A stretch of DNA of 64,000 nt from Ectocarpus siliculosus. Lineage: Eukaryota; Sar; Phaeophyceae; Ectocarpales; Ectocarpaceae. The stretch lies in NCBI GenBank assembly GCA_000310025.1, contig FN649735.1, positions 1,327,283 to 1,391,282 of the forward strand, given 5' to 3'. The notes under the pieces were generated by a model. That model worked only from the letters and a program-made list of their open reading frames with translations. It ran no database searches and had not been told where the DNA came from. A program made the position numbers and the translations under genes. This document shows, one piece after another, positions 1-64,000 of this stretch; positions within the stretch are counted from its first letter, which is position 1, and every line of letters starts with the position of its first letter.

Positions 1-100
1 TTAGGGGGGGGGGGGGGGGGGGGGTAGGATTAAGGTAGGTGGGTACTCATGTTCATGTTTTGCATGCCTTAGTTGTTAGACCATTTACAACGCGTTAGCG
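1..100. repeat. Poly-G run and family C repeat copy
   Basis: A run of G covers most of the first 24 bases. It is followed at about 44-100 by a diverged copy of a short repeat also seen at 10226-10290 (opposite orientation) and 55388-55462. The shared core reads GTACTCAT, then a GTTAGACCATT block. The two other copies are also bordered by a C- or G-rich tract on the same side. Because the poly-G touches the window edge, it may partly be a low-quality contig end. Confidence 0.5.
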
Positions 101-256
101 AGAGGAGGACGGGGCATTTTCCCACGGGATTGATCACCGATGGCCAATCGTCTCTTTTCCACCTTGTCAGAGGTGGCTCAAAATTATTTTCCCGATCTCA
201 TCTATATCCTATCTGCATCACTGAGGGGGGCATATGCACTCTTCGCTTGTCTTATC

Positions 257-2579
257 CTAGTGATTTTCACGATAAATGCGCGATATTCCGTTCGCTCCTC
301 CCGCGTTATCCCAGCTGACATGCCCAAGAAAAACCATCAACCGTGTGCTCCTCCTCCAACAGCGCCAGCCCCTTGCAAAATACCGTAGGAAGTTCATTTC
401 GACAAGAAAATAAAGAAAAAGCACCACGCAACACAAAACCGATCGATCCCTTACAGAAACGCCCCGCGCGTCGCCCGAAGAAGGCGACGGAACCTCGAGG
501 CAGTGCGCCACCGAGTAAGCCTCCGCCCCCTTCGCCGCCTTATTCTTGTTGCCTTGGCAAGCGAGAAGACTGGCGGCTTCCTTGCTGACCCTCCAGTTCT
601 TGGTGGGACGGCCCTGGTTCACCGGTGGCCCGACGGCGGGGGCCCCTAACTCGCCCCCCCCCCCCCCTCCGATGTTGGACGTAGCGTCCTCGATGGGCCG
701 GAGAAAGAGAGGGTTGGAGGATACGTGTGCAGTACCGGCGTTGCGGTGGGAAACACCGGGCGCAAGGTTTGAGCCTGACACTCGTCGGACAGAGTCGACC
801 GTTGCCTGCGGTGAACAAGCCTTCCAGGCCGTCGTTACGACGAAAAGTGATGCAACCTCAACAGTAGTGTAAAAGTAGTGAGGCCTAGGTTGGCTGTGCG
901 CGTTGTGTACGACGATGGACGCGGTGTCGATTTCCAACAGAACACCACTGGAGGAGTCTGAGACGAAAAGGTGTGGGTAATCTCTGCGAAAACGATTCTC
1001 GCATATGACAACACTGGTTTTGTCCCTCACTGCAAACGGTTTGGACGGGAGAGGGACACAATAGTTGTTGTTTTTTTCGCGCAGAAAGCAGAGCATTTCT
1101 TGATCATTCTTAGCGTTGTGACCAACAACAACAAAAACCGCTTCGCATGTTAGATTATGTCGAACGAGTATTCTTTCTCGTATGCATATGTGTAGGTGTG
1201 TGTGTTCGTCCCATCTATCCTGGCGCCAGGTTTACAAACCTTCGGTGTGTTACGCACATCTTAAAAAAAAACACATACACGTTATTTCATTGGTCGGCCA
1301 GTTACCGCGGTCGATGCTAATGATAAAGACACACACACACCCGCGGCATGGTTTACCAGGTGAGAAACGAAACCGTAAGCGATCTCGCCACTGTTGCCGA
1401 GGGAAGGAGTTACAGATGAGCTCGGTGCAGCAGCAAACGGCGGCGACGACGATGTGGATGACGCCTTCGAGTGGATCATGTCCTGCACACGATGTCTCTC
1501 CGTTGCCTTGTCTGTAAAAACGCGGCGGGTTTGTTGGGAATGGGAAATCACAGCGGAGAGAGGGGGGGGGTTATACGGCAAGGTGGTTATAACACGGTAG
1601 CAATCGTTGTTCAGAAGTGTATTGATATTTGACCCACCTGCACGCACGCCCATTCCCAAAAAGCATCATGGGTGTCTAAGCATTTGACACGGTACTGCTG
1701 GGAAGCATCGAGGGTTGTTGTTGTTGTTGGTGGTGATGTCTTCGCATTAAAAACCGTTCCGATCTCTCTATACCCAGTGCCTCCACCTGCACGCACTGAT
1801 CGAACCCTTGACGCGGTCGATTCCCTTCGGTACATTGAGCAGCAAGTACATTTCACACGCAAGCCAACATGCCCCTCTGAAGAAAGTCCGTTGTCTAGCC
1901 AAAACCGTTATCCAAACAATAAACGGTGTTCAGAATGGGCGCACAGAGCAGAAACTTCAATTATGAATCCAGTCCATCCGAGCCAATACAGCACACACAC
2001 ATGTTAGCTTCCTTGGATGCAGGCGGGAAACAGGCGAGGTATCATGGAGTACAATCAACACACCTAACCTAGGTGCACAACATGTTGAATATCTATATCC
2101 GGAGGCGAGGGGGGACGGTGTCGGAAAGAAGCACAGGGAGGCACGCTGATGTGCAATTGGCCAGGAAGAAATTCAGAAGACCTCTGTGGTGATACGGGGG
2201 TGGCGTGCCGGCGATCATCATCCCTCCCGCAAACCTCACCGACCCACTTGCTTGTAAGAACACCTGAATACGAGTATGTAGTCGGGCCGCAATCCCCAGC
2301 AACTCCAAAACTCTGCTGCAGTACTGCTGTATGCATCCGTACGATTGAATACTTCAGAGATAACCTCATCTTACCCCAATCTATTGTCATGCTTCCCTCC
2401 CTGCTGCCTTCGTTGCTTGACCCCCCAGAAGCACCGGCAGGCTTCATCAGCAGCGCCTCCTCCCCAACAACGGGCCGGTGGTGGCGGTGGTTGCACCTGC
2501 TGGTGGCGTTTGAATCGATGGAAGAAGAGGCGACAGAAGCGGTGGACATAGGGCGACGCCGACTAGATGCCCTTTCCAT
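257..2579 (-). CDS. Spliced gene of unknown function, divergent from PP2C
   Basis: I do not recognise this protein. Three exons join in phase. Exon 1 is 2579-2375, starting MERASSRRRPMS, with donor GTAAGA and phase 1. Exon 2 is 1511-1357, acceptor TTTTTACAG, donor GTAAAC, phase 0, and includes DKATERHRVQDMIHSK. Exon 3 begins at 805 after a CCGCAG acceptor and stays open to a stop at 257-259. The predicted product is about 300 residues, rich in Ser, Ala and Pro, with a poly-Gly stretch encoded by a C-run near 650-667. The only hydrophobic stretch is near the C-terminus (CCVVLFLYFLV), and this may be intron or UTR read-through, so the 3' end is uncertain. No signal peptide or known domain is visible. 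The C-run is a likely site of sequencing error. Confidence 0.5.
1195..1258 (+). repeat. Family A dispersed repeat, partial copy
   Basis: This is a partial copy of a roughly 110-bp repeat. It shares the order TGTGTTCGTC, CATCTAT, CTGGCGCC, then GGTTTACA, and then degenerates. Other copies are at 8022-8143, 31646-31755, 40728-40815 and, inverted, 54949-55065. It lies in the second intron of the minus-strand gene at 257-2579. Confidence 0.55.
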
Positions 2580-3114
2580 CGAAATGGCGACGCGGGTGCA
2601 GCGACTGTAGTGCCGGGCGGCGGCGCATGATGACGCCTTCATGCTACCCTCTGCCTCCCTTACTTGTCGCTGCGGGTGCTCTGTCTGCTGGCTGTTGCGC
2701 AAATCACACAGCAGATGCATTATCCAAGAATGGAAAAGTATTGGTACCCAACGCTTCCGGTTCCCGTGCCCCCCACGAAGAGACCGGCATGCAAGGAGAG
2801 CCGAGAGCCGACTGCAGTGTAGGCATTTGCACAGCAACGAGCCAGAGTGCGGAGCAGAGAGCGAAGCAGCGGGTGGGTTCTCCGACAGCACTTTGCAGAA
2901 CGCCAGGGAATTTTCATCCGAAGGGCCGGAGGACGTTTGGGATAAGGCTGTGTACTACGTTCGTCTGTGGTCAAAGGAAAATACAATCGAAACACACACA
3001 AGAGCCAGCTGTCCCTAAAATCCGTGGTACAAGCGGGAGTTTGATTTGAGAGGCGCAGCTAAAGCGACAGCAGTGGTGGCATCGCACAAAAGGAGGAGCT
3101 CCATCCCCACGCAA
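2580..3114. promoter_or_regulatory. Shared 5' region of two divergent genes
   Basis: This 535-bp interval lies between the start codon of the minus-strand unknown gene (2579) and that of the PP2C gene (3115). It should hold both 5' UTRs and both promoters. I see no clear TATA box or recognised operator; the regulatory role is inferred only from the head-to-head layout. Confidence 0.35.
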
Positions 3115-6100
3115 ATGCCGCTGTTCTCAAGGTCCCGCTCGAGGAGCAGCAGCGCTGGCAGCAATGGCCAGCACATCGCGGTAGCAAACGGCGGCGGCGG
3201 GCCAGGCAACAGCAGCAGCAGTCAGGTTCACGAACAACAGCAGGCGTACGGATCAGCGCCGCCTGGTACTACTGTGGGGAAGGGTACAGCATCAGTCGAG
3301 GAGGACGTGACGCCCTCGACGCGGGTCCCGTCTGCAGACGACGAGGCTCCAGGTGCGCGCGAGTGGGTCCACGAGGATTTAGTGCGTGCGTTGTATCTAG
3401 AGGGTTTGACAAGGCAAAATGATGTAGGCTGCATCATCATGTCATATCCCTGTCATGAACGTGTTTGCAGTTTGCGGCGTTTGTTGTTGCAGTTTGCTGA
3501 GACAGCGGCTACCGTTCACACCGGCTTATGGTTCTCTCTCTCTCCCTCTCTCTCTCTCATGCATCATGCCCGCTGCGGCGGCGCAAAGGGTCTACGCCTT
3601 TGCCACCAGGCTGCGGTTTGCTCGCCTATGCGCCTCGTTGGTTCTAGCTTTTGCGGCCGGCCCCACCCCATCCCTCGGTGTGTCGTTCACGGAATACGTA
3701 ACATACAGCACCGGACATCATCTGCTGCTGCACAGCAGGGCGGGGTGTTCCAAGTGCCAGCAGCTGGCATCACTTGTCCTCTTCAGCGTACAGGACTCTT
3801 AAGCTCAGCCCAATACCTACCCAAGGCGCCCTTTCCCCAATCACTGCAAAGACTTCAACACACGCGCAACCTTCGGTATGTCTCGAACGGGTACAAATAT
3901 AGTCATTCCGAATGGCACTACATTGTACACTTTCTCTCTAAGTAAGAAAGGCAAGACTTGAAGTCTGCTTTGTGTAGACGAGCATGTGTAGACTACATGT
4001 CGCGAGTGCCCGTTTTGAGACCCGAGTCAGACACCCCCTCGCCTCTTGACACCTCCGCGCAGGGCACGGGAGTTATGACTATTTTTCGCCTTGTCAGCGT
4101 ACCCCGTGACCTCCGGTGCGGCTTGCTGACGGCCCTGACTGCTGCATGCTCCAGAGCAGCGGTTGTTCTGGCGTGCATGTGCGCAGCCATTTTAAATACC
4201 AGTAGTCTTCAACAACTACTTGTACCAATTTTGGCATATGGTGCGGAAGTGGGGCAGAGTTCATTTACTGCCTGCGGGCTCAAGTTTATCGCCGTTGCAC
4301 CCCGTCAAGAACTCCGCTCTTGTGGCAGTATCCGTCCATGGCCAGGCCAATATTTATATTTTTCTTGAATCCTGTGCGGTGCAATTTTGGTCTATCTGTG
4401 TTTCGCACCCCTTTCCGTGCGCGCAAGGAGCGCTTTCGATAGCGCCGCATGATTATATATGTACTCCCCAAACCTGAAAAATAATAAATAAATAAATAAC
4501 GCACCCATATCACAATATATCTTATTGGCATGCCAGGGAGGAGGACGTCGTGTGGTGGGATTTCATATGTACTCCCCAAACCTGAAAAATAATTACTCCC
4601 CAAACCCACAAACCAAACAAACCAAAAACAAATACTGTACCTAATTCATGAACATGTTGTGGTCCGACCTCCGTCGCCATTTGCGAAACATAAACATCCA
4701 CTGAAAGCACAAAGCATCAACCAAACGATGGAATATCTACGCCCTCCGAGGGTACTCCAATTCATTGCTCACACGTAGTAAGTGGCCTCAACCAGCAGCG
4801 TTGCCAGGAAGGGGGTCACGTGCTTCACCACGAGCCGCCACTTCTGTCACTTTTCCTTTTTTTGCGAGAAGACACTGCTGTCACTTTTCCTTTTTTTGCG
4901 AAAAGACACTGCTGTGAGACACCGCGTCAGTACCCAGTAACTAACAGCACGGGCCCCGAGACGCGAAACGTCAAAGTCGGGTAGAGGTTCATTTTCTTAT
5001 TTCATCGCCAACGTTGAGCACAGGTTGTTACTAATATTAATAATATCTGGTATTAATAGAGTTTTATAGTGTACTATAGTGTACAGCAAGGAACCACCGC
5101 TAACGGTGTGTTTCTTGGCACGTTTTCCAAATTTTTGTGAAATTTTGAGCCTCTATTTTTAAACAGCAGTACCACAGTATTTCTTAACGAACTGCGGGGG
5201 CGTACTTCGGTGCTTTTGCCCCACATACCGTCCTCCGCGTTCTCTTCAAGCAAGTGCCAACCCATTAAACATGAAAAAATCTCGTCCCATTTTTGACCAG
5301 TTTGAATGGTTTTTATACAGAACGCGGCAACACTTTCAAGAACTTACTCCTCAAGTGTAGAACTTGAGCCTCAGCAACTCCAAAATCTAAGAAGTTGGAC
5401 ATGACACCGGGTATTAAGCCAAGAAGCCTGCAACTAAAACCGGTATATAGTCACCGTTGGGATTCAGTACCCCGTAGACAGGGTGAGAAACGAACGTCGA
5501 CCAACATATTGTAGGAGGTTCTCATGCCTACGTGGTGGCGAGCGTTCTGTGTAGTAGCTGGGGTTGTACTGGTGATTGGCCTGCCCGCGCGCGCTATGTA
5601 TGTATTGCAAAATAATGGCACTTCGCAACGCACTGCTGTAGTGCTGCCAGCTGGGCTCGAGTAGTAGGCGGGTCACTCAACGTGCTGCTGCAGTGCTATC
5701 TACCAGCTGGGCTCGAGCAATGGGCAGGTACCTAGGTTGTAGTTGCGACACCACAGACAAGCTCGCCCTCTTGCGAAAACACGCTCGGTGGCAACATTTT
5801 ACCGGTGAGCCCCAAGACAGATACCCAGGCTCAGATCAGGAGGTCAGGCGACACACACAGCAGTACTCCCATACCCCGGTGATTTGTATACATTTGAAGG
5901 CGTTCTTTGCCGCCCGGGTTCTCTTTAGTGTCGTACAGCAGCATGCATATTCGGTGCGCCAACGGTGTTTGGTTTTCCTTAAGGAAGCGAGCACCCTACG
6001 ACACCGTCACGTACAGCAGCCGCTGTAGAGTTTTGCGGGGTATTTCTGAACCACACTCTGTTGTGTGTATTCGAAAACACGGCGCCTCCAGCTAGCTGTC

Positions 6101-9100
6101 TTCTCTACGCGCAACGATCACTGATATCTGCGTTCACCATCTCTTCACAACAAACTAAAACACGGCACGCAGGGGCTGCTTGTTTGCTTGCACAAGATTC
6201 CAGGCCACATTTTGCGAACATCAGGGCTTCATGTTCAATGATACATTGGTCTCACTAAACGAGGTTATAAACAACACAATGTAAAGTGAAATGTGTTTCC
6301 AACAACTACACAATGATGCGAGTCCAATTGGTCCCACTATATCAGGTAAAAGCAATACAAAAACGTGAAATGTGATTCCAACCGGTGTATTGTACAAAAA
6401 TTACTTGTTCAATGATACGAGTCCTATTGGTCCCACTAAGTGAGATTAAAAACTGCCTGAAAACGGTGGAAGCTGTGATGTGATGCCATTTCTTTACTCT
6501 CTCTCTCTCTCTCTCTCTTTCTGTTTGCTTCTCCCTTCCCTGATTCCCCGATTTGTTCTCCGTTTCGTTGCTTGTGGGTGAAAGCAGCGGCCGACGCTGA
6601 GATGGGGGACAGGCCGCTGGCGCGACCTTTGGCCCCACCACCACAGCCGCAGCCGGCCCTCAAGCCGATGCAGATGAAGGTATGTATGTACGGCAGCGGC
6701 AGCAGCAGCAGCAGCGCCATGATCTCCTGCGGTGGTAGTTAGTGCTTGTTGTTGTCGTCGTCGTTGCTGGTGGCCCTTGTCTCCGTTTTGTGAAATTTGC
6801 AGCACGCGTCTATATAACACTCTGCCTGAAAGGCAGTACAACACCCCACCCTTTATCTTTGCTGTCTGCCGTTTGTGTGCAGCGGCTCCATGATCTCCCG
6901 CGGTGGTAGCGTTGTCATTGGTGATTGTCCCTGTTTGGTGGCGGATCTGTCCGGTGTGAGAACTTTGAAGCGCACCTCCGCACAACTCTCTCCCCAGAAA
7001 GGCAGTGCACCATCTCACGCTTTCTTGTTGTCTGCCGTTGTGTGCAGCAGCGCCTTGGTCTCCTGTGGTGGTAGCGTTGTTGTTGTCGTCGTCGTTCTCA
7101 GTGATGATGGTGGTGGTTCTGTCCGTCTGGGTGTTAGATTCGCAGCACCTCGGAACCACGCTCTCCTCTAAACGGCGTGCGTGCCGGTGACAGAAAACGA
7201 TGGTATCGTCATGGAGCCCCTCCCATGAACACGGCACGCGATGCCCGTCAACCAAATGCTCACACAAGGAGAGACAGAGACAGAAGATTAGCCTTAGCGC
7301 CGCATTCTTCCAGAGAATGTGTTGCCTAACACCACACGGTTAAGTTTAACATGCGGTGTTCGGGAATACATATTCTTCAAGAATTGCGGCCCTCTGCTAA
7401 TTTTATTTCTTGTCCTTTGTGGTGGTTGCAAATGCCACGGCCTCTGCTGCACGTTCGGTCTGTATCTCACCTTGTGTGTGGTTGGTCCGCACGTGCCGCG
7501 CTACCCAGACCCACCGCCTGTCGTACCGCACAGAAATTGGCGGCATCGATTTTATTTTTGTCGTTGTTGGTGTTGTCCCTCGTCTTGACATTGGAATAAT
7601 GTTCGGAGAAGTTCTGGCGTTCATGGAGTACCTACCCACCTGCCCCGTCCCGACGTGGTAGGCACGGGCTATAAGCTAGCCGACGAACAGATGAAGATTG
7701 ATAGTGAGAGATGTCGAAATTTGTGGGAATGGCTTGCAAGTCTCATCATCGCGCTATCATGCTCCCCTTTTTTATCTCTCTCAGTGCAATCGAAAACTTT
7801 GGTAGACCCCCTGCTATCCTCTCCTTGTGATTCCCCCTCTCTCTAGCATCTGGTTTATGTTTACGTTCATTTTAAGGTTAGTTTATTAGTTTATGTTGAG
7901 CTCATTTTAAGGTCAGTTTATGTTTATGTTCATTTCATGGAAGTTGTGCTGTGTGTGGATGATCACTCGTCTCCTGCACCCCAAGGTTTGCACCACCCCA
8001 TCCTCTGTTGTTTGTTTATTCAGTTGTGTGTGTGTGTGTTTGTCGCATCTATTCTGGCGCCGGTTTACAGGCCTTTCGGCGTATATACCTGACGGATCAG
8101 CCGGGGTCACACATTCACACAAGAGGAAGGTCACACCGGTGGATTTTTTTTTTTTGCCCCGCCTTTCCCCTTGCGATGCTTGCCTTAGTTCTTATCACGA
8201 GAAGGGTGTGTGGATGATAAACTCTGTCCTTATTTCACAACTAGTAGAAAATAGTATGCATACCACCCCCATGTCTCTTTGTTTCTGCCTGCCGTTGTGT
8301 GCGCCCCCAGGTCCGACTATCGTTCCGAACAGACATCGGGGGAATGTCTGAGAACCAAGATAACTGCTTCATCTGGCGCCACGAGCCCTCGGGGAGCTTC
8401 GTGATCGGGGTGCTAGATGTGAGCTGGTCAGGGGGGGGACGGGGGGTCGTCCACTAGCGCTTTTTTGGCGGGTTTTTCTATGAAGTAGGCATGTTGGATA
8501 AAGAGTTCAATCGGGGAAGTTGGGTTAGGGTTAGGGAATAGGGATATACTCTGCGTACCCCCTCCCTGGTCTATTTACTCACTGCCTTATTAATCGCGCG
8601 AAGGCGGTCCGGGGGGGGTCCGTCGGGGGTGAATCGTGAACATCGGAAAAACTAAGAAAAGAGTGCTTTCGCTCAGCGGAATGTAGTGGTGACATTCATT
8701 CACCCTCAATTTTTCGCGTGGAATTGAGCGGGAACTACTGTATAAGGCGAATACGAAACACGAAATGAAAAATAGGTTAAGACCGAAATGTTGCGAACTC
8801 TAACGTCGTCAACCATTGATCCTCTCCCATTCCTGCGGCCCACTCACAAGCTATTCACCATAGTCGGCCGATTTCCTCATAAATGCCGTTGAAGCGAGAC
8901 AACAGCAGTCTCTAGACGCCTCAAACACACGACGGTTGCCTCTCCTGCGCGGTGCCCTTCCAATGAAATCGAAAAGGGATGCGGGCACCGGGGGGCTGCT
9001 TTAGCTTTAGCCTTGACGCTGTCTGTCGTGTGTGCGCGCGTGCATGCGTGCTTTTGTTTGTTCCCAGGGACACGGGAGGGACGTCGGGCGGTTGGCGGCC

Positions 9101-10683
9101 CACGTGGTACAGGAGTTCATGCAGGATTGGCTGTCGAGGCGATGGGGAGAGGTCAAGGAAAACCCCGCAGAGGCGTTTCGAACGCTCTTCCGAGAGGTAC
9201 ATACGTGAAACCGTCGGACGATGGGGGAGCACGTGCTGGGATGGCGTGGGGGGGTGCTATGGTTGAAGGAGATTTGAGGGGGGGGGGGGAGGGGGGGCTA
9301 TCTATACATCTATACATTCGGTTTGTTAGGACGGGGGAGGATTCGGTTCGCTGTTTTTTTTTTTTTTGCTGACATTTTGTTGCGGTGGGTCTTCGTGGAT
9401 TGTACCGCCGGATTTCGGGTGCCCATAATTTAAGGCTGCTTGCAGACTACGTGTTCATACATACGAGCCCTGGGATGTTATGTCCATACCAACCCAATCG
9501 CGTACACCACCGAAGGGGAATCCGACGGCGAGCCTTCTTCCGAGAGGGGGGATGGAGCCGACTCTCGCGGAGTTTTTGGGTTTGTCGGTTCCATGCACCA
9601 TGCTTTTTTCTCTCTTCTTTGCGTTCGCCTCACGCCCACGGCCCCCTTTGTTAGTTTGGCTGGTCGGAAGCGGTGGTGTGAACTAACTGTCGGTGACTTG
9701 GATAAAAAAACACAAATCAAGGCATGATTGATTGACGGCACGAGGCATGACCAGGCGGGTGCGTGCAGATAATATTCTTCCGTTCGCACGTATGTCCAGG
9801 AAGGCTTTTCTTTGCATCGACGTCGCTCCTCCTTCCCCTCGTGCGGTTATATCCCCTTCCTCGCCACTAATTTATTCCCTTCGACGTGCATGGTTGATTT
9901 TTTTTTTTTTTCGCTTGCCTGACTCAACCCTAGGCACACGAGTCGATGCTCCGCTCCTTCCGTGAGCATCTGCAGGGCCTTGGTTGGACGGTAAAGGTGT
10001 GCGCACGTTTCGTTTGTTTTTTGTTTTGTTTTACCGCCTCGGCATTTCTTTTTGCCTTCCTTTCCCTCATTTTTTTTTTGTGTTTTTGTTGATGATGTTT
10101 CCTCTCTTCCCGCTTCGCGTCAGAGTACCTTGAGACTGGAGGCTTGCTGGCTTGCTGGCTTGCTGGCTTGCTGGGATGTCCTCTCCGCTTCTTTTTTGCC
10201 CCGCCCGCCCTCCCGTCCCGGCTTTGTAGGGATGCGAGGTCAATGATCTAGCGACTACGGCATGCACGACTATAAGTACACCCCCCACCTCTTATTGCGG
10301 GTAACTAGTGATTTGTATTTGTCGTCGTCGCAGTTGCCGTTGTTGTTTGTCTCTGTGTTTTTGTTCGTTTGTCGTTTTCGTTGTTATTGTTATTGGTTTG
10401 CTGTGTGTGTTGGTTTGTTTTTTCATAACAACGCTGGCTCCGTAACTCATGATTCCCTTTGCCGTTGTTGTGCTGTGAATGTGTGCGTGTGTGTGATTAC
10501 GTTTTTTTTTTTCAGGACAATGGGGGCTACCTGATGAAGCGACGGAGCATGACCCAGCCGTGGTCGTGCGTGCACGGGGGAACAAGCGCGACTCTGGTAG
10601 CGCTGGTCGAAGGGAGAACGCTCTACACGGCCAACGTGGGGGACAGCAGCGCGCTTCTAGCCATGCAGGGCAGACGCATAGAG
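3115..10683 (+). CDS. PP2C-family serine/threonine protein phosphatase, 3' part missing
   Basis: This is an Mg/Mn-dependent PP2C-type phosphatase. Exons are 3115-3352 (phase 1), 6588-6679, 8311-8418, 9068-9196, 9934-9990 and 10516-10683. All have GT-AG borders and agree in phase, giving 264 residues before the gap. The first ~110 residues are a Ser/Gly/Pro-rich linker starting MPLFSRSRSR. The catalytic domain begins about VRLSFRTDIGGMSENQDN. The family signature GVLDGHGRDVG is split exactly at an exon border (D/G), and its Asp-Gly is the metal-binding pair. A second signature follows: GGTSATLVAL, then TANVGDSSALL. The later motifs (DHxxxxxxE, the SRALGD-like block, LASDGLWD, and the final DN) are absent. 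They probably lie in or beyond the N gap at 10871. Family assignment is firm; subtype and substrate cannot be told. Confidence 0.88.
4457..4918. repeat. Short direct repeats in PP2C intron 1
   Basis: Two separate direct duplications are visible. An AT-rich 28-bp segment (ATGTACTCCCCAAACCTGAA core) occurs near 4458 and again near 4565. A 37-bp segment (core CACTTTTCCTTTTTTTGCGA) is repeated back to back at about 4844-4918. They lie inside the long first intron (3353-6587), where I see no coding signal. Confidence 0.6.
6236..6470. repeat. Degenerate tandem repeat, 75-100 bp unit
   Basis: Three successive units begin CAATGAT(A/G)C, then TTGGT(C)CCACTA, and each ends with an A-rich part. The repeat lies just upstream of PP2C exon 2 and its pyrimidine tract. 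Confidence 0.5.
6690..7160. repeat. Three-unit tandem repeat, about 165 bp per unit
   Basis: The landmark GATCTCC(T/C)GCGGTGGTAG and its variants recur at about 6720, 6890 and 7050. Each is followed by a GTTGTTGTCGTCGT-like stretch and an AAAGGCAGT(A/G)CA block. The array lies immediately after PP2C exon 2. It creates a long open frame on the minus strand (6494-7267), which I treat as spurious. Confidence 0.6.
8022..8143 (+). repeat. Family A dispersed repeat, long copy
   Basis: This is one of the best copies of family A: GTGTGTTTGTCGCATC, TCTGGCGCCGGTTTACAGG, then ATCAGCCGGGGTCACAC and AAGAGGAAGGTCACACC. It lies in the PP2C intron before exon 3. Confidence 0.65.
8509..8610 (+). repeat. Family B dispersed repeat
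   Basis: The order is ATCGGGGAAGTTGGGTTAGG, a TTAGGG repeat, TCTGCGTACCCCCTCCCTG, CTATTTACTC, then ATCGCGCGAAGGCGGTCC. Near copies are at 17658-17762, 47199-47309 and 52302-52788 (interrupted). The TTAGGG part is only two units, so this is not telomere sequence. Confidence 0.65.
10139..10290 (+). repeat. GGCTTGCT octamer array and family C copy
   Basis: An 8-bp unit, GGCTTGCT, is repeated about four times at 10139-10172. Close behind, 10226-10290 is nearly identical to the reverse complement of 55388-55462, with about 80 matching bases and few mismatches. The core reads GATGCGAGGTCAATG, then CGACTACGGCATGCACGAC. Both lie in a PP2C intron. Confidence 0.6.
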
Positions 10684-10870
10684 GTACGGTTTTGCATGTG
10701 CGTGTAGGCGGGTGTAAGCAACGCCGGATGAGGGCATGGCTCCCGACCGCACGGCCTCTCACCTGTGTTTTGGGGCGCTGCTGCGTGCTTGGCGGCGGAG
10801 GGTGCTTCGCCGGAGGTGCTCCGTAGCGAGGGGCGATGGCCGGGGAGAGTAGATACTAAGTACTAGCTAC

Positions 10871-10970
10871 NNNNNNNNNNNNNNNNNNNNNNNNNNNNNN
10901 NNNNNNNNNNNNNNNNNNNNNNNNNNNNNNNNNNNNNNNNNNNNNNNNNNNNNNNNNNNNNNNNNNNNNN
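10871..10970. other. Assembly gap (100 N)
   Basis: A run of exactly 100 N, probably a placeholder for unknown length. It separates the last visible PP2C exon (ends 10683) from the minus-strand exons that start at 11081, so 3' portions of both genes may be hidden here. Confidence 0.95.
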
Positions 10971-11080
10971 CAGACGTCCTACATTTGCGGACGGCGAAGC
11001 GGTACGTGCGAGATGCTAAAATGAAAGCAAACCTTCCGGCTGGGGAATATTCGTATGGGGCACAACGACCGGCGACCTAC

Positions 11081-12247
11081 CTGCTCTCTCGTTTGCCACC
11101 AGATGTGCGTCAGGCGGCCGCTGTCATCCATCTTGATCTCGCACACTCCGCCGTCGGCCGTCGCGGCCATGACCTGAAATTGCAACATGTTAAGCGCCCG
11201 GAAACATCGAGGGCATCAGCGCAAAACCACGACGACGGCACGGCACACATTTTTTACCTCCAACATTTCTTGGTTTGGTGTCATGGGGCATATATTCTCC
11301 CGGTTGTCACCTGCGATCGTATGTGTCTTGTCGCCCGGATACCGCCTTGAGCAAAACCCAACATCCCACACACAAACAAGAGAGGCAACAGTCTCAACGG
11401 ACACATGGACACACCTCTTCGTACGCATCGGCAGCATCTCTCGGCTTCTCCGCCCCGTGCACAATGGCAGCTGCGTTCTGCACCGCGCGCTTGTTGATGT
11501 CGATGTCGCTGTCCTCGTGCAACGCCTTCATTGCTTTCGTCACCTCTTTTGGCTTCATCCCATGACCTGCGCCGTATGGGAGAGCCGGGAGCACAAAAAT
11601 AAGTGGCGTGTCACAGACAACAGGGTAACAATGTGGAGGCGACAGCAGTACCACGCTTCAAGGGCCGTTCGTCATGCGGCATCATGACTACCAACCATGA
11701 CAAACCGTGGGATACGACGGGAGCCACTGTAGACCTACTCCAACGAGTTCAATCTTCCTTGCCCCATATTTGATTCACAAGACAAGACAAATGAAACGTT
11801 TCGCCGTCCACCGCTGAGTACACGAAAACAGCGAACCGAACGTGCACGCGTTGAAAGGCACGAGGTGCAGCACAGCAGGGACAATCAATTGGCGTGCTAC
11901 ACCCACGGAAACAATGGCAGGGCCTCTACAGGGAGCCTTGATGTGGACCGGGGGAATGCCAGATACCGGTGCTCTTTTCATGGGGCCAAGGGGAACAGCA
12001 GCAGCAACATCAAGTAAAGCACACAAAAAAACATTGTGGGTGTCACGCCGAACGGCACGTGTCAAGCACCAACCCGTCTCGCCTGCGTTTCCGGCGGGGG
12101 GCTGGTGGTCAATGTCTGCTGCTGTTGTTGCTGTACGGGGTGGGCTTGTACAGGGTAGCCCGCAAAACCTCCGGCGGCCCCAGCATCGGGAGCACCCACA
12201 GGGGCCGGAGTTCCCAACGGCAGACCAGTGCGAGGTGAAAGCATGGC
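11081..12247 (-). CDS. FAR1/MULE-transposase-like gene fragment
   Basis: Three minus-strand exons join in phase: 12247-12070 (phase 1), 11566-11415 (phase 0) and 11173-11081 (phase 0). The first is Pro/Gln-rich with a QQQQQQ run. The second includes MKPKEVTKAMKALHEDSDI. The third includes IKMDDSGRLTHIWWQTREQ. A basic/acidic stretch with PxxV and ALxxxxD, followed by xDDxGRLxHxWW, resembles the segment just before the catalytic core in FAR1-type and Mutator-like (MULE) transposases. The core itself would fall at or beyond the gap at 10871-10970. Start and stop are not seen. It could be a domesticated transposase gene or a transposon remnant. Family assignment is by motif resemblance only. Confidence 0.38.
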
Positions 12248-12620
12248 CTGCAACCGCACGCGAAACCCACCACGCGGCGGAATGGAAGGACACCATGTCA
12301 ACGTTTGATCACAAGACAAGACAAATGAAACGTTTCGCCGTCCACCGCTGAGTACACGAAAACAGCGAACCGTACGTGCACGCGTTGAAAGGCACGAGGT
12401 GCAGCACAGCAGCGACAATCCACTGGCGTGCTACACCCACGGAACAAACATTGCCGGTGTCACGTCGAACCGCACTTGTCAAACATCAACCCGTCTCGCC
12501 TGCGTTTCCGGCGGAGGGCTGGTGGTCAATATCTGCTGCTGTTGTTGCTGTACGGGGTGGGCTTGTACAGGGTAGCCCGCAAAGGCTCCCGCAGCGCCAG
12601 CATGACGAGCACCGTAAGAG
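11776..12620. repeat. Imperfect tandem duplication carrying a coding exon
   Basis: About 130 bp at 11776-11908 recurs at 12310-12442 (offset 534). About 140 bp at 12057-12200 recurs at 12475-12615 (offset about 417). The left copy has about 117 extra bases between the two shared blocks. The second shared block is the Pro/Gln-rich exon of the minus-strand gene. In the right copy this exon has a different acceptor phase and lacks the matching donor. Confidence 0.75.
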
Positions 12621-12659
12621 GCCGACAGAGCAGCACTGGATGGAAGCATTCCTAGCAAT

Positions 12660-14245
12660 GACACTACCGCACGGCAGGCCACGGGTCCCACGACGCGAAC
12701 ATGGAGGGTAGACACATGAAGTTAAGGGGTTGGGCAAGTGCGTGCACAATGCCTGCACCTCTACCAGCCCAGCACTGCTGTAGCACCACCATACAGCCGA
12801 GCAGCCAGAAGAAAAGACTCCGGACTATACGGCAAGGACAACAGGCAGGGCCTGGCCTGGCCTGACCACACCAGTGCAGGCACATGATCACCAACGTACG
12901 TACGACGGCAACAACAGGTACAGAGCAGCATCGACACGTGGGACAGCATGAGGGAGGCTGCAACACAGGAGACAGACCAACACACACATGGCGCTGGTGC
13001 GGGTGCGGCCGTTGCTATTTTATTTCCAAAAAAAACATCACAGAGAGGGTGAGGGTGAGGCACAGACACAGAGGATGCACGGACGCCTGTCGGGACGGGA
13101 TCTCACCAGTTATCGTTGTGTGTTGTCTCCTCGTCTTCCCCCAGCGTGCGGGTGCGTGTCGCCGCCTTCAGACGGCTCTCCGCCGCCGTGATTATCGCTG
13201 CTTTTATAGGAGAGGGAGAAGAACCTCTTCGGGGACACTCCGGGCGGTTTCCCGGGGTTTCGATCCGTCTGGATGTTTGGACTGTGGTTCTCTTCTATAA
13301 TCCATGGATTGCAAATATTCGCGCCCGAGAAATGCCGAAATCCGAAAATGCTCTGGGGCTGTGGCCTGGCCCCGTCCTTAGTCCTTAGTGTTGTTTGTCC
13401 GCCATCTTTTCCCACCAATCACCTGTAGTTTCACAGTCCGTTGGCCACCGCAGGCAAATCCTACAGTCCCGCATGCATGGTTCCTTTCCGACTTTTTTTC
13501 CGGCTGGTGTTGCGTACGCAGTACGCAGCGCACATTTATTGCGTACCTACCTGTTTGGGCGCCGCTCTCTCTCTCTCTCTCCGTCCGTGGCTGTTTCGCC
13601 CGACTTACACCTCAACCACGCTCCTGAGCAGAGAGTGGACACCTCTGCAAGCTCGTCCTTGGCTCCATCCATGTCGCCCGCTCCAGCATACCAGGTAGTA
13701 GAATAGAATCTATGCCACTGGCCGATGCACGAATTAGATGAAGACCCGGTCTCGCCTTACTCCCTTTGGTGCGCTGGTGGTCTACACAGCAAGCACAGCA
13801 AAGGTGGTAGAGCAGCAGCCCAGGGAAGATGCTCCGGCAAAAGTACAGCGATAGGCGGGAGTGCACAAGCTTTTATACAGCATCAATGCCTGATCCCTAG
13901 CAGCACGCCCCAAATCAGGTGCTGAAGACATGGGCGCGTGTTGAAGCAGTATGCATACGAAAGAGTATCGCACAAAATGGTGGAGGGTGGTTGACTTGCG
14001 TGATCTGCATACAGATTTTATTTCCGAAGAGTACCCAGCCTGGGTACGCACACATATATATATACGCAATGACGACGCCCCGGGGAAGCATGCGTGGTGC
14101 CCTTCGGCCTCTCCTGTCCGTTGTCGGATGCATACTCTATATTTGCGAAGCGTTCTTCTTGTAGAACCCATCCATTGTCTTCTGTTTTTCTCTGCATCTT
14201 GTCATTGCATTCCTCATCCTCTCCTTCTGCTTCGGGTGCGTATAG
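12660..14245. other. No supported gene
   Basis: This 1.6-kb interval holds short ORFs only, with CT-rich tracts near 13565 and a splice-like CAG/GTAGTA at 13696. Upstream exons of the minus-strand FAR1-like gene or of the plus-strand exons at 14246 could lie here, but I cannot support any. Confidence 0.4.
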
Positions 14246-14627
14246 CAGCTACTACTTTGGTCGTGACCGGCGATGTCTGAGGCAGGAACGGAGATACAAG
14301 AGAGCCATGGAGGTATGCAATGTATGCGCGCATGGTGCATGCACGCATGCATGCATGCAAGCATGCATGCATCGAACTGCAGGGTACAACCGACGACTTG
14401 CCTGCGGTGGGATCACGACGAAAATGCCGCTCGTTGTTTATGAGTGCTGCTCCTCTCACATCTACACGGCCGTTGCTGCTGCATGGCCCGCGTTATCTTT
14501 GGCAGTGCACCGCCGGCAGCCAATATAGCACGCCGTTGTACGCACTAGGCTAACATTCATTCAGACGTTGCTGGTGTGTTTGGCGCCCAAAGGGCATGGG
14601 ACAGCGCCGGCTTTTCCCTACTTGTAG
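14246..14627 (+). CDS. Possible 3' exon pair of an unknown gene
   Basis: Two short exons join in frame. The first, 14246-14312, follows a GTATAG acceptor, has donor GTATGC, and includes YYFGRDRRCLRQERRYKR. The second, 14565-14627, follows a TTCAG acceptor, encodes TLLVCLAPKGHGTAPAFPYL, and ends in TAG. The join is phase 0 and the first exon is strongly basic. No family is recognised, and upstream exons, which would need to end in phase 2, were not found. The model rests only on splice signals and open frame. Confidence 0.3.
14335..14372. repeat. GCAT microsatellite
   Basis: A short imperfect array of GCAT units, self-complementary, in the intron between the two candidate exons at 14246-14627. 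Confidence 0.7.
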
Positions 14628-16094
14628 TCGTTCACAGCTGTCAGTCTTGCCTCCCCCGCCGTTGACAGGTTTTCCCCCTTGTTTTTCCTTTCCTCCAAGA
14701 GAACTTTGTCAGACGACGGACGCAACCGATTGCATGATAAAACGGTTCCTTCTCCCCCTTTGTGTTTCGTGTGTTCCTGTCTCCTGACCCTTGCAGAGGT
14801 ATAAGGCCCTCTGCTGACTTGCATTCTGTTTTTGGGGTTGGTCTTGCCCCTGAACCCCATTTCAACACTTTCGACTGCCGCACGCCGCGTACCGTAAAGG
14901 ACAGCACAGGGTTAACGCTAGCCGCACAGGGCAGCGGTCGTCATTGTTTTTTTTTTTTAGCCAAAAGTACGCTCCGAGCGGCGTTCGCTTTTAGGTACCG
15001 GGCGCGTTGGTCGCCAAGTACCTACTGTGGGCGCATTATTATCGGAATAAAATATATGTAGGACCAAAGGGCAAAGGGCGGCGCCCCCCGCGGCGATCTC
15101 CATAATAAGAAAATGATGAAACACACGGCGCGGCATCAAGCACACCTCTCCTTGGCCTGCTTCATGTAGTATTGTCGTGTCACGAACCACCGACAACAAC
15201 CTACTTGTTTGTCGTGTTCACGAACCACCATCAACAACCTACTTGCTGTCGAGTAGAAAGCATGTGGTGCAAGCGTGCCGAGGAATTGTTTTGAGGTAGA
15301 CATACGTGTGCTATTGCGTATAGTATGTACTATAAATACATATCGAAGCAAGCAGTAGTCCTTGGAGTATGTTGCAACGTCTCTCTACTGCCATGCTTCG
15401 TTGTGGTGTCCTATGTATATTGTTCGGTTGCAAGCAAGCGTTGGTGCCTCCTATACTGTTCCCTTGCCTTCCGGCCGGCTTCTTTTTTTTGTGTATTGTC
15501 GGGCCGTGTTGGATGTCTGTTCAAAATGAGTGACCTGTTCAACTTCGTTCCAGTCGTTCTTGACGTCGGCTGAATTCGGCGACAACCGCGGGCGCACCCA
15601 GCAATCACACACGATACACCTGAGAACAGGCGGAAAATAAACGTTGCGCGACAACAATCTGCGCGTTGTCGCACAGAAAAACGGTTGGCAAGCGTATGTC
15701 ACAGAGTCTGTGCATACCTCCACACATGCCCCATCAAGACGAAAAAAGTCCCATCAAGATAATAGGGACGACGCGGCGATTGCTCAAGCAGGTTCTTTGC
15801 ACTAGAGGGAGTTCCAAGCAGGTTCGTTGCACTAAAGGGCGTTCTATTTTTCTTCATCTACACCGGCCAGCGGAGGGTTTTGTGTTGCAGCGACATGCGC
15901 GTTGGCCCGACCAGGTGTCTTACCGGCGCCCAGCGGTTCGACGGCTAAAGTCCATCACCACTCATCGCCCTAATTGACGCGCCGTTATGCCTTGAACTGC
16001 TGTTATACAGCAACATTAGCTCATACCACTGCTAATAACGTCCGCACAAAAGTGGTAACCGCAGCAGCAGCAGCAGCAGCAGCAGCGGTAACAA
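14628..16094. other. No supported gene
   Basis: Only short ORFs are seen. Near 15160-15250 a 40-bp segment is duplicated (GTGTCACGAACCACC... and GTGTTCACGAACCACC...). A CAG/GCA trinucleotide run lies at about 16060-16086. Confidence 0.4.
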
Positions 16095-16629
16095 ATGCTC
16101 GCCTGCTGTCGGACCGACACACCGCGGGCCTCGCGCGCCAGCTTGAACGACCCGCAGTTTGGGGGATCGGGGCTCGTGGGCGGCGAATACAGCAGTGATG
16201 CATGTTTGGATCTAGTATGTAGAATTGCGGAGGTTTCGGAGCCAGCGGCAGCCTCCGATCCCACCACGCCAGCAGCGGATGCGAGCGTGCCAGCGCACGC
16301 GTCGCTGCTCCACGATGCTCTCTACATGTTGGTATAGAAAAATGTCTTGGATTTGGGGTAGAACCGATTTCCATCCTTGGCAGGAACCACTTGAGTCTAC
16401 CTGCTTCAAACCTAGAATAAACACCGGCTTCAACACCTCAACAAACGACCTACAGTACGTACGTTCTGTGCCGCCCACAGCATCATATGCGGAACATATC
16501 TGCTCGCTTGGGCAGCACACACCCAGCTGTTCCCACGTCTTGCCCGTGTTTCTGCTCGCCCCTCAGGTGTTTACCCTTGAGAAAAGCCAACTAGCACGGG
16601 GCGTTCGCCACGTATCCCGGGCCGTCTGA
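16095..16629 (+). CDS. Small two-exon gene, function unknown
   Basis: Exon 1, 16095-16331, and exon 2, 16567-16629, are joined across a GTATAG...CCTCAG intron with both sides in phase 0. They encode about 99 residues ending RGVRHVSRAV and TGA. An in-frame TAA lies just before the ATG, which supports 16095 as start. Alternatively, an acceptor at CGCCAG (about 16141) would make this the 3' end of a longer gene. The Ala/Ser/Pro-rich middle (VSEPAAASDPTTPAADASV) is low complexity. No known domain is seen. Confidence 0.35.
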
Positions 16630-17240
16630 AAGAAAAATCTGATGAAAATGCGCCGACGGACAGCAGAGTGTTCGCCCTTCTTTTTTTTTTTGTGCCAGTG
16701 CCCCGGGACGTTCTCTATCCGAAGTGGAATTTATCCTATATGGCACTGCTCTACCTAGCTCTCCTTGCCTGCACCTTTCTCTTCACAATATTTTTACTCT
16801 ACACTCCTTGCCGACTCCTTTGAGCCTCCTCACGGAGACGTGTCCTGAGCCTTTGCTGGCAAGCTAACGCATGCGCGTTAGAACTCCTCTTCTCGTACAA
16901 TTGTGTATGCATTTGGCTAGGAACCATGTCGCTGTTTTCGGCATCGCAGCTTTCGCGCACAGGCTGGCCAATTACATTACCAGGGTTAAAATTCGACATG
17001 GCATATTTCGCGCACGGGCTGCCCAATGACGGTACACTCCAGTCTCCAGCGGTAAAACATCCACAGCCATTCCTCCTGTCGTGCGTATGTGCCCATACCA
17101 CACTTCGGTGTCGCGTGTCCCTGTCTCTCTTTTCTCTTTTCCTATCGCATGTCGGTAGCCCTCCCCGCCCGCCGTCGCACAGAACCCCAAAAGAAGTCGC
17201 CGTGTGTGTCCTCTTCGCCGTCGAAAACGGTAACGCACAG

Positions 17241-20200
17241 GTGATCGAGACGCCCTGCTGGCCCTCTACCACTGCACGGGGGGCCCCTCTTGGCACAACA
17301 GATCAGGCTGGGGGTCGGACAGGCCGCTCAATGAGTGGTACGGCGTTACCACGAACTCGGCGGGAAGGGTCGTGGCGCTGGAGCTGAGGTACAACAACCT
17401 CCAGGGTGAGAGACAGGCGGAAGGATCTAGCACAAGGAAGTGTCCCCGTGCTCATTTTTGTCTTTTTGGTGGGCGAGGCCAGGGTTCACCTTTCCTCTGC
17501 ACGGCTCTAGCAACGGCCATCGCCTAGGGATTTGTGGTTGTTTTAGGAGTTTTTTTTTACCCGGGGATGACGAGCGCGCGTTGCCGGTGGTGTTCTAGGG
17601 GGACAGTAGCTTTCGCAGAGTTTTTCGTACTATTTACAAATGTAGGAGACAACATTACAATCGGGGAAGTTGGGTTACGGTCAGAGTTAGGGAATACGGT
17701 CTGCGTCCCCCTTCCCTGTTCTATTTCACCGTAAACTTGTTAATCGCGCGAAGGCGGCCCTAGGGGGAAGGTCGGCCTCAAACCAAGTTCTCTCGCGGTG
17801 TCGTTATTTTGGTAGCACGGGAGGCGCCTGACACCTAGACGGGGCAAACAAATGGTGGCACACGATGCAACAAGGAGCTTCGCAAGGAACCTTTGCACGA
17901 ACGGGATGGGGATTTGCCAGGTTTCCGGTTGCCTAGAATCAAACATGGCTCTGAGAATAAGACTCTTTGCGTGCTTCAATGGAGCGGGCGGCGGACGCCG
18001 TAGACGCCAATCACCGAGAATGCTGTCGCCGTTTCGACTGTTTTCATCTTTGCTCTGTAACACCGCTTTTTATGGAAGTACAATGTTGCAAGAAAACCTG
18101 CAAACTTTTCCTGCAAATTTTCTTCCAAACTTTTGTCAATGGAACTTTTGATGCACGCTCTTTATGGGACGAAGAGAGTTTTGTGCACGGGACTGGCGGA
18201 ATGCGGAGGCGTGATATATATATATATATATATTGGAAACGGTGAGAAGAAGGAAGGAGGCACGCGCCTTTCATATTGCACCGCGAAAGAACCGGTCAGA
18301 GCGTGCGGGAGAGGGTAGACGAAACCTTTTTTCTCCACACTTACGATACCCCAAGGCATCTAACCTGGTACCAGCAAGATGCTGGGTAGAGCTAGCTCCC
18401 TCGGGGTGGCATTGCTGTTGCTGTTGTTTTCTCCTTCGAAAACTTATCGCTGGAAAACCAAACCATGCGCACACACTCCCTGCGAACTTGAACCAACTGC
18501 TCTCTGACGTGGGTACTTTGGGGTCGATCAAAACGTTTTCCCGATGCGCACGATACCCCACGGCACCAAACCTTGGGCATGAAAGATGGAACAGAGAGCT
18601 ACCTCCCACCGAGCGACCTTGCTATTGCTGTTGCTTCCTCCTTCGGAAAGCTATCGGTGGATAACCAAACCCACCCGTGGCGGTCAACAACATCGAGCTT
18701 GAACTAACCGCTCGCGGCCGTTGACGGTTGTGCACAGCACAAACTTTTTTTCCTGGAGCATTCGGCATCTCACGACCCCGAACCTTGGCAGTGCCTAACA
18801 GCCCATGGCATCACCTCCTTCCAGATACCATTCATGAGGCAACTCGTTTGGTATTCGTCGAGATATCGGTGATCACAGCCTTCCCACAATCGATGCTGGA
18901 AAGGGTCTACGTGTGTGGTAGGGGTAGCACCTAGACGTGAACCGGTATACTAGAGTAGTTTCCGCCGTGCAGCTTTTCTCGCCCCTTCCCGACTCGGGAA
19001 AAGCTGCAAAACTTTTCGGCCAGATTGCAGCTTTTCGCTCCGGAAAAAAGTTGCAGAACTTTTCTTGCAACTTTTAGCTCCCATACTGAGCGTACATTAG
19101 CAAAGCTGCAAGAAATGTTGCAGAAATTCAGCTTTTTTTGCAGCATTGTGCTGCCATAAAGAGCGGTGTAAGTATGCACAAACCAGACGAGCAATCTTTC
19201 AGCTCCAAGACAAAATCTTCAACACATGATGGTCTGCTGTCTAATTGCTTGGGACAAATGCAGGTTCTATCCCACCGGGTCTGGGTGAGCTAGACGCCCT
19301 GGAGCATTTGCACCTGACCAACAACGAGCTCCACGGTAAGGGCAACCAACGCCGTTGTGATTGGCGTAGCCTCAACACCTCGAATCGCGTTCTCTCTCGG
19401 GAGTTTATTCCTTGCGAATTACGTACCTGCGTGGGTTTTTCAGATGGAATTATCACGCTGGTTTGGGTTATTGCCAACACCTGGTACCTTGTTGGCGTGT
19501 GTGTTTCCACTTGTACACAAAAAAGGTTTGGCGGGTGCATGGCTGCGATTCTAGCGCACGATTTGAACGCGCGCGGTGTGAACCTTTTGGAGCGCATAGA
19601 GCGAACCCTGGTTTGTGTAGCAGCCTACCTGCATCCACACTCCGTGGGCTCCGACTCCTTTCATCAACCAAAAAAAGACCTCAGGACGAGATTACCCACA
19701 GGGCAACAATGTCAACCAAAAAAGGCCTCGGGACGAGATTGCCCACAGGGCAACAATCTTCTTTTCTGTACCCAAAAACCGAACAGGACAAGAAGGGTGG
19801 CCTTGCAAGCGTTTTTTTCTTTACGCCGCAAGCTCAACGTGAAGTAGCGGTCTTGCATCCACACGAGTCTTGAGCGGTTGTTAATCACGTAGCGGTGCCT
19901 GCAATCGGCCAGTTTGTGAGCAAAGGACGCGGTACTTTAGATTTGACGAGCAATGTATAGTATATGTCGGTGCCTCCCGCGGCTTCAGCGTCAGCTCCAT
20001 AGAGCGACACGTATTTTGTGACCTCACAAACCGTGCGGCGCTTTAAGTTTCGTCAGCGATCGCGCGAAAACGGACCACCCCACGCACACACGTTCATTGA
20101 GAGGTAGTGGACCCTCTGCCCCCACACGCTGCGATTCGGTGGTCGGTGTGCGTATTCTTTCAGCGACCCAGCGTACAAGACAGCAACATTTCGCAGCATG

Positions 20201-22630
20201 GCGTCGTTCTACCCACAGCAGATCGTGTGGAAAATATGTGCCAGCAAGGCCGGCTCACCGCCGGCCACCACAACACAAGACTCACGCGAAGGCATACGCT
20301 CTTTCCGCTTTCCGTGTGCGTCTCCCGGTAATTTGCCGGACCTCCGTTCCCCTCCCTCAGGAGCCATCCCGCCCGAGCTTGGGCGACTCCACTCCCTTAC
20401 GGATCTTCGTCTGTACTGCAACCATCTCTCCGGTATGTTGGCCGAGCTGCCTCGTTCTTAGTTGTAGGTGACACGTTTGGAAGATAACATCTTACTTCTA
20501 GTTTTTTTTTTGTTGTTGTGTGTTGGGAAGGTGTCATTGCTTGCGCCCACCATGAAGATGATGCTGTCGGGAATAAGGCCAGCGCCTTGGAAATGTGTCT
20601 CCCCCTGTACGTTGGTCGGTTCAAGATGTTTCCATGGCCAGTGCGCCGAGACGACACCAACACGGGTCGACGCGCAGCAAGAGGCACAGAAAAGGGAAAA
20701 GGCGGGGGAATTTACATCTTGACAACGATACCGACTGAACATGTACCAACGCTGAGCGTTACAGGCATGCGAACAGTCTTTTGTAGTGAGCGATCACTGA
20801 AGGAATGTTTACTATCGAGGGTGGGTGTTGGGAGAGCTTCTAGAAGAACACCTTCGTAGGGCGTGGATTTTTCGATTTTTCGACGCTTTTCGACCGTTCA
20901 TGTTCTTCATCACCAAGATGGTATTATTCCAATGCACGTTTAATATCTAGCTTCGTCTAAGCTCTCTCTTCAGTTGGAACAGTCGTTCGGCCACTGCAGC
21001 ATTACACCAATGCTATGCAGTTCACGTTTCTTCTTGGGATGGATTCACCGTTGCACCTACTTGTAGGCAGCTTGGGTTTTTTTGACAAAAAGGGTACAGA
21101 TACACCGCAAAGACCGAACGCACGAACGTCTGCGACGGATGTTTGGCTACGTATGTTTTTTACCGAATGGTTGCGAACAACTTTTCAAGCGCTTTCCCAA
21201 GGGTTTCGAGTGATACTGCGTCTTGTCTTCGAGCGTCTCGGCTGTGTCTCAAGAAAGGAAGCTATTGACTTGTCGCTCGTGCGCATGGGCGTACCAGCGT
21301 ATCTTTCGTGAACTACAGTAGGAGGAGTTCGGCCCATGGATTGAGAACATTTTTTTTTTTTTTTTTGGGATGATACATGTACCAACCCCACCACCACCAA
21401 CAAAGCGCACGCATACATCTATCCTTTTTTCGCTTTCAGGCGGCATCCCGCCGGAGCTAGGAAATCTCCATGCTCTCAAGAAGCTAGTGGTCTACAGCAA
21501 CGACCTCTCCGGTGAGCCATCCAACCCCCCGCCCCTGTTTCCGACGTCGATGGCCTCCCCCATATCGTTCAGATGACTTAGACCGGTTAGGCGTACCGGT
21601 ATCAGGTTGTGCAGATATTAGGAGCTCTTTCATCCCCCCCCTTTTCGACAACACAATGCATGCGCCGCAAAAAGCGAAGTGCCCATTATTCTCTACGAAC
21701 CATACCGAACGCTTTCCGCTACTCGAGATTTGCGACCCCCCAACAAGCGTTCCAACCATTGCCTGCCTCACTCGAGGCGCACGGCGTACTCTTGCGTATG
21801 GACACCTGACGCAAATTTCGCAACTTAAGGGACGGTTCCGCCGGAGCTGGAGGGGCTACGGGCTCTGGAGGAGCTCCTTTTGTCGGACAACAAGTACCTC
21901 CTAGGTGCGTTAGCCTTTGGTTGACTTTTGTCTGCCTTTGGTTGGCTTTTGTCAGGCTGTGGTTGACTCTCGTTAGCCTCTGGTTGACTATCGCTAGCCT
22001 GCGGGTGACTGTTGTTAGCCTGTGGTTGACTCTCATTAGCCTGAGGTTGGCTTCCGTATCACACAAGGGGTTGTTTGGACTCCTCTCCGGGCGGGACCCT
22101 GATGGGGTACATGTGACGGCTTGGGTTCTTGTCGAGTCGTCGTACCGTTCGTCCTGCACAAGTACGGCATGCTTGCTGCTCGGGGTTGTCCACGTGGGGC
22201 CTTCGAACGGGCACGGAGAGCGTGCGGGTTGCATTGCCCCCTCCTGCCCTGCGTGCCTCGAACTGGAACTGGATGTGTGGTGCTGGCGGTTTCGAGAGTT
22301 GTGGCCGCTTTTCTCGCTCTACATGTATTATTGGGGTGTGAAGGACAGCACAAAACTCACCTTGTTTTGGCTCTTTTTTTCTGTTCCGGTGGTCATGTCG
22401 TGGTATGCAGCAGATCTTCCGTCGGCGTGCACCCGAAACTCCTCACAATCAGCGCTTTTCGCCTTTTTCTACTACACCCATAATTCCACCGCATTTACTC
22501 GAACTCGATCAATCAATCGATCGATCTCCACGCACGACCACTGCCCCCGCAGGCGACATCCCGCCGGGGCTGGACCGAAACCTCGCTCTGAACAGGCACA
22601 CGAAGCAGCTCCCCGCCGGCGTACTCGCGG
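17241..22630 (+). CDS. Leucine-rich-repeat gene with one LRR per exon
   Basis: Exon 17241-17405 is the N-terminal LRR cap: DRDALLALYHCTGG, then W..W.GV-type residues (NEWYGVTTN) and VVALELRYNNLQ. Then come LRR exons at 19264-19335, 20361-20432 and 21440-21511, each exactly 72 nt or 24 residues in the GxIPPxLGxLxxLxxLxLxxNxLxG pattern. Two more follow at 21830-21904 (75 nt) and 22553-22630 (78 nt, degenerate, matching only GDIPPGL). All borders are GT-AG and phase 1. Whole repeats can therefore be gained or lost without a frameshift. The pattern matches the plant-type LRRs of brown-algal LRR-GTPase (ROCO) genes. No start exon, GTPase domain or stop is visible, so this is either an unfinished gene model or an LRR exon remnant. 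Confidence 0.8.
17658..17762 (+). repeat. Family B dispersed repeat
   Basis: A second copy of the ATCGGGGAAGTTGGGTTA... GTTCTATTTC... ATCGCGCGAAGGCGG element. It lies in the first LRR intron. Confidence 0.65.
18058..19171. mobile_element. 1.1-kb element with long inverted terminal repeats
   Basis: The left end (18058-18120: ACACCGCTTTTTATGG, then CAATGTTGCAAGAAAA) is an inverted copy of the right end (19105-19171, whose reverse complement reads ACACCGCTCTTTATGG, then CAATGCTGCAAAAAAA). About 40 bp match with few differences, followed by a shared GCAAACTTTT-type region. Inside, a unit of about 205 bp is repeated two to three times (landmarks near 18345, 18550 and 18765). No transposase is seen, so this fits a non-autonomous DNA transposon. 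It lies in the first LRR intron. Confidence 0.55.
21909..22055. repeat. 21-bp minisatellite next to an LRR donor site
   Basis: Seven consecutive 21-bp units of the form GTTAGCCTGTGGTTGACTCTC with scattered substitutions. The array begins within the 5' splice region of the LRR exon ending at 21904. The period is a multiple of three, so one minus-strand frame reads as a seven-residue repeat; I do not think it is translated. Confidence 0.75.
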
Positions 22631-24050
22631 GTGAGGCGCGGCGCGCGTGGGATTGTGATGCCGAGACGGACCGCCTGTGCCGTGGACGCCGTCTTGCTTC
22701 TGGCACGTGTTGCTCGCCCCTTTCCCTCCGTCTCTTTCGTGTGCGTATCTCGCTGTGGCCCTGGACCGATGGCCCCAACGATCGTGCACAGCAGTAGCAC
22801 CGCTCCGAAGCTCCAAGTGCCCCCCCCCTCCTCAAGAAATAGCCGAGAGAGGATCGTTGATTGCCATCTAAATCTATCACGGCACGGTACTTGGAAGTTT
22901 TCGAGTGCGGCGGGGAGGGGTGACGAGAGGTAGTGAATTCGGCAGGGATGTCCTCGGAGGTGATGTAGGCGGAGGTAGCCCCTCTCACCAAGACTGGTTT
23001 GGAAGAGTAGATGTAGATAGTCCGATCGAGACACGGGCACATGTATTGCAGCATCCCTCAAAGCGTTCTAAGCCGGTCCGACAGAGAGTACTGCTGCCGT
23101 GCATCTGTAGGAAGAAACACGTGCCCCGTTGTCCCTCCCTTTCTTTGGATTTTGATGGCGCCTGCCACTGCTGCCGCTGCCGCTGCCGCTGCTTCTGATG
23201 CTCTAAAGGCATGTTTTCTCCGATTGGTAGCTCTCGCTGGGAGGACGCCACGCTGGAGGACGATTCGAAAACGATATTCTCTATCTTCTCCGTAGATGGC
23301 AACGAAGCAGTGACTCCTGCTGATTCTCGTGCCCCTTCAGCTGATCCTCCATTCGCTGGTGCTGGCGCTGCTGGTGCTACCGGTGGTGGTGGTGCTACTG
23401 AGAAACAGCGGGAGCGCCAAGGTTTTCGTCTATGTTATCTTGTCGTGGTTGAAATCATCTGGCACGGAGCGCCTTGGCACCTAATCCCTGTCTGGTGACG
23501 TTTTTCCTATTCTGTTCGAAGCACGGTGGTTCGGCGTGACTCCACCACGGATGAGCCATGATACAGTAGTCGCGCAATGGTCCATGCGGGCGTAACAGGG
23601 TGCACAGGAAGGGCACGGAGATCAATACCGCGTGGTTATGCAGAAGGGTCAAAAGTCAACCCATCCGTTTTGTTGTTCCGCTTGCCCCCCCCCCCCCCGC
23701 GTGTGATGCTTGAAGACCCTGAGCCCCTTGTAATCGCAGACCCTTTGCCCGTTGTAGTCGTTTGTCCACTTGAATTTCGAATCTTTGAGCGGGTTCGGTG
23801 CTCTCTCGTGGTGCCGCCGCAGTAAAGCGCCGTGCTACATATCCGCCCAGTTGAGCGCATGGTTTTCGGTCGAAAGGTCGACATTGCGTTGTGATTTTCT
23901 GCTTCGTCGGTCGGTCCCAGTCATCGAATTTATTCCCGATCGTACGTATTTATCGTGCCGTGTCTGCCTCCCTCGTGTACACCAGGGGGAAGGCGACGGA
24001 GGGAACGAGCCAGAGCCAATAAGCCCCGGGTGGCGAAAGTGTTAGATTCG
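22631..24050. other. Between LRR array and membrane gene
   Basis: No recognised exon follows the last LRR exon. A GCTGCC-type repeat lies at about 23163-23195. One 95-codon ORF (23211-23498), starting MFSPIGSSRWEDATLEDD with a Gly/Ala-rich middle, has an in-frame stop just upstream. It could be a short gene or a single exon, but nothing identifies it. Confidence 0.35.
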
Positions 24051-25734
24051 ATGGCAGAGGCGTGGCACGTCGTGGTGCCGATTGCCGACGACGCCACCAG
24101 CGTCTGGCTGCTGGTTAAGGTAGCGGCGGCGAGGATGGGCCCGCTGTGGTGGGTCAGCGCCGCCGCGCTGTCGGCGGCCGGCCTGGAGCGCGCGTGGCTC
24201 GTCCTCACGCTCTGCGCCGTGCTCGCCCTGATGCCGCTCCTAGGGATCGTTCGCGTCGTGCTGGCCGCGCTGGCGTGGTGCGCCAGGCTGTGCACGTTTC
24301 CCCCCGGCACCGTGTGCTGCCTCTGCGTTNNNNNNNNNNNNNNNNNNNNNNNNNNNNNNNNNNNNNNNNNNNNNNNNNNNNNNNNNNNNNNNNNNNNNNN
24401 NNNNNNNNNNNNNNNNNNNNNNNNNNNNNNNNNNNNNNNNNNNNNNNNNNNNNNNNNNNNNNNNNNNNNNNNNNNNNNNNNNNNNNNNNNNNNNNNNNNN
24501 CCGCCGCAACGAAGTCGATTTACCGCCGCGATATTTTTCCTGGACGCGGTGTTGTGGGCCTTGGTCGGGGCTAGGGCCCGGTGCAGCCCTTTCTGGCGAG
24601 GGATGGGGTTGAGCCTGGACTTGTCACTGGGCCAAGAAGAAGGAGGCGATGGTGGCAGTGGTGGGGAAAAGGCGGCCGGAGATTTCGGGGCAGTAATCGA
24701 TTCGTGGGTGAGTTGTCACCCGTTCAGCTGGCTGGGCAACTGCGTCTTTGGCAGGGTTCGTCCGTCGGACTCGGATTGCGCGCGTCGCGGGTGTTGCTGC
24801 GCGGGGCGGCGCAACCTCGCGGAGGGGACGAGGAACAACGGTAGCAACATAGCCGCCACCTCCGACAGTGACAACAAGAACACCGCTACCACCGGCCCTA
24901 CCATCAACGGTAGCAGCAGCAGCAGCAGCAGCGAGCAAGAGGACCCCGCGATTTCGACCGAGAGGCGACGACGAGCTCGTGTCATGGTACGCTCGGTCGG
25001 GGAGACCCTGGTGGTCGACCCCCTGTTCTTGGCGCTTTCCGCGGTGTCGAGGGGCGGCTGGGACGGTAGCCTCGCGGGCATAGCCGGAATCTCCGCGGTG
25101 TTCTCCGCGCTGCAGCTGCTGACGGAGCTGCGATACTACGTCAAGGGAGCCAGCGCGGTCCTGGAACCGGTCCCTGTTGTTCTCGTTGTTGATGATGATG
25201 ATGATGATGATGATGACGGTGGTGGAGGTGGACGTACCCTGTCGAGGGACGAAGAGAACCAACACAGCAGCGTGTGGTCCGGGTCTGACCACAGCGGGTC
25301 TAGCTCTGATGATGATAGCGGGAGCTCGAGTTCGAGCTTGAGTTCGTGTTCGATCTCTGATGGACGGAGCCTAGAGACTGCTTCCGAACGGGTTGCAAGT
25401 GAGTGTTGATGACGACGGCCTCGCGCGAGGAATGTACAGAGTTGTTGGGATGCATCCGCTTCGACGACGATGGTGGGTATGTGCGGCCCTTGATTGTGCC
25501 ACCACAGGAGAAACAAGTTTTTCTCGCCCGCGGTACAGAATGTTGGCCGCTCAGCAGTTGGCTCGAGCGGAGAAAACCTGGTGGATGGAACATCTGCGCT
25601 ATCAGATCGTCGGGAGTGGTGCCATGGCCTCGAGCAACGTTAATTTACGAGGTTTGGTCTTCGATGAGGAGGGGGGGGGGTATGGAGGAGGACCTAGAGT
25701 AGGCATTAGAAGCAGGTTAGGGCAGTCTCGATGA
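24051..25734 (+). CDS. Multi-pass membrane protein, hypothetical
   Basis: Exon 1 is 24051-25398 and ends in a strong GTGAGT donor in phase 1. Exon 2 is 25508-25734, follows CCACCACAG, and ends in TGA. The product is about 524 residues including the gap. Without splicing the frame would stop at 25407. The N-terminal part has about three hydrophobic segments (SVWLLVKVAA, LWWVSAAALSAAG, LVLTLCAVLALMPLLG). After the 171-N gap come AAIFFLDAVLWALVG, a Cys-rich loop, a Ser/Asn-rich linker, and another membrane region around GIAGISAVFSALQLL. A poly-Asp run and a Ser/Asp-rich segment follow, then the basic C-terminus encoded by exon 2. The reading frame is the same on both sides of the gap. An in-frame ATG at 23955 is an alternative start. 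I do not recognise the family. Confidence 0.65.
24330..24500. other. Assembly gap (171 N) within a coding exon
   Basis: The run is 171 bases, a multiple of three, and the flanking frames agree across it. This suggests the gap length is close to the true one, unlike the 100-N placeholders elsewhere. Confidence 0.9.
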
Positions 25735-27849
25735 TGGTGGCCCGCGCATCGTTCGCTGAGCAAAGCATGAATCAACAGAGCAGAGGTGTGGGCATATTTT
25801 GGGACTTGATAGGAGGAGTGAACGACGTCGTTCTTTCAGAAGATTTCCTCCCTTTATCTCCACTCGCTTTTTTTGTGGACTAAAACTGCACTATTATATT
25901 AGCACTCGAACATGCATGTGTTTGACGACGTAGACCTAACAGACAAAAGGGTAGAACTGTTCGCGGGGGGTGAGACGACTTGGAGTAAGTCTCGGTGAAA
26001 ACCGCTGCCCTCGAAAGCGGAGGTTGTCGAAGGACTACCAAGCTAGGGCGTAGCGAGAGCTCGGAGAAAGAAAATGAAGTATGACCATTCCATTCCATTT
26101 CGTTCGTCGTCTCTCTGGGAGAAAGACACTGACAGAAGACGAGCAGGCAAGTGCTACTACTGGCAAACGCGTTTCTGAGGGGGAACCCATTCGTGGAAGT
26201 TGGACCGCGACGCTCCGGCGACTTTCAATATAAACAAGGGTCTTGGGGTGATCATTTCCCCTCCCTCGTTGGCGGCTCCACGGGTTGATGGCGGAAAACC
26301 CAACGTTCCCCGTTCCGGCGGGTGGTGCCGTCCAACCAAATGGGTCGCATGAGTATACTGAGCGATGCGAGAGAGGGCATAGCCTTCAGCCCCGACTTCC
26401 CGACGAGCGCTCCTCTTCAATACAGTCCAGCAACGACCTTTCTTTTCCCCCCGGCACTACTGCTGTGAAGGAGGGGCAACATTTCGTGATGAGGGGCCGA
26501 ATGTTTTGCGCTTCATGGCTCCCAACAGAAGGCCAAACTGGGGCACGAAATAAGCATCGATATATATATGTATGTGCGACTTGCTTTGGATAATCGAACA
26601 ATAGAAAGAGAGGATCGCGTTACCCAATGTTGGCTGTTGGCAGCTCGTCCTTCTAGTCCAGTCCAACAAGGTAAGGGTGGACTACAGTAGTGCCGCTAAG
26701 ATAATGGTCCCTCACATCTACCGTTCTTTCCGGTGTGACTCTCATCATATACCGTAGGCCTACCACACAACATACTCACACGCAATGTATGTGGGAAAAC
26801 CAATCGAAGAACGAGAAGTTATGCGTGAAGGAGGTCTCTGTCTTCGGTTCCAAAACATATATTGATGACGCCTCCGCTCGGCCTTGCTAGGGTCCAGACA
26901 CTTCCCTGCTTCACGTTCGGCAGAGATGCTGAGCTAAATTATCTCGACGCAGCGAACACGGATGGATTGAAAAGGTAGCAGTTGGGACAGCTCGGGCAAA
27001 ATATTGCTTGCTGTGCGCACAAGTCTCAGATTGCAATTTGGTGCCTAGATGGTGAAATGGGCTCCAGTCTGCTGCATATTCATCAAGCCTGGTCACAGAC
27101 AGACGGACGAAAGACGGACAGACGTGCATGACTTGTTATAGCCCCCCCCCTCGCAGTCATTTTCATTTTTTTTATTTTTCTTAATATGACACAACGAAAC
27201 CATCTCTATCATAGAAAAGAGTCTGAGACAGATTAGCAATGGATTCATTTTTTTTTTTTTTTTTGCGCGCATGGACCACATTTATGTACATGCGACCCCT
27301 CTGAACAGGTTTTTTTGCAAAACAAGCGCCTCTACCGGGCCGCTCTGCAAAACAATAAGACAACCCTTTCACAATGAGTCCACGATTGATTCCCGTGGAC
27401 ATTTCGACATTTCTCGCCCTGCGTAAGGCATCTGCTCGAAGCGTACGGCATGGATTGGTGGCCATTCAGGTGTGTGTCCCGGTTGCATGCAGCCTACACA
27501 GAGGTTTATACCCTCGCCCTGCAACGGACCTTCACTACAGGCACGCGCCATTTATTTGCTTCACATCCGATCCACGCAAACGTTTAAAAGTCGTTAAAGA
27601 AAGGAAGTCGAGAGGTGGGTTGCATAATTTTCGGGCATGCCAACGCTTGCTGTCCCTTTTTGCGTGATCTACACATTAACATGTGCAGCATTCTCTTGCC
27701 TTCCTGAGGAGCTGTATGATTCGGGGTCACACACATCAACTCCATGCATTATTTTTTTTATTTAGCAACAAGCGTTCGAGTTCTCATGGCTCTTCGCCTA
27801 TTCCTTTCGTTAAGGAGGCTGCCGTTTGGGACGTCGTCCCCCCCCAGTG
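25735..27849. other. No supported gene
   Basis: This 2.1-kb interval holds only short ORFs. At about 27163-27188, a T-rich 25-mer ending CTTAATATGAC is identical to one at about 46880-46905, which there forms the A-rich tail side of a tRNA-like element. A long T-run lies at 27247-27264. Confidence 0.4.
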
Positions 27850-28032
27850 GCATTCCTTCCTCGGTTCTAGAACCCTTGGGGACGCGCATGTCACCAGCAC
27901 AACCGCCTCACAGCTTCCGAGGGGGTCCGACACCCGCTTAGATATCCACGACAGTGCGGAGGCCGCTCTTGAATGCTGGTGGCCATCGGCTGTCCTCCCC
28001 TTCTGCAGCCGTTGGTGCTGCGCCTTATCTTA

Positions 28033-28165
28033 TGGCGACGGTGGCGACTGTTGCGACCGTGATAGCCGTGGTGAGTGTGGCGATTGTGGCGACTGTGGCG
28101 ACTGTTGCGACCGTGATAGCCGTGGTGAGTGTGGCGACTGTGGCGACTGTGGCGACTGTGGCCGC
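28033..28165. repeat. 9-bp GTGGCGACT array, left arm only
   Basis: Units of GTGGCGACT and variants are organised in two near-identical blocks of about 57 bp. The right arm has only one or two such units at the matching place (about 37300), so the array expanded after the duplication. It changes the C-terminus of the left copy to a Ser/Pro/Gln repeat. Confidence 0.7.
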
Positions 28166-28324
28166 GGTATCGCTGACGGGTCGAACCTTGTGAAGACGGC
28201 GAAGGGTCCGAACGCTAGCACTCCGGTTAGCACCTTGTTGGGTCGTTTGTGGCGGTGGTGATGGTGCCAGAAGGTGTTTGAGATTTTCGGCATGCACTGT
28301 ATTCAAAAGAGGACATACATTCGT

Positions 28325-29467
28325 TTGTTTGTGTGAGAGATAGAATGCATAGTGTTAAGGAGTGTGGCTGCTAGCTTGAATAGGGTACATCTTATTGTTG
28401 ATAGGATGTGGGTCGGTCCCAGGAGGTATACCCTTCTTCAGACCCGTACCCTCTTAGAAATAAATGTCTAGTCTGTGTACCCCCTGAGGTGAAGTTGGAT
28501 CCCCACTTCACCTCAGACCCTTGCTGATCGTCTCTCAGCAATAACAAGCAACTTTCCCATCTCAACGTGGTCGTGGACAAGCGTGTCAACGACAGAACCT
28601 ACCTTCATCTATCTCTAGGAGCAAGCTACCGCCCACGGCTTCACCTCCTTTAAAATAGGTATATAGAAGAAATTGAACAAGTTGTAGGGCGGACAACCGT
28701 ACCCTAAGTGACATACGGTATCACACACCCTGGATCGTTTTTCAAAACTCGATTTCTCCACAGCAGAAAACGTGGCAGCACCGAAAACGGCGGACGCCGT
28801 CTCATAGAGGTCTTCATTTATGCTTCCTCTTTGCCGTGAAGTAATCGAGTGTTGAAAATTGGTCCAGGGGGTGCGGTGACTTGTGTCACCTACGGTATTT
28901 TCATCGAGCGGGTCACTTGGAGCCGTCGCCGCCCCTTCTGAAACAAGTTGGCCCTGTATCGTGGCGCGAGGTGTCCATGAAGGGGTTTGGCTTGTCGCAC
29001 CTCCGATCAAAACATGCATCAAAAGTATGGGATGATGTTGATGAAGAAACATCACGTGATACAGTAGCAGAAATAAGCTATATCCAACAACGACAAGTAG
29101 GCGCTATCGGGCATGAAAGCTTGGAAGGGCTTGGCTTGTCACGCGTCCACCGTACACGCAATCGGGACGTTGCGTGTTGTTCGTTCTTCTTGCAATTCGA
29201 ATAGGCATTGTGCCTGTCTATTCATGGCAGGCCGAAGCTACATAGCTCGGTTTGTTGTCGCGCCTCGCGTACATGGTCCAATGTATATACCCGGATGGAT
29301 GCGGAATGTGATGAGAGGATGACATCAGGCCTTGCTTCCAACCCTGACATGCCACGACTAGCTCTCGACCATGCAACCGTTTCCCCACCCACACTCCTCA
29401 GACTCGTGCCTACCTACCTAAACCACGTGTTGCAAACCCCACCCATCGTCCAGAGGTAGAATGTGAA
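28325..29467. mobile_element. 1.1-kb insertion in the left arm
   Basis: The sequence is absent from the right arm, where homology jumps from about 36992 to 37117. It contains a perfect 12-bp hairpin at 28484-28516 (CTGAGGTGAAGT, 9-nt loop, inverse). A segment near 28835-28900 resembles 51650-51715 (CCTCTTT, GTAATCGAG, then ATCTACGG-like). No ORF product is recognised. A transposable element is inferred from presence/absence and from the related copy elsewhere. Confidence 0.45.
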
Positions 29468-31645
29468 GGAAAGCTGGGGGCGTGTGATACGATCCACTTT
29501 TTTCCCCTGTGAACGATGGTTGAACGTGAAAAATAATGAACCTACGCAAATTTTTGGGTGTGGCTCACGCGTACATAAATGCTGAAGGGGATGATCGCAG
29601 TCGCCCGCCCGGTCGCCGTGTAGGTAAAAGTGATTGCCGAGGAAGCGTTCGCCCCGGCAAGTACGAAGTAGCCCGCAATCTGCTTAAGGATCCCGGCCTT
29701 CGTCTTGTCATAGAAAACCTTTGCCGACTGAGACGATGACTGCATTGTTTGCACGAAGGGGGCAGATGAGAATACGAATACCAACGTCGGGGGGCGCGAT
29801 ATGCGTAGCGTGATGAGTGCATGCAGAACGCACAAAGAATAGACCTCAAAATGACAGCGTTATGACCGATAAAACACAGCGCCCTCTCGATATGCAGTAC
29901 CATACCGCAGTGATCCAGCTTCCTTGAGGAAGAGCGTACAGCAAACGGGGGTCGCGTGAGCTGTGGCCGCAGCTACAGAGCATGGTCAGACCAAAGAATG
30001 AACAAAATCCATGCCTTGCAGCCGGCAAGTGGTCACACTATGTATTTCGTCCATCGACTAGATTACCGGTACATCCTCTGCCTCAAATAGACAAATTCGT
30101 GGTGATGCTCATTGTCGGCGCGCTCTACCCACTATTTCCAGAGCATCCACGCACAAGAACCTGGGCACGGCTCACCTTAGCCCGGGCGTCGTCGATGCAG
30201 CCAACAATTTGATGTGCCACTAGGTCCGTAAGCCCAACCTTTGGGTCCCAGAAAATCCCACCGAGAGAACGAGCAAAGGGGGCAAGTATGATGGACGACA
30301 CATGTGCGTTTTTTTCTCATCGTCCAGTTTATTTCTTTGTGCAGTATCATTCGTTTCTCTCCAATGCAGCCGCTCTGCGAAGTAGAGTTGGGATACACGG
30401 GAGGCTTTCTCGCCTCGAGGCCAAACCCCGGCCATCCTTCCGTATCACACGCCCCTCCCCTACTTCCCTACGCGCGCTCGCTCTCGTCGTGATCTAACCC
30501 CCTAGTCCTACCGACGACGATGACGACGACAACCCGTTGGTGGAGCGGTGAATGGAAGCAATTTTTGTCGGCTCTGCTTGCGGAAGGTTGCCTACGCCAC
30601 TCACCGTTGAAGCCGCCCCCACGACAGCGATGGTATCGACAGCATGAAACGGCCACTCCGCGCCACCGAAAGAGAACGAGCCAATCAAGGAGATGCCGAC
30701 CAGGAGCCCCATGCTGAGCGCTTGGACGGCTTTGAACTTGCCTGCTAGGACCTTTGCCTTCGCCAGAAAGCTGTGGTCGGGAAGCAGCTGCAGAATCGCG
30801 GGGGGTGGGGGCGTAGGTGGGGCTAAACGGCAGTTCGCCTTTTTGTAGCGGGCATTTTGTCGTTCTCGGCGGCGATGTACTACATATTTTCGTTCCCGAC
30901 AGACCAATGGCAGAGATATTCATCCAGGAGGGATGTTTTCGAAAGGGAGCGCCACTCCTACGCCGAGCGGATGCAACTCTCACAACGTTCAAGACCGAGG
31001 CGGGCAAAGGGGAGCAATGTTGTGGTGCATTGTGGCTACACTTTGCTACGATCAGCTTGAGGTCTCGGTTCACCAAAGGTGATTCCGACAGAAGGCCGCT
31101 TGAAAAGGTCGAGCAACCGCGTGCGGGGCGCTCCTGTTTGAGAAAGGCGTGTATGCTGATTGATGGACAACATATCCAAGCAACGTGATAAACAAGGTTT
31201 CCGCAGCCGCCGCATATGGTCGTGAACGGTGCACCAAATCGAAGTAAGGCGACGTCGAACAGAATGCACCCAAGGCAAAGAAAGCCAGTCTGTTTTCCAT
31301 ATGGCTTGCTCGCTCACATGCATCGGTAAGCTCTGCGCCCAGAAGTCCACGACAATCGGGATCCCGAACATCAGAACCGGGAGAAACACGGAATAGCTTG
31401 TTTGCAGAACGTATAGCTCCGGGAGTGAACGGTTACGCCCATCGCTGTCGCCAAGGAGAAGTTGCAAGCCATTTCTGTGGCAAAGAAGCTTCGGTGGCAA
31501 TGGCGACATAGAGCGCATAGTTTTGGGGTGGTGGACCACAAGGGGCAGAGGGCGAGTGCGATTCTGAAAGGCCGATTCTGAAAGGCCTTTCTCTATCGTA
31601 TGCATATGAACTTCATCTCTGCTGGTCGACGGGTATTACTGTACA

Positions 31646-31755
31646 AGTGTGTGTGCTCGTCGCATCTATTCTGGCGCCGGTTTACAGGCCTCTCAGCGTA
31701 GATACCCGACGTATCAGCCAGGGTCACACAAGAGGAAGGTCACACAGGAGCATTC
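31646..31755 (+). repeat. Family A dispersed repeat
   Basis: A near-complete copy: TGTGTGTGCTCGTCGCATC, TCTGGCGCCGGTTTACAGG, then AAGAGGAAGGTCACAC. It lies between two exons of the left-arm gene. I find no counterpart in the right arm between 33235 and 33662, so it inserted after the duplication. Confidence 0.65.
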
Positions 31756-32942
31756 GTGTTTGTTTAGTTTTTATTGCCCCATCTTTCCCCCTGCGGTACA
31801 AGTAGAGGTGTTTTTATCTCTTCTTACCCTAGTCGAAAATATAACAGGAGGGGGCTGTCCAACAGGGCCGTCTCTTTTTGGACGGCCCAAAAACGACGAA
31901 AAGTACTACCCAAGGAAGTGGTTCTTTGGGTCACACAAGGAACAGCGGAAACTTATTATAGATTACTGACGGCAGAGTCTACATAGTCTGCACCTCTATA
32001 TTCCGCGTAACACACGTCGGCCGTTCTCGTAGACCTACTCGACCTCTATCACCTTGGGGCGGAGGGGCCGATGCTTCACCCTGTTGAGTTGTTTAGTTAC
32101 AGAGTAGTACGCATAGTGTCCCGGCAAACAATGCAATCATTAGACTACGTTGCTGACCAACGTGCGTTCCTAAAGTTCTCATTCTCAATATGAACTTGCA
32201 CGCGCACCTGCCACAGAGCAGCACCCGAAAGCGCATGACGGCTGATCTGGACCTCCGATGAAGTCTCGAAAGCTGGCGAAACTTGTTCGCATGCCACAGG
32301 AGCCAGATCGCGGTGAGGACAGAAATGGCAGTGATTGTGGCGTACGCCGTGACAAGAACGGACCTCGGGGCACACGACGAACGGCCCATCGAGTCTCTCG
32401 ACACATATCCCGAGTCACACAAGCATGTGTTAGCTCAGGAGACGGTTGTGCACGCCCCGTTTCCACCCCACAGCGGATGTCGGCACCCGCTGACGCAAGC
32501 TGTCATTAACAAGTACTTCGTACTAGCGGTTCTGCGCCAAGCTTGTCCTCAACTTATGTAGCTTGACTGGGGGCGCGGTGCTCTCGGAACCTTTGCTGTT
32601 GTCTCACACAGTCACGAAACAAACACATCTCAATTACACTAGTTTTTACCTGCAGGTTTTTTTCGAAGTAGGAAAAGAAAGACTGGGAGATCTACATGCA
32701 TGTTGGGCACTTCTGTAGACGGCGCATTTACTACATGTAGGAAAGATGTACCCGTTCGAGTATATTTTGCCGGTTACAGTTTTTTTGGCATGATGCGGCG
32801 CAATTACCCGCTCGTTTTGGCGCGGCCGTCCCGTACAGTATGCATACAGCAGTACATCGTACAGATTTACCCACGCCGCCAAGACATGTTCGTAACAAGT
32901 GGAGGAGGTCCCAAGCTATACGCAGTACTTGCTAAATGACAG

Positions 32943-35900
32943 CTTGCGTCAGCGGGTGCCGACATCCGCTGTGGGGTGGAAACGGGGAGTGCACAACCGT
33001 CTCCGGGGCTAGCACGTGCTTGTGTGACTCGGGATATGCATCGAGAGACTCGATGGGCCGTTCGTCGTGTGTCCCGAGGTCCGTTCTTGTCACGGCGTAC
33101 GCCACAATCGCTGTTACTTCTTTCTTCACCTCGATATTTCTCCTGTGGCATGCGAACAAGTTTCGTCAACTTTCGAGACTTCATCGGAGCACCAGATCGG
33201 CCCTCATGCGCTTTCGGGTGCTGCTCTGTGGCAGGTACTCGCACATTTGTATTGGAATGAAAGCTTGAAGTACTATATACGGGGGTTTAACAATGTAAAC
33301 ACCTGTCGAGCCACGATCTCGGTTCGTTGCCGGTGTACGAAATCGTCGCCCAGCCGCAGATAGGAATCCATCGATAGTTTCCATCAATAGTTTTGACAAG
33401 GCTGGGGTTCTTCGGCCCATGGGTTAAGCTACCAATGGCAGCTAGCTTACGCAATTAGTTCCATTGTTAGGCTCGAGTTCTTATACTCCGATAAATTTAT
33501 AAATAATGTCGAGATTAAAATTCTTGGCTGCCAAGTTCTTGAGCGGGGACGCAAACGGTAGAGAAAAACCTCTCAAGAGCACATCCATTCGCTGGTTGAC
33601 CCTTCTCGTCCATCGCCCCCTACTGTGCTGTCGCCATTTGTACCGAAGCTTCTTTGCCGTAGGAATGGCGTGCAACTTCTCCCTGGCAACGGCAATGGGC
33701 GGTAGCCGTTCGCTGCCGGAATTGTACGTTTTACAAACGAACTATGCGGTGTTTCTCCCGGTTCTGATGTTCGGGATCCCGATTATCGTGGACTTCTGGG
33801 TGCAGAGCCTGCCGATGCATGTGAGCGACCAAGCCCTTAGTCTACACTATACTTCTGGACATGAAACACAATGTATCTGCCAGTCGCTGCGTTGGTGTGC
33901 TCTGTTCGCCGCTTGCATACTTCGTTGCACCATTCACTGCCTTGCGTGGTGGTATAACTTCGGATAGCGCTTAGGCAAAGCGGAAGTTGGGTTCCTCGTC
34001 ACTTGGGTGAGCAAAAGAGTCCAGATAACCGCGCGCTTGTAGGTTGCGCGTGTCGAAGCTGATGGACCGATTGATGCCCCCTTTCCCAGTGGAGCTGCGT
34101 AAGATGTGTCGATGGTGTCGGTGCTAGGCTTGAATACGCGGCCTTCATGTATCAGCTCATCGCCTGCTCATCATGCGCTTCCTGCGTGTGCCACGCCCGT
34201 GGGATACCTGCGGCTACAGTGGCGACTCGTGAACCATCGTGATCGCTCATGATTTGTACGGTACGCGAGGTGTTCCTGGGATGCACCGCCCACGGCGGTT
34301 GCTCATGATAGGCCGTAGGGTGCTCATGGGACGACGGTATATCTTGGGTTGCCATGCGTGGGAGCGCCCAAGGCTGTCGTGGAGGCTCATAGGTTGGAGC
34401 TTGGTGTCGAAGGATCCCCCGATGGCCCATAAGTCACGAAAGGACGCCTCGTGGGCTCGGATGCGTCGCGATATTAACCGGAACGACTCCCGATGTGATC
34501 GTTAAGATTCGGATAAACCGCTTACGTGTCGTCCGCTAGGAGACGTCGGTCCTCACTGGCAGCGCATAGACCGCCGTTGACAAGCTCACGGCGACCCTAG
34601 AGTGGCCCGCTCAAGCATACACATGCCGCCAACGACGGCTCACGGCAACAGATCGGCCGTCACTAGTAAATAGTCCATATGCAAGTTGCGGGGCTCCATG
34701 GGATTCATCATTTGCGTGGTAAAACGCCTCATCAATATTAGTGAGACCCGTAAGGCAGCCCGTGAGCCGTCCGATGGCTCATGAGCCGCCCGATGGCCCA
34801 TGGGCCGCTGGTGAGCGAATGAGCCGCCGCCCGTGGCCCCATATGGGCTTCGATGACAGTCCATGAGCCGTCTCATGGGTTGAGAACTCAAGACACCCCC
34901 TCATGTCCTACGTCCGCCACAGGCCGTCTGCTCCTTGATGGTAGTCCATATGACGTCGCGCGCACGCTCTATCGAAATAACCCATGCTGACAAACCTCGC
35001 TGTGGCTCCCTTGTGGAGGGTGTGTACAAGGCTGATTACCTACCTAGTCGTGCTTCAGCATGGATACCTCTTCTCACAGGGGAGGAGTGGCTATCAGGCG
35101 GCTACTCGACCTGTCCAGGCAGGCTTTCTGTCGAATCACCTTTGACTGCCGTGACCTCTTTTTTTCTCAACAAACAAAATCATGCTGTCCCCCTTCCCCC
35201 GCCTAGGCCCTCGAGAATGGTGCCAGTCGCATCACACTTGGCGTACATTGTAGGAGTGACGCTCCGTTTTGCAAAGATGTGGCGAAACATCTTACCACAT
35301 GGTATGTTTGTCGCGAAAGAAAAGAGAAGTCAATCGCCGCCGAGAACGACAAAATGCCCGCTACAAAAAGTCTAACCACCGCTAAGCCCCACTTCATCTC
35401 CCCCCCCCGCGCGCGGTCTGCAGCTGCTTCCCAACCACAGCTTTCTGGCGAAGGCAAAGGTCCTGGCAGACAAGTTCAATGTCTTCCAGGCGCTCAGCAT
35501 GGGGCTCCTGGTCAGCATCTCCGTGGTTGGCTCGTTCTCTTTCAGTGGCGCGAAGTGGCCGTTTCAAGCCGTTGACACTATCATTGTCCTCGGTGCGGTC
35601 ACAACGGTGAGAGCCGTAGCCAACCGATCAGAGCCGCCGAAATGATGTTTCGTTCACCACCCCGTCAACGAGTTGTCGTCGTCGTCGTTGTCGTTAGGAC
35701 TTGTAGATCACGACGGGAGCGAGCGCGCGTAGAGAGGTAGGGGAGGGGCGTGTGATATGGAAGGATGGCCGGGGTTCGGTCTCGAGGCGAGAAAGTCTCC
35801 GGTGCATCATAGCTCTGCTTCGCAGAGCGGCTGCATTGGAGAGAAACGAATGATACTGTACAGAAATTATGCAGGATGATGCATGAACAAGGAGCGCGTC

Positions 35901-37545
35901 GTTCGCCGTGCGTGCCCGCTTTGCTCGTTTGGTCGGTGGGAACTTCTGGAACCCAAAGGTTGGGCTTACAGGCGTCTTGGCACACCAAATTATTGGCTGC
36001 ATCGACGACGCCCGGGCGAAGGTGAGCCGTGCCCAGGTTCTTGCGCGGGGGTGTTCTGGAAATAGTGGGTAGAGCGCGGCGACAATGGGCATCACCATGA
36101 ATTTGTCTGCGCGATGCTCGTGTTCTTGCGTGATCCGTGGCCAACCAAGGGCTACTGCAGAGGGCTTTGGGCTAGACGTGGTTGTCGCGCATCACGGTTT
36201 GTCCTCATTCTTGTCCCAGCCTCTTCTTCAACAGTGCTTTTCGAACGACAGAAGCACGAAGCTCCAAGAACAGAGGTACTCAGATTGATTCGATCCCAAT
36301 TTCGAACGGATGGGCAGAGATAGAGTTCTTGTTTGAGTGGATGAGAGAGCGAGCGAAGGAGAAAGAGAGAGTGAGAGTAAACAATTTGGGGCAGAGAATG
36401 TACCGGTAATCCAGCCGATGGGCGTTTTACATAGTGTGCCCACTGCCGGCTGCATCGCATGGATTTTGTTCATTATCTGGTCAGACCGTGCTCTGTAGCT
36501 GTGGTCATGGCTCACGCGACCCCCGTTTGTTGTGCGCTCTTCCTCAAGGAAGCTGGATCACTGCGGTATGGTACCGCATATCGAGAGAGCGCTGCCATAA
36601 CGCTGTCGTTTTGAGGTCTGTTCTTTGTGCGTTCTGCATGCACTCATCACGCTACGCATATCGCGCCCCCCGACGTTGGTATTCGTATCCTCATCTGCCC
36701 CCTTCGTGCAAACAATGCAGTCATCGTCTCAGTCGGCAAAGGTTTTCTATGACAAGACGAAGGCCGGGATCCTTAAGCAGATTGCGGGCTACTTCGTACT
36801 TGCCGGGGCGAACGCTTCCTCGGCAATCGCTTTCACCTACACGGCGACCGGGCGGGCGACTGCGATCATCCCCTTCAGCATTTATGTACGCGTGAGCCAC
36901 ACCCAAAAATTTGCGTAGGTTCATTATTTTTCACGTTCAACCATCGTTCACAGGGGAAAAAAGTGGATCGTATCACACGCCCCCAGCTTTCCTATTCGGG
37001 GCGAGCTTGTTTCCATGGGGGCGGGAGGTTCGGTCTTGGAATGCCGCCGACAGTACGAAAAGCACGTCCTACATACATGGACACATCGCCTGAGTGAAGC
37101 ACTTCGAACAAACAAGCCAGTGTCCTCTTCGACGTTAAATTCATTGTGCGTTGTAGTCTCAAACCTCCCCTGGAACCATCACCACCGTCGTCGTAAACGA
37201 CTCAACAAGGTGCTAACCGGAGTGCTAGCGTTCGGACCCTTCGCCGTCTTCACAAGGTTCGGCCCGTCAGCGACACGGCGGCCACCGCCGTCACCCTCGC
37301 CACAGTCGCCACTGGAGGAGGCGCGGCGGGAGGAGAAGGAGACGAGAACCGACGACCGCCCGCTTTTCCAAAGAGCGACCTCCGGAGTGTCGTCGCTGTT
37401 CAGTCGGGTGTTGAAGGTCGTGGAGAGCGGCGAGGCGGTTGTGGTGGTGACATGCGAGGATACAGGGACTCAAGGATCGAGAAACGAATACGACCCCGTG
37501 GGGGGGGGGACCTCCCAAACCAAAGGAATAGGGAAAGGTCCGTGA
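32943..37545 (+). pseudogene. EGF-like multi-TM protein gene, right copy, broken
   Basis: Exons: 32943-33234 has EGF-like cysteines (CVSGC, GECTT, TCLCDSGY, SSCVP), then the TM segment VLVTAYATIAVTSFFTSIFL. 33663-33820 follows. 35424-35606 includes ALSMGLLVSISVVGSFSF. An exon ending about 36025 includes GVLAHQIIGCIDDARAK. 36721-36885 and 37210-37545 join to give a TM segment across the border (IIPFSIY/VLTGVLAFGPF). The second exon is 158 nt against 157 in the left copy. The extra G at about 33697-33701 brings an in-frame TAG at 33703-33705. No start exon exists upstream, because the arm begins at the EGF acceptor. A 1.1-kb insertion splits the middle of the gene. Confidence 0.65.
33945..35020. 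mobile_element. 1.1-kb insertion in the right arm
   Basis: Homology to the left arm stops near 33945 and resumes near 35025. The inserted segment has repeated GATGGCCCATGGGCCGC and CATGAGCCG-like motifs on both strands (34140-34920). No ORF is recognised. It lies within coding or intron sequence of the right-copy gene. Confidence 0.45.
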
Positions 37546-40500
37546 TAAGGTCGCACTCAAAAGAGCGCTCGAGAAAGATGTAAACCTTTGTTTCTGTGCG
37601 TAGAACCAAGAATGTGTAGGCGGTAGGACAAATTCTAATATGATTGTGTAACCCCGAGTCGTAGCTCCTCAGTGGAAGCAAGACCGCAGCATGTGTGTAG
37701 ATAGATCATGAAGAAAATGACAGCTTGGTATGCCCATAGATTTGTTTCAACCCATCCTTGACTCCCTTCCACGACTTTCCAAACGTTTGTGTGGGCGTAA
37801 AAAAGATGAAAACGGCGGGTTTCTCTAGCGAAGGTCTCTGTTGCGAGCGTCACCTCCCGTTGGGAGCCACGCGAGAGCGAGGCGAGGATGAGGGGGGGAA
37901 GAAACTGGACAGAAAGGAGTTGTTTGTATTCCTTCGTCCAGCGTTATTCTGCTCCCCCCTCTCGTCCGCAAACATGTGAAGTGTTTACTTCGTAACGGTT
38001 TCATAATCCGCAGTATCACACCGCGGTAATTGTTTCGACGGCAGGCAGTACTGCGCTTTTTGGCGGTATTGGCTTTGCCGGAGGTGGTCAAACCTAGCTG
38101 TGACGGTAAATGTTTCGGCGGTAATGCCACAGGGCGGTAATTGCGTTGACAGTAGGTGGTAGGGTAGTGCTTTTCCCCCCCTGAAACGCTGTACGGCGGT
38201 ATTTTTTGGCGGCAGGCGGTATTAATATTGCATTTTCTGACGGTACGTATTTTTGTGATGGTAATTATTTTTCGCTGAGGTGGTAAAACCAAAACCGGCG
38301 GTAAGCCTGTGGCATACGGGTACCGCCCACCAGGGCGGTAATTTCACGGCGGTGATGAACGCCATGTGACCATTATCAAGCAACACAAACAAGGCCAGGT
38401 GCTAGGTCATGGCACCCGTACAAACGGCAAACGTCTTCTCCGACGGTTAACCGACGGTTAACCCTGTACACGTGCTTCGAAGCCTTTGCTTGGCGTTTTC
38501 ACCAGTCGGCGAATTTTCACACTGATGCGTCAAAACCCGAGGAAAAAGCAAACAAGAACGAAAAAAAAACGAGTATGTATCCCGCATGGACCCCAACCCC
38601 TGATTGCTCGTGCAGTCTATGAGACGAGGCGTGTGCCCGTTGAACCCATCGGTCTATTTTCACTTTCCCCGCCAGCGGTAATTTGGGGGCGGTGTTGTCA
38701 TTCGGCGGTAACTGCTTTTCTGGAGGTAGTCGGTATTGCTTTTCTTGGCGGTAACGACATCGAAGCGGCAGTTTTTCGGCGACAAGTAACGTCGTATGGC
38801 GATGATTTCTTGGCGGTAGGAGGCGTTTGCACTTTTCGGCGGCAACGAATTTGGCGGAGGCGATAAAGCCTAAACAAGGGGGCTAGACCGGCCGGTACCA
38901 CGCACGAGGGCGGTATTTTCAAGGGGGTCAAATCACCGAGAAAACCCTTGAATTTTCCTCGAAGAGACCGTTACGGTCTCTAGAGGGGTAAAGAACAACG
39001 TAAATGGTTGTCTGATCACTTTCAGTCGGAAGACCCGAACCACGCACATTTTGTTTTTGTCCCGAACCCCCGAGGCGCGAAAAATCACCCCATCGGCCCT
39101 CCTGCACTACTTAATTAACACACCCTCAGCAAGTTTCAGCTTGATTGGTGCTTCCTGCGATAACGTTTTTGGCTGTGTCGGTGATCGGCCGTAAAAGCCG
39201 CAAAATCCTTCTGTGTTGTAGACGTTGATTACTCTTCTCGGAACGTATGACATATCGTCTCCGATCCGTGCGCCCGCGGATGGATGTGTGTGACATCGAA
39301 CACTGTCGAACACAACAAAAAAAATGCAAGTACAGAAATATCCGTATCGCTCGAGGCGCGAGAATCGCTCTATCGGCCGTCCTGCACTACTTTGGACGCC
39401 CTCGTCAAATTCCAATTCCAACTCAAGAAACCGGGCAAGGCATTCTTATGGACTGAATCCGTCCGGAGTCAGCCCTATCCCGGTAGCTTTGCGGTCCTCC
39501 TGTACGGCGCTTGTTCTCCAAAGTTTCCACTAAAAACTTGATGCCGTGGCGATCAAACCTGAGAAGAACCCGGTTCGAGGACCAAACAAAGGAACAACAC
39601 GGCGCCAGAGCCCCCCTGCGGAAGGCTGGCGCTTCGTGCAAACGGTGACAACGTCCGCAACGTATGCCCCAGAAAATTTCGCCATCCTCCTTCCTCGCTT
39701 GCACCATAGTCTATTACTATTCGATACAAATAAATCCAGATTATACACTAAGTGGCAAATATTGAACCAAGCCAAGAGAACGAACCTCACAGCAACACGC
39801 GCGAGGCATGTGTGCATACAGAAGTACACTCCTGGCGTAGACTCTCCTCGCTGGTACATACGTAGATTTTTCCCATCCAAACAACTACAGGCGCACATTG
39901 CCCGTGCACATGCCGCCTCCGAAACGAATGGCGACCGATCCGATGGGGAATTCGCTCCGAAGAAACGAAGGACTCGCGGTGCCCCAACACACCCTCTACT
40001 TATGTTTAACCCTACGTATGATTTACAGTTGAACATGACCACAACAATACACTGACCGTGGTTGCTTGTGTGGGACGTCTCACACAGAGACCGAAGCATG
40101 AGAGAGATCTCGCGTCAACTCTTACCACCGTACTTTAGCACGGACGACTCACGTCACCTCTTACGGAACACAAGCGCAAAATACTTTGAATGCGCGTGCA
40201 ACCCATATATCTATCCAATCAAATTTGCTTGGTGCAACCTTTACGTACCACAAGTATCATCAGAGAAAGCTTAATATATCACACGGCACCCACGAAATAA
40301 AATAAAAAAAAACCGTGCGTATTCAGCCAGTAAGTAAAAAGAGAGACGCCCAACTTGTCTATCCGCCGTCGAACAGCTCACTCGATAGACTACCTCTGCT
40401 GCCAAAAATTAAACCCCTCCGTGTGTCGTCAATGACGATACAGACTTGTCACCGAACCAAAACTCCGAAAGAGGTATCAAGCGCCAGCTCTGGCACCCCC

Positions 40501-41264
40501 CGCCTTAGAGGCGGTTATAATCTACAACGAATACTGGCCGATATATTTCGGCACGCTTGCTTCCTTGGATGCACAGAAAACTAAATACTATGGCGCTTGG
40601 GAGAAGCTCATACCATCAACGACGACCGTCACGCTCCTCTGGGCTGTTCCCAGGAGGCAAAGCAACGGTTTTCATCACCCGTCTACGAAGTCAGGACCAA
40701 AGAAGTGGACAAGCACGTTTCTCATTGATGTGTGGGTGTGGTCTAGTCTCACTAGTCCGGTGCCAGGTTGAACCTTTCGGTGCAAGCTTTACGCATCAGC
40801 CGGGATCACACAAACAAAAAACTACTGAAAAAAGAACGCGATGGTGGTCATTTCCATGAGAATCGTGCATAAACACGCGTGCGTAAACCGCATCGACAAA
40901 CAAACAGGGGATAGAAACGACCCGTGCTCGAAAACAAACGGGAATAAAAAGCTATCGCTGCCCGCGCACACTGCCACAACAACATTTATTTCACACCCTT
41001 CTTGTCGGCGTCGTGTATTGCGATCCCGATTGGCAGAAAGGACACGACTTGTTTGCGACGGACAAAACGCGTCCGAAGAGTGAACCACTTGCAAGATCCA
41101 ACCATCCTGCTCTGGTTCGGCGATGTCCTCTATCTCCTTCTGCTAGAAGCTTCTTCCAGCAGCAGGTTCAGCAGCGTTCCCATGCCAGAGCGAACGAGCC
41201 AACCCAGACATAAAAAAAACAACAATCACAGAAAGAACGCTGGACCACCGCGGACCCTGCGGTG
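37546..41264. other. Repeat-rich interval without a supported gene
   Basis: Two degenerate blocks built from GGCGGTAAT-like units lie at about 38030-38360 and 38660-38930, and end in similar GGTACCRC...GGGCGGTA segments. A 45-bp direct repeat starts at about 39071 and 39353 (CGAGGCGCGA, then CCTGCACTACTT). A partial family A copy lies at 40728-40815. A 169-codon ORF at 39546-40055 has a basic C-terminus (PKKRRTRG) but no recognised domain. Confidence 0.5.
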
Positions 41265-43193
41265 TCAAACCGCCACGGTCACAGGAAAACCGGCACTAGC
41301 AACAGCTGGAGCGCTCCCCGATGCTCGTCCATCGCCACCATCACCCCGGACGCGGTCTTGACTCGACCCTCTTCTCGCCGCCGCCACCTCTTGCTTCTGC
41401 CTCTCGGCGAGGCGAAAGTAGCTGACGGCCAGGAAGGCCACGCCCGACACAACGACGCACGCCGCCCCCATCCCGAAGAACGCCTTCGCGAGGGTTGGCT
41501 TGCTGTTGTCGACGGTTTCGCGGCTCGACGCACCCGGCGAAGACGACGAGGACGAGGCGGCGGGATCGTCCTGCTCCCCTCCTAGCGAAGGGTCGCTGCT
41601 CTCCGTTGCGTTGTACGGTGGAGGTGATGGTGATGGCGGCGCGGTGTTGCTGTCAGACGCAAAAAACACCGCCTCCTCCTCCTCCTCCACCGTCTCCTCC
41701 GGCGGGGAGCAGCGGTCCTTTGCTAGGAGGGGAGCCATNNNNNNNNNNNNNNNNNNNNNNNNNNNNNNNNNNNNNNNNNNNNNNNNNNNNNNNNNNNNNN
41801 NNNNNNNNNNNNNNNNNNNNNNNNNNNNNNNNNNNNNNCTCCTCCTCCTCCTCCTCCTCCTCCTCCTCCCCTTCCTCCTGCTCCTCCTCCTGCTCCTCCT
41901 CCTCCTCCTCCTCCGAGTAGGGAGAGGGAGTAGCAGCCGGGGCGTCCGGATCCAAACACTCCGAAAAATCCCCGTCCTCAGAGCAGCAGTCTCCCCCGTC
42001 GTAGCTGTTGCAGGCGCAAGATCGTTGTGGCAACGGGTTCGTGTGCGTACAGCGGGGGGAACAAAAATGGACGCATGTGCACAGCGTCGGAGGCGCCCGT
42101 GGTCGACGACGGCGGTTTGTTGTCGTGGTCGCCTACCGTGGTGGTCGTTGTTGAGCTGCGAGGTCTTCGTCGTCGCGTGCTCGATATCGCCGATCCAACC
42201 AGCAAATGCACCATTACATTCTGCCCGTGTTTTGAGTCGTACACACTGCCTGCACTACTGTACCAGGGGGGGAAATATCACAAGACAGTCCGGGTACGAC
42301 CGCGCCTCAACAAAAAAGAACCTTGCTCGTGAGGCGTACCTGCACTCCGCGCTATTGTTCACGTCGTCGCATTCGCCGTCGCCGATCCACTGCTCGACGC
42401 AATCCGACAGGCGCGACGCGCTGCTTTCGTCGCTGGCGGAGGCGGCTCTGCCGGAAGAGGAGTAACGTTGTTGCGCGTCGTCGGCAACGTCGCTGCCGCC
42501 GTCCTCGTGTTCTTCACCAACGCAAGCCGCGGCGGGGTCGACGCAGTTGAAGTACGAAGGGGGAGAGGCGCTCGCCAAACCGTTGCCGGAAGCTGCGGTC
42601 GCCGTGCAGGAGCAGCAATCGCCGCCGTCATACCTGTATTTGAAGCGAGTAAAGACCTTCGATGATGCAGCTCCTACCCCACATTGCGTGATGTTGCAGG
42701 GTGTTGGACCGTTGGCGACCGAAACGGATGCGTTCATCATGGGATGGTGCTACTCCTGAGCCTCACAGATATGGCCCGTATCCTACATCTCTCTCTGCTG
42801 CTGCTGCTGCTCTGCTGCTACCAGTGGTGCTACTGCGTGTTTTCGACAACGTTCCACTCTACCGCACCATCGTACGTACCCACAATACGCGTTGTTGTTC
42901 ATGTCGTCGCATGCACCGTTTGCGACATAGGCCGTCTCGCCAGGGCACACGTATTCCTCTGAAGAAGCGCCGTTTACGGTGTTGCTGCCGGTGTTGCTGT
43001 TTCTTCTGCCGTCGGCGCTGGTTAGGTCACGAGGGCCCCTGACTGGCCCAGTTCGAACCCTTGGGGAGACGCTCTCCGCGAGAATCGCGGTAGGAGAAGC
43101 CGCCGAAGCAGTGGCGGTCGCGAGGAGGATCGCTCCTACCCATCTTGGGCGTCGTCGTCGACGTCGTCGTCGTCGTTGCAACTCCATCACCAT
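41265..43193 (-). CDS. Notch/LNR-repeat type I membrane protein
   Basis: Exon 1 begins at 43193 (an alternative ATG is at 43187) and ends at 42880. Exon 2 is 42633-42340 and exon 3 is 42004-41265. Both introns interrupt an LNR module just before its YDGGDCC core. The N-terminus MVMELQRRRRRRRRR followed by WVGAILLATATASAA fits a signal peptide. LNR 1 runs CPGETAYVANGACDDMNNNAYC + GYDGGDCC. LNR 2 runs CVEQWIGDGECDDVNNSAEC + SYDGGDCC. These are the Cys and Asp/Asn calcium-site residues of Lin-12/Notch repeats. A long acidic poly-Glu linker (containing a 100-N gap) leads to one TM helix (AACVVVSGVAFLAVSYF) and a short cytoplasmic tail ending in TAA/TGA-type stop at 41265. LNR modules usually bind calcium. 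The ligand and role are unknown, and nothing else of Notch is present. Confidence 0.85.
41739..41838. other. Assembly gap (100 N) in an acidic repeat
   Basis: The gap lies within a CTC/GAG trinucleotide array coding for poly-Glu. Frames on the two sides disagree if the gap is taken as 100 bases. An intact protein would need a true length of 2 modulo 3. Confidence 0.9.
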
Positions 43194-45689
43194 CTTCGAC
43201 GAAAAAGCCTGCTGTAGGCGGTGTGATAAATAAAAAGATTATTACTCAAGGGTTTGAGAGGACGTTTTGGAAAAAACTCTGCGGACGAGCGAGGTCGCAA
43301 GAACCCCTCTACAAGGATTTCCCTGCTCCCTGCCCAGACCCATTTAATTCTGGTCTCCGTCAAATTGTCATGATTTGCCTGTGACCGCAGAGTGGTATTG
43401 TTTTTCGTGCAACACAACGTGTTGGTCGGTCTGAGTAACCTCTTGTGCTCGTTTCTCTTTTTCTCCTTCGATGGAGAGAAGCTTGGATTTGTGTAAACTA
43501 ATTCCAAAGCACAACGCCCTTGGCTTTCGTCCAGCAAATTGCTCTACAACATTGAGGTGGGCCATGGAGACATGGATACTACGGTCAGCGGTTGGCGATC
43601 GACACGGTCAGACGTCAGGTATCGACTGACTCTAATTATCAACGCGGAGTCAACAGCTTGCGATTAGAAGGAATCAGCGAGAACACTCTCGGAAAATACT
43701 GGCGCATCAGTTTACGGTCAGTGTCGGAAGTAAGCACCTCCGCCGAAGAGCTGACCTACCGACCTACCTACCTCACATCGATCGGCCGTTGTATGATCTC
43801 GAAGAGGGGCGGAAATACTTACCTATGCCGTATCAAACATGAGGTGTCATTGTTCTCGTCAAGTGAGAATATCTTCGCACTACAATATTTTCACACGGTT
43901 TGCCACAGGCTTTTATGTAAGGCAAAGCAGGGCCCTTGAAGTTGGTTCACCGAATATCTATGAGAAGCGATTCATTGTTTCTCAGGTTGCGTACTGGCGT
44001 ATGGACAGATTCGGTGTGCATTTCTTCCGTAGCTCTACACTGTAGATGGATTCTGTTCGAAATATATTAGAAGCGTTACCTGTAGGTGCAAGAAGCAACA
44101 ATCAATTCATTCTTCTCAAATGCGTTGTTCTTCGACCACAAGCAGAGGCAAAAACGGCACAGGGCATCCAGCACGGAAATGTGCTGAAAGGATTCGTCAT
44201 GTGATGTGGAAAACATGTGCTGAAAGGATTCGTGATGTGGGAATGAGGTGAAAGGATTCGTGATGCCTCGCCGAGAGAAATCTGTACAATAAACGGTTCT
44301 TCTCCGCAAGAACTTCGGATCAACCAGTACATCAGCCATTTCCGGCGGGAACAGATAAGATGATGCGGTGTTGGTAAAAAAATCGACTCTCGCTTCCTCG
44401 TTGAATGTGGCTTGGCTACAGCAATGTTCACAGCTCCGCGGTTAAGACTGGGCGAGCACTTCGTTAGGCAAGCACAACCGACACTTCGATTCCGACCCGA
44501 CGCCCTGCCACAGCGACGACGCCTTTGATTCCGATCCGATCCGATAGTACTGCTGTACCCTGACAACGGCACCCGTGATGCTGTTATGCATACGTATTTC
44601 GAAGTATGCATACCATTGTATGGAAAACGGGGGCGACACATTGTATAAAAAATCTCCACAATGTATGACTGTTGATGTGGGGTCGCGGGGCGCACGGACT
44701 GGATGAGGGGTGTCTTCCACTGGCAACAGACTCACACGGCGTTGTACACGAGCTCTGATCAACGTGCCGAATATGCATGGGAGAGGTAGGTTCCATTGAT
44801 GCTGATGAAAACTGATGGTAGGCGATCCTGCCTGTAAGTACAATAATGGTAGACCCACCACAGAATAATATATTGCCACTTGTAGCGAACAGCTGGACGT
44901 ATGCATACAGCGCACGTCACGTGATATCTGGTTTCTGAGGGTGCCGTACACGGCAGGTATCGATCCATCCAGCATACTTGTAGCAAATACAGTCCCGCTG
45001 CTTGCCTGCGCGGTGTATGTCAGGCCAAACGAAATCCCCATTGTACTGCTACTCCTTCCTGTGACCAATTGAGACCGGCGTTCCACAGCTTGCTTTCTGT
45101 TTCGCAGGCGAACAGGGAGACTTCAAGTAGCCCTGCTGCCATGGGGTGGTCGCGGATTGGCTTTTCGCGAACACAAAACCACACGCCAACACATAAAAAA
45201 CCAAACAGCCCAGTTGCTCACCGGCTTGATCCGTTGTTGTCTCTCCGTGTTCCGCCGGTGGTGCTGTGCGGGCGTCATATCGCACCAGGTGCAGCAGTGG
45301 GGATCCTTCAGCGATAGGTTACAGCGGTGGTACATTGTACGTATGTATACTGCTGTTGACTACTACTACGTAGTTTCGTTGCCGTCACCAGCCGGCCGTC
45401 ACCAGCACCTGCCGAAGAAGGTCTGCACCCCTGGCCGGCAAGAAATAATGCGAGATGCAGACGTCATTTAAGCAAGTGATTCGTACGATCCGGTAATCTC
45501 CGATCAGGGATTGGTCGAAGCGGACGGTCCCGCGCGGTTCTTTTCTGGCGGATCGGCAGACCCTCTGGAAATTCCCTTTGTTTTTTCATCTGTTCACGTT
45601 CACCACAGATGAGTCAAGTAAAAGTCCCTGGTTTTTTTCTTCCCACTCACTCTTCTCTGTCATGTGTGAAGACAACAATAAATAACAAC

Positions 45690-45690
45690 G

Positions 45691-45742
<52 letters not shown>

Positions 45743-45743
45743 C
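45690..45743. repeat. (CAA)n microsatellite
   Basis: About 17 uninterrupted CAA units. On the minus strand the run would read poly-Cys or poly-Leu/Val; no gene context supports translation. Confidence 0.95.
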
Positions 45744-46879
45744 TGGTAATACTTACACACATCCCTTTCGGCTGCTCTGTGCTGTGTGTGCTAACATCTC
45801 GAGCGGGTACATTGTCTACTACTGCTGTATGGTAGTATCTTTCTGTGAGATCGTGTTTTTTCGCTTCAACACCGTACAACAACAGCAGTATGTACTTCCT
45901 TTCTCAAAATGCCTCGCTAAATAAAAATGCATGATGACTGATGACTACCAACCACTCTGTGTGTGTGTACCCCGGGCAAGCAGCATACATATATCTCGAT
46001 ATCTCCCCTGTGGTGATCATGTTGTGTATCTTACCATACGTTGTGCTGGGGGAGGTGTGCAGATTCTCTCCCCCGTGGGGGACAGAACTATCTTGAGCCA
46101 GCAGCCGGTCAGCTACCGTATTGGTACCGCTGTACAAAACTGCCACAAACTACGACGGTAGTGACACATCGACACGTTCCGCACTCCACTAATCACATGA
46201 TTGATTCATCCATCGTGTCGTGTTCTTCCGATTTAAACGAACATACGTACGTACGGTGCGTGCGACCTCCTCCGTGTCTATTTAGTCGCAGCTGTGAAAT
46301 GCTAACATCACAGCACAGAAGACCGTATCTACATCATCAGATAGGTGGGTTTTCATGCTGCTCCACTTTTTTGAATCAAACGAACTTGATTGAGCAGGTT
46401 TGTGAGCCCGGTAAATAACCCCAACACTCTTTGCTGCTGATGTACATACTGTACATAGACAACATGTCACATCATGGTATCAAGTGGCCTCAGATCCTAG
46501 ACACTACTGTAGGGTCTGCTCCCCCCCGTGAAATCGCCGGGCGTGGTGACATTTTTATGCTCAAGTAACGGTGGAAACCCCAAAATTTAGGCGTTTGGAA
46601 TTTCTCGTAAGAGGTCAGCTTCAAGTATAGGACGTCTACTTCATTTGTGTACTTTTTTCGTACAACTGCAGTGCATCTAACCATCCAGGGTCGCACAGAC
46701 AGGAGGGGGTAAAAAAAGGGCTTTCTTCTCTTGATTGTTATGTTCGTTGATGCCCTACCTTCCTCCTGCGGTGCGTGCTGAATTTTATTTTTCATCGCGA
46801 GAAGCGTCCACAGCCGTCCCTTCCCTCGTCAACGGTGATGAATAGAACGTCCAAGTTTGGGACTCACGAGAGCTTTTCA

Positions 46880-47012
46880 GTTTTTTTTATTTTTCTTAAT
46901 ATGACGCTTTCACCAGAAACTTGTAATTTTTCACTCCATAGGATTCGAACTCACGACTTTGCGACCAGCGGATTCATTCGAGGTTATACCACTACACAGA
47001 CCACCGGGGCGA
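46880..47012 (-). mobile_element. tRNA-derived SINE candidate
   Basis: Read on the minus strand, the segment starts GGTGGTCTGTGTAGTGGTAT, resembling a tRNA D-arm and A box. Then comes GAGTTCGAATCC, a perfect B-box match to GWTCRANNC, about 45 bases on. The tRNA cloverleaf is not intact because the T-stem pairs poorly. It ends in an A-rich tail containing ATTAAGAAAAATAAAAAAAA. The tail 25-mer is also found at about 27163-27188. This fits a Pol III-derived SINE rather than a working tRNA gene. Confidence 0.5.
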
Positions 47013-47198
47013 CCGGTTTGGGAGTCGTTAGAAGGTTGTGGCCGAGATCATCAGGCGAAAGATAAACTAAAGAAAAGCTCCATGGTGCGCGTGAGGACAC
47101 AGCACTTCCTCTCTCCTCCCGATTGCAACAAACAGTAGTAGTAGTAGCCTTCGCAGGTTTCTTGTATTTAGCACACATGTATGTAGGATAGGGCATAC

Positions 47199-47309
47199 GA
47201 TCGGGGAAGTTGGGTTGGGGTTAGGGTTTTAGGGAATGGGGTCTGTCTGCGTGTCCCCCCTCCCCGCTCTATTTCCTCATAAACTTCTTAACCGCGTGAA
47301 GGCGGTCCG
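47199..47309 (+). repeat. Family B dispersed repeat
   Basis: A third full copy: ATCGGGGAAGTTGGGTTGGG, TTAGGGAATGGGGTCTG, TCTATTTCCTCATAAACTTC, then CGCGTGAAGGCGGTCCGA. Confidence 0.65.
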
Positions 47310-49604
47310 ATTGCAAGCAGACGGAGAAGGCGCAGCAGCCCTCGCAATGACCCAGCTCGGACATCGCTCTCCGCTCTCCGCTCTCGGTCTCGACATTCCG
47401 CCAGAAAAGAGACAAGTCAGTTCGCCCTCGGCTTTACACTATGATACTATAATTCTTGACGCCGTCCTCGCTACTTCTAACTCGCGCGACCGCGCTGCTC
47501 CTTGGAGCTCCACGACTGAACGAGACACACGAATTTCCAAGAAGATAGAGAGAGTGCGGAATCCACAGATAACAGCTAACGCAGTCCACACACAAAAGAT
47601 GTACAAGTGGAACTGGGCGTCTTCGTGATCAACGCGCCGCGGCCTCCGCGCGCAAGGTACAAGAAGAAGAAACGAAAAAAAGAATATGCAACCACCGCAG
47701 TTTCCTGGACTATGCATGCTCTAGGCGGTCGCGTCAGATTCCCTCACAACCCCCCACCCCGCGAGTGCTTGCACCTTCCTACACACCTCCCACGACCTTG
47801 CTCAACACCCCCCCCCCTCTCGCACTGCTGCTCACCCCCCCCCCTGTCAGTCACAGTGCAGTCATGTGATACAAAACCGATTCAGCAGCGCATCACACTT
47901 CCTCAAAACACTAGCGCTTTCCAACCACTACTGTTACCCTGACACTTCAACTAAGTACTGCATAATAAATGCGAAACCATCGAAACATGCAAGTAGAAGA
48001 CAAGAGGGACGGGGGGCGAAAAACAACAAACGAGAAAACAGTATCAACCCGTAAAACAACGAAACAAAAAAAAACTCGTGAAAAAACGAAAAAACGGATT
48101 TGGCATACGACGCCCTCCTGCTCCCCCTCATGCAACAAACACAAACAAAAGCATCCTCCTACGCTTGAGCCGTTTCAACAATACGCCGCATCCCTCTTTG
48201 ACAAATTGGAACCAAGGCCTCCTCGGGTTTCCAACAAATGGCGGTAGGGCATGCTTCACGGGGCATGCTTCACCGGCGCTCCCTCAACGACGCGTGGCGA
48301 CAATAGGGGCGGCACTCAACAGCAGTAGTCCTCCCTCCTGCTGATGTGGTTGCCGTGCCAAAATCGAAACCGGTGTATGAAACTCCCTCCGTACGCGTTC
48401 CCCCACCTCAACCTCCCCGCTACGCACCTATCGCCAGCAGCATATTTCTATCACAGCAGTCTTTTCCAGGAATAACTTTCCGGCATCGAGATCTTTATCG
48501 GCAGACCCCCTACACCGGAGGAGCAGAAGAAGAAACGCCTTCCTTAGTCTTGGCCGCAACAGAGATCGGGGGAGGAAAGCTAAAAGACACCCCAACCGAG
48601 ATTTGGTCGCTTGACAGAAAGCGCGGAGGGAGGTCCAACGCTCGCTCTCTCTCTCTAAAGCGTGCCGAAAAAGAAGGGTTGCCCGAGCAGAACATACCAC
48701 ACGCCGTGCGTACGTGTCCCACGTACAGGTTCATACCTTATTCCGCGGGTATATATGGTATACCGCATACGTCCCACGCACGGGTCCGTACCGCATACAC
48801 GCAATATACCGTAACGCACCGCTGCAGCACCACGGAACGGTGAAACGTCTCCGAGGGCGAGAAATTCCACACACAAAAACGCACCGCATACAGCAGCAGC
48901 GCGCACATGCACAAACTTGGCGTGACGTTTACGGGGACAGTATGGCGCGCCCTGTACGTCTCGACGGAGGACTGTTCGGGCAAAATATGCCACGTTATAT
49001 CGCCCCGTTACTGTGCCGCGTATAACGGCGGTCCACACGTAAATAAATGGTAACTGCAGCTACACATAGTGCCACCCATGCGGTTATTTAGTACGCCACA
49101 CAACCGCGGCGCTGACAAAGAAAAAAAAAAAACTCTACGCCTCGAAGGAGACCAGACTCACCAAAAAACATATGTAGCATGTCCGACACACGTACGCGCT
49201 TACACACATACCGTTTACCACACACATGAACACAGTTCAAAACGCCGACGAACAAAAAACTCTAGTTTTACCACTGCATGCGGTTCCCGCCCGCACTTGT
49301 AGGATACAGGGAGCAAAGATCGCGCGACGAAAAAAAGGGGGCCATTGCGATGAAGATGGTCTTCGAAGCTGGATCTTATCGGTTTGGAGGACGGGATCTT
49401 TGCTCTGCTTTCTCCTTCTCCTCCTCCCTCGAGAAAACACCAACCACAACCAGACGATATCGGTGGGCCAGGTTCCACCACCATCCCTCCCACAGCCACC
49501 AGCACCGCCGTGCACCCAATCCTCCCCGCGCATCCCTCGGGAGGCGGCTCGCTCGCTCTCTAGGCTGTCGGTCCCTCCCTAGGAGACCTTACCGCGCTGT
49601 TCGT

Positions 49605-52600
49605 TCACTTGCGCGCCTTCGGCCGTACGTCGGAGTCCATCACGTCTCTCACGAAGATCTGGTCCTTCGGGTGACTGCGGAATAACCAGCAGTACATCAA
49701 GGGTGGGATACATTGGAACCGAACAGCAGCAGGGCAGGGGGGAGGTTCCGCGGCAGAGACATGTTCATGGTTTTTGGGTCTGGTTGCAGGAGCTTATCTA
49801 TGTGTGTGCCCCGGGACAGCTGCACAATGTTTGAAGATGCCACAAACGGTGGGGGCTGAATCCGGTTATCGGGGGGGACGGTGGATGCAACGAGGGCGGA
49901 GGGGGGGGGGGTGGCGAAGCACCAGCGCCAACACCCAATAAAAACACACACACACATATTAGAGGAAACACCGCATCACGAGGCACCGACAAACAACGAC
50001 AACAAAGCCATACTTTCCCGTTCCATCCATCGCATTGATTCAGCGCTCTACACACGTTGCGTTGCTGCATCCTCCAATCCGCGGTCAGTACAAAAAAAAA
50101 AAAAAAAACTTACGCGATGGCACCCTGCTCGAAGGTGTAGGAGGAGGCGATCGCGAGGCGTGTGCCGTCGTGGTTGAAGGACAGGGAAGATATCCCCGTG
50201 TTGTACGCGCTCGACTGCCACAGACGCTTCTTGTTCTTCCCGTCCCAGATGTTCACCATCTGGAAGAAGGTGATGGGGGAGGGAGGGGTGGGTGCTCAAT
50301 GCGTGCTTGCCGAGGTCGCTTGACCTTTAACGACGCAAACCTTGGAGTTTAGACAACCGCCGTGCTACGAAAGCTTCATGTTGCCACCACGCATAATCGA
50401 CACGGGAGCCGGCAGAATCGAGAGAGGGGGGTACTTGTGTGATCGACGGTTTGGTCGAGAAGGCGAACGGCAGGGAGGAGAGCCGGCTGTGCATTGAAAA
50501 ACTGTTGTCTTGCTAGTGCACTTAAACAGGGACGCCCTTGTTCCCACTTCGTATTACACTTGAGGACAGATAACCCCTTGCATCTTCCTCTCGCTAGAGT
50601 TGGAGCCCCATGCGTGAGTCCTGCAATAGTTGCTTCAAAGACACCACCCGGTTGGCCGCGGCAACCATGGTAAAACCACAGCCGAGATCCGGGGCAGGCT
50701 CAATCAGGCAAGGACGCCCGACAGAGGCGAGGGGTGGGAGATTCCGATCCGATCCGTCTCGAGAAATAGCTCTGGGGTGGCTGGGGTGGCTGGCTGGAGT
50801 CGAGGCACGACGGAGCAGATTGACACCGTGGAATACGCATCTCACATTCCACTATTTCTGTCATGTCCCGTGGAGAACACTCCCTTGGAGTAAAGTACCG
50901 CAAATAGATGAATAGTTTATCCTTGTGTGTCATGTACCCGTACCCTCATATTTCTGCAAGCCCCCCCCGCAAACTCGCCCAAAACAGGTACGCGCTCGTG
51001 CGGGTGGACGGCACTTGCAAGGTTCTCCCATGACTCTACTAGTCTTGACCCGCCACCCTTACCTTGTCACAGCCGCCGGAGGCGAAGGTCCCGTATACCG
51101 GGTGGAAGGCCATCGCGTTCACGGGGAAAACCTGGTCCCCCTTGCGGTGGCACTTGAAGGCGTACTTGTTGTCCTGAGACTCCTGCTCTCACGCGGACGC
51201 GTGCAAGCGCGCGCACGTAGTGTAGTAGGAAACGGACAGACGAAAAAGCAAAAAAAAATACACGCACCGAGAACCTTCATGTTAGTACATCACACGCTCG
51301 GCCATTTGCTTTTCGAAGAGAACCCTCGACACGCGCACGCAGGCTTGCGCAACAAAAGCCACGAAGCGCACTACAGGCGCACGAACCCATCAAAACAAAA
51401 GGGGCCAAATCTGCCACTTGCTTACTCGGAGAAAGCTCGCAAGACTGCACCGACACGACAGTCATGAGGAATCTACCGCAGGTGACACGAGACACCACTA
51501 ACCCCAACCCAAGTCATATCCCCTTGGACTGATCTTTTCAAAGATCGAATAATCAATCCACCACCAAGAAGGTGTAGGGAGTCAAACGAAGCGCTGTCGG
51601 AAACGCCCTCGAAGAGGGGATTCAACCACCAATATTTTCGACACCTCCTCTTTCCGCCGTGGAGTAATCGAGAAATGAACATCGGTCAAAGGAGGGGGTA
51701 ATATCTTCCGTCATCTACGGAAAAAGAACCGTTGGAACGCCTGCTCTTGGAAATCATGAAAAGTTCAGCGCCACGGTAATTCTAGTATGTCATACATAGT
51801 CATGGTGGAGCGCCAAATAAGGTTGAAATGTACCTTAAGGACGATTGGGGCACTGGGTTTGATCGTTCGATGCTGCGTCTTCAACAGAGCACACAACAAC
51901 ATAAAAATGTGGCGTACCGTACCGTACCGTACCGTACCGTACCGTACCGTACCGTAGAAACATGGAAAAATACAAATAGCAGATGTTCAGTAAATGTGGG
52001 CAGTTTCACCATCATTCCACGGAACTGTGCGAGGAAGGCCGGGGGAAACCAGCCGCAACGACGAGAGCAAAACAAAACAGCCCGCCTCACACGAAAACAG
52101 CACCACCACGACCACCCCCACCAGAAACGACACACCCAACCTGCGTGTCGATTGCCCAACAAAAGGCTAAACACTAGCTCCAAAAAAACGTCAACACGCA
52201 CCGCCACCACCGCTACCAACAACACCACCGCAACCAACGAGGACCTTCCGCGGTGTTTTTCGACTAAGATAAAAATTACTTCGTATTTGATAAAGCATGC
52301 CATCGGGAAAGTTGGGTTGGGGGTAGGGTCTGCGTATCCCCCCCCCCCCCCCCCCTTGCCATGTGGCAAATCGGAGGAGAGTAGACCCCACATAGTTGGG
52401 GAGTGTGAGTTGTACAGGAAGGAAAGAGAGGATCTCGAGGAGGAAATGAGATAGAGAGGGTGTGACATGGACAAGTTTGGTAAATTAGACAACAGCGAAA
52501 AAACGATCGCGATAATTGGGGATAGATGGTGGGCACAAGAGGCCCTAGAGGACGGGGATAAGATGTGCAAGAAATTTTTATGGAGTTTGTGTCAGAAACG

Positions 52601-55600
52601 TAAAGAGCTCCCAAATGTTGGTGGTGTCTCTAGTAGGGGTAGGAACGGTGCTCCGTCTCGAAAGGGACGCGTGGTCAATGGTCAAATGACTTACGGCAAG
52701 CAACAAATGAGTACGCCCCCCCCCCCCCCCCCTGCTCCCTGTTCTATTTATTTCCTCATGAACTTAATTTCGCGTCAAGGGCGGGCCCCCAACCAACACC
52801 CACCCGCACCTTGGACGTGTCGAAGTACTCGACGGCCACCCTCCCCTCCACAGACCCCACCGCGTAACCCTTCTGGTCCGGGAATATCCTCACGCAGCGC
52901 GTCTGGTACTTGAGGCTGCTGACGCGCCGCTGCTCCGGTTCCGCCAGGCTGCGCATGTCGTACACCCAGATGTGCCGGTTCGAGGTACCGACGACGGCGC
53001 GCATGTCCGAGACGGACATGGTGAAGACCTGGTTCCGATCGTGAAAAAAAAAAAAAGTGTGGTTTCATCAGCCAACAGGTACACAACTACGCGCAGAGAA
53101 ACAGACAAAGGCACCCGGGGAATAATGGGAACAGCCTCAGAAAACGAGCTGCAAAAAAAGAGGAGAAAATACACACACACACACACACGGCGAGACTCGC
53201 GGGGGGAGCGTGGGTGCGAGTGTGTGTATATATAAAAAACGCGCCGAAAAGGATGATCATCAGACAAGAAACAGAAAAAAACAAGCGTACATGTGAGCGG
53301 TCAGATACGTGAAAAAGGAGTTGAGGTGCGTGTGCGAACTCGACGTCCTGTGGTTCGAGGAATTGTAACGTGCCAAAACGACAGTGCAGGGTCGTGTCTC
53401 CCGAAAAGATGGAACAGCTTTGACAACATAGCACAGCATGACCACCGCGCACGTTCAGCTGTGGCCACTGCAACAGCAGCATTGCCATCTCCTACAAAAT
53501 GGGGCGTGCAACGTCGAGGGAACGAACCGAGCCCGGCCAGCTTCACCCAAGGCCTACGGTATCCGATTGAGGTTGACTGGCCTGTGACAGCAACACGAAA
53601 CAGCAGCCGCAGCAATAGCAACATGAGGCAGCAACAACGACAACACGGCCAACAACGGGCGAGACAGATAAAGCTGGCACCGGCCACGGAGGCGTGTTTC
53701 CTCTCACAGCACAGCGGAAACCCCGATTCAAGCTTCCCTCTCCTCGAAGCCCCGCCCCCCATCCCCCGCCACCAACCCACGTAGCCGTGCTTCCTCTCAC
53801 ATCACAGGGGTAACCCCGATTCAAGCTCCCCCCCCCAGGCGCGGGCCTCGACTGCACGAGGGCCTGCTTTCACCTAGGGTCCCAGAACCCCGCCCCCCTC
53901 CCCGCCCGCCCCTCGCATACACACCTTCCCAGGCGCGGGCCTCGACTGCACGAGCGCCTGCTTCGACCTCGGGTCCCAGGCGTTGAGCTTGGCGTCCCAG
54001 CCCCCCGTTAGCACCGTCCCCGTGCTGGCGTTGTACTCCACGCACCTCACCGCCTTGTCGTGGGACCCCAGCAGGGTCACCGCTCCGGTCTCGAGGTCGA
54101 CTCTGACACACCAAGTTACATACATAAAGGTTACGTCACCAAAGACGGACACAGCGGTGGCTACCGTTTAAGAGAGATTATTTAAGAGAAGGTACCCATT
54201 AAAGAGAGTCAAACTGGCTTGTCACGACCATGATCAAATACATACCATTCACACAGTACGGTTTACGAGAAAACCGGATTTAAGAGAAAATAACTGGCTT
54301 GTCCCGACCCTCTCTTAAACCGTAGACGCTACCGAACATAAAATTCAGCATTGCCCTTTCACCATGTTACAGTTTTACATCACCAAGACGCATACATTTA
54401 GTGCTGTGATGATTGACACGGCGGTGTCTAGTGGGCAAGCGGGAGCGAGGAGGGTAGCCTACACCGAGCGCGAGCGGACGAAAGCTCCACCAACGACTGC
54501 TGGAGATCGTACCTTCTCTTCTCTTACGTTTTCAAGGCAAGAGGGTTGACGGACAGAGACATCGATTGTCTGCAACCCTAATCCCGCAGTTGTATTTAAA
54601 GCACTTGGAACGAAACGTCGTACAGCTAGCGCGAGCACTCAAGAACCTCTAGTCTTGGACGAGGCCGAGGTTCTTAAGTTCTGAGGGCTGTGCCACGGAT
54701 GACCGCTACATATGGTGGTAGGTTTGAGTGACCTTAACCGTTCGCTGCTCATAAATTGGTGCTCAAGTCCTTAGATTTTCAGGTTTTCGAGGCCCCACTG
54801 AACTTCGGCTTCACGGTCGGCAAGGGAAGGAGTGAAAAAAAGGGATGGCTCAAACCTTCTCGGGATAAAAAACTAAGGCAAGCACCGCACCGGGAAAGGA
54901 AGGGTGGGGCAGTAAAAAACAAACACAAAAAATATTAAAAAAAGCTCCACACTGGTGTGACCTTCCTCTTGTGTGACCCCGGCTGACACGTCAGGTATGT
55001 TAACACGCCAAAACGCCTGAATACCGGCGCCAGAAAGTATGGGACGAACACAAACACACACGTAGAACGTGCCAAGTTCGTGAGTGCGGGCGCAATCTGT
55101 GGAAGTCTAACGACAACCGACGTTACTCACTGCTTGACTTGTTTGTCCAGCCCCCCGCAGAAGCCCGTGGCCGAGGTGTCCTTGAAGCAGCAGTCCAGCT
55201 GGGCCATCTTGCTGGGGATTACCCTCTTGGACAGGTTCTGCCGCGCATCGTACAGTCTCAGCGTCTGCACCACCGAAACCGACAACAACACCGCAGACAG
55301 GAGGGGAACAGGGGGCGAAACATGTGTCAAGAGGCGAACAACAGCAGGAATAAATAAATATTGCTGTCATTTTAACAGTGCGGGGAAAAAGGGGGGGGGG
55401 TGTACTCATAGTCGTGTATGCCGTAGTCGTTAGACCATTGACCTCGCATCCCTACAAAGCCGGGACGGAGCACGCCGGGTTCTCACCGGACCCGGCTCTC
55501 ACATCACCAAGCGCGAGGCGCCGTGAGGTATTCGGCGAGTCGCATGAAGGGTGAGCTGCATCCTGCTAAGGGTGTTCGGCATCTTGTGCTTACTTCCTTG

Positions 55601-58600
55601 CGTACGGATGACAGCTACGTATGACTTAATTTATTTTCTGGTGCTTTCACTTCCAGAGACAGTTGTAAGCACTGTGTAACTGCCTCGAGGATGCTTGACC
55701 ATTTTAACACAACGTGGTGCGATCATCCCCCGTTGCGCGGAGTGGGGGGGGGGGCGGGGGGGCAGGCAGCAGACAGGCAGACAGGCAGACAGACAGACAA
55801 GCGCTTTTCTCTGGTATAGGAGTCGGAGAGATGGCACCCCCATGTCAGCGAATATATGTAAGCATTTCTCTACAACCACATAGGAGAGGGTGCTACCACC
55901 AACCGTCAGGAAAGCACGAGATGTTTCCAAAACAATTTCGGCAGTGGTACCCCCCCTGGTTGTGGAGAAATACAGCAGTACGCTATAAAAAAACGCGAAC
56001 ATGAGGGCGCCATCTCTCCGACATTCATGGTAATTGTTCATGCCGCGTCACCAGCGACAAGTGTTCGGCAAACACCGCCGAATCGGCCCGCCCCGAAACG
56101 TTGCGTGATCCCGGATCGTTCGTTCATCGCAAGTGACTACACGAAAACGCAGATAAGTTTGCCAGCCAGGAAGTCAGTAGATGAGGCGTACGCTGCGACT
56201 ATCTATCGATCACTGCGGACGGGAATTGGGAAAAATAGAAAATAAATCCTGTGCGGACATCCTCCCGCGGTATGACCCTGTTGCCCGTGCTTCCAAAAAA
56301 ACGCACCGAAAGCTATCAAGAAAATCGGCGCGCCCAAACAACAAGGGTGATGACACCGCATACACCCTCGAACGAAAGACACACCCCAAGCCGGCCGAAG
56401 AAACCTGTAGACGAGTTAAACAATGCAAAACTGTACGTGCTCGAGCCCAACCCAACTCAACGGCCGAGGTCGGTCAAACGCCGCCGCCCGCAACCCCGAA
56501 GCCCTACACCTCGGCTAGATACCAACCTCGGAAATTAGGGATAAGGGCTATTGTTATCGACCAATAAAACACGAAAAAAAAAACGAAACCGTGTTTTCTT
56601 GAACATATATGGAGGAGTTTTTCCCCGAAAGCGTGAAAAGGAGTCGTTTTTTTTGGGGGCTTGCTTGTTTTTGACAGAAGCATCGGACAAGCGCACCGCG
56701 GGCGCTGCAACATCACTGAGAACGCTAGAAAGACCTGCGAGACTCACATCCAGGTCTGTTGTGGAGATGGACAAGCGGCAGAAGCGGCGTTCAGTCCGTT
56801 CTTGGTCCAAAACTAGACATTGCGTGGTGCTCTCGTCTTCAACTGCTGCTGTTGGTGCTGGGGATTTTTTTTCGATCACACATAGCAAACACGGAAACAG
56901 TAGACCGAGTACAGCAGCACCACCAAGACCTCCAAAGCGCTGATTCCTTCGGTTCGGCTGTCTATATGATACCATCTCCCGGCGCCGTGCTGCTTCGTGG
57001 GTATTGGGTGCTTGGGTGTTGCTCAATAAGGTGTGTGAGAGACGTGTGCCACCTCACCAAAATGCCGTTGGAAAAATTGCGGCGAGATGATCTGTTTTTG
57101 GTCGGACACATCAACATCAATCCACGGCGCCACGCAGCAGTAGAGCAACAGGGCCTCCAACACGCTAATTCTTTCGGATTGGCCATCTATATGATGCTGG
57201 CCGTCAGCGCGGCTGCCGCCCTATGATTGTTGAGCTCGTCTACCTTTGGGTAGGTGGTGGTCAAAGATGGGAGTCGCAACCGTGAAAAATGAGCTGGCAA
57301 ACTGAAGAAATCGCAAGCAACACCCAGGTTGCGACACTCTGCCGTGCGCCTGTTGTTGCTGAAAACTGAAAACAGCAGGCCGGGTGGACGGGATCTTTCT
57401 AAGTGTGTTGTCCTCTGTGCCGGGTGCTGCTTATTGCGCTTTTATCGCTGCTCTATGGTGAGCAATACCATGTCAACCTGTTGTGTGCCGAGCAAAGCGT
57501 GTATTCAGGGAAGAAAACGTACTTTTTGCGATGACATCACGAAAAGAACAAGCAAAAAAAAGTCGGGTTTTCTTTTAACCGTTCCGTTTAAAAAAGAACG
57601 ATTTCGACGTTGCGTTAATAATAACCCTAATGCACGAACTCGATCTCTTATTACCAAGAGCACAGGGGGAACCCACACCGTCACGAGGGGCAAAACGGCG
57701 TGCCTCATGCTTTAGGCTTCATGCAGCATGTGTTGCCGACTTACAGCAGTGGGTCCGGTTTAGCGACCCCGTTGTAGTGTCACGAGGGAATGTGGGCGCT
57801 TTTCAGGACAGCTTCCTATTGCCGGTATGCAAGTGCGTGCCCTAGTGGCTACTGGACAGGGCAAGGGTGCCACGCGAGGTCGTCTCTACAAAGGGCATTT
57901 CGCTGAACAATGGGGGTTGCTAACCCGGGCCTACCGCTGCTGTACCGCGATAATACTGCATGCAACGGCACCGCAAGGGCTTGCCCCCCACCCCCCACCC
58001 CTCTCTCTTTCTCTCTCTTGCTACTCTTGTCGTTCTGCTGATCTCAGTCCTTGTTGGCTGGAACACTCTTTTTTGGGGCATTCAAAAAGGGTCACGATGC
58101 TGCTGCTGCTGTCGATGCTGCACGCCTTGCTGCTGCGTCTCGAGCGTGAAATGAGGAAATGCATATTGCGCTGTCGACGGTGATCTTAACGCAGCATATC
58201 ATCCATCAACTCATCGTGTGTGCATACTGCTGTCCGTCTTTCTGTCTCTTGTTGGTGCTCCCCCTTTTAGTATATTGCCGGGTGATCTCCGCGTCTTAAC
58301 TCCCACCGACCGCCTGTTCCTTCCCTGTTCGGTCTCAACGTTTTCCAATATGATGGTTGTTCGGCGGCACCTACATATCGAACGTGAACTCTGGCAGCTT
58401 GCTTGCTCTGTGGGGGGGTATATCAAATCTTCACCAATTCAAATTTGCTGCGTAGACTACTGCTGTACTGACTGCTGCGTGTCGCAAAATCTTCGGCGGT
58501 TGCTATTCATGCAAAGAGAGGTAGGTTGTCAAATATTTGTCCATTTATTTTGCTGACTTTCCTCTCTCGTGGCAAGCAGATGCACAACTCTAACTCTCGC

Positions 58601-60279
58601 ATCTATGGAGTACCATCCACCATCGTATCTGTAGTCCGAGTCTCACACCTATCATGCACCCGAACGCAGGCAATGTTTACCACATAATACTAATCGTCAT
58701 TATTTGCTGCGAATTATTTACCATAAATTTATTCTCAGAAACTCATCCGTTTCCCCTTCGTCGGTACCATCTGCTAAAGAGCTACCGTATTTGGAAAATT
58801 TATGTATTTCGGCGGGGGCGTGCAGCGTGCAGCAGCTTTTCTCTCCACGCCCGCGCAATCAATCGGCGAAGGCAACCCATACGCCGCGCTGTCGAAAGAC
58901 TGCTGCTGCTGCTGCTGCTCTTGAGTGCACGTACTTCCACATATCTACATCTACACAGCGATATGCTTGGGGGCAGGAAAGAGTGAGGGTCGCAAGAAAG
59001 GTACAGGCAGTAGTGGGTGCACCGGACGAACAAACACCAACAAGGACGACCACCTCGCCAAAACGACCCTCGTGCGGTTTCCGTGCGTTAGTGCGATGGC
59101 TTCTTGCGCCCGCGGGCAAAGGCCCCGCCCGGGGCTTCGTTTGTCACTATCACACTATAGCTGCTGTACCGCTGCTATTAGACACAGCAGTATGCTCATC
59201 ATCATCGTCGAGAGTGCATGGATTGTCATGCCTCTCGGTTCACAGCAGTATTATTGTAGTGCTGAGAGGCAAGCTGAGTCTCCTCGCACAGCAGGTGATG
59301 GTGCGGAGACAGCAGTCAGTTGTGCGACACAGAAGTCTTACACGTGAACACATTCGGCGAACAGACCGTGCCAAATCTACACACAAGCGGCGACGAAAAG
59401 GTGTGCCCCTTTTAGGAGCGCTGCTGATACGTACATCAGTAAGGTTGCCGGGAGTCCTCTTGCACAAGCAGCGGCGATATACACCTGAACGGGATGGAGC
59501 ATCCACACCAACCTTTGCTGACCGATTCGACGGTTCAGAAAAGATTGTACATATACAACGGCGGCCAACGCCTGCCGCCCCCGTCCACACACAGCAAACA
59601 CATGCCAATTGTAAAGAAACGAATAAGTGCGGGAAACCTGTATCCACGTAGATGATACCTGATATCTCGGATGGGTAGTCTTTCTGTGTGTGTTTTTATT
59701 ATTCCTTAATGCAGGAATCCGCTGCTTCGTGTGCGTGTGTGCTGAACGATACAGGATGGACCAGAGCACTGTACCGACGGGGGAAACAGGGGCCCTCTTG
59801 CGTGTTGCACACGATTTGCTGCTGCTACATTTGTACGGACCAAGACGTTGGGCAACAGAAAATTAAAATTCATCCGGTGTGCGCTTGACTCTGTTCAAGC
59901 CCTCGGCCTGCAAAAGAGAGGGACAGAGAGGAGACCCCGTTAATTCGTTTCGCCTAGAGCGAGAGGCAACTTGCGCCTCCCAGCAGCACGCCAAATACGA
60001 TCGGTCTGTTGTTGGTGCGAATCAACCCCACCCCGGCGAACTCTCCTTTCTCCGCGTCTCCATCAACACGCCGCCAATACTCTGTCGTGCCCTACATACA
60101 AACAAGAAAAGACACGACGTACTCGAGTGCCCATTTCTCACAGGAGCTGTCTCGCTCGCTCTTACCGAATCCCAAGACGACGCCAGCAGCAGGTCGCTGG
60201 CCGGCGCAAAGCACACGGCCGAGATGCCGTCTGTGGGGGGGTCGCTCAGCTGCATCTCGTTGTTGCCTGCCGACGACAT
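49605..60279 (-). CDS. BUB3: Mitotic checkpoint WD40 protein BUB3
   Basis: BUB3 is a seven-bladed WD40 protein that recruits BUB1/BUBR1 to phosphorylated KNL1 at kinetochores in the spindle assembly checkpoint. Seven exons are 60279-60166, 55264-55131, 54102-53925, 53028-52810, 51182-51063, 50259-50114 and 49674-49605. All are GT-AG and phase-consistent, totalling 981 nt (326 residues), close to the usual ~328. Diagnostic pieces: [64 protein letters not shown], the BUB3-typical [14 protein letters not shown] and [51 protein letters not shown] and C-terminal [11 protein letters not shown]. These separate it from its relative RAE1. The gene appears intact. Introns of up to 4.9 kb hold several repeats listed separately. 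Confidence 0.96.
51590..51956. repeat. Element-like segment and CGTAC microsatellite in BUB3 intron
   Basis: 51650-51715 resembles part of the left-arm insertion at 28835-28900 (CCTCTTT..., GTAATCGAG, ATCTACGG). At 51913-51956 a perfect pentamer array, CGTAC, is repeated about nine times. Both lie in the BUB3 intron between the exons at 53028-52810 and 51182-51063. Confidence 0.6.
52302..52788 (+). mobile_element. Family B copy interrupted by a LINE-like 3' fragment
   Basis: The first half of family B (ATCGGGAAAGTTGGGTTGGG...GTCTGCGTA) ends at about 52345. The second half (GCTCCCTGTTCTATTTATTT...) resumes at about 52735. Between them, flanked on both sides by long C-runs, is a plus-strand open segment. 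It reads [20 protein letters not shown], and then in a shifted frame [17 protein letters not shown] and [16 protein letters not shown]. The C...H...C spacing with ECELY is like the zinc-knuckle end of non-LTR retrotransposon reverse transcriptases. There is an in-frame TAG and a probable frameshift, so it is dead. Family assignment is by resemblance only. Confidence 0.5.
53835..53886 (-). repeat. Duplicated end of BUB3 exon 3 within the intron
   Basis: About 50 bp match the 3' end of exon 3 (53928-53979) at an offset of 93 bp. The copy has changed DPRSKQ to DPR plus a TGA stop, and its splice donor is replaced by a G-run. It therefore looks like a non-functional partial exon duplication. Confidence 0.8.
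54162..54324. mobile_element. 163-bp MITE-like element with TA ends
   Basis: The element runs TACCGTTTAAGAGAG ... CTCTCTTAAACCGTA, an inverted repeat with one mismatch, bounded by TA as in Tc1/mariner/pogo-type target duplications. Inside, a segment AACTGGCTTGTC-CGACC occurs twice, next to a second TACGGTTTA copy, so the element is itself a partial tandem duplication. It lies just outside BUB3 exon 3, with no ORF. Confidence 0.65.
54949..55065 (-). repeat. Family A dispersed repeat
   Basis: A near-complete inverted copy. Its reverse complement reads GTGTGTTTGTGTTCGTC, TTCTGGCGCCGGTATTCAGG, then GTCAGCCGGGGTCACAC and AAGAGGAAGGTCACACC. It lies in a BUB3 intron. Confidence 0.65.
55388..55462 (-). 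repeat. Family C dispersed repeat
   Basis: Nearly identical to 10226-10290 in inverse orientation, including GATGCGAGGTCAATGGTC and CGACTACGGCATACACGAC, and bordered by a G-run. The AGGTCAATGG part faintly resembles a tRNA A box, but no B box follows. Confidence 0.6.
55463..60165. other. Rest of BUB3 intron 1
   Basis: This 4.7-kb intron segment has a direct repeat of about 80 bp (about 56915 and 57135: CCTCCAA, GCTGATTC or GCTAATTC, TTCGG, then CTATATGAT). It also has CAG/CTG and pyrimidine-rich tracts and one 315-codon plus ORF (58704-59651) that I judge spurious. I see no nested gene. Confidence 0.45.
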
Positions 60280-60928
60280 AGTTGCTGCTGGCTGCTCTTC
60301 CTTCCTTCCCTCCGTACCCCTCTCGACCGCAGGAAGTATGAATGAAATGCGTGTTCGTTTTTTGTTGGCGGGCATCACCACCGCCGTTGATCAAGAAACT
60401 TTTAAAAATCCAGTGCGTTATACGTGCCACAATGGGTGATATTCGGCCCTTTTCCGGCATCTACGGTGTCTCCTAAATTTCCTCCCGAACCGGCAATAGA
60501 TTAGCCGCCAGTGGGTGCGTGCAGGATGGTACTTGATTCACCACAAGAGAGCAGCGCTGTTGCACTTGCGTGTTTACAGGCGCCCTTCTTCTTCAGGAAA
60601 GCGCTGGTTCGTCCGCATGCTGAGTGTCGTCTCCGTCACTGTTGTTAGGTGAGACGCAGGCATCGCAGCATCGTTTTTTGGGTCATTTTTTGGTTCATGA
60701 CAAACGGCGTCATACCGTTGTACCCGGCTTCCCGGCTTGTCACATAGAAAAGATTGTATGTAGACGGCGAGAGAGGGACGGGAGTCGACTTAGCACTGAG
60801 CATGCAGCTATTGTTGTAGCAGCGAAATAGTCCCTCACCCTACCCAGTGTCGGTTACAGTAGCATTGAATCACGCCGTCCCCCCATACGCGCGTCCTCGC
60901 AGAGCGAGAGAAAGCCAAAAAAGCGCCG
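60280..60928. promoter_or_regulatory. Interval between BUB3 and a divergent gene
   Basis: It holds the BUB3 5' UTR and promoter on the left and probably the promoter of the plus-strand gene on the right. No specific motif is recognised. Confidence 0.3.
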
Positions 60929-61075
60929 TTGCGGATGAGGTTCAGTCCTTGTTGGCATGCCGCCACGATCTCGCTGCTCCAGACCTGCTCAGCAGGGGAG
61001 GGTCGTCACGTCCACCACGCACGAGACCCACCACCCCTTGCAACACCAACGGGAGCATCGCCACCTCTGCCGCTG

Positions 61076-61945
61076 ATGGCCTACGCGTTTTCGCCGTCAA
61101 CAAGAAGAGCGTTACATCCAGCCACAACCACCACCTCCTCCCGGAGAAGCTCGGCCTCAAAGCCTCGCCTCGGCCACCGCCACCGGTCCGCCACGCAGAG
61201 GACCACGCGGATGAGCGAGGCGGCACGCCCCGGCGCCGACAGCGGCGTTGCCCTGTGGTTAGACATGCGTACCGCCGTTCTCCCCGCCGCTCAGACCCTC
61301 AAGACGCTATACGGCGAGCTCCGGCAGAGGGAGGAAGCGCTAGGGCGCAGCCCGGAGGATACGGACTGGACCCTGAGCCGCGTACCGAACCCGGTCGGGG
61401 CGTTGCTCTACGCGGCGGAGCCAGAGGAAAGGGCGGCGGAGGAGATGGTGGCACTCGGCGAGACCGCGGCGGCGCTCCCGTGCTTTCGGCTAGGCGGCAC
61501 CGACGGCACAGCAGTAGTGGTGGATGTTTCGAGCGGGCACGTTGTAGGGGTTAGGGTCGACCCCGTCGGCGACAACGCCGCCGGGGGGGCTGCGGGTAGT
61601 TCGGCGGCCATGGGCATTGTCGCGGCGGCACAGCAGCAGCGCGACGGCGGCGGCCTCGTGTTTTTGCCGGGGGTGCGGCCGTCTGTCTGGGAGAGCGGGG
61701 ACATGGGCACGGTTCTCCGGATTGCCTCGAGCGCCTGCGCCGGGGCCGGGAAGACGCTCGTCGTCACGGTGAGGACCGTGGGGCAGCTGCACGAAGCGGC
61801 CATGGCGGCGTTTGCGGCGTCGCAGACAACGGTGCTCGGGGTGGGCGGGACGGGTGCGGCCGAGGACGGCACTACTCCTCCGCCGATGGCTTTGCTCATT
61901 GAGCCCATGCCCGAGCTTTGGGAAGCTGGGTTGCTCTACCTTTGA
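61076..61945 (+). CDS. GC-rich single-exon gene, function unknown
   Basis: The open frame runs from 60929 to a TGA at 61943-61945. The start is not settled: ATGs occur at 60929, 61076 (MAYAFSPSTRRALHP) and 61211 (MSEAARPGADSG). I list 61076 because the part before it is low complexity. From 61211 the sequence is clearly protein-like: VALWLDMRTAVLPAAQTLK, EDTDWTLSRVPNPVGALLY, AVVVDVSSGHVVGVRVDP, GKTLVVTVRTVGQLHEAA and ALLIEPMPELWEAGLLYL. The Ser/Arg/Thr-rich N-terminal extension could be an organelle-targeting sequence, but this is only a possibility. No recognised family. It is divergent from BUB3. Confidence 0.6.
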   Translation: MAYAFSPSTRRALHPATTTTSSRRSSASKPRLGHRHRSATQRTTRMSEAARPGADSGVALWLDMRTAVLPAAQTLKTLYGELRQREEALGRSPEDTDWTLSRVPNPVGALLYAAEPEERAAEEMVALGETAAALPCFRLGGTDGTAVVVDVSSGHVVGVRVDPVGDNAAGGAAGSSAAMGIVAAAQQQRDGGGLVFLPGVRPSVWESGDMGTVLRIASSACAGAGKTLVVTVRTVGQLHEAAMAAFAASQTTVLGVGGTGAAEDGTTPPPMALLIEPMPELWEAGLLYL

Positions 61946-63604
61946 TCTGAGACTGTTGCCACCGGTAGAGACAGAAGTACTGCTGGTTTGTGTAGTGCAT
62001 GAGGGAACCCTATATGGCTGTGCTGGTGTGATCGAGGCCTTACTGGATTGAGACCTTGGTTTAGTTGGCGTGCAGGGTGGTCAATGTAGATGGAGATTAA
62101 CTGGTTGGGAACTATAGTCCCGAAACGAAGGCACGTCATGTCTTGACCCGACGCTATGGGAAGGAAAAATAAGGTCGTTGTTCCGGTTCGGTACACGATG
62201 TTGGAGCCTTGTTACCCGATGCGCAGGAAGTCACCCTGATTTTGGCATCGTGTACCATGCCAGAACATGCCATTGAATGCGTCATCGAGTGCCCTTCGCT
62301 CTGTGAGGCCTCGTGACTGATTCGCACAGGGGTGCAGCAACGCTACCCCTTCATAACGCGCAGGCAGAAAACCTTCCGGCAAAAAAATCAACGGTGAAAT
62401 GTTTAGTTGATCACCCCCTCACCCCCTCATCTTCAACCATAGGTCGTACCCACACCGTTGTTGTTGTTGTTGTTGTGCATGCGACCAATTCTCTGCCTCT
62501 CAGTCTCGTCTATCTCTCCTTCAGTCGAAGTCTCATGGAGAAGCCTCACTCTCCCTGAGGCTCCACACTCGTGTGTGTAGACAGAGCACACGATAATACA
62601 CCCAGCGAGGGTCGGTTACGAAGGCGGTGACAAGAATACACAAGGTTCGCGGGCAGGAAAGTGTCAACCCCAAATCTATCCACGAACAAACAGCTCTTTA
62701 GCTCGTGAGCCTTTACGAGAGGAAGCGCCAACAAGATCACCCGACCCCTTGCATGCCAAAGCCCTGACACCTTTGTCTGGCGGCTGGTTCCCTCGATCTT
62801 CGTCGCCCTATCGGCTTGCGTGCTCTTGTTCCAAGTCACCCCCCGTCACCGCCGCCGTCACCCGCGTCGACCACACCAGTGAAGAATTTATTCGCGTCCT
62901 TCATCCGCGCGCTTGCGTGGGGACCCTGCTTGACCCCTACCACTCCCAACACAGGATTTCTCGGTAGAGAATAAAGGAAGAAGGCCAAGGCTCAGACAAA
63001 GGTGGCACACCTCCCGATCACCGTTCCTCCTTTTATTCCTCACCAGGAGCATCCCGAGCAAACCTTGCTGATCCAACGCAAAATATCTCTCGTTATCGAC
63101 CGAGCGTAAGCACACCCTGCTGATCCGAATCTGGGAGGACTCTCCTCAGCAAACGAGGAAGAGGAAAGAAGGAGGCTCGGGGTCGCACTTCGGGTCCTCG
63201 CTGGACCCAGTTCTGTCTCCCTTCGTCTGTCTGCGAGCTTACCGCACTACTAATAGCTCAAGGAACCGTTGCTGATTCAATTCCCCTGCGCGGAAGCACC
63301 AGCAAGAAAGCTAGGCAGGGCCCTGTTTCGCCAAGCCCAGTACCTTTTGCGACTCTCCGCGAGGTTACCCAACTAGCCCCAAGGAACCGTTGCTTATCCA
63401 GAACTAAAAGGACCCCCCAGCGCGGAAGCACTAGCACGAAAACTACATGGGAAGGTCCAGGCTGCTGTTGTTTCGCAAACTCCAGTATCCCCTAGTCTCT
63501 CTGCGAGGTTATCCAATCAGCCCCAAGGAATCGTTGCCGATCCATCGCTAAAGGGCTCTGCAGCGAGGAAAAGGCCAGCAAGACAAGCTAGGCAGAGGCT
63601 CGGG
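61946..63604. repeat. Intergenic region ending in degenerate tandem repeats
   Basis: 61946-63050 has no supported gene; a GTT run lies at 62458-62475. From about 63058 to 63600, a unit of about 120-145 bp recurs three to five times with landmarks CCAAGGAACCGTTGCTGATCC, GCGGAAGCACTAGCA and TCTGCGAGGTTAYCC. The last unit runs up to the stop codon of the helicase gene, so the array probably covers its 3' UTR. Confidence 0.55.
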
Positions 63605-63814
63605 TTACCGTTTCGGTCTCCTCCTCGAGGACCCCAGGTTTATCTTCTTGATGTCCACCCCGATCCCGTTTCCCAGTCGCCGTATGACGAACTCTTGCTG
63701 GGGCGTCACGAGCGAGATTACCTTGCCCGGCCTGCCTAGCCTCCCGGCGCGCCCCCCTCGGTGCACGTACCCCTCCCCGTCCAGCGGCAGATCAAGGTTG
63801 AAAACGTGCGTAAT
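63605..63814 (-). CDS. DEAD-box RNA helicase, last exon
   Basis: The terminal exon starts after a GGCCCGGCAG acceptor at 63814, is in phase 0, and has 69 codons plus TAA at 63607-63605. It encodes [20 protein letters not shown] then [10 protein letters not shown], which contains helicase motif VI (HRxGRxGR). It continues with [16 protein letters not shown] and GVDIKKINL, and ends in a basic SSRRRPKR tail. The first residues match motif V/VI of the RecA-like C-terminal domain that works with ATP hydrolysis to unwind RNA. All earlier motifs (Q, I, Ia, DEAD, SAT) must lie beyond the window's right edge. Which DEAD-box protein it is cannot be told. Confidence 0.88.
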
Positions 63815-64000
63815 CTGCCGGGCCGCAGCAAGTACGATGCAGGAAGTGGGTTAGTACTGTTGGGGCGATAGACGTCGGCGGCAAAAATCGGGAAAATCTG
63901 GGTCTTCATCGGTGTAAAGAGGGGCGTGCGGGGCACCTGTCTCGAGCGACTGACTTCCCCGAAGGTGGCGGCAATACCAACAATCGCCACGCAAAAGAGG

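What the first reader, a model, noticed from the sequence alone, without database searches (positions are those of the whole stretch)
17241..22630. LRR array where each repeat is a phase-1 cassette exon
Five LRR exons and an N-cap exon are spaced by introns of 0.3-1.9 kb. Three LRR exons are exactly 72 nt, with both borders in phase 1. This is the arrangement that allows repeat shuffling without frameshift. It is known for brown-algal LRR-GTPase (ROCO) loci, proposed as pathogen receptors. Here no GTPase or stop follows, so the locus may be an exon reservoir, a truncated receptor or a soluble LRR protein.
Basis: partly seen in the sequence, partly recalled or inferred. Interest (0 to 1): 0.75.

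Follow-up and report, generated by a model that had tools for sequence, protein, structure and literature searches.

The report
Worn-out LRR exon-cassette receptor locus
The window holds a quiet, apparently headless and tailless member of an algal-type gene family that encodes each leucine-rich repeat in its own interchangeable exon, while sister loci in the same genome carry such exons packed in both orientations, which makes an old question about shuffled algal receptors directly testable.

Summary
The observation largely holds. An N-cap exon (17241-17405) and LRR exons at 19264, 20361, 21440 (72 nt) and 21830 (75 nt) are open, in one frame, with GT/AG borders in phase 1. The fifth "LRR exon" (22553-22630) is half a cassette: acceptor and first 21 nt match, the rest does not. 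No ROC GTPase was found in the window. In 46 of 69 sister N-caps an ATG lies within five codons upstream (40 at codon -4); here TAA stands at -4, and the joined product has no methionine. I read it as a sparse, probably decaying member of the known brown-algal LRR(-ROCO) cassette family, with no sign of recent shuffling.

Five dense sister arrays, picked for mixed strands, differ strikingly. Of 88 cassettes, 38 lie antisense, and 36 of these keep open frame and splice sites. They sit in 250-290-nt units, up to 99% identical in either orientation. Two junction patterns (29 matches; 12 matches at 10 sites) occur only at LRR-cassette loci. That resembles a shufflon or a lamprey VLR locus. I found no description in the papers I could read; Zambounis 2012 is not held.

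The parts
17231..17233 (+). TAA at codon -4, where 40 of 69 sister N-cap exons have their ATG
17241..17405 (+). N-cap (LRR N-terminal) exon, 165 nt, ends in phase 1
   Evidence: N-cap profile E 1.3e-25
19264..19335 (+). LRR cassette exon 1, 72 nt, phase 1-1
   Evidence: LRR profile E 5.8e-9
20361..20432 (+). LRR cassette exon 2, 72 nt, phase 1-1
   Evidence: LRR profile E 1.8e-9
21440..21511 (+). LRR cassette exon 3, 72 nt, phase 1-1
   Evidence: LRR profile E 4.2e-7
21830..21904 (+). LRR cassette exon 4, 75 nt (one extra codon), AAG acceptor, phase 1-1
   Evidence: LRR profile E 1.5e-7
22553..22630 (+). Half-decayed cassette, 78 nt: acceptor and first 21 nt cassette-like, remainder not an LRR
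   Evidence: 4.2 bits; DNA match of 37 nt (86%) ending at 22573; apart from the window itself only two matches, E 0.85 and 0.91, both resting mainly on exon 5
22795..22797 (+). TAG stop met if the exon-6 donor is not used

Best explanation
The locus is a sparse, quiet and probably decaying member of the brown-algal LRR(-ROCO) cassette family. It once encoded an LRR protein, probably intracellular: an N-cap followed by 24-residue repeats, each in its own phase-1 exon, so that whole repeats can be gained or lost without a frameshift. It has lost, or never had, the ROC-COR GTPase part; the ATG normally found just before the N-cap is absent; and its last cassette is half decayed. Shown: exons, phases, homology, no ROC found in the window, absence of the usual ATG. 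Inferred: that these losses make it non-functional, that the organism is a brown alga, and that the family senses ligands with the concave face of the LRR arc.
For: Exons and phase. Homology: 69 further N-cap exons and profiles. No ROC: best window hit E 0.81, against 1.5e-12 to 1.1e-71 for 16 ROC exon pieces of the nine sister loci from which the profile was built. ATG within five codons in 46 of 69 sister N-caps, TAA here; no methionine in the joined product; 6.2 kb upstream gave 22 ATG-to-phase-1-donor candidates, none like the family's start and none with independent support (listed; a stricter scan over 4 kb gave none). Exon 6 half decayed. Decay is common in the family: 6 of 69 sister N-caps hold an in-frame stop, and L086 shows an N-cap with no LRR hit in the following 8.7 kb. 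No antisense cassette and no extended junction motif in the window; BLAST matches to the arrays lie only at exons and their borders.
Against: N-cap plus four LRR exons (152 codons) have no stop (chance about 0.002 at local base composition; the frame was chosen after the fact), splice borders are canonical, and the three 72-nt cassettes keep all ten scored consensus positions (score 13 of 13) although no other cassette in hand is more than 71% identical to them. That argues for constraint until recently. The N-cap tree places the window with members that lack the ATG, with weak support (98/32); if right, an upstream exon may supply the start.
Confidence: 0.6

Rival explanations
1. It is a working LRR-only gene. 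An unrecognised upstream exon supplies the start, spliced to the AG before 17241 in phase 1, and exon 6 reads through to the TAG at 22795 or is joined to an unrecognised last exon, giving a small LRR protein.
For: Open frame, canonical borders and intact LRR consensus. By eye, N-caps L063, L065, L071, L062 and L066 have an AG placed so that the exon would start in phase 1. For up to 56 of 70 N-caps no ROC was detected downstream, so LRR-only loci may be common here; Teng 2024 reports 15 sequences with such exons outside ROCO genes in S. japonica, most with LRR only.
Against: No supported start exon within 6.2 kb, no methionine in the product and half-decayed exon 6, AAG acceptor and extra codon in exon 5.
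Confidence: 0.3
2. It is an active reservoir whose cassettes are copied or moved into other receptor loci.
For: Some family loci do share units. Teng 2024 proposes LRR-only sequences as a reservoir.
Against: The window's 72-nt cassettes are at most 71% identical to 131 other cassettes, its introns match no array, and it lacks the extended junction motif.
Confidence: 0.06
3. It is a chance run of open frames with splice-like borders.
For: None beyond the doubtful sixth exon.
Against: Profile E-values 1e-7 to 1e-25 at the predicted exons and nowhere else in the window.
Confidence: 0.01

Closest known systems
Brown-algal LRR-ROCO GTPase genes (Teng et al. 2024, PMC11378527: abstract, section 9 part 1 of 2, sections 11 and 15, and term passages seen; Zambounis et al. 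2012: not held, known here only through citing papers)
   Same: 72-nt exons, nucleotides 3-71 coding 23 residues (the paper says phase 2; I take it to be the border called phase 1 here); same LRR consensus; N-cap exon shared with ROC-bearing loci of this genome.
   Different: No ROC found, no family-type ATG, introns of 0.3-1.9 kb, one 75-nt and one half-decayed cassette.
Sequences with 72-bp LRR exons outside ROCO genes in S. japonica (15 reported, most LRR only; PMC11378527, section 15)
   Same: LRR exons without GTPase.
   Different: Here the ATG is missing and no shared units are seen; those sequences were not compared.
Tetrahymena 90-bp LRR exon arrays (PMC6564038, passages seen)
   Same: One exon length, one intron phase, LRR genes.
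   Different: 90 bp and phase 2; that the origin is independent is my assumption.
Lamprey VLR loci (PMC3308329, passages seen), compared with the sister arrays, not with the window
   Same: LRR cassettes lie forward or reverse relative to the receptor gene.
   Different: VLR cassettes are templates copied into an incomplete gene and are not rearranged; the algal-type cassettes are exons with their own splice sites downstream of the N-cap, joined at partly palindromic junctions.

Membership tests
Brown-algal LRR-ROCO | 72-nt phase-1 LRR exons | tested here: met
   3 of 4 sound cassettes are 72 nt, the fourth 75 nt; phase-1 borders
Brown-algal LRR-ROCO | N-cap exon of the type found in ROC-bearing loci | tested here: met
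   Profile E 1.3e-25; at least 14 of 70 such N-caps have a ROC-like place downstream
Brown-algal LRR-ROCO | ROC GTPase domain downstream | tested here: not met
   Own-genome ROC profile, best window E 0.81; no match on contig C10 among those listed
Brown-algal LRR-ROCO | COR domain | tested here: inconclusive
   PF16095 finds one place in the whole genome; the profile found COR in only 18 of 111 algal genes in PMC11378527
Brown-algal LRR-ROCO | Source organism is a brown alga | not tested
LRR-only 72-nt exon loci (proposed reservoir) | LRR exons without other domains | tested here: met
   No ROC; Pfam shows only LRR families in the product
LRR-only 72-nt exon loci (proposed reservoir) | Exchange of cassettes with other loci | tested here: not met
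   Best identity 71% among 131 cassettes; no shared intron with the arrays; only fetched loci were compared
Shufflon- or VLR-like cassette array (window locus) | Cassettes in both orientations | tested here: not met
   4 sense and 0 antisense hits in the window
Shufflon- or VLR-like cassette array (sister loci L095-L099) | Cassettes in both orientations | tested here: met
   50 sense and 38 antisense; loci were chosen for this
Shufflon- or VLR-like cassette array (sister loci L095-L099) | Ongoing or programmed rearrangement | not testable with these tools
   One assembly only; no reads

The most novel reading that the evidence does not exclude
In this genome the living members of the family are invertible exon-cassette arrays: 250-290-nt units, each holding one LRR exon with its splice sites, joined at partly palindromic junctions (core AYG|CRT) of types seen only at LRR-cassette loci, flipped and exchanged between loci by recombination, so that only cassettes in sense orientation are spliced into the receptor. 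This would be a eukaryotic shufflon for immune-type receptors. The window's locus would be a burnt-out array.
Probability: 0.4. Interest if true: 0.88.

Novelty: new member of a known kind. Interest (0 to 1): 0.5.

Why it matters
The window's own locus adds little: a sparse, likely non-functional member of a published family. What it led to matters more. That brown algae diversify receptors by somatic DNA rearrangement has been proposed (Zambounis 2012, as cited in PMC11378527), while Teng 2024 states there that no recombinant ROCO loci and no site-specific recombinases have been reported. Intact cassettes in both orientations, joined at recognisable junctions, turn that question into a simple read-level test.

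Tried and rejected
Plant-type LRR receptor kinase: the listed PDB hits are mostly plant LRR ectodomains (60 of 197 shown), but Pfam found no kinase in the 18 window frames or peptides that I chose to scan (not every frame). The GC-rich frame at 24052-25407 has its own ATG and was not joined to the LRR gene. The N-terminal domain found before the N-cap in L006, L007 and L010 was sought in the window and not found. A weak similarity by eye between exon 6 and the linker before ROC was not pursued. The best-palindrome scan over whole intervals gave only a modest excess (8.1 against 7.35 of 12; the mean includes one run of N). Unit ends lie near the AYGCRT core in 40 of 105 cases, against 12.7% of random positions; four control patterns gave 0.01, 0.01, 0.06 and 0.18. 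The extended junction motif is uneven: 14, 6, 4, 3 and 0 matches in L097, L095, L099, L098 and L096, and 10 and 7 in the sparse loci L087 and L088, 0 in L086, L089, L090 (one site may be counted twice). The scan for bacterial promoters and terminators does not apply to this organism. The first exon table was one base off and was redone. The counts held overlapping loci twice and were corrected.
Full report
Profiles made from sister loci find the N-cap and the first four LRR exons and nothing else significant in the window on either strand. The 78-nt exon gives 4.2 bits against 29.6 to 39.4 for the others; at the DNA level only its acceptor and first 21 nt clearly resemble cassettes (several weaker matches reach about 13 nt further). 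So there are four sound LRR exons and one half-decayed one.

Is the phase rule real? Distinct 72-nt AG/GT units with an LRR pattern were counted in each phase in loci L002-L090: 47 in phase 1, 3 in phase 0, none in phase 2; with L091-L099 added, 117, 3 and 1; in the window 3, 0 and 0. This is the published cassette: Teng et al. 2024 (PMC11378527; abstract, section 9 part 1, sections 11 and 15, and term passages seen) describe 72-bp exons whose nucleotides 3-71 code 23 residues.

The family in this genome. The N-cap exon has 70 matches including the window's; all 70 were read. Of the 69 others, 46 have an ATG within five codons upstream, 40 of them at codon -4, typically a MAST- or MAQT-like start, so the N-cap is normally the first coding exon; 6 hold an in-frame stop. 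At codon -4 the window has TAA, and the joined product contains no methionine. An AG precedes 17241 in a position that would allow a phase-1 acceptor, as by eye in a few sister genes, but the 22 candidate start exons in 6.2 kb upstream include none with independent support. The N-cap tree puts the window among members that lack the ATG, with weak support (98/32; three of the 70 rows were left out).

GTPase. A ROC profile from nine ROC-bearing loci of the same genome finds 16 exon pieces of its source loci at 1.5e-12 to 1.1e-71, by construction, and nothing in the window (best E 0.81). Combining the ROC places, 13 of 70 N-caps have one within 15 kb downstream on the same strand, and the number is the same at 30 kb. 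Those searches missed at least one: my profile finds ROC (E 7e-6) about 5.8 kb into L090, downstream of its N-cap, which makes 14. Several matches are weak and diverged ROC exons will be missed, so 56 without ROC is an upper bound.

Reading of the window locus. The missing ATG, absent GTPase, half-decayed last cassette, extra codon and AAG acceptor of exon 5, and long introns speak for a decaying fragment. The open frame (chance about 0.002 for 152 codons) and intact LRR consensus speak for constraint until recently. I give 0.6 to a decaying member and 0.3 to a working LRR-only gene with unrecognised ends. No RNA data were available to decide.

Is it being shuffled? I see no sign in the window. 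It has four sense and no antisense cassettes. No listed repeat of 60 nt or more pairs two places of the locus; one 76-nt stretch of the first intron recurs at 8501 (78%). Its 72-nt cassettes reach at most 71% identity among 131 other cassettes. It matches five dense arrays only at exons and their borders. The extended junction motif is absent from the 64 kb, where by my own arithmetic about one match is expected by chance, so this last point is weak.

Where shuffling is visible. A composite LRR query gave 140 matches (150 of 580 candidates scored), with several loci showing matches on both strands. I read ten longer loci from the N-cap downstream. Five were chosen because one search showed both strands (L095-L099), so they are a biased sample; the other five (L086-L090) were chosen before that for N-cap similarity or cluster membership. 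In L095-L099, 88 cassettes were found: 50 sense (47 with AG/GT borders intact) and 38 antisense (36 intact). In L086-L090, 21 sense (20 intact) and 6 antisense (none intact); L086 has none. In the 29 loci (24 of 3 kb and L086-L090, some overlapping), 55 sense and 14 antisense hits remain after removing doubles, 48 and 6 of them with both borders.

Units and junctions. Of 155 BLAST pieces of at least 100 nt and 80% identity among the five arrays, 83 are direct and 72 inverted; within one locus 21 and 22. Typical units are 250-290 nt with one cassette, up to 99% identical (for example L097 3108-3393 and 1459-1174). Neighbouring units meet at partly palindromic junctions, often with core AYG|CRT; of 79 intervals three score 12 of 12, but one of these is a run of N, so two are true (L097 3386, L099 1343). 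Unit ends lie within 15 nt of the core in 40 of 105 cases against 12.7% of random positions; most ends are thus not explained by the core. A 17-nt junction pattern has 29 matches in 189 Mb; an 18-nt one has 12, at 10 sites, as two palindromic sites are read on both strands; the reversed controls have none. Both patterns were taken from the arrays; the point is that all 29 and all 12 lie within 15 kb of an N-cap or 3 kb of an LRR match. The 34 matches of one 286-nt unit also lie there, but the unit contains an LRR exon, so that is partly trivial; the longest ones, 187-286 nt with flanks, are spread over contigs C4, C5, C15, C26, C234, C476 and C477.

Variation. Among 82 unit pairs of at least 90% identity (54 units), mismatches gather at codons 14, 16, 18 and 19 of the repeat, and at the second base of codon 13. 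For the four codons, first and second positions differ at 0.29 (sense-sense), 0.20 (sense-antisense) and 0.25 (antisense-antisense, 6 pairs), flanks at 0.045-0.056, the rest of the exon at 0.023-0.025. These codon numbers equal the four sites that Teng 2024 reports as positively selected. That antisense copies show the same pattern and a low rate in the rest of the exon suggests that they spent time in sense orientation. The pairs are not independent, and at about 5% divergence intact antisense exons alone would not prove function.

How it may work. Best-supported for the arrays: cassettes change place and direction by recombination, and the spliceosome takes only those in sense. Whether this happens in the germline or the soma, and whether the junctions are recombinase sites, cruciform-prone palindromes or simply ends of a duplication unit, is not shown; an assembly error in such repeats is not excluded. 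Lamprey VLR loci have LRR cassettes in either direction too, but use them as templates (PMC3308329, passages).

Is it in print? The listings of searches show no title or abstract opening that describes inverted cassettes or junction motifs, and a term search in Teng 2024 gives no occurrence of antisense, orientation, palindrom or reverse strand. A 2014 review (PMC4104024, passages) says that Zambounis 2012 found the exons also in noncoding regions; that paper is not held, so priority is open.

Noticed in passing
L095-L099 (G000 C4:4683300-4692400, C26:5004900-5013700, C4:2030900-2039400, C477:53400-61400, C15:4037500-4043300): Dense arrays with LRR exon cassettes on both strands (50 sense, 38 antisense), in 250-290-nt units joined at partly palindromic junctions.
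   Followed up: partly
window 28131-37312: Large imperfect inverted duplication (ten of the 11 inverted-repeat pairs, 83-99% complementary) with two head-to-head copies of a membrane-protein-like frame.
   Followed up: no
L006, L007, L010 upstream of the N-cap: N-cap preceded in the same open frame by a shared domain of very roughly 170 residues (weak Pfam match Rho_N, E 0.034, in L006): a second architecture of the LRR family.
   Followed up: partly
L086 (G000 C10:2585700-2594700): N-cap with ATG and no LRR hit in the following 8.7 kb.
   Followed up: no
window 42258-42749, minus strand: Cysteine-rich frame with a weak Notch/LNR match (E 0.09, below Pfam's cut-off).
   Followed up: no
window 52759-54167, minus strand: WD40-like exons (Pfam WD40 E 5.5e-4, below cut-off), BUB3- or Rae1-like by eye only.
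   Followed up: no
window 24052-25407, plus strand: GC-rich, membrane-protein-like frame with its own ATG, interrupted by an N gap at about 24330-24500; no Pfam family over cut-off.
   Followed up: no
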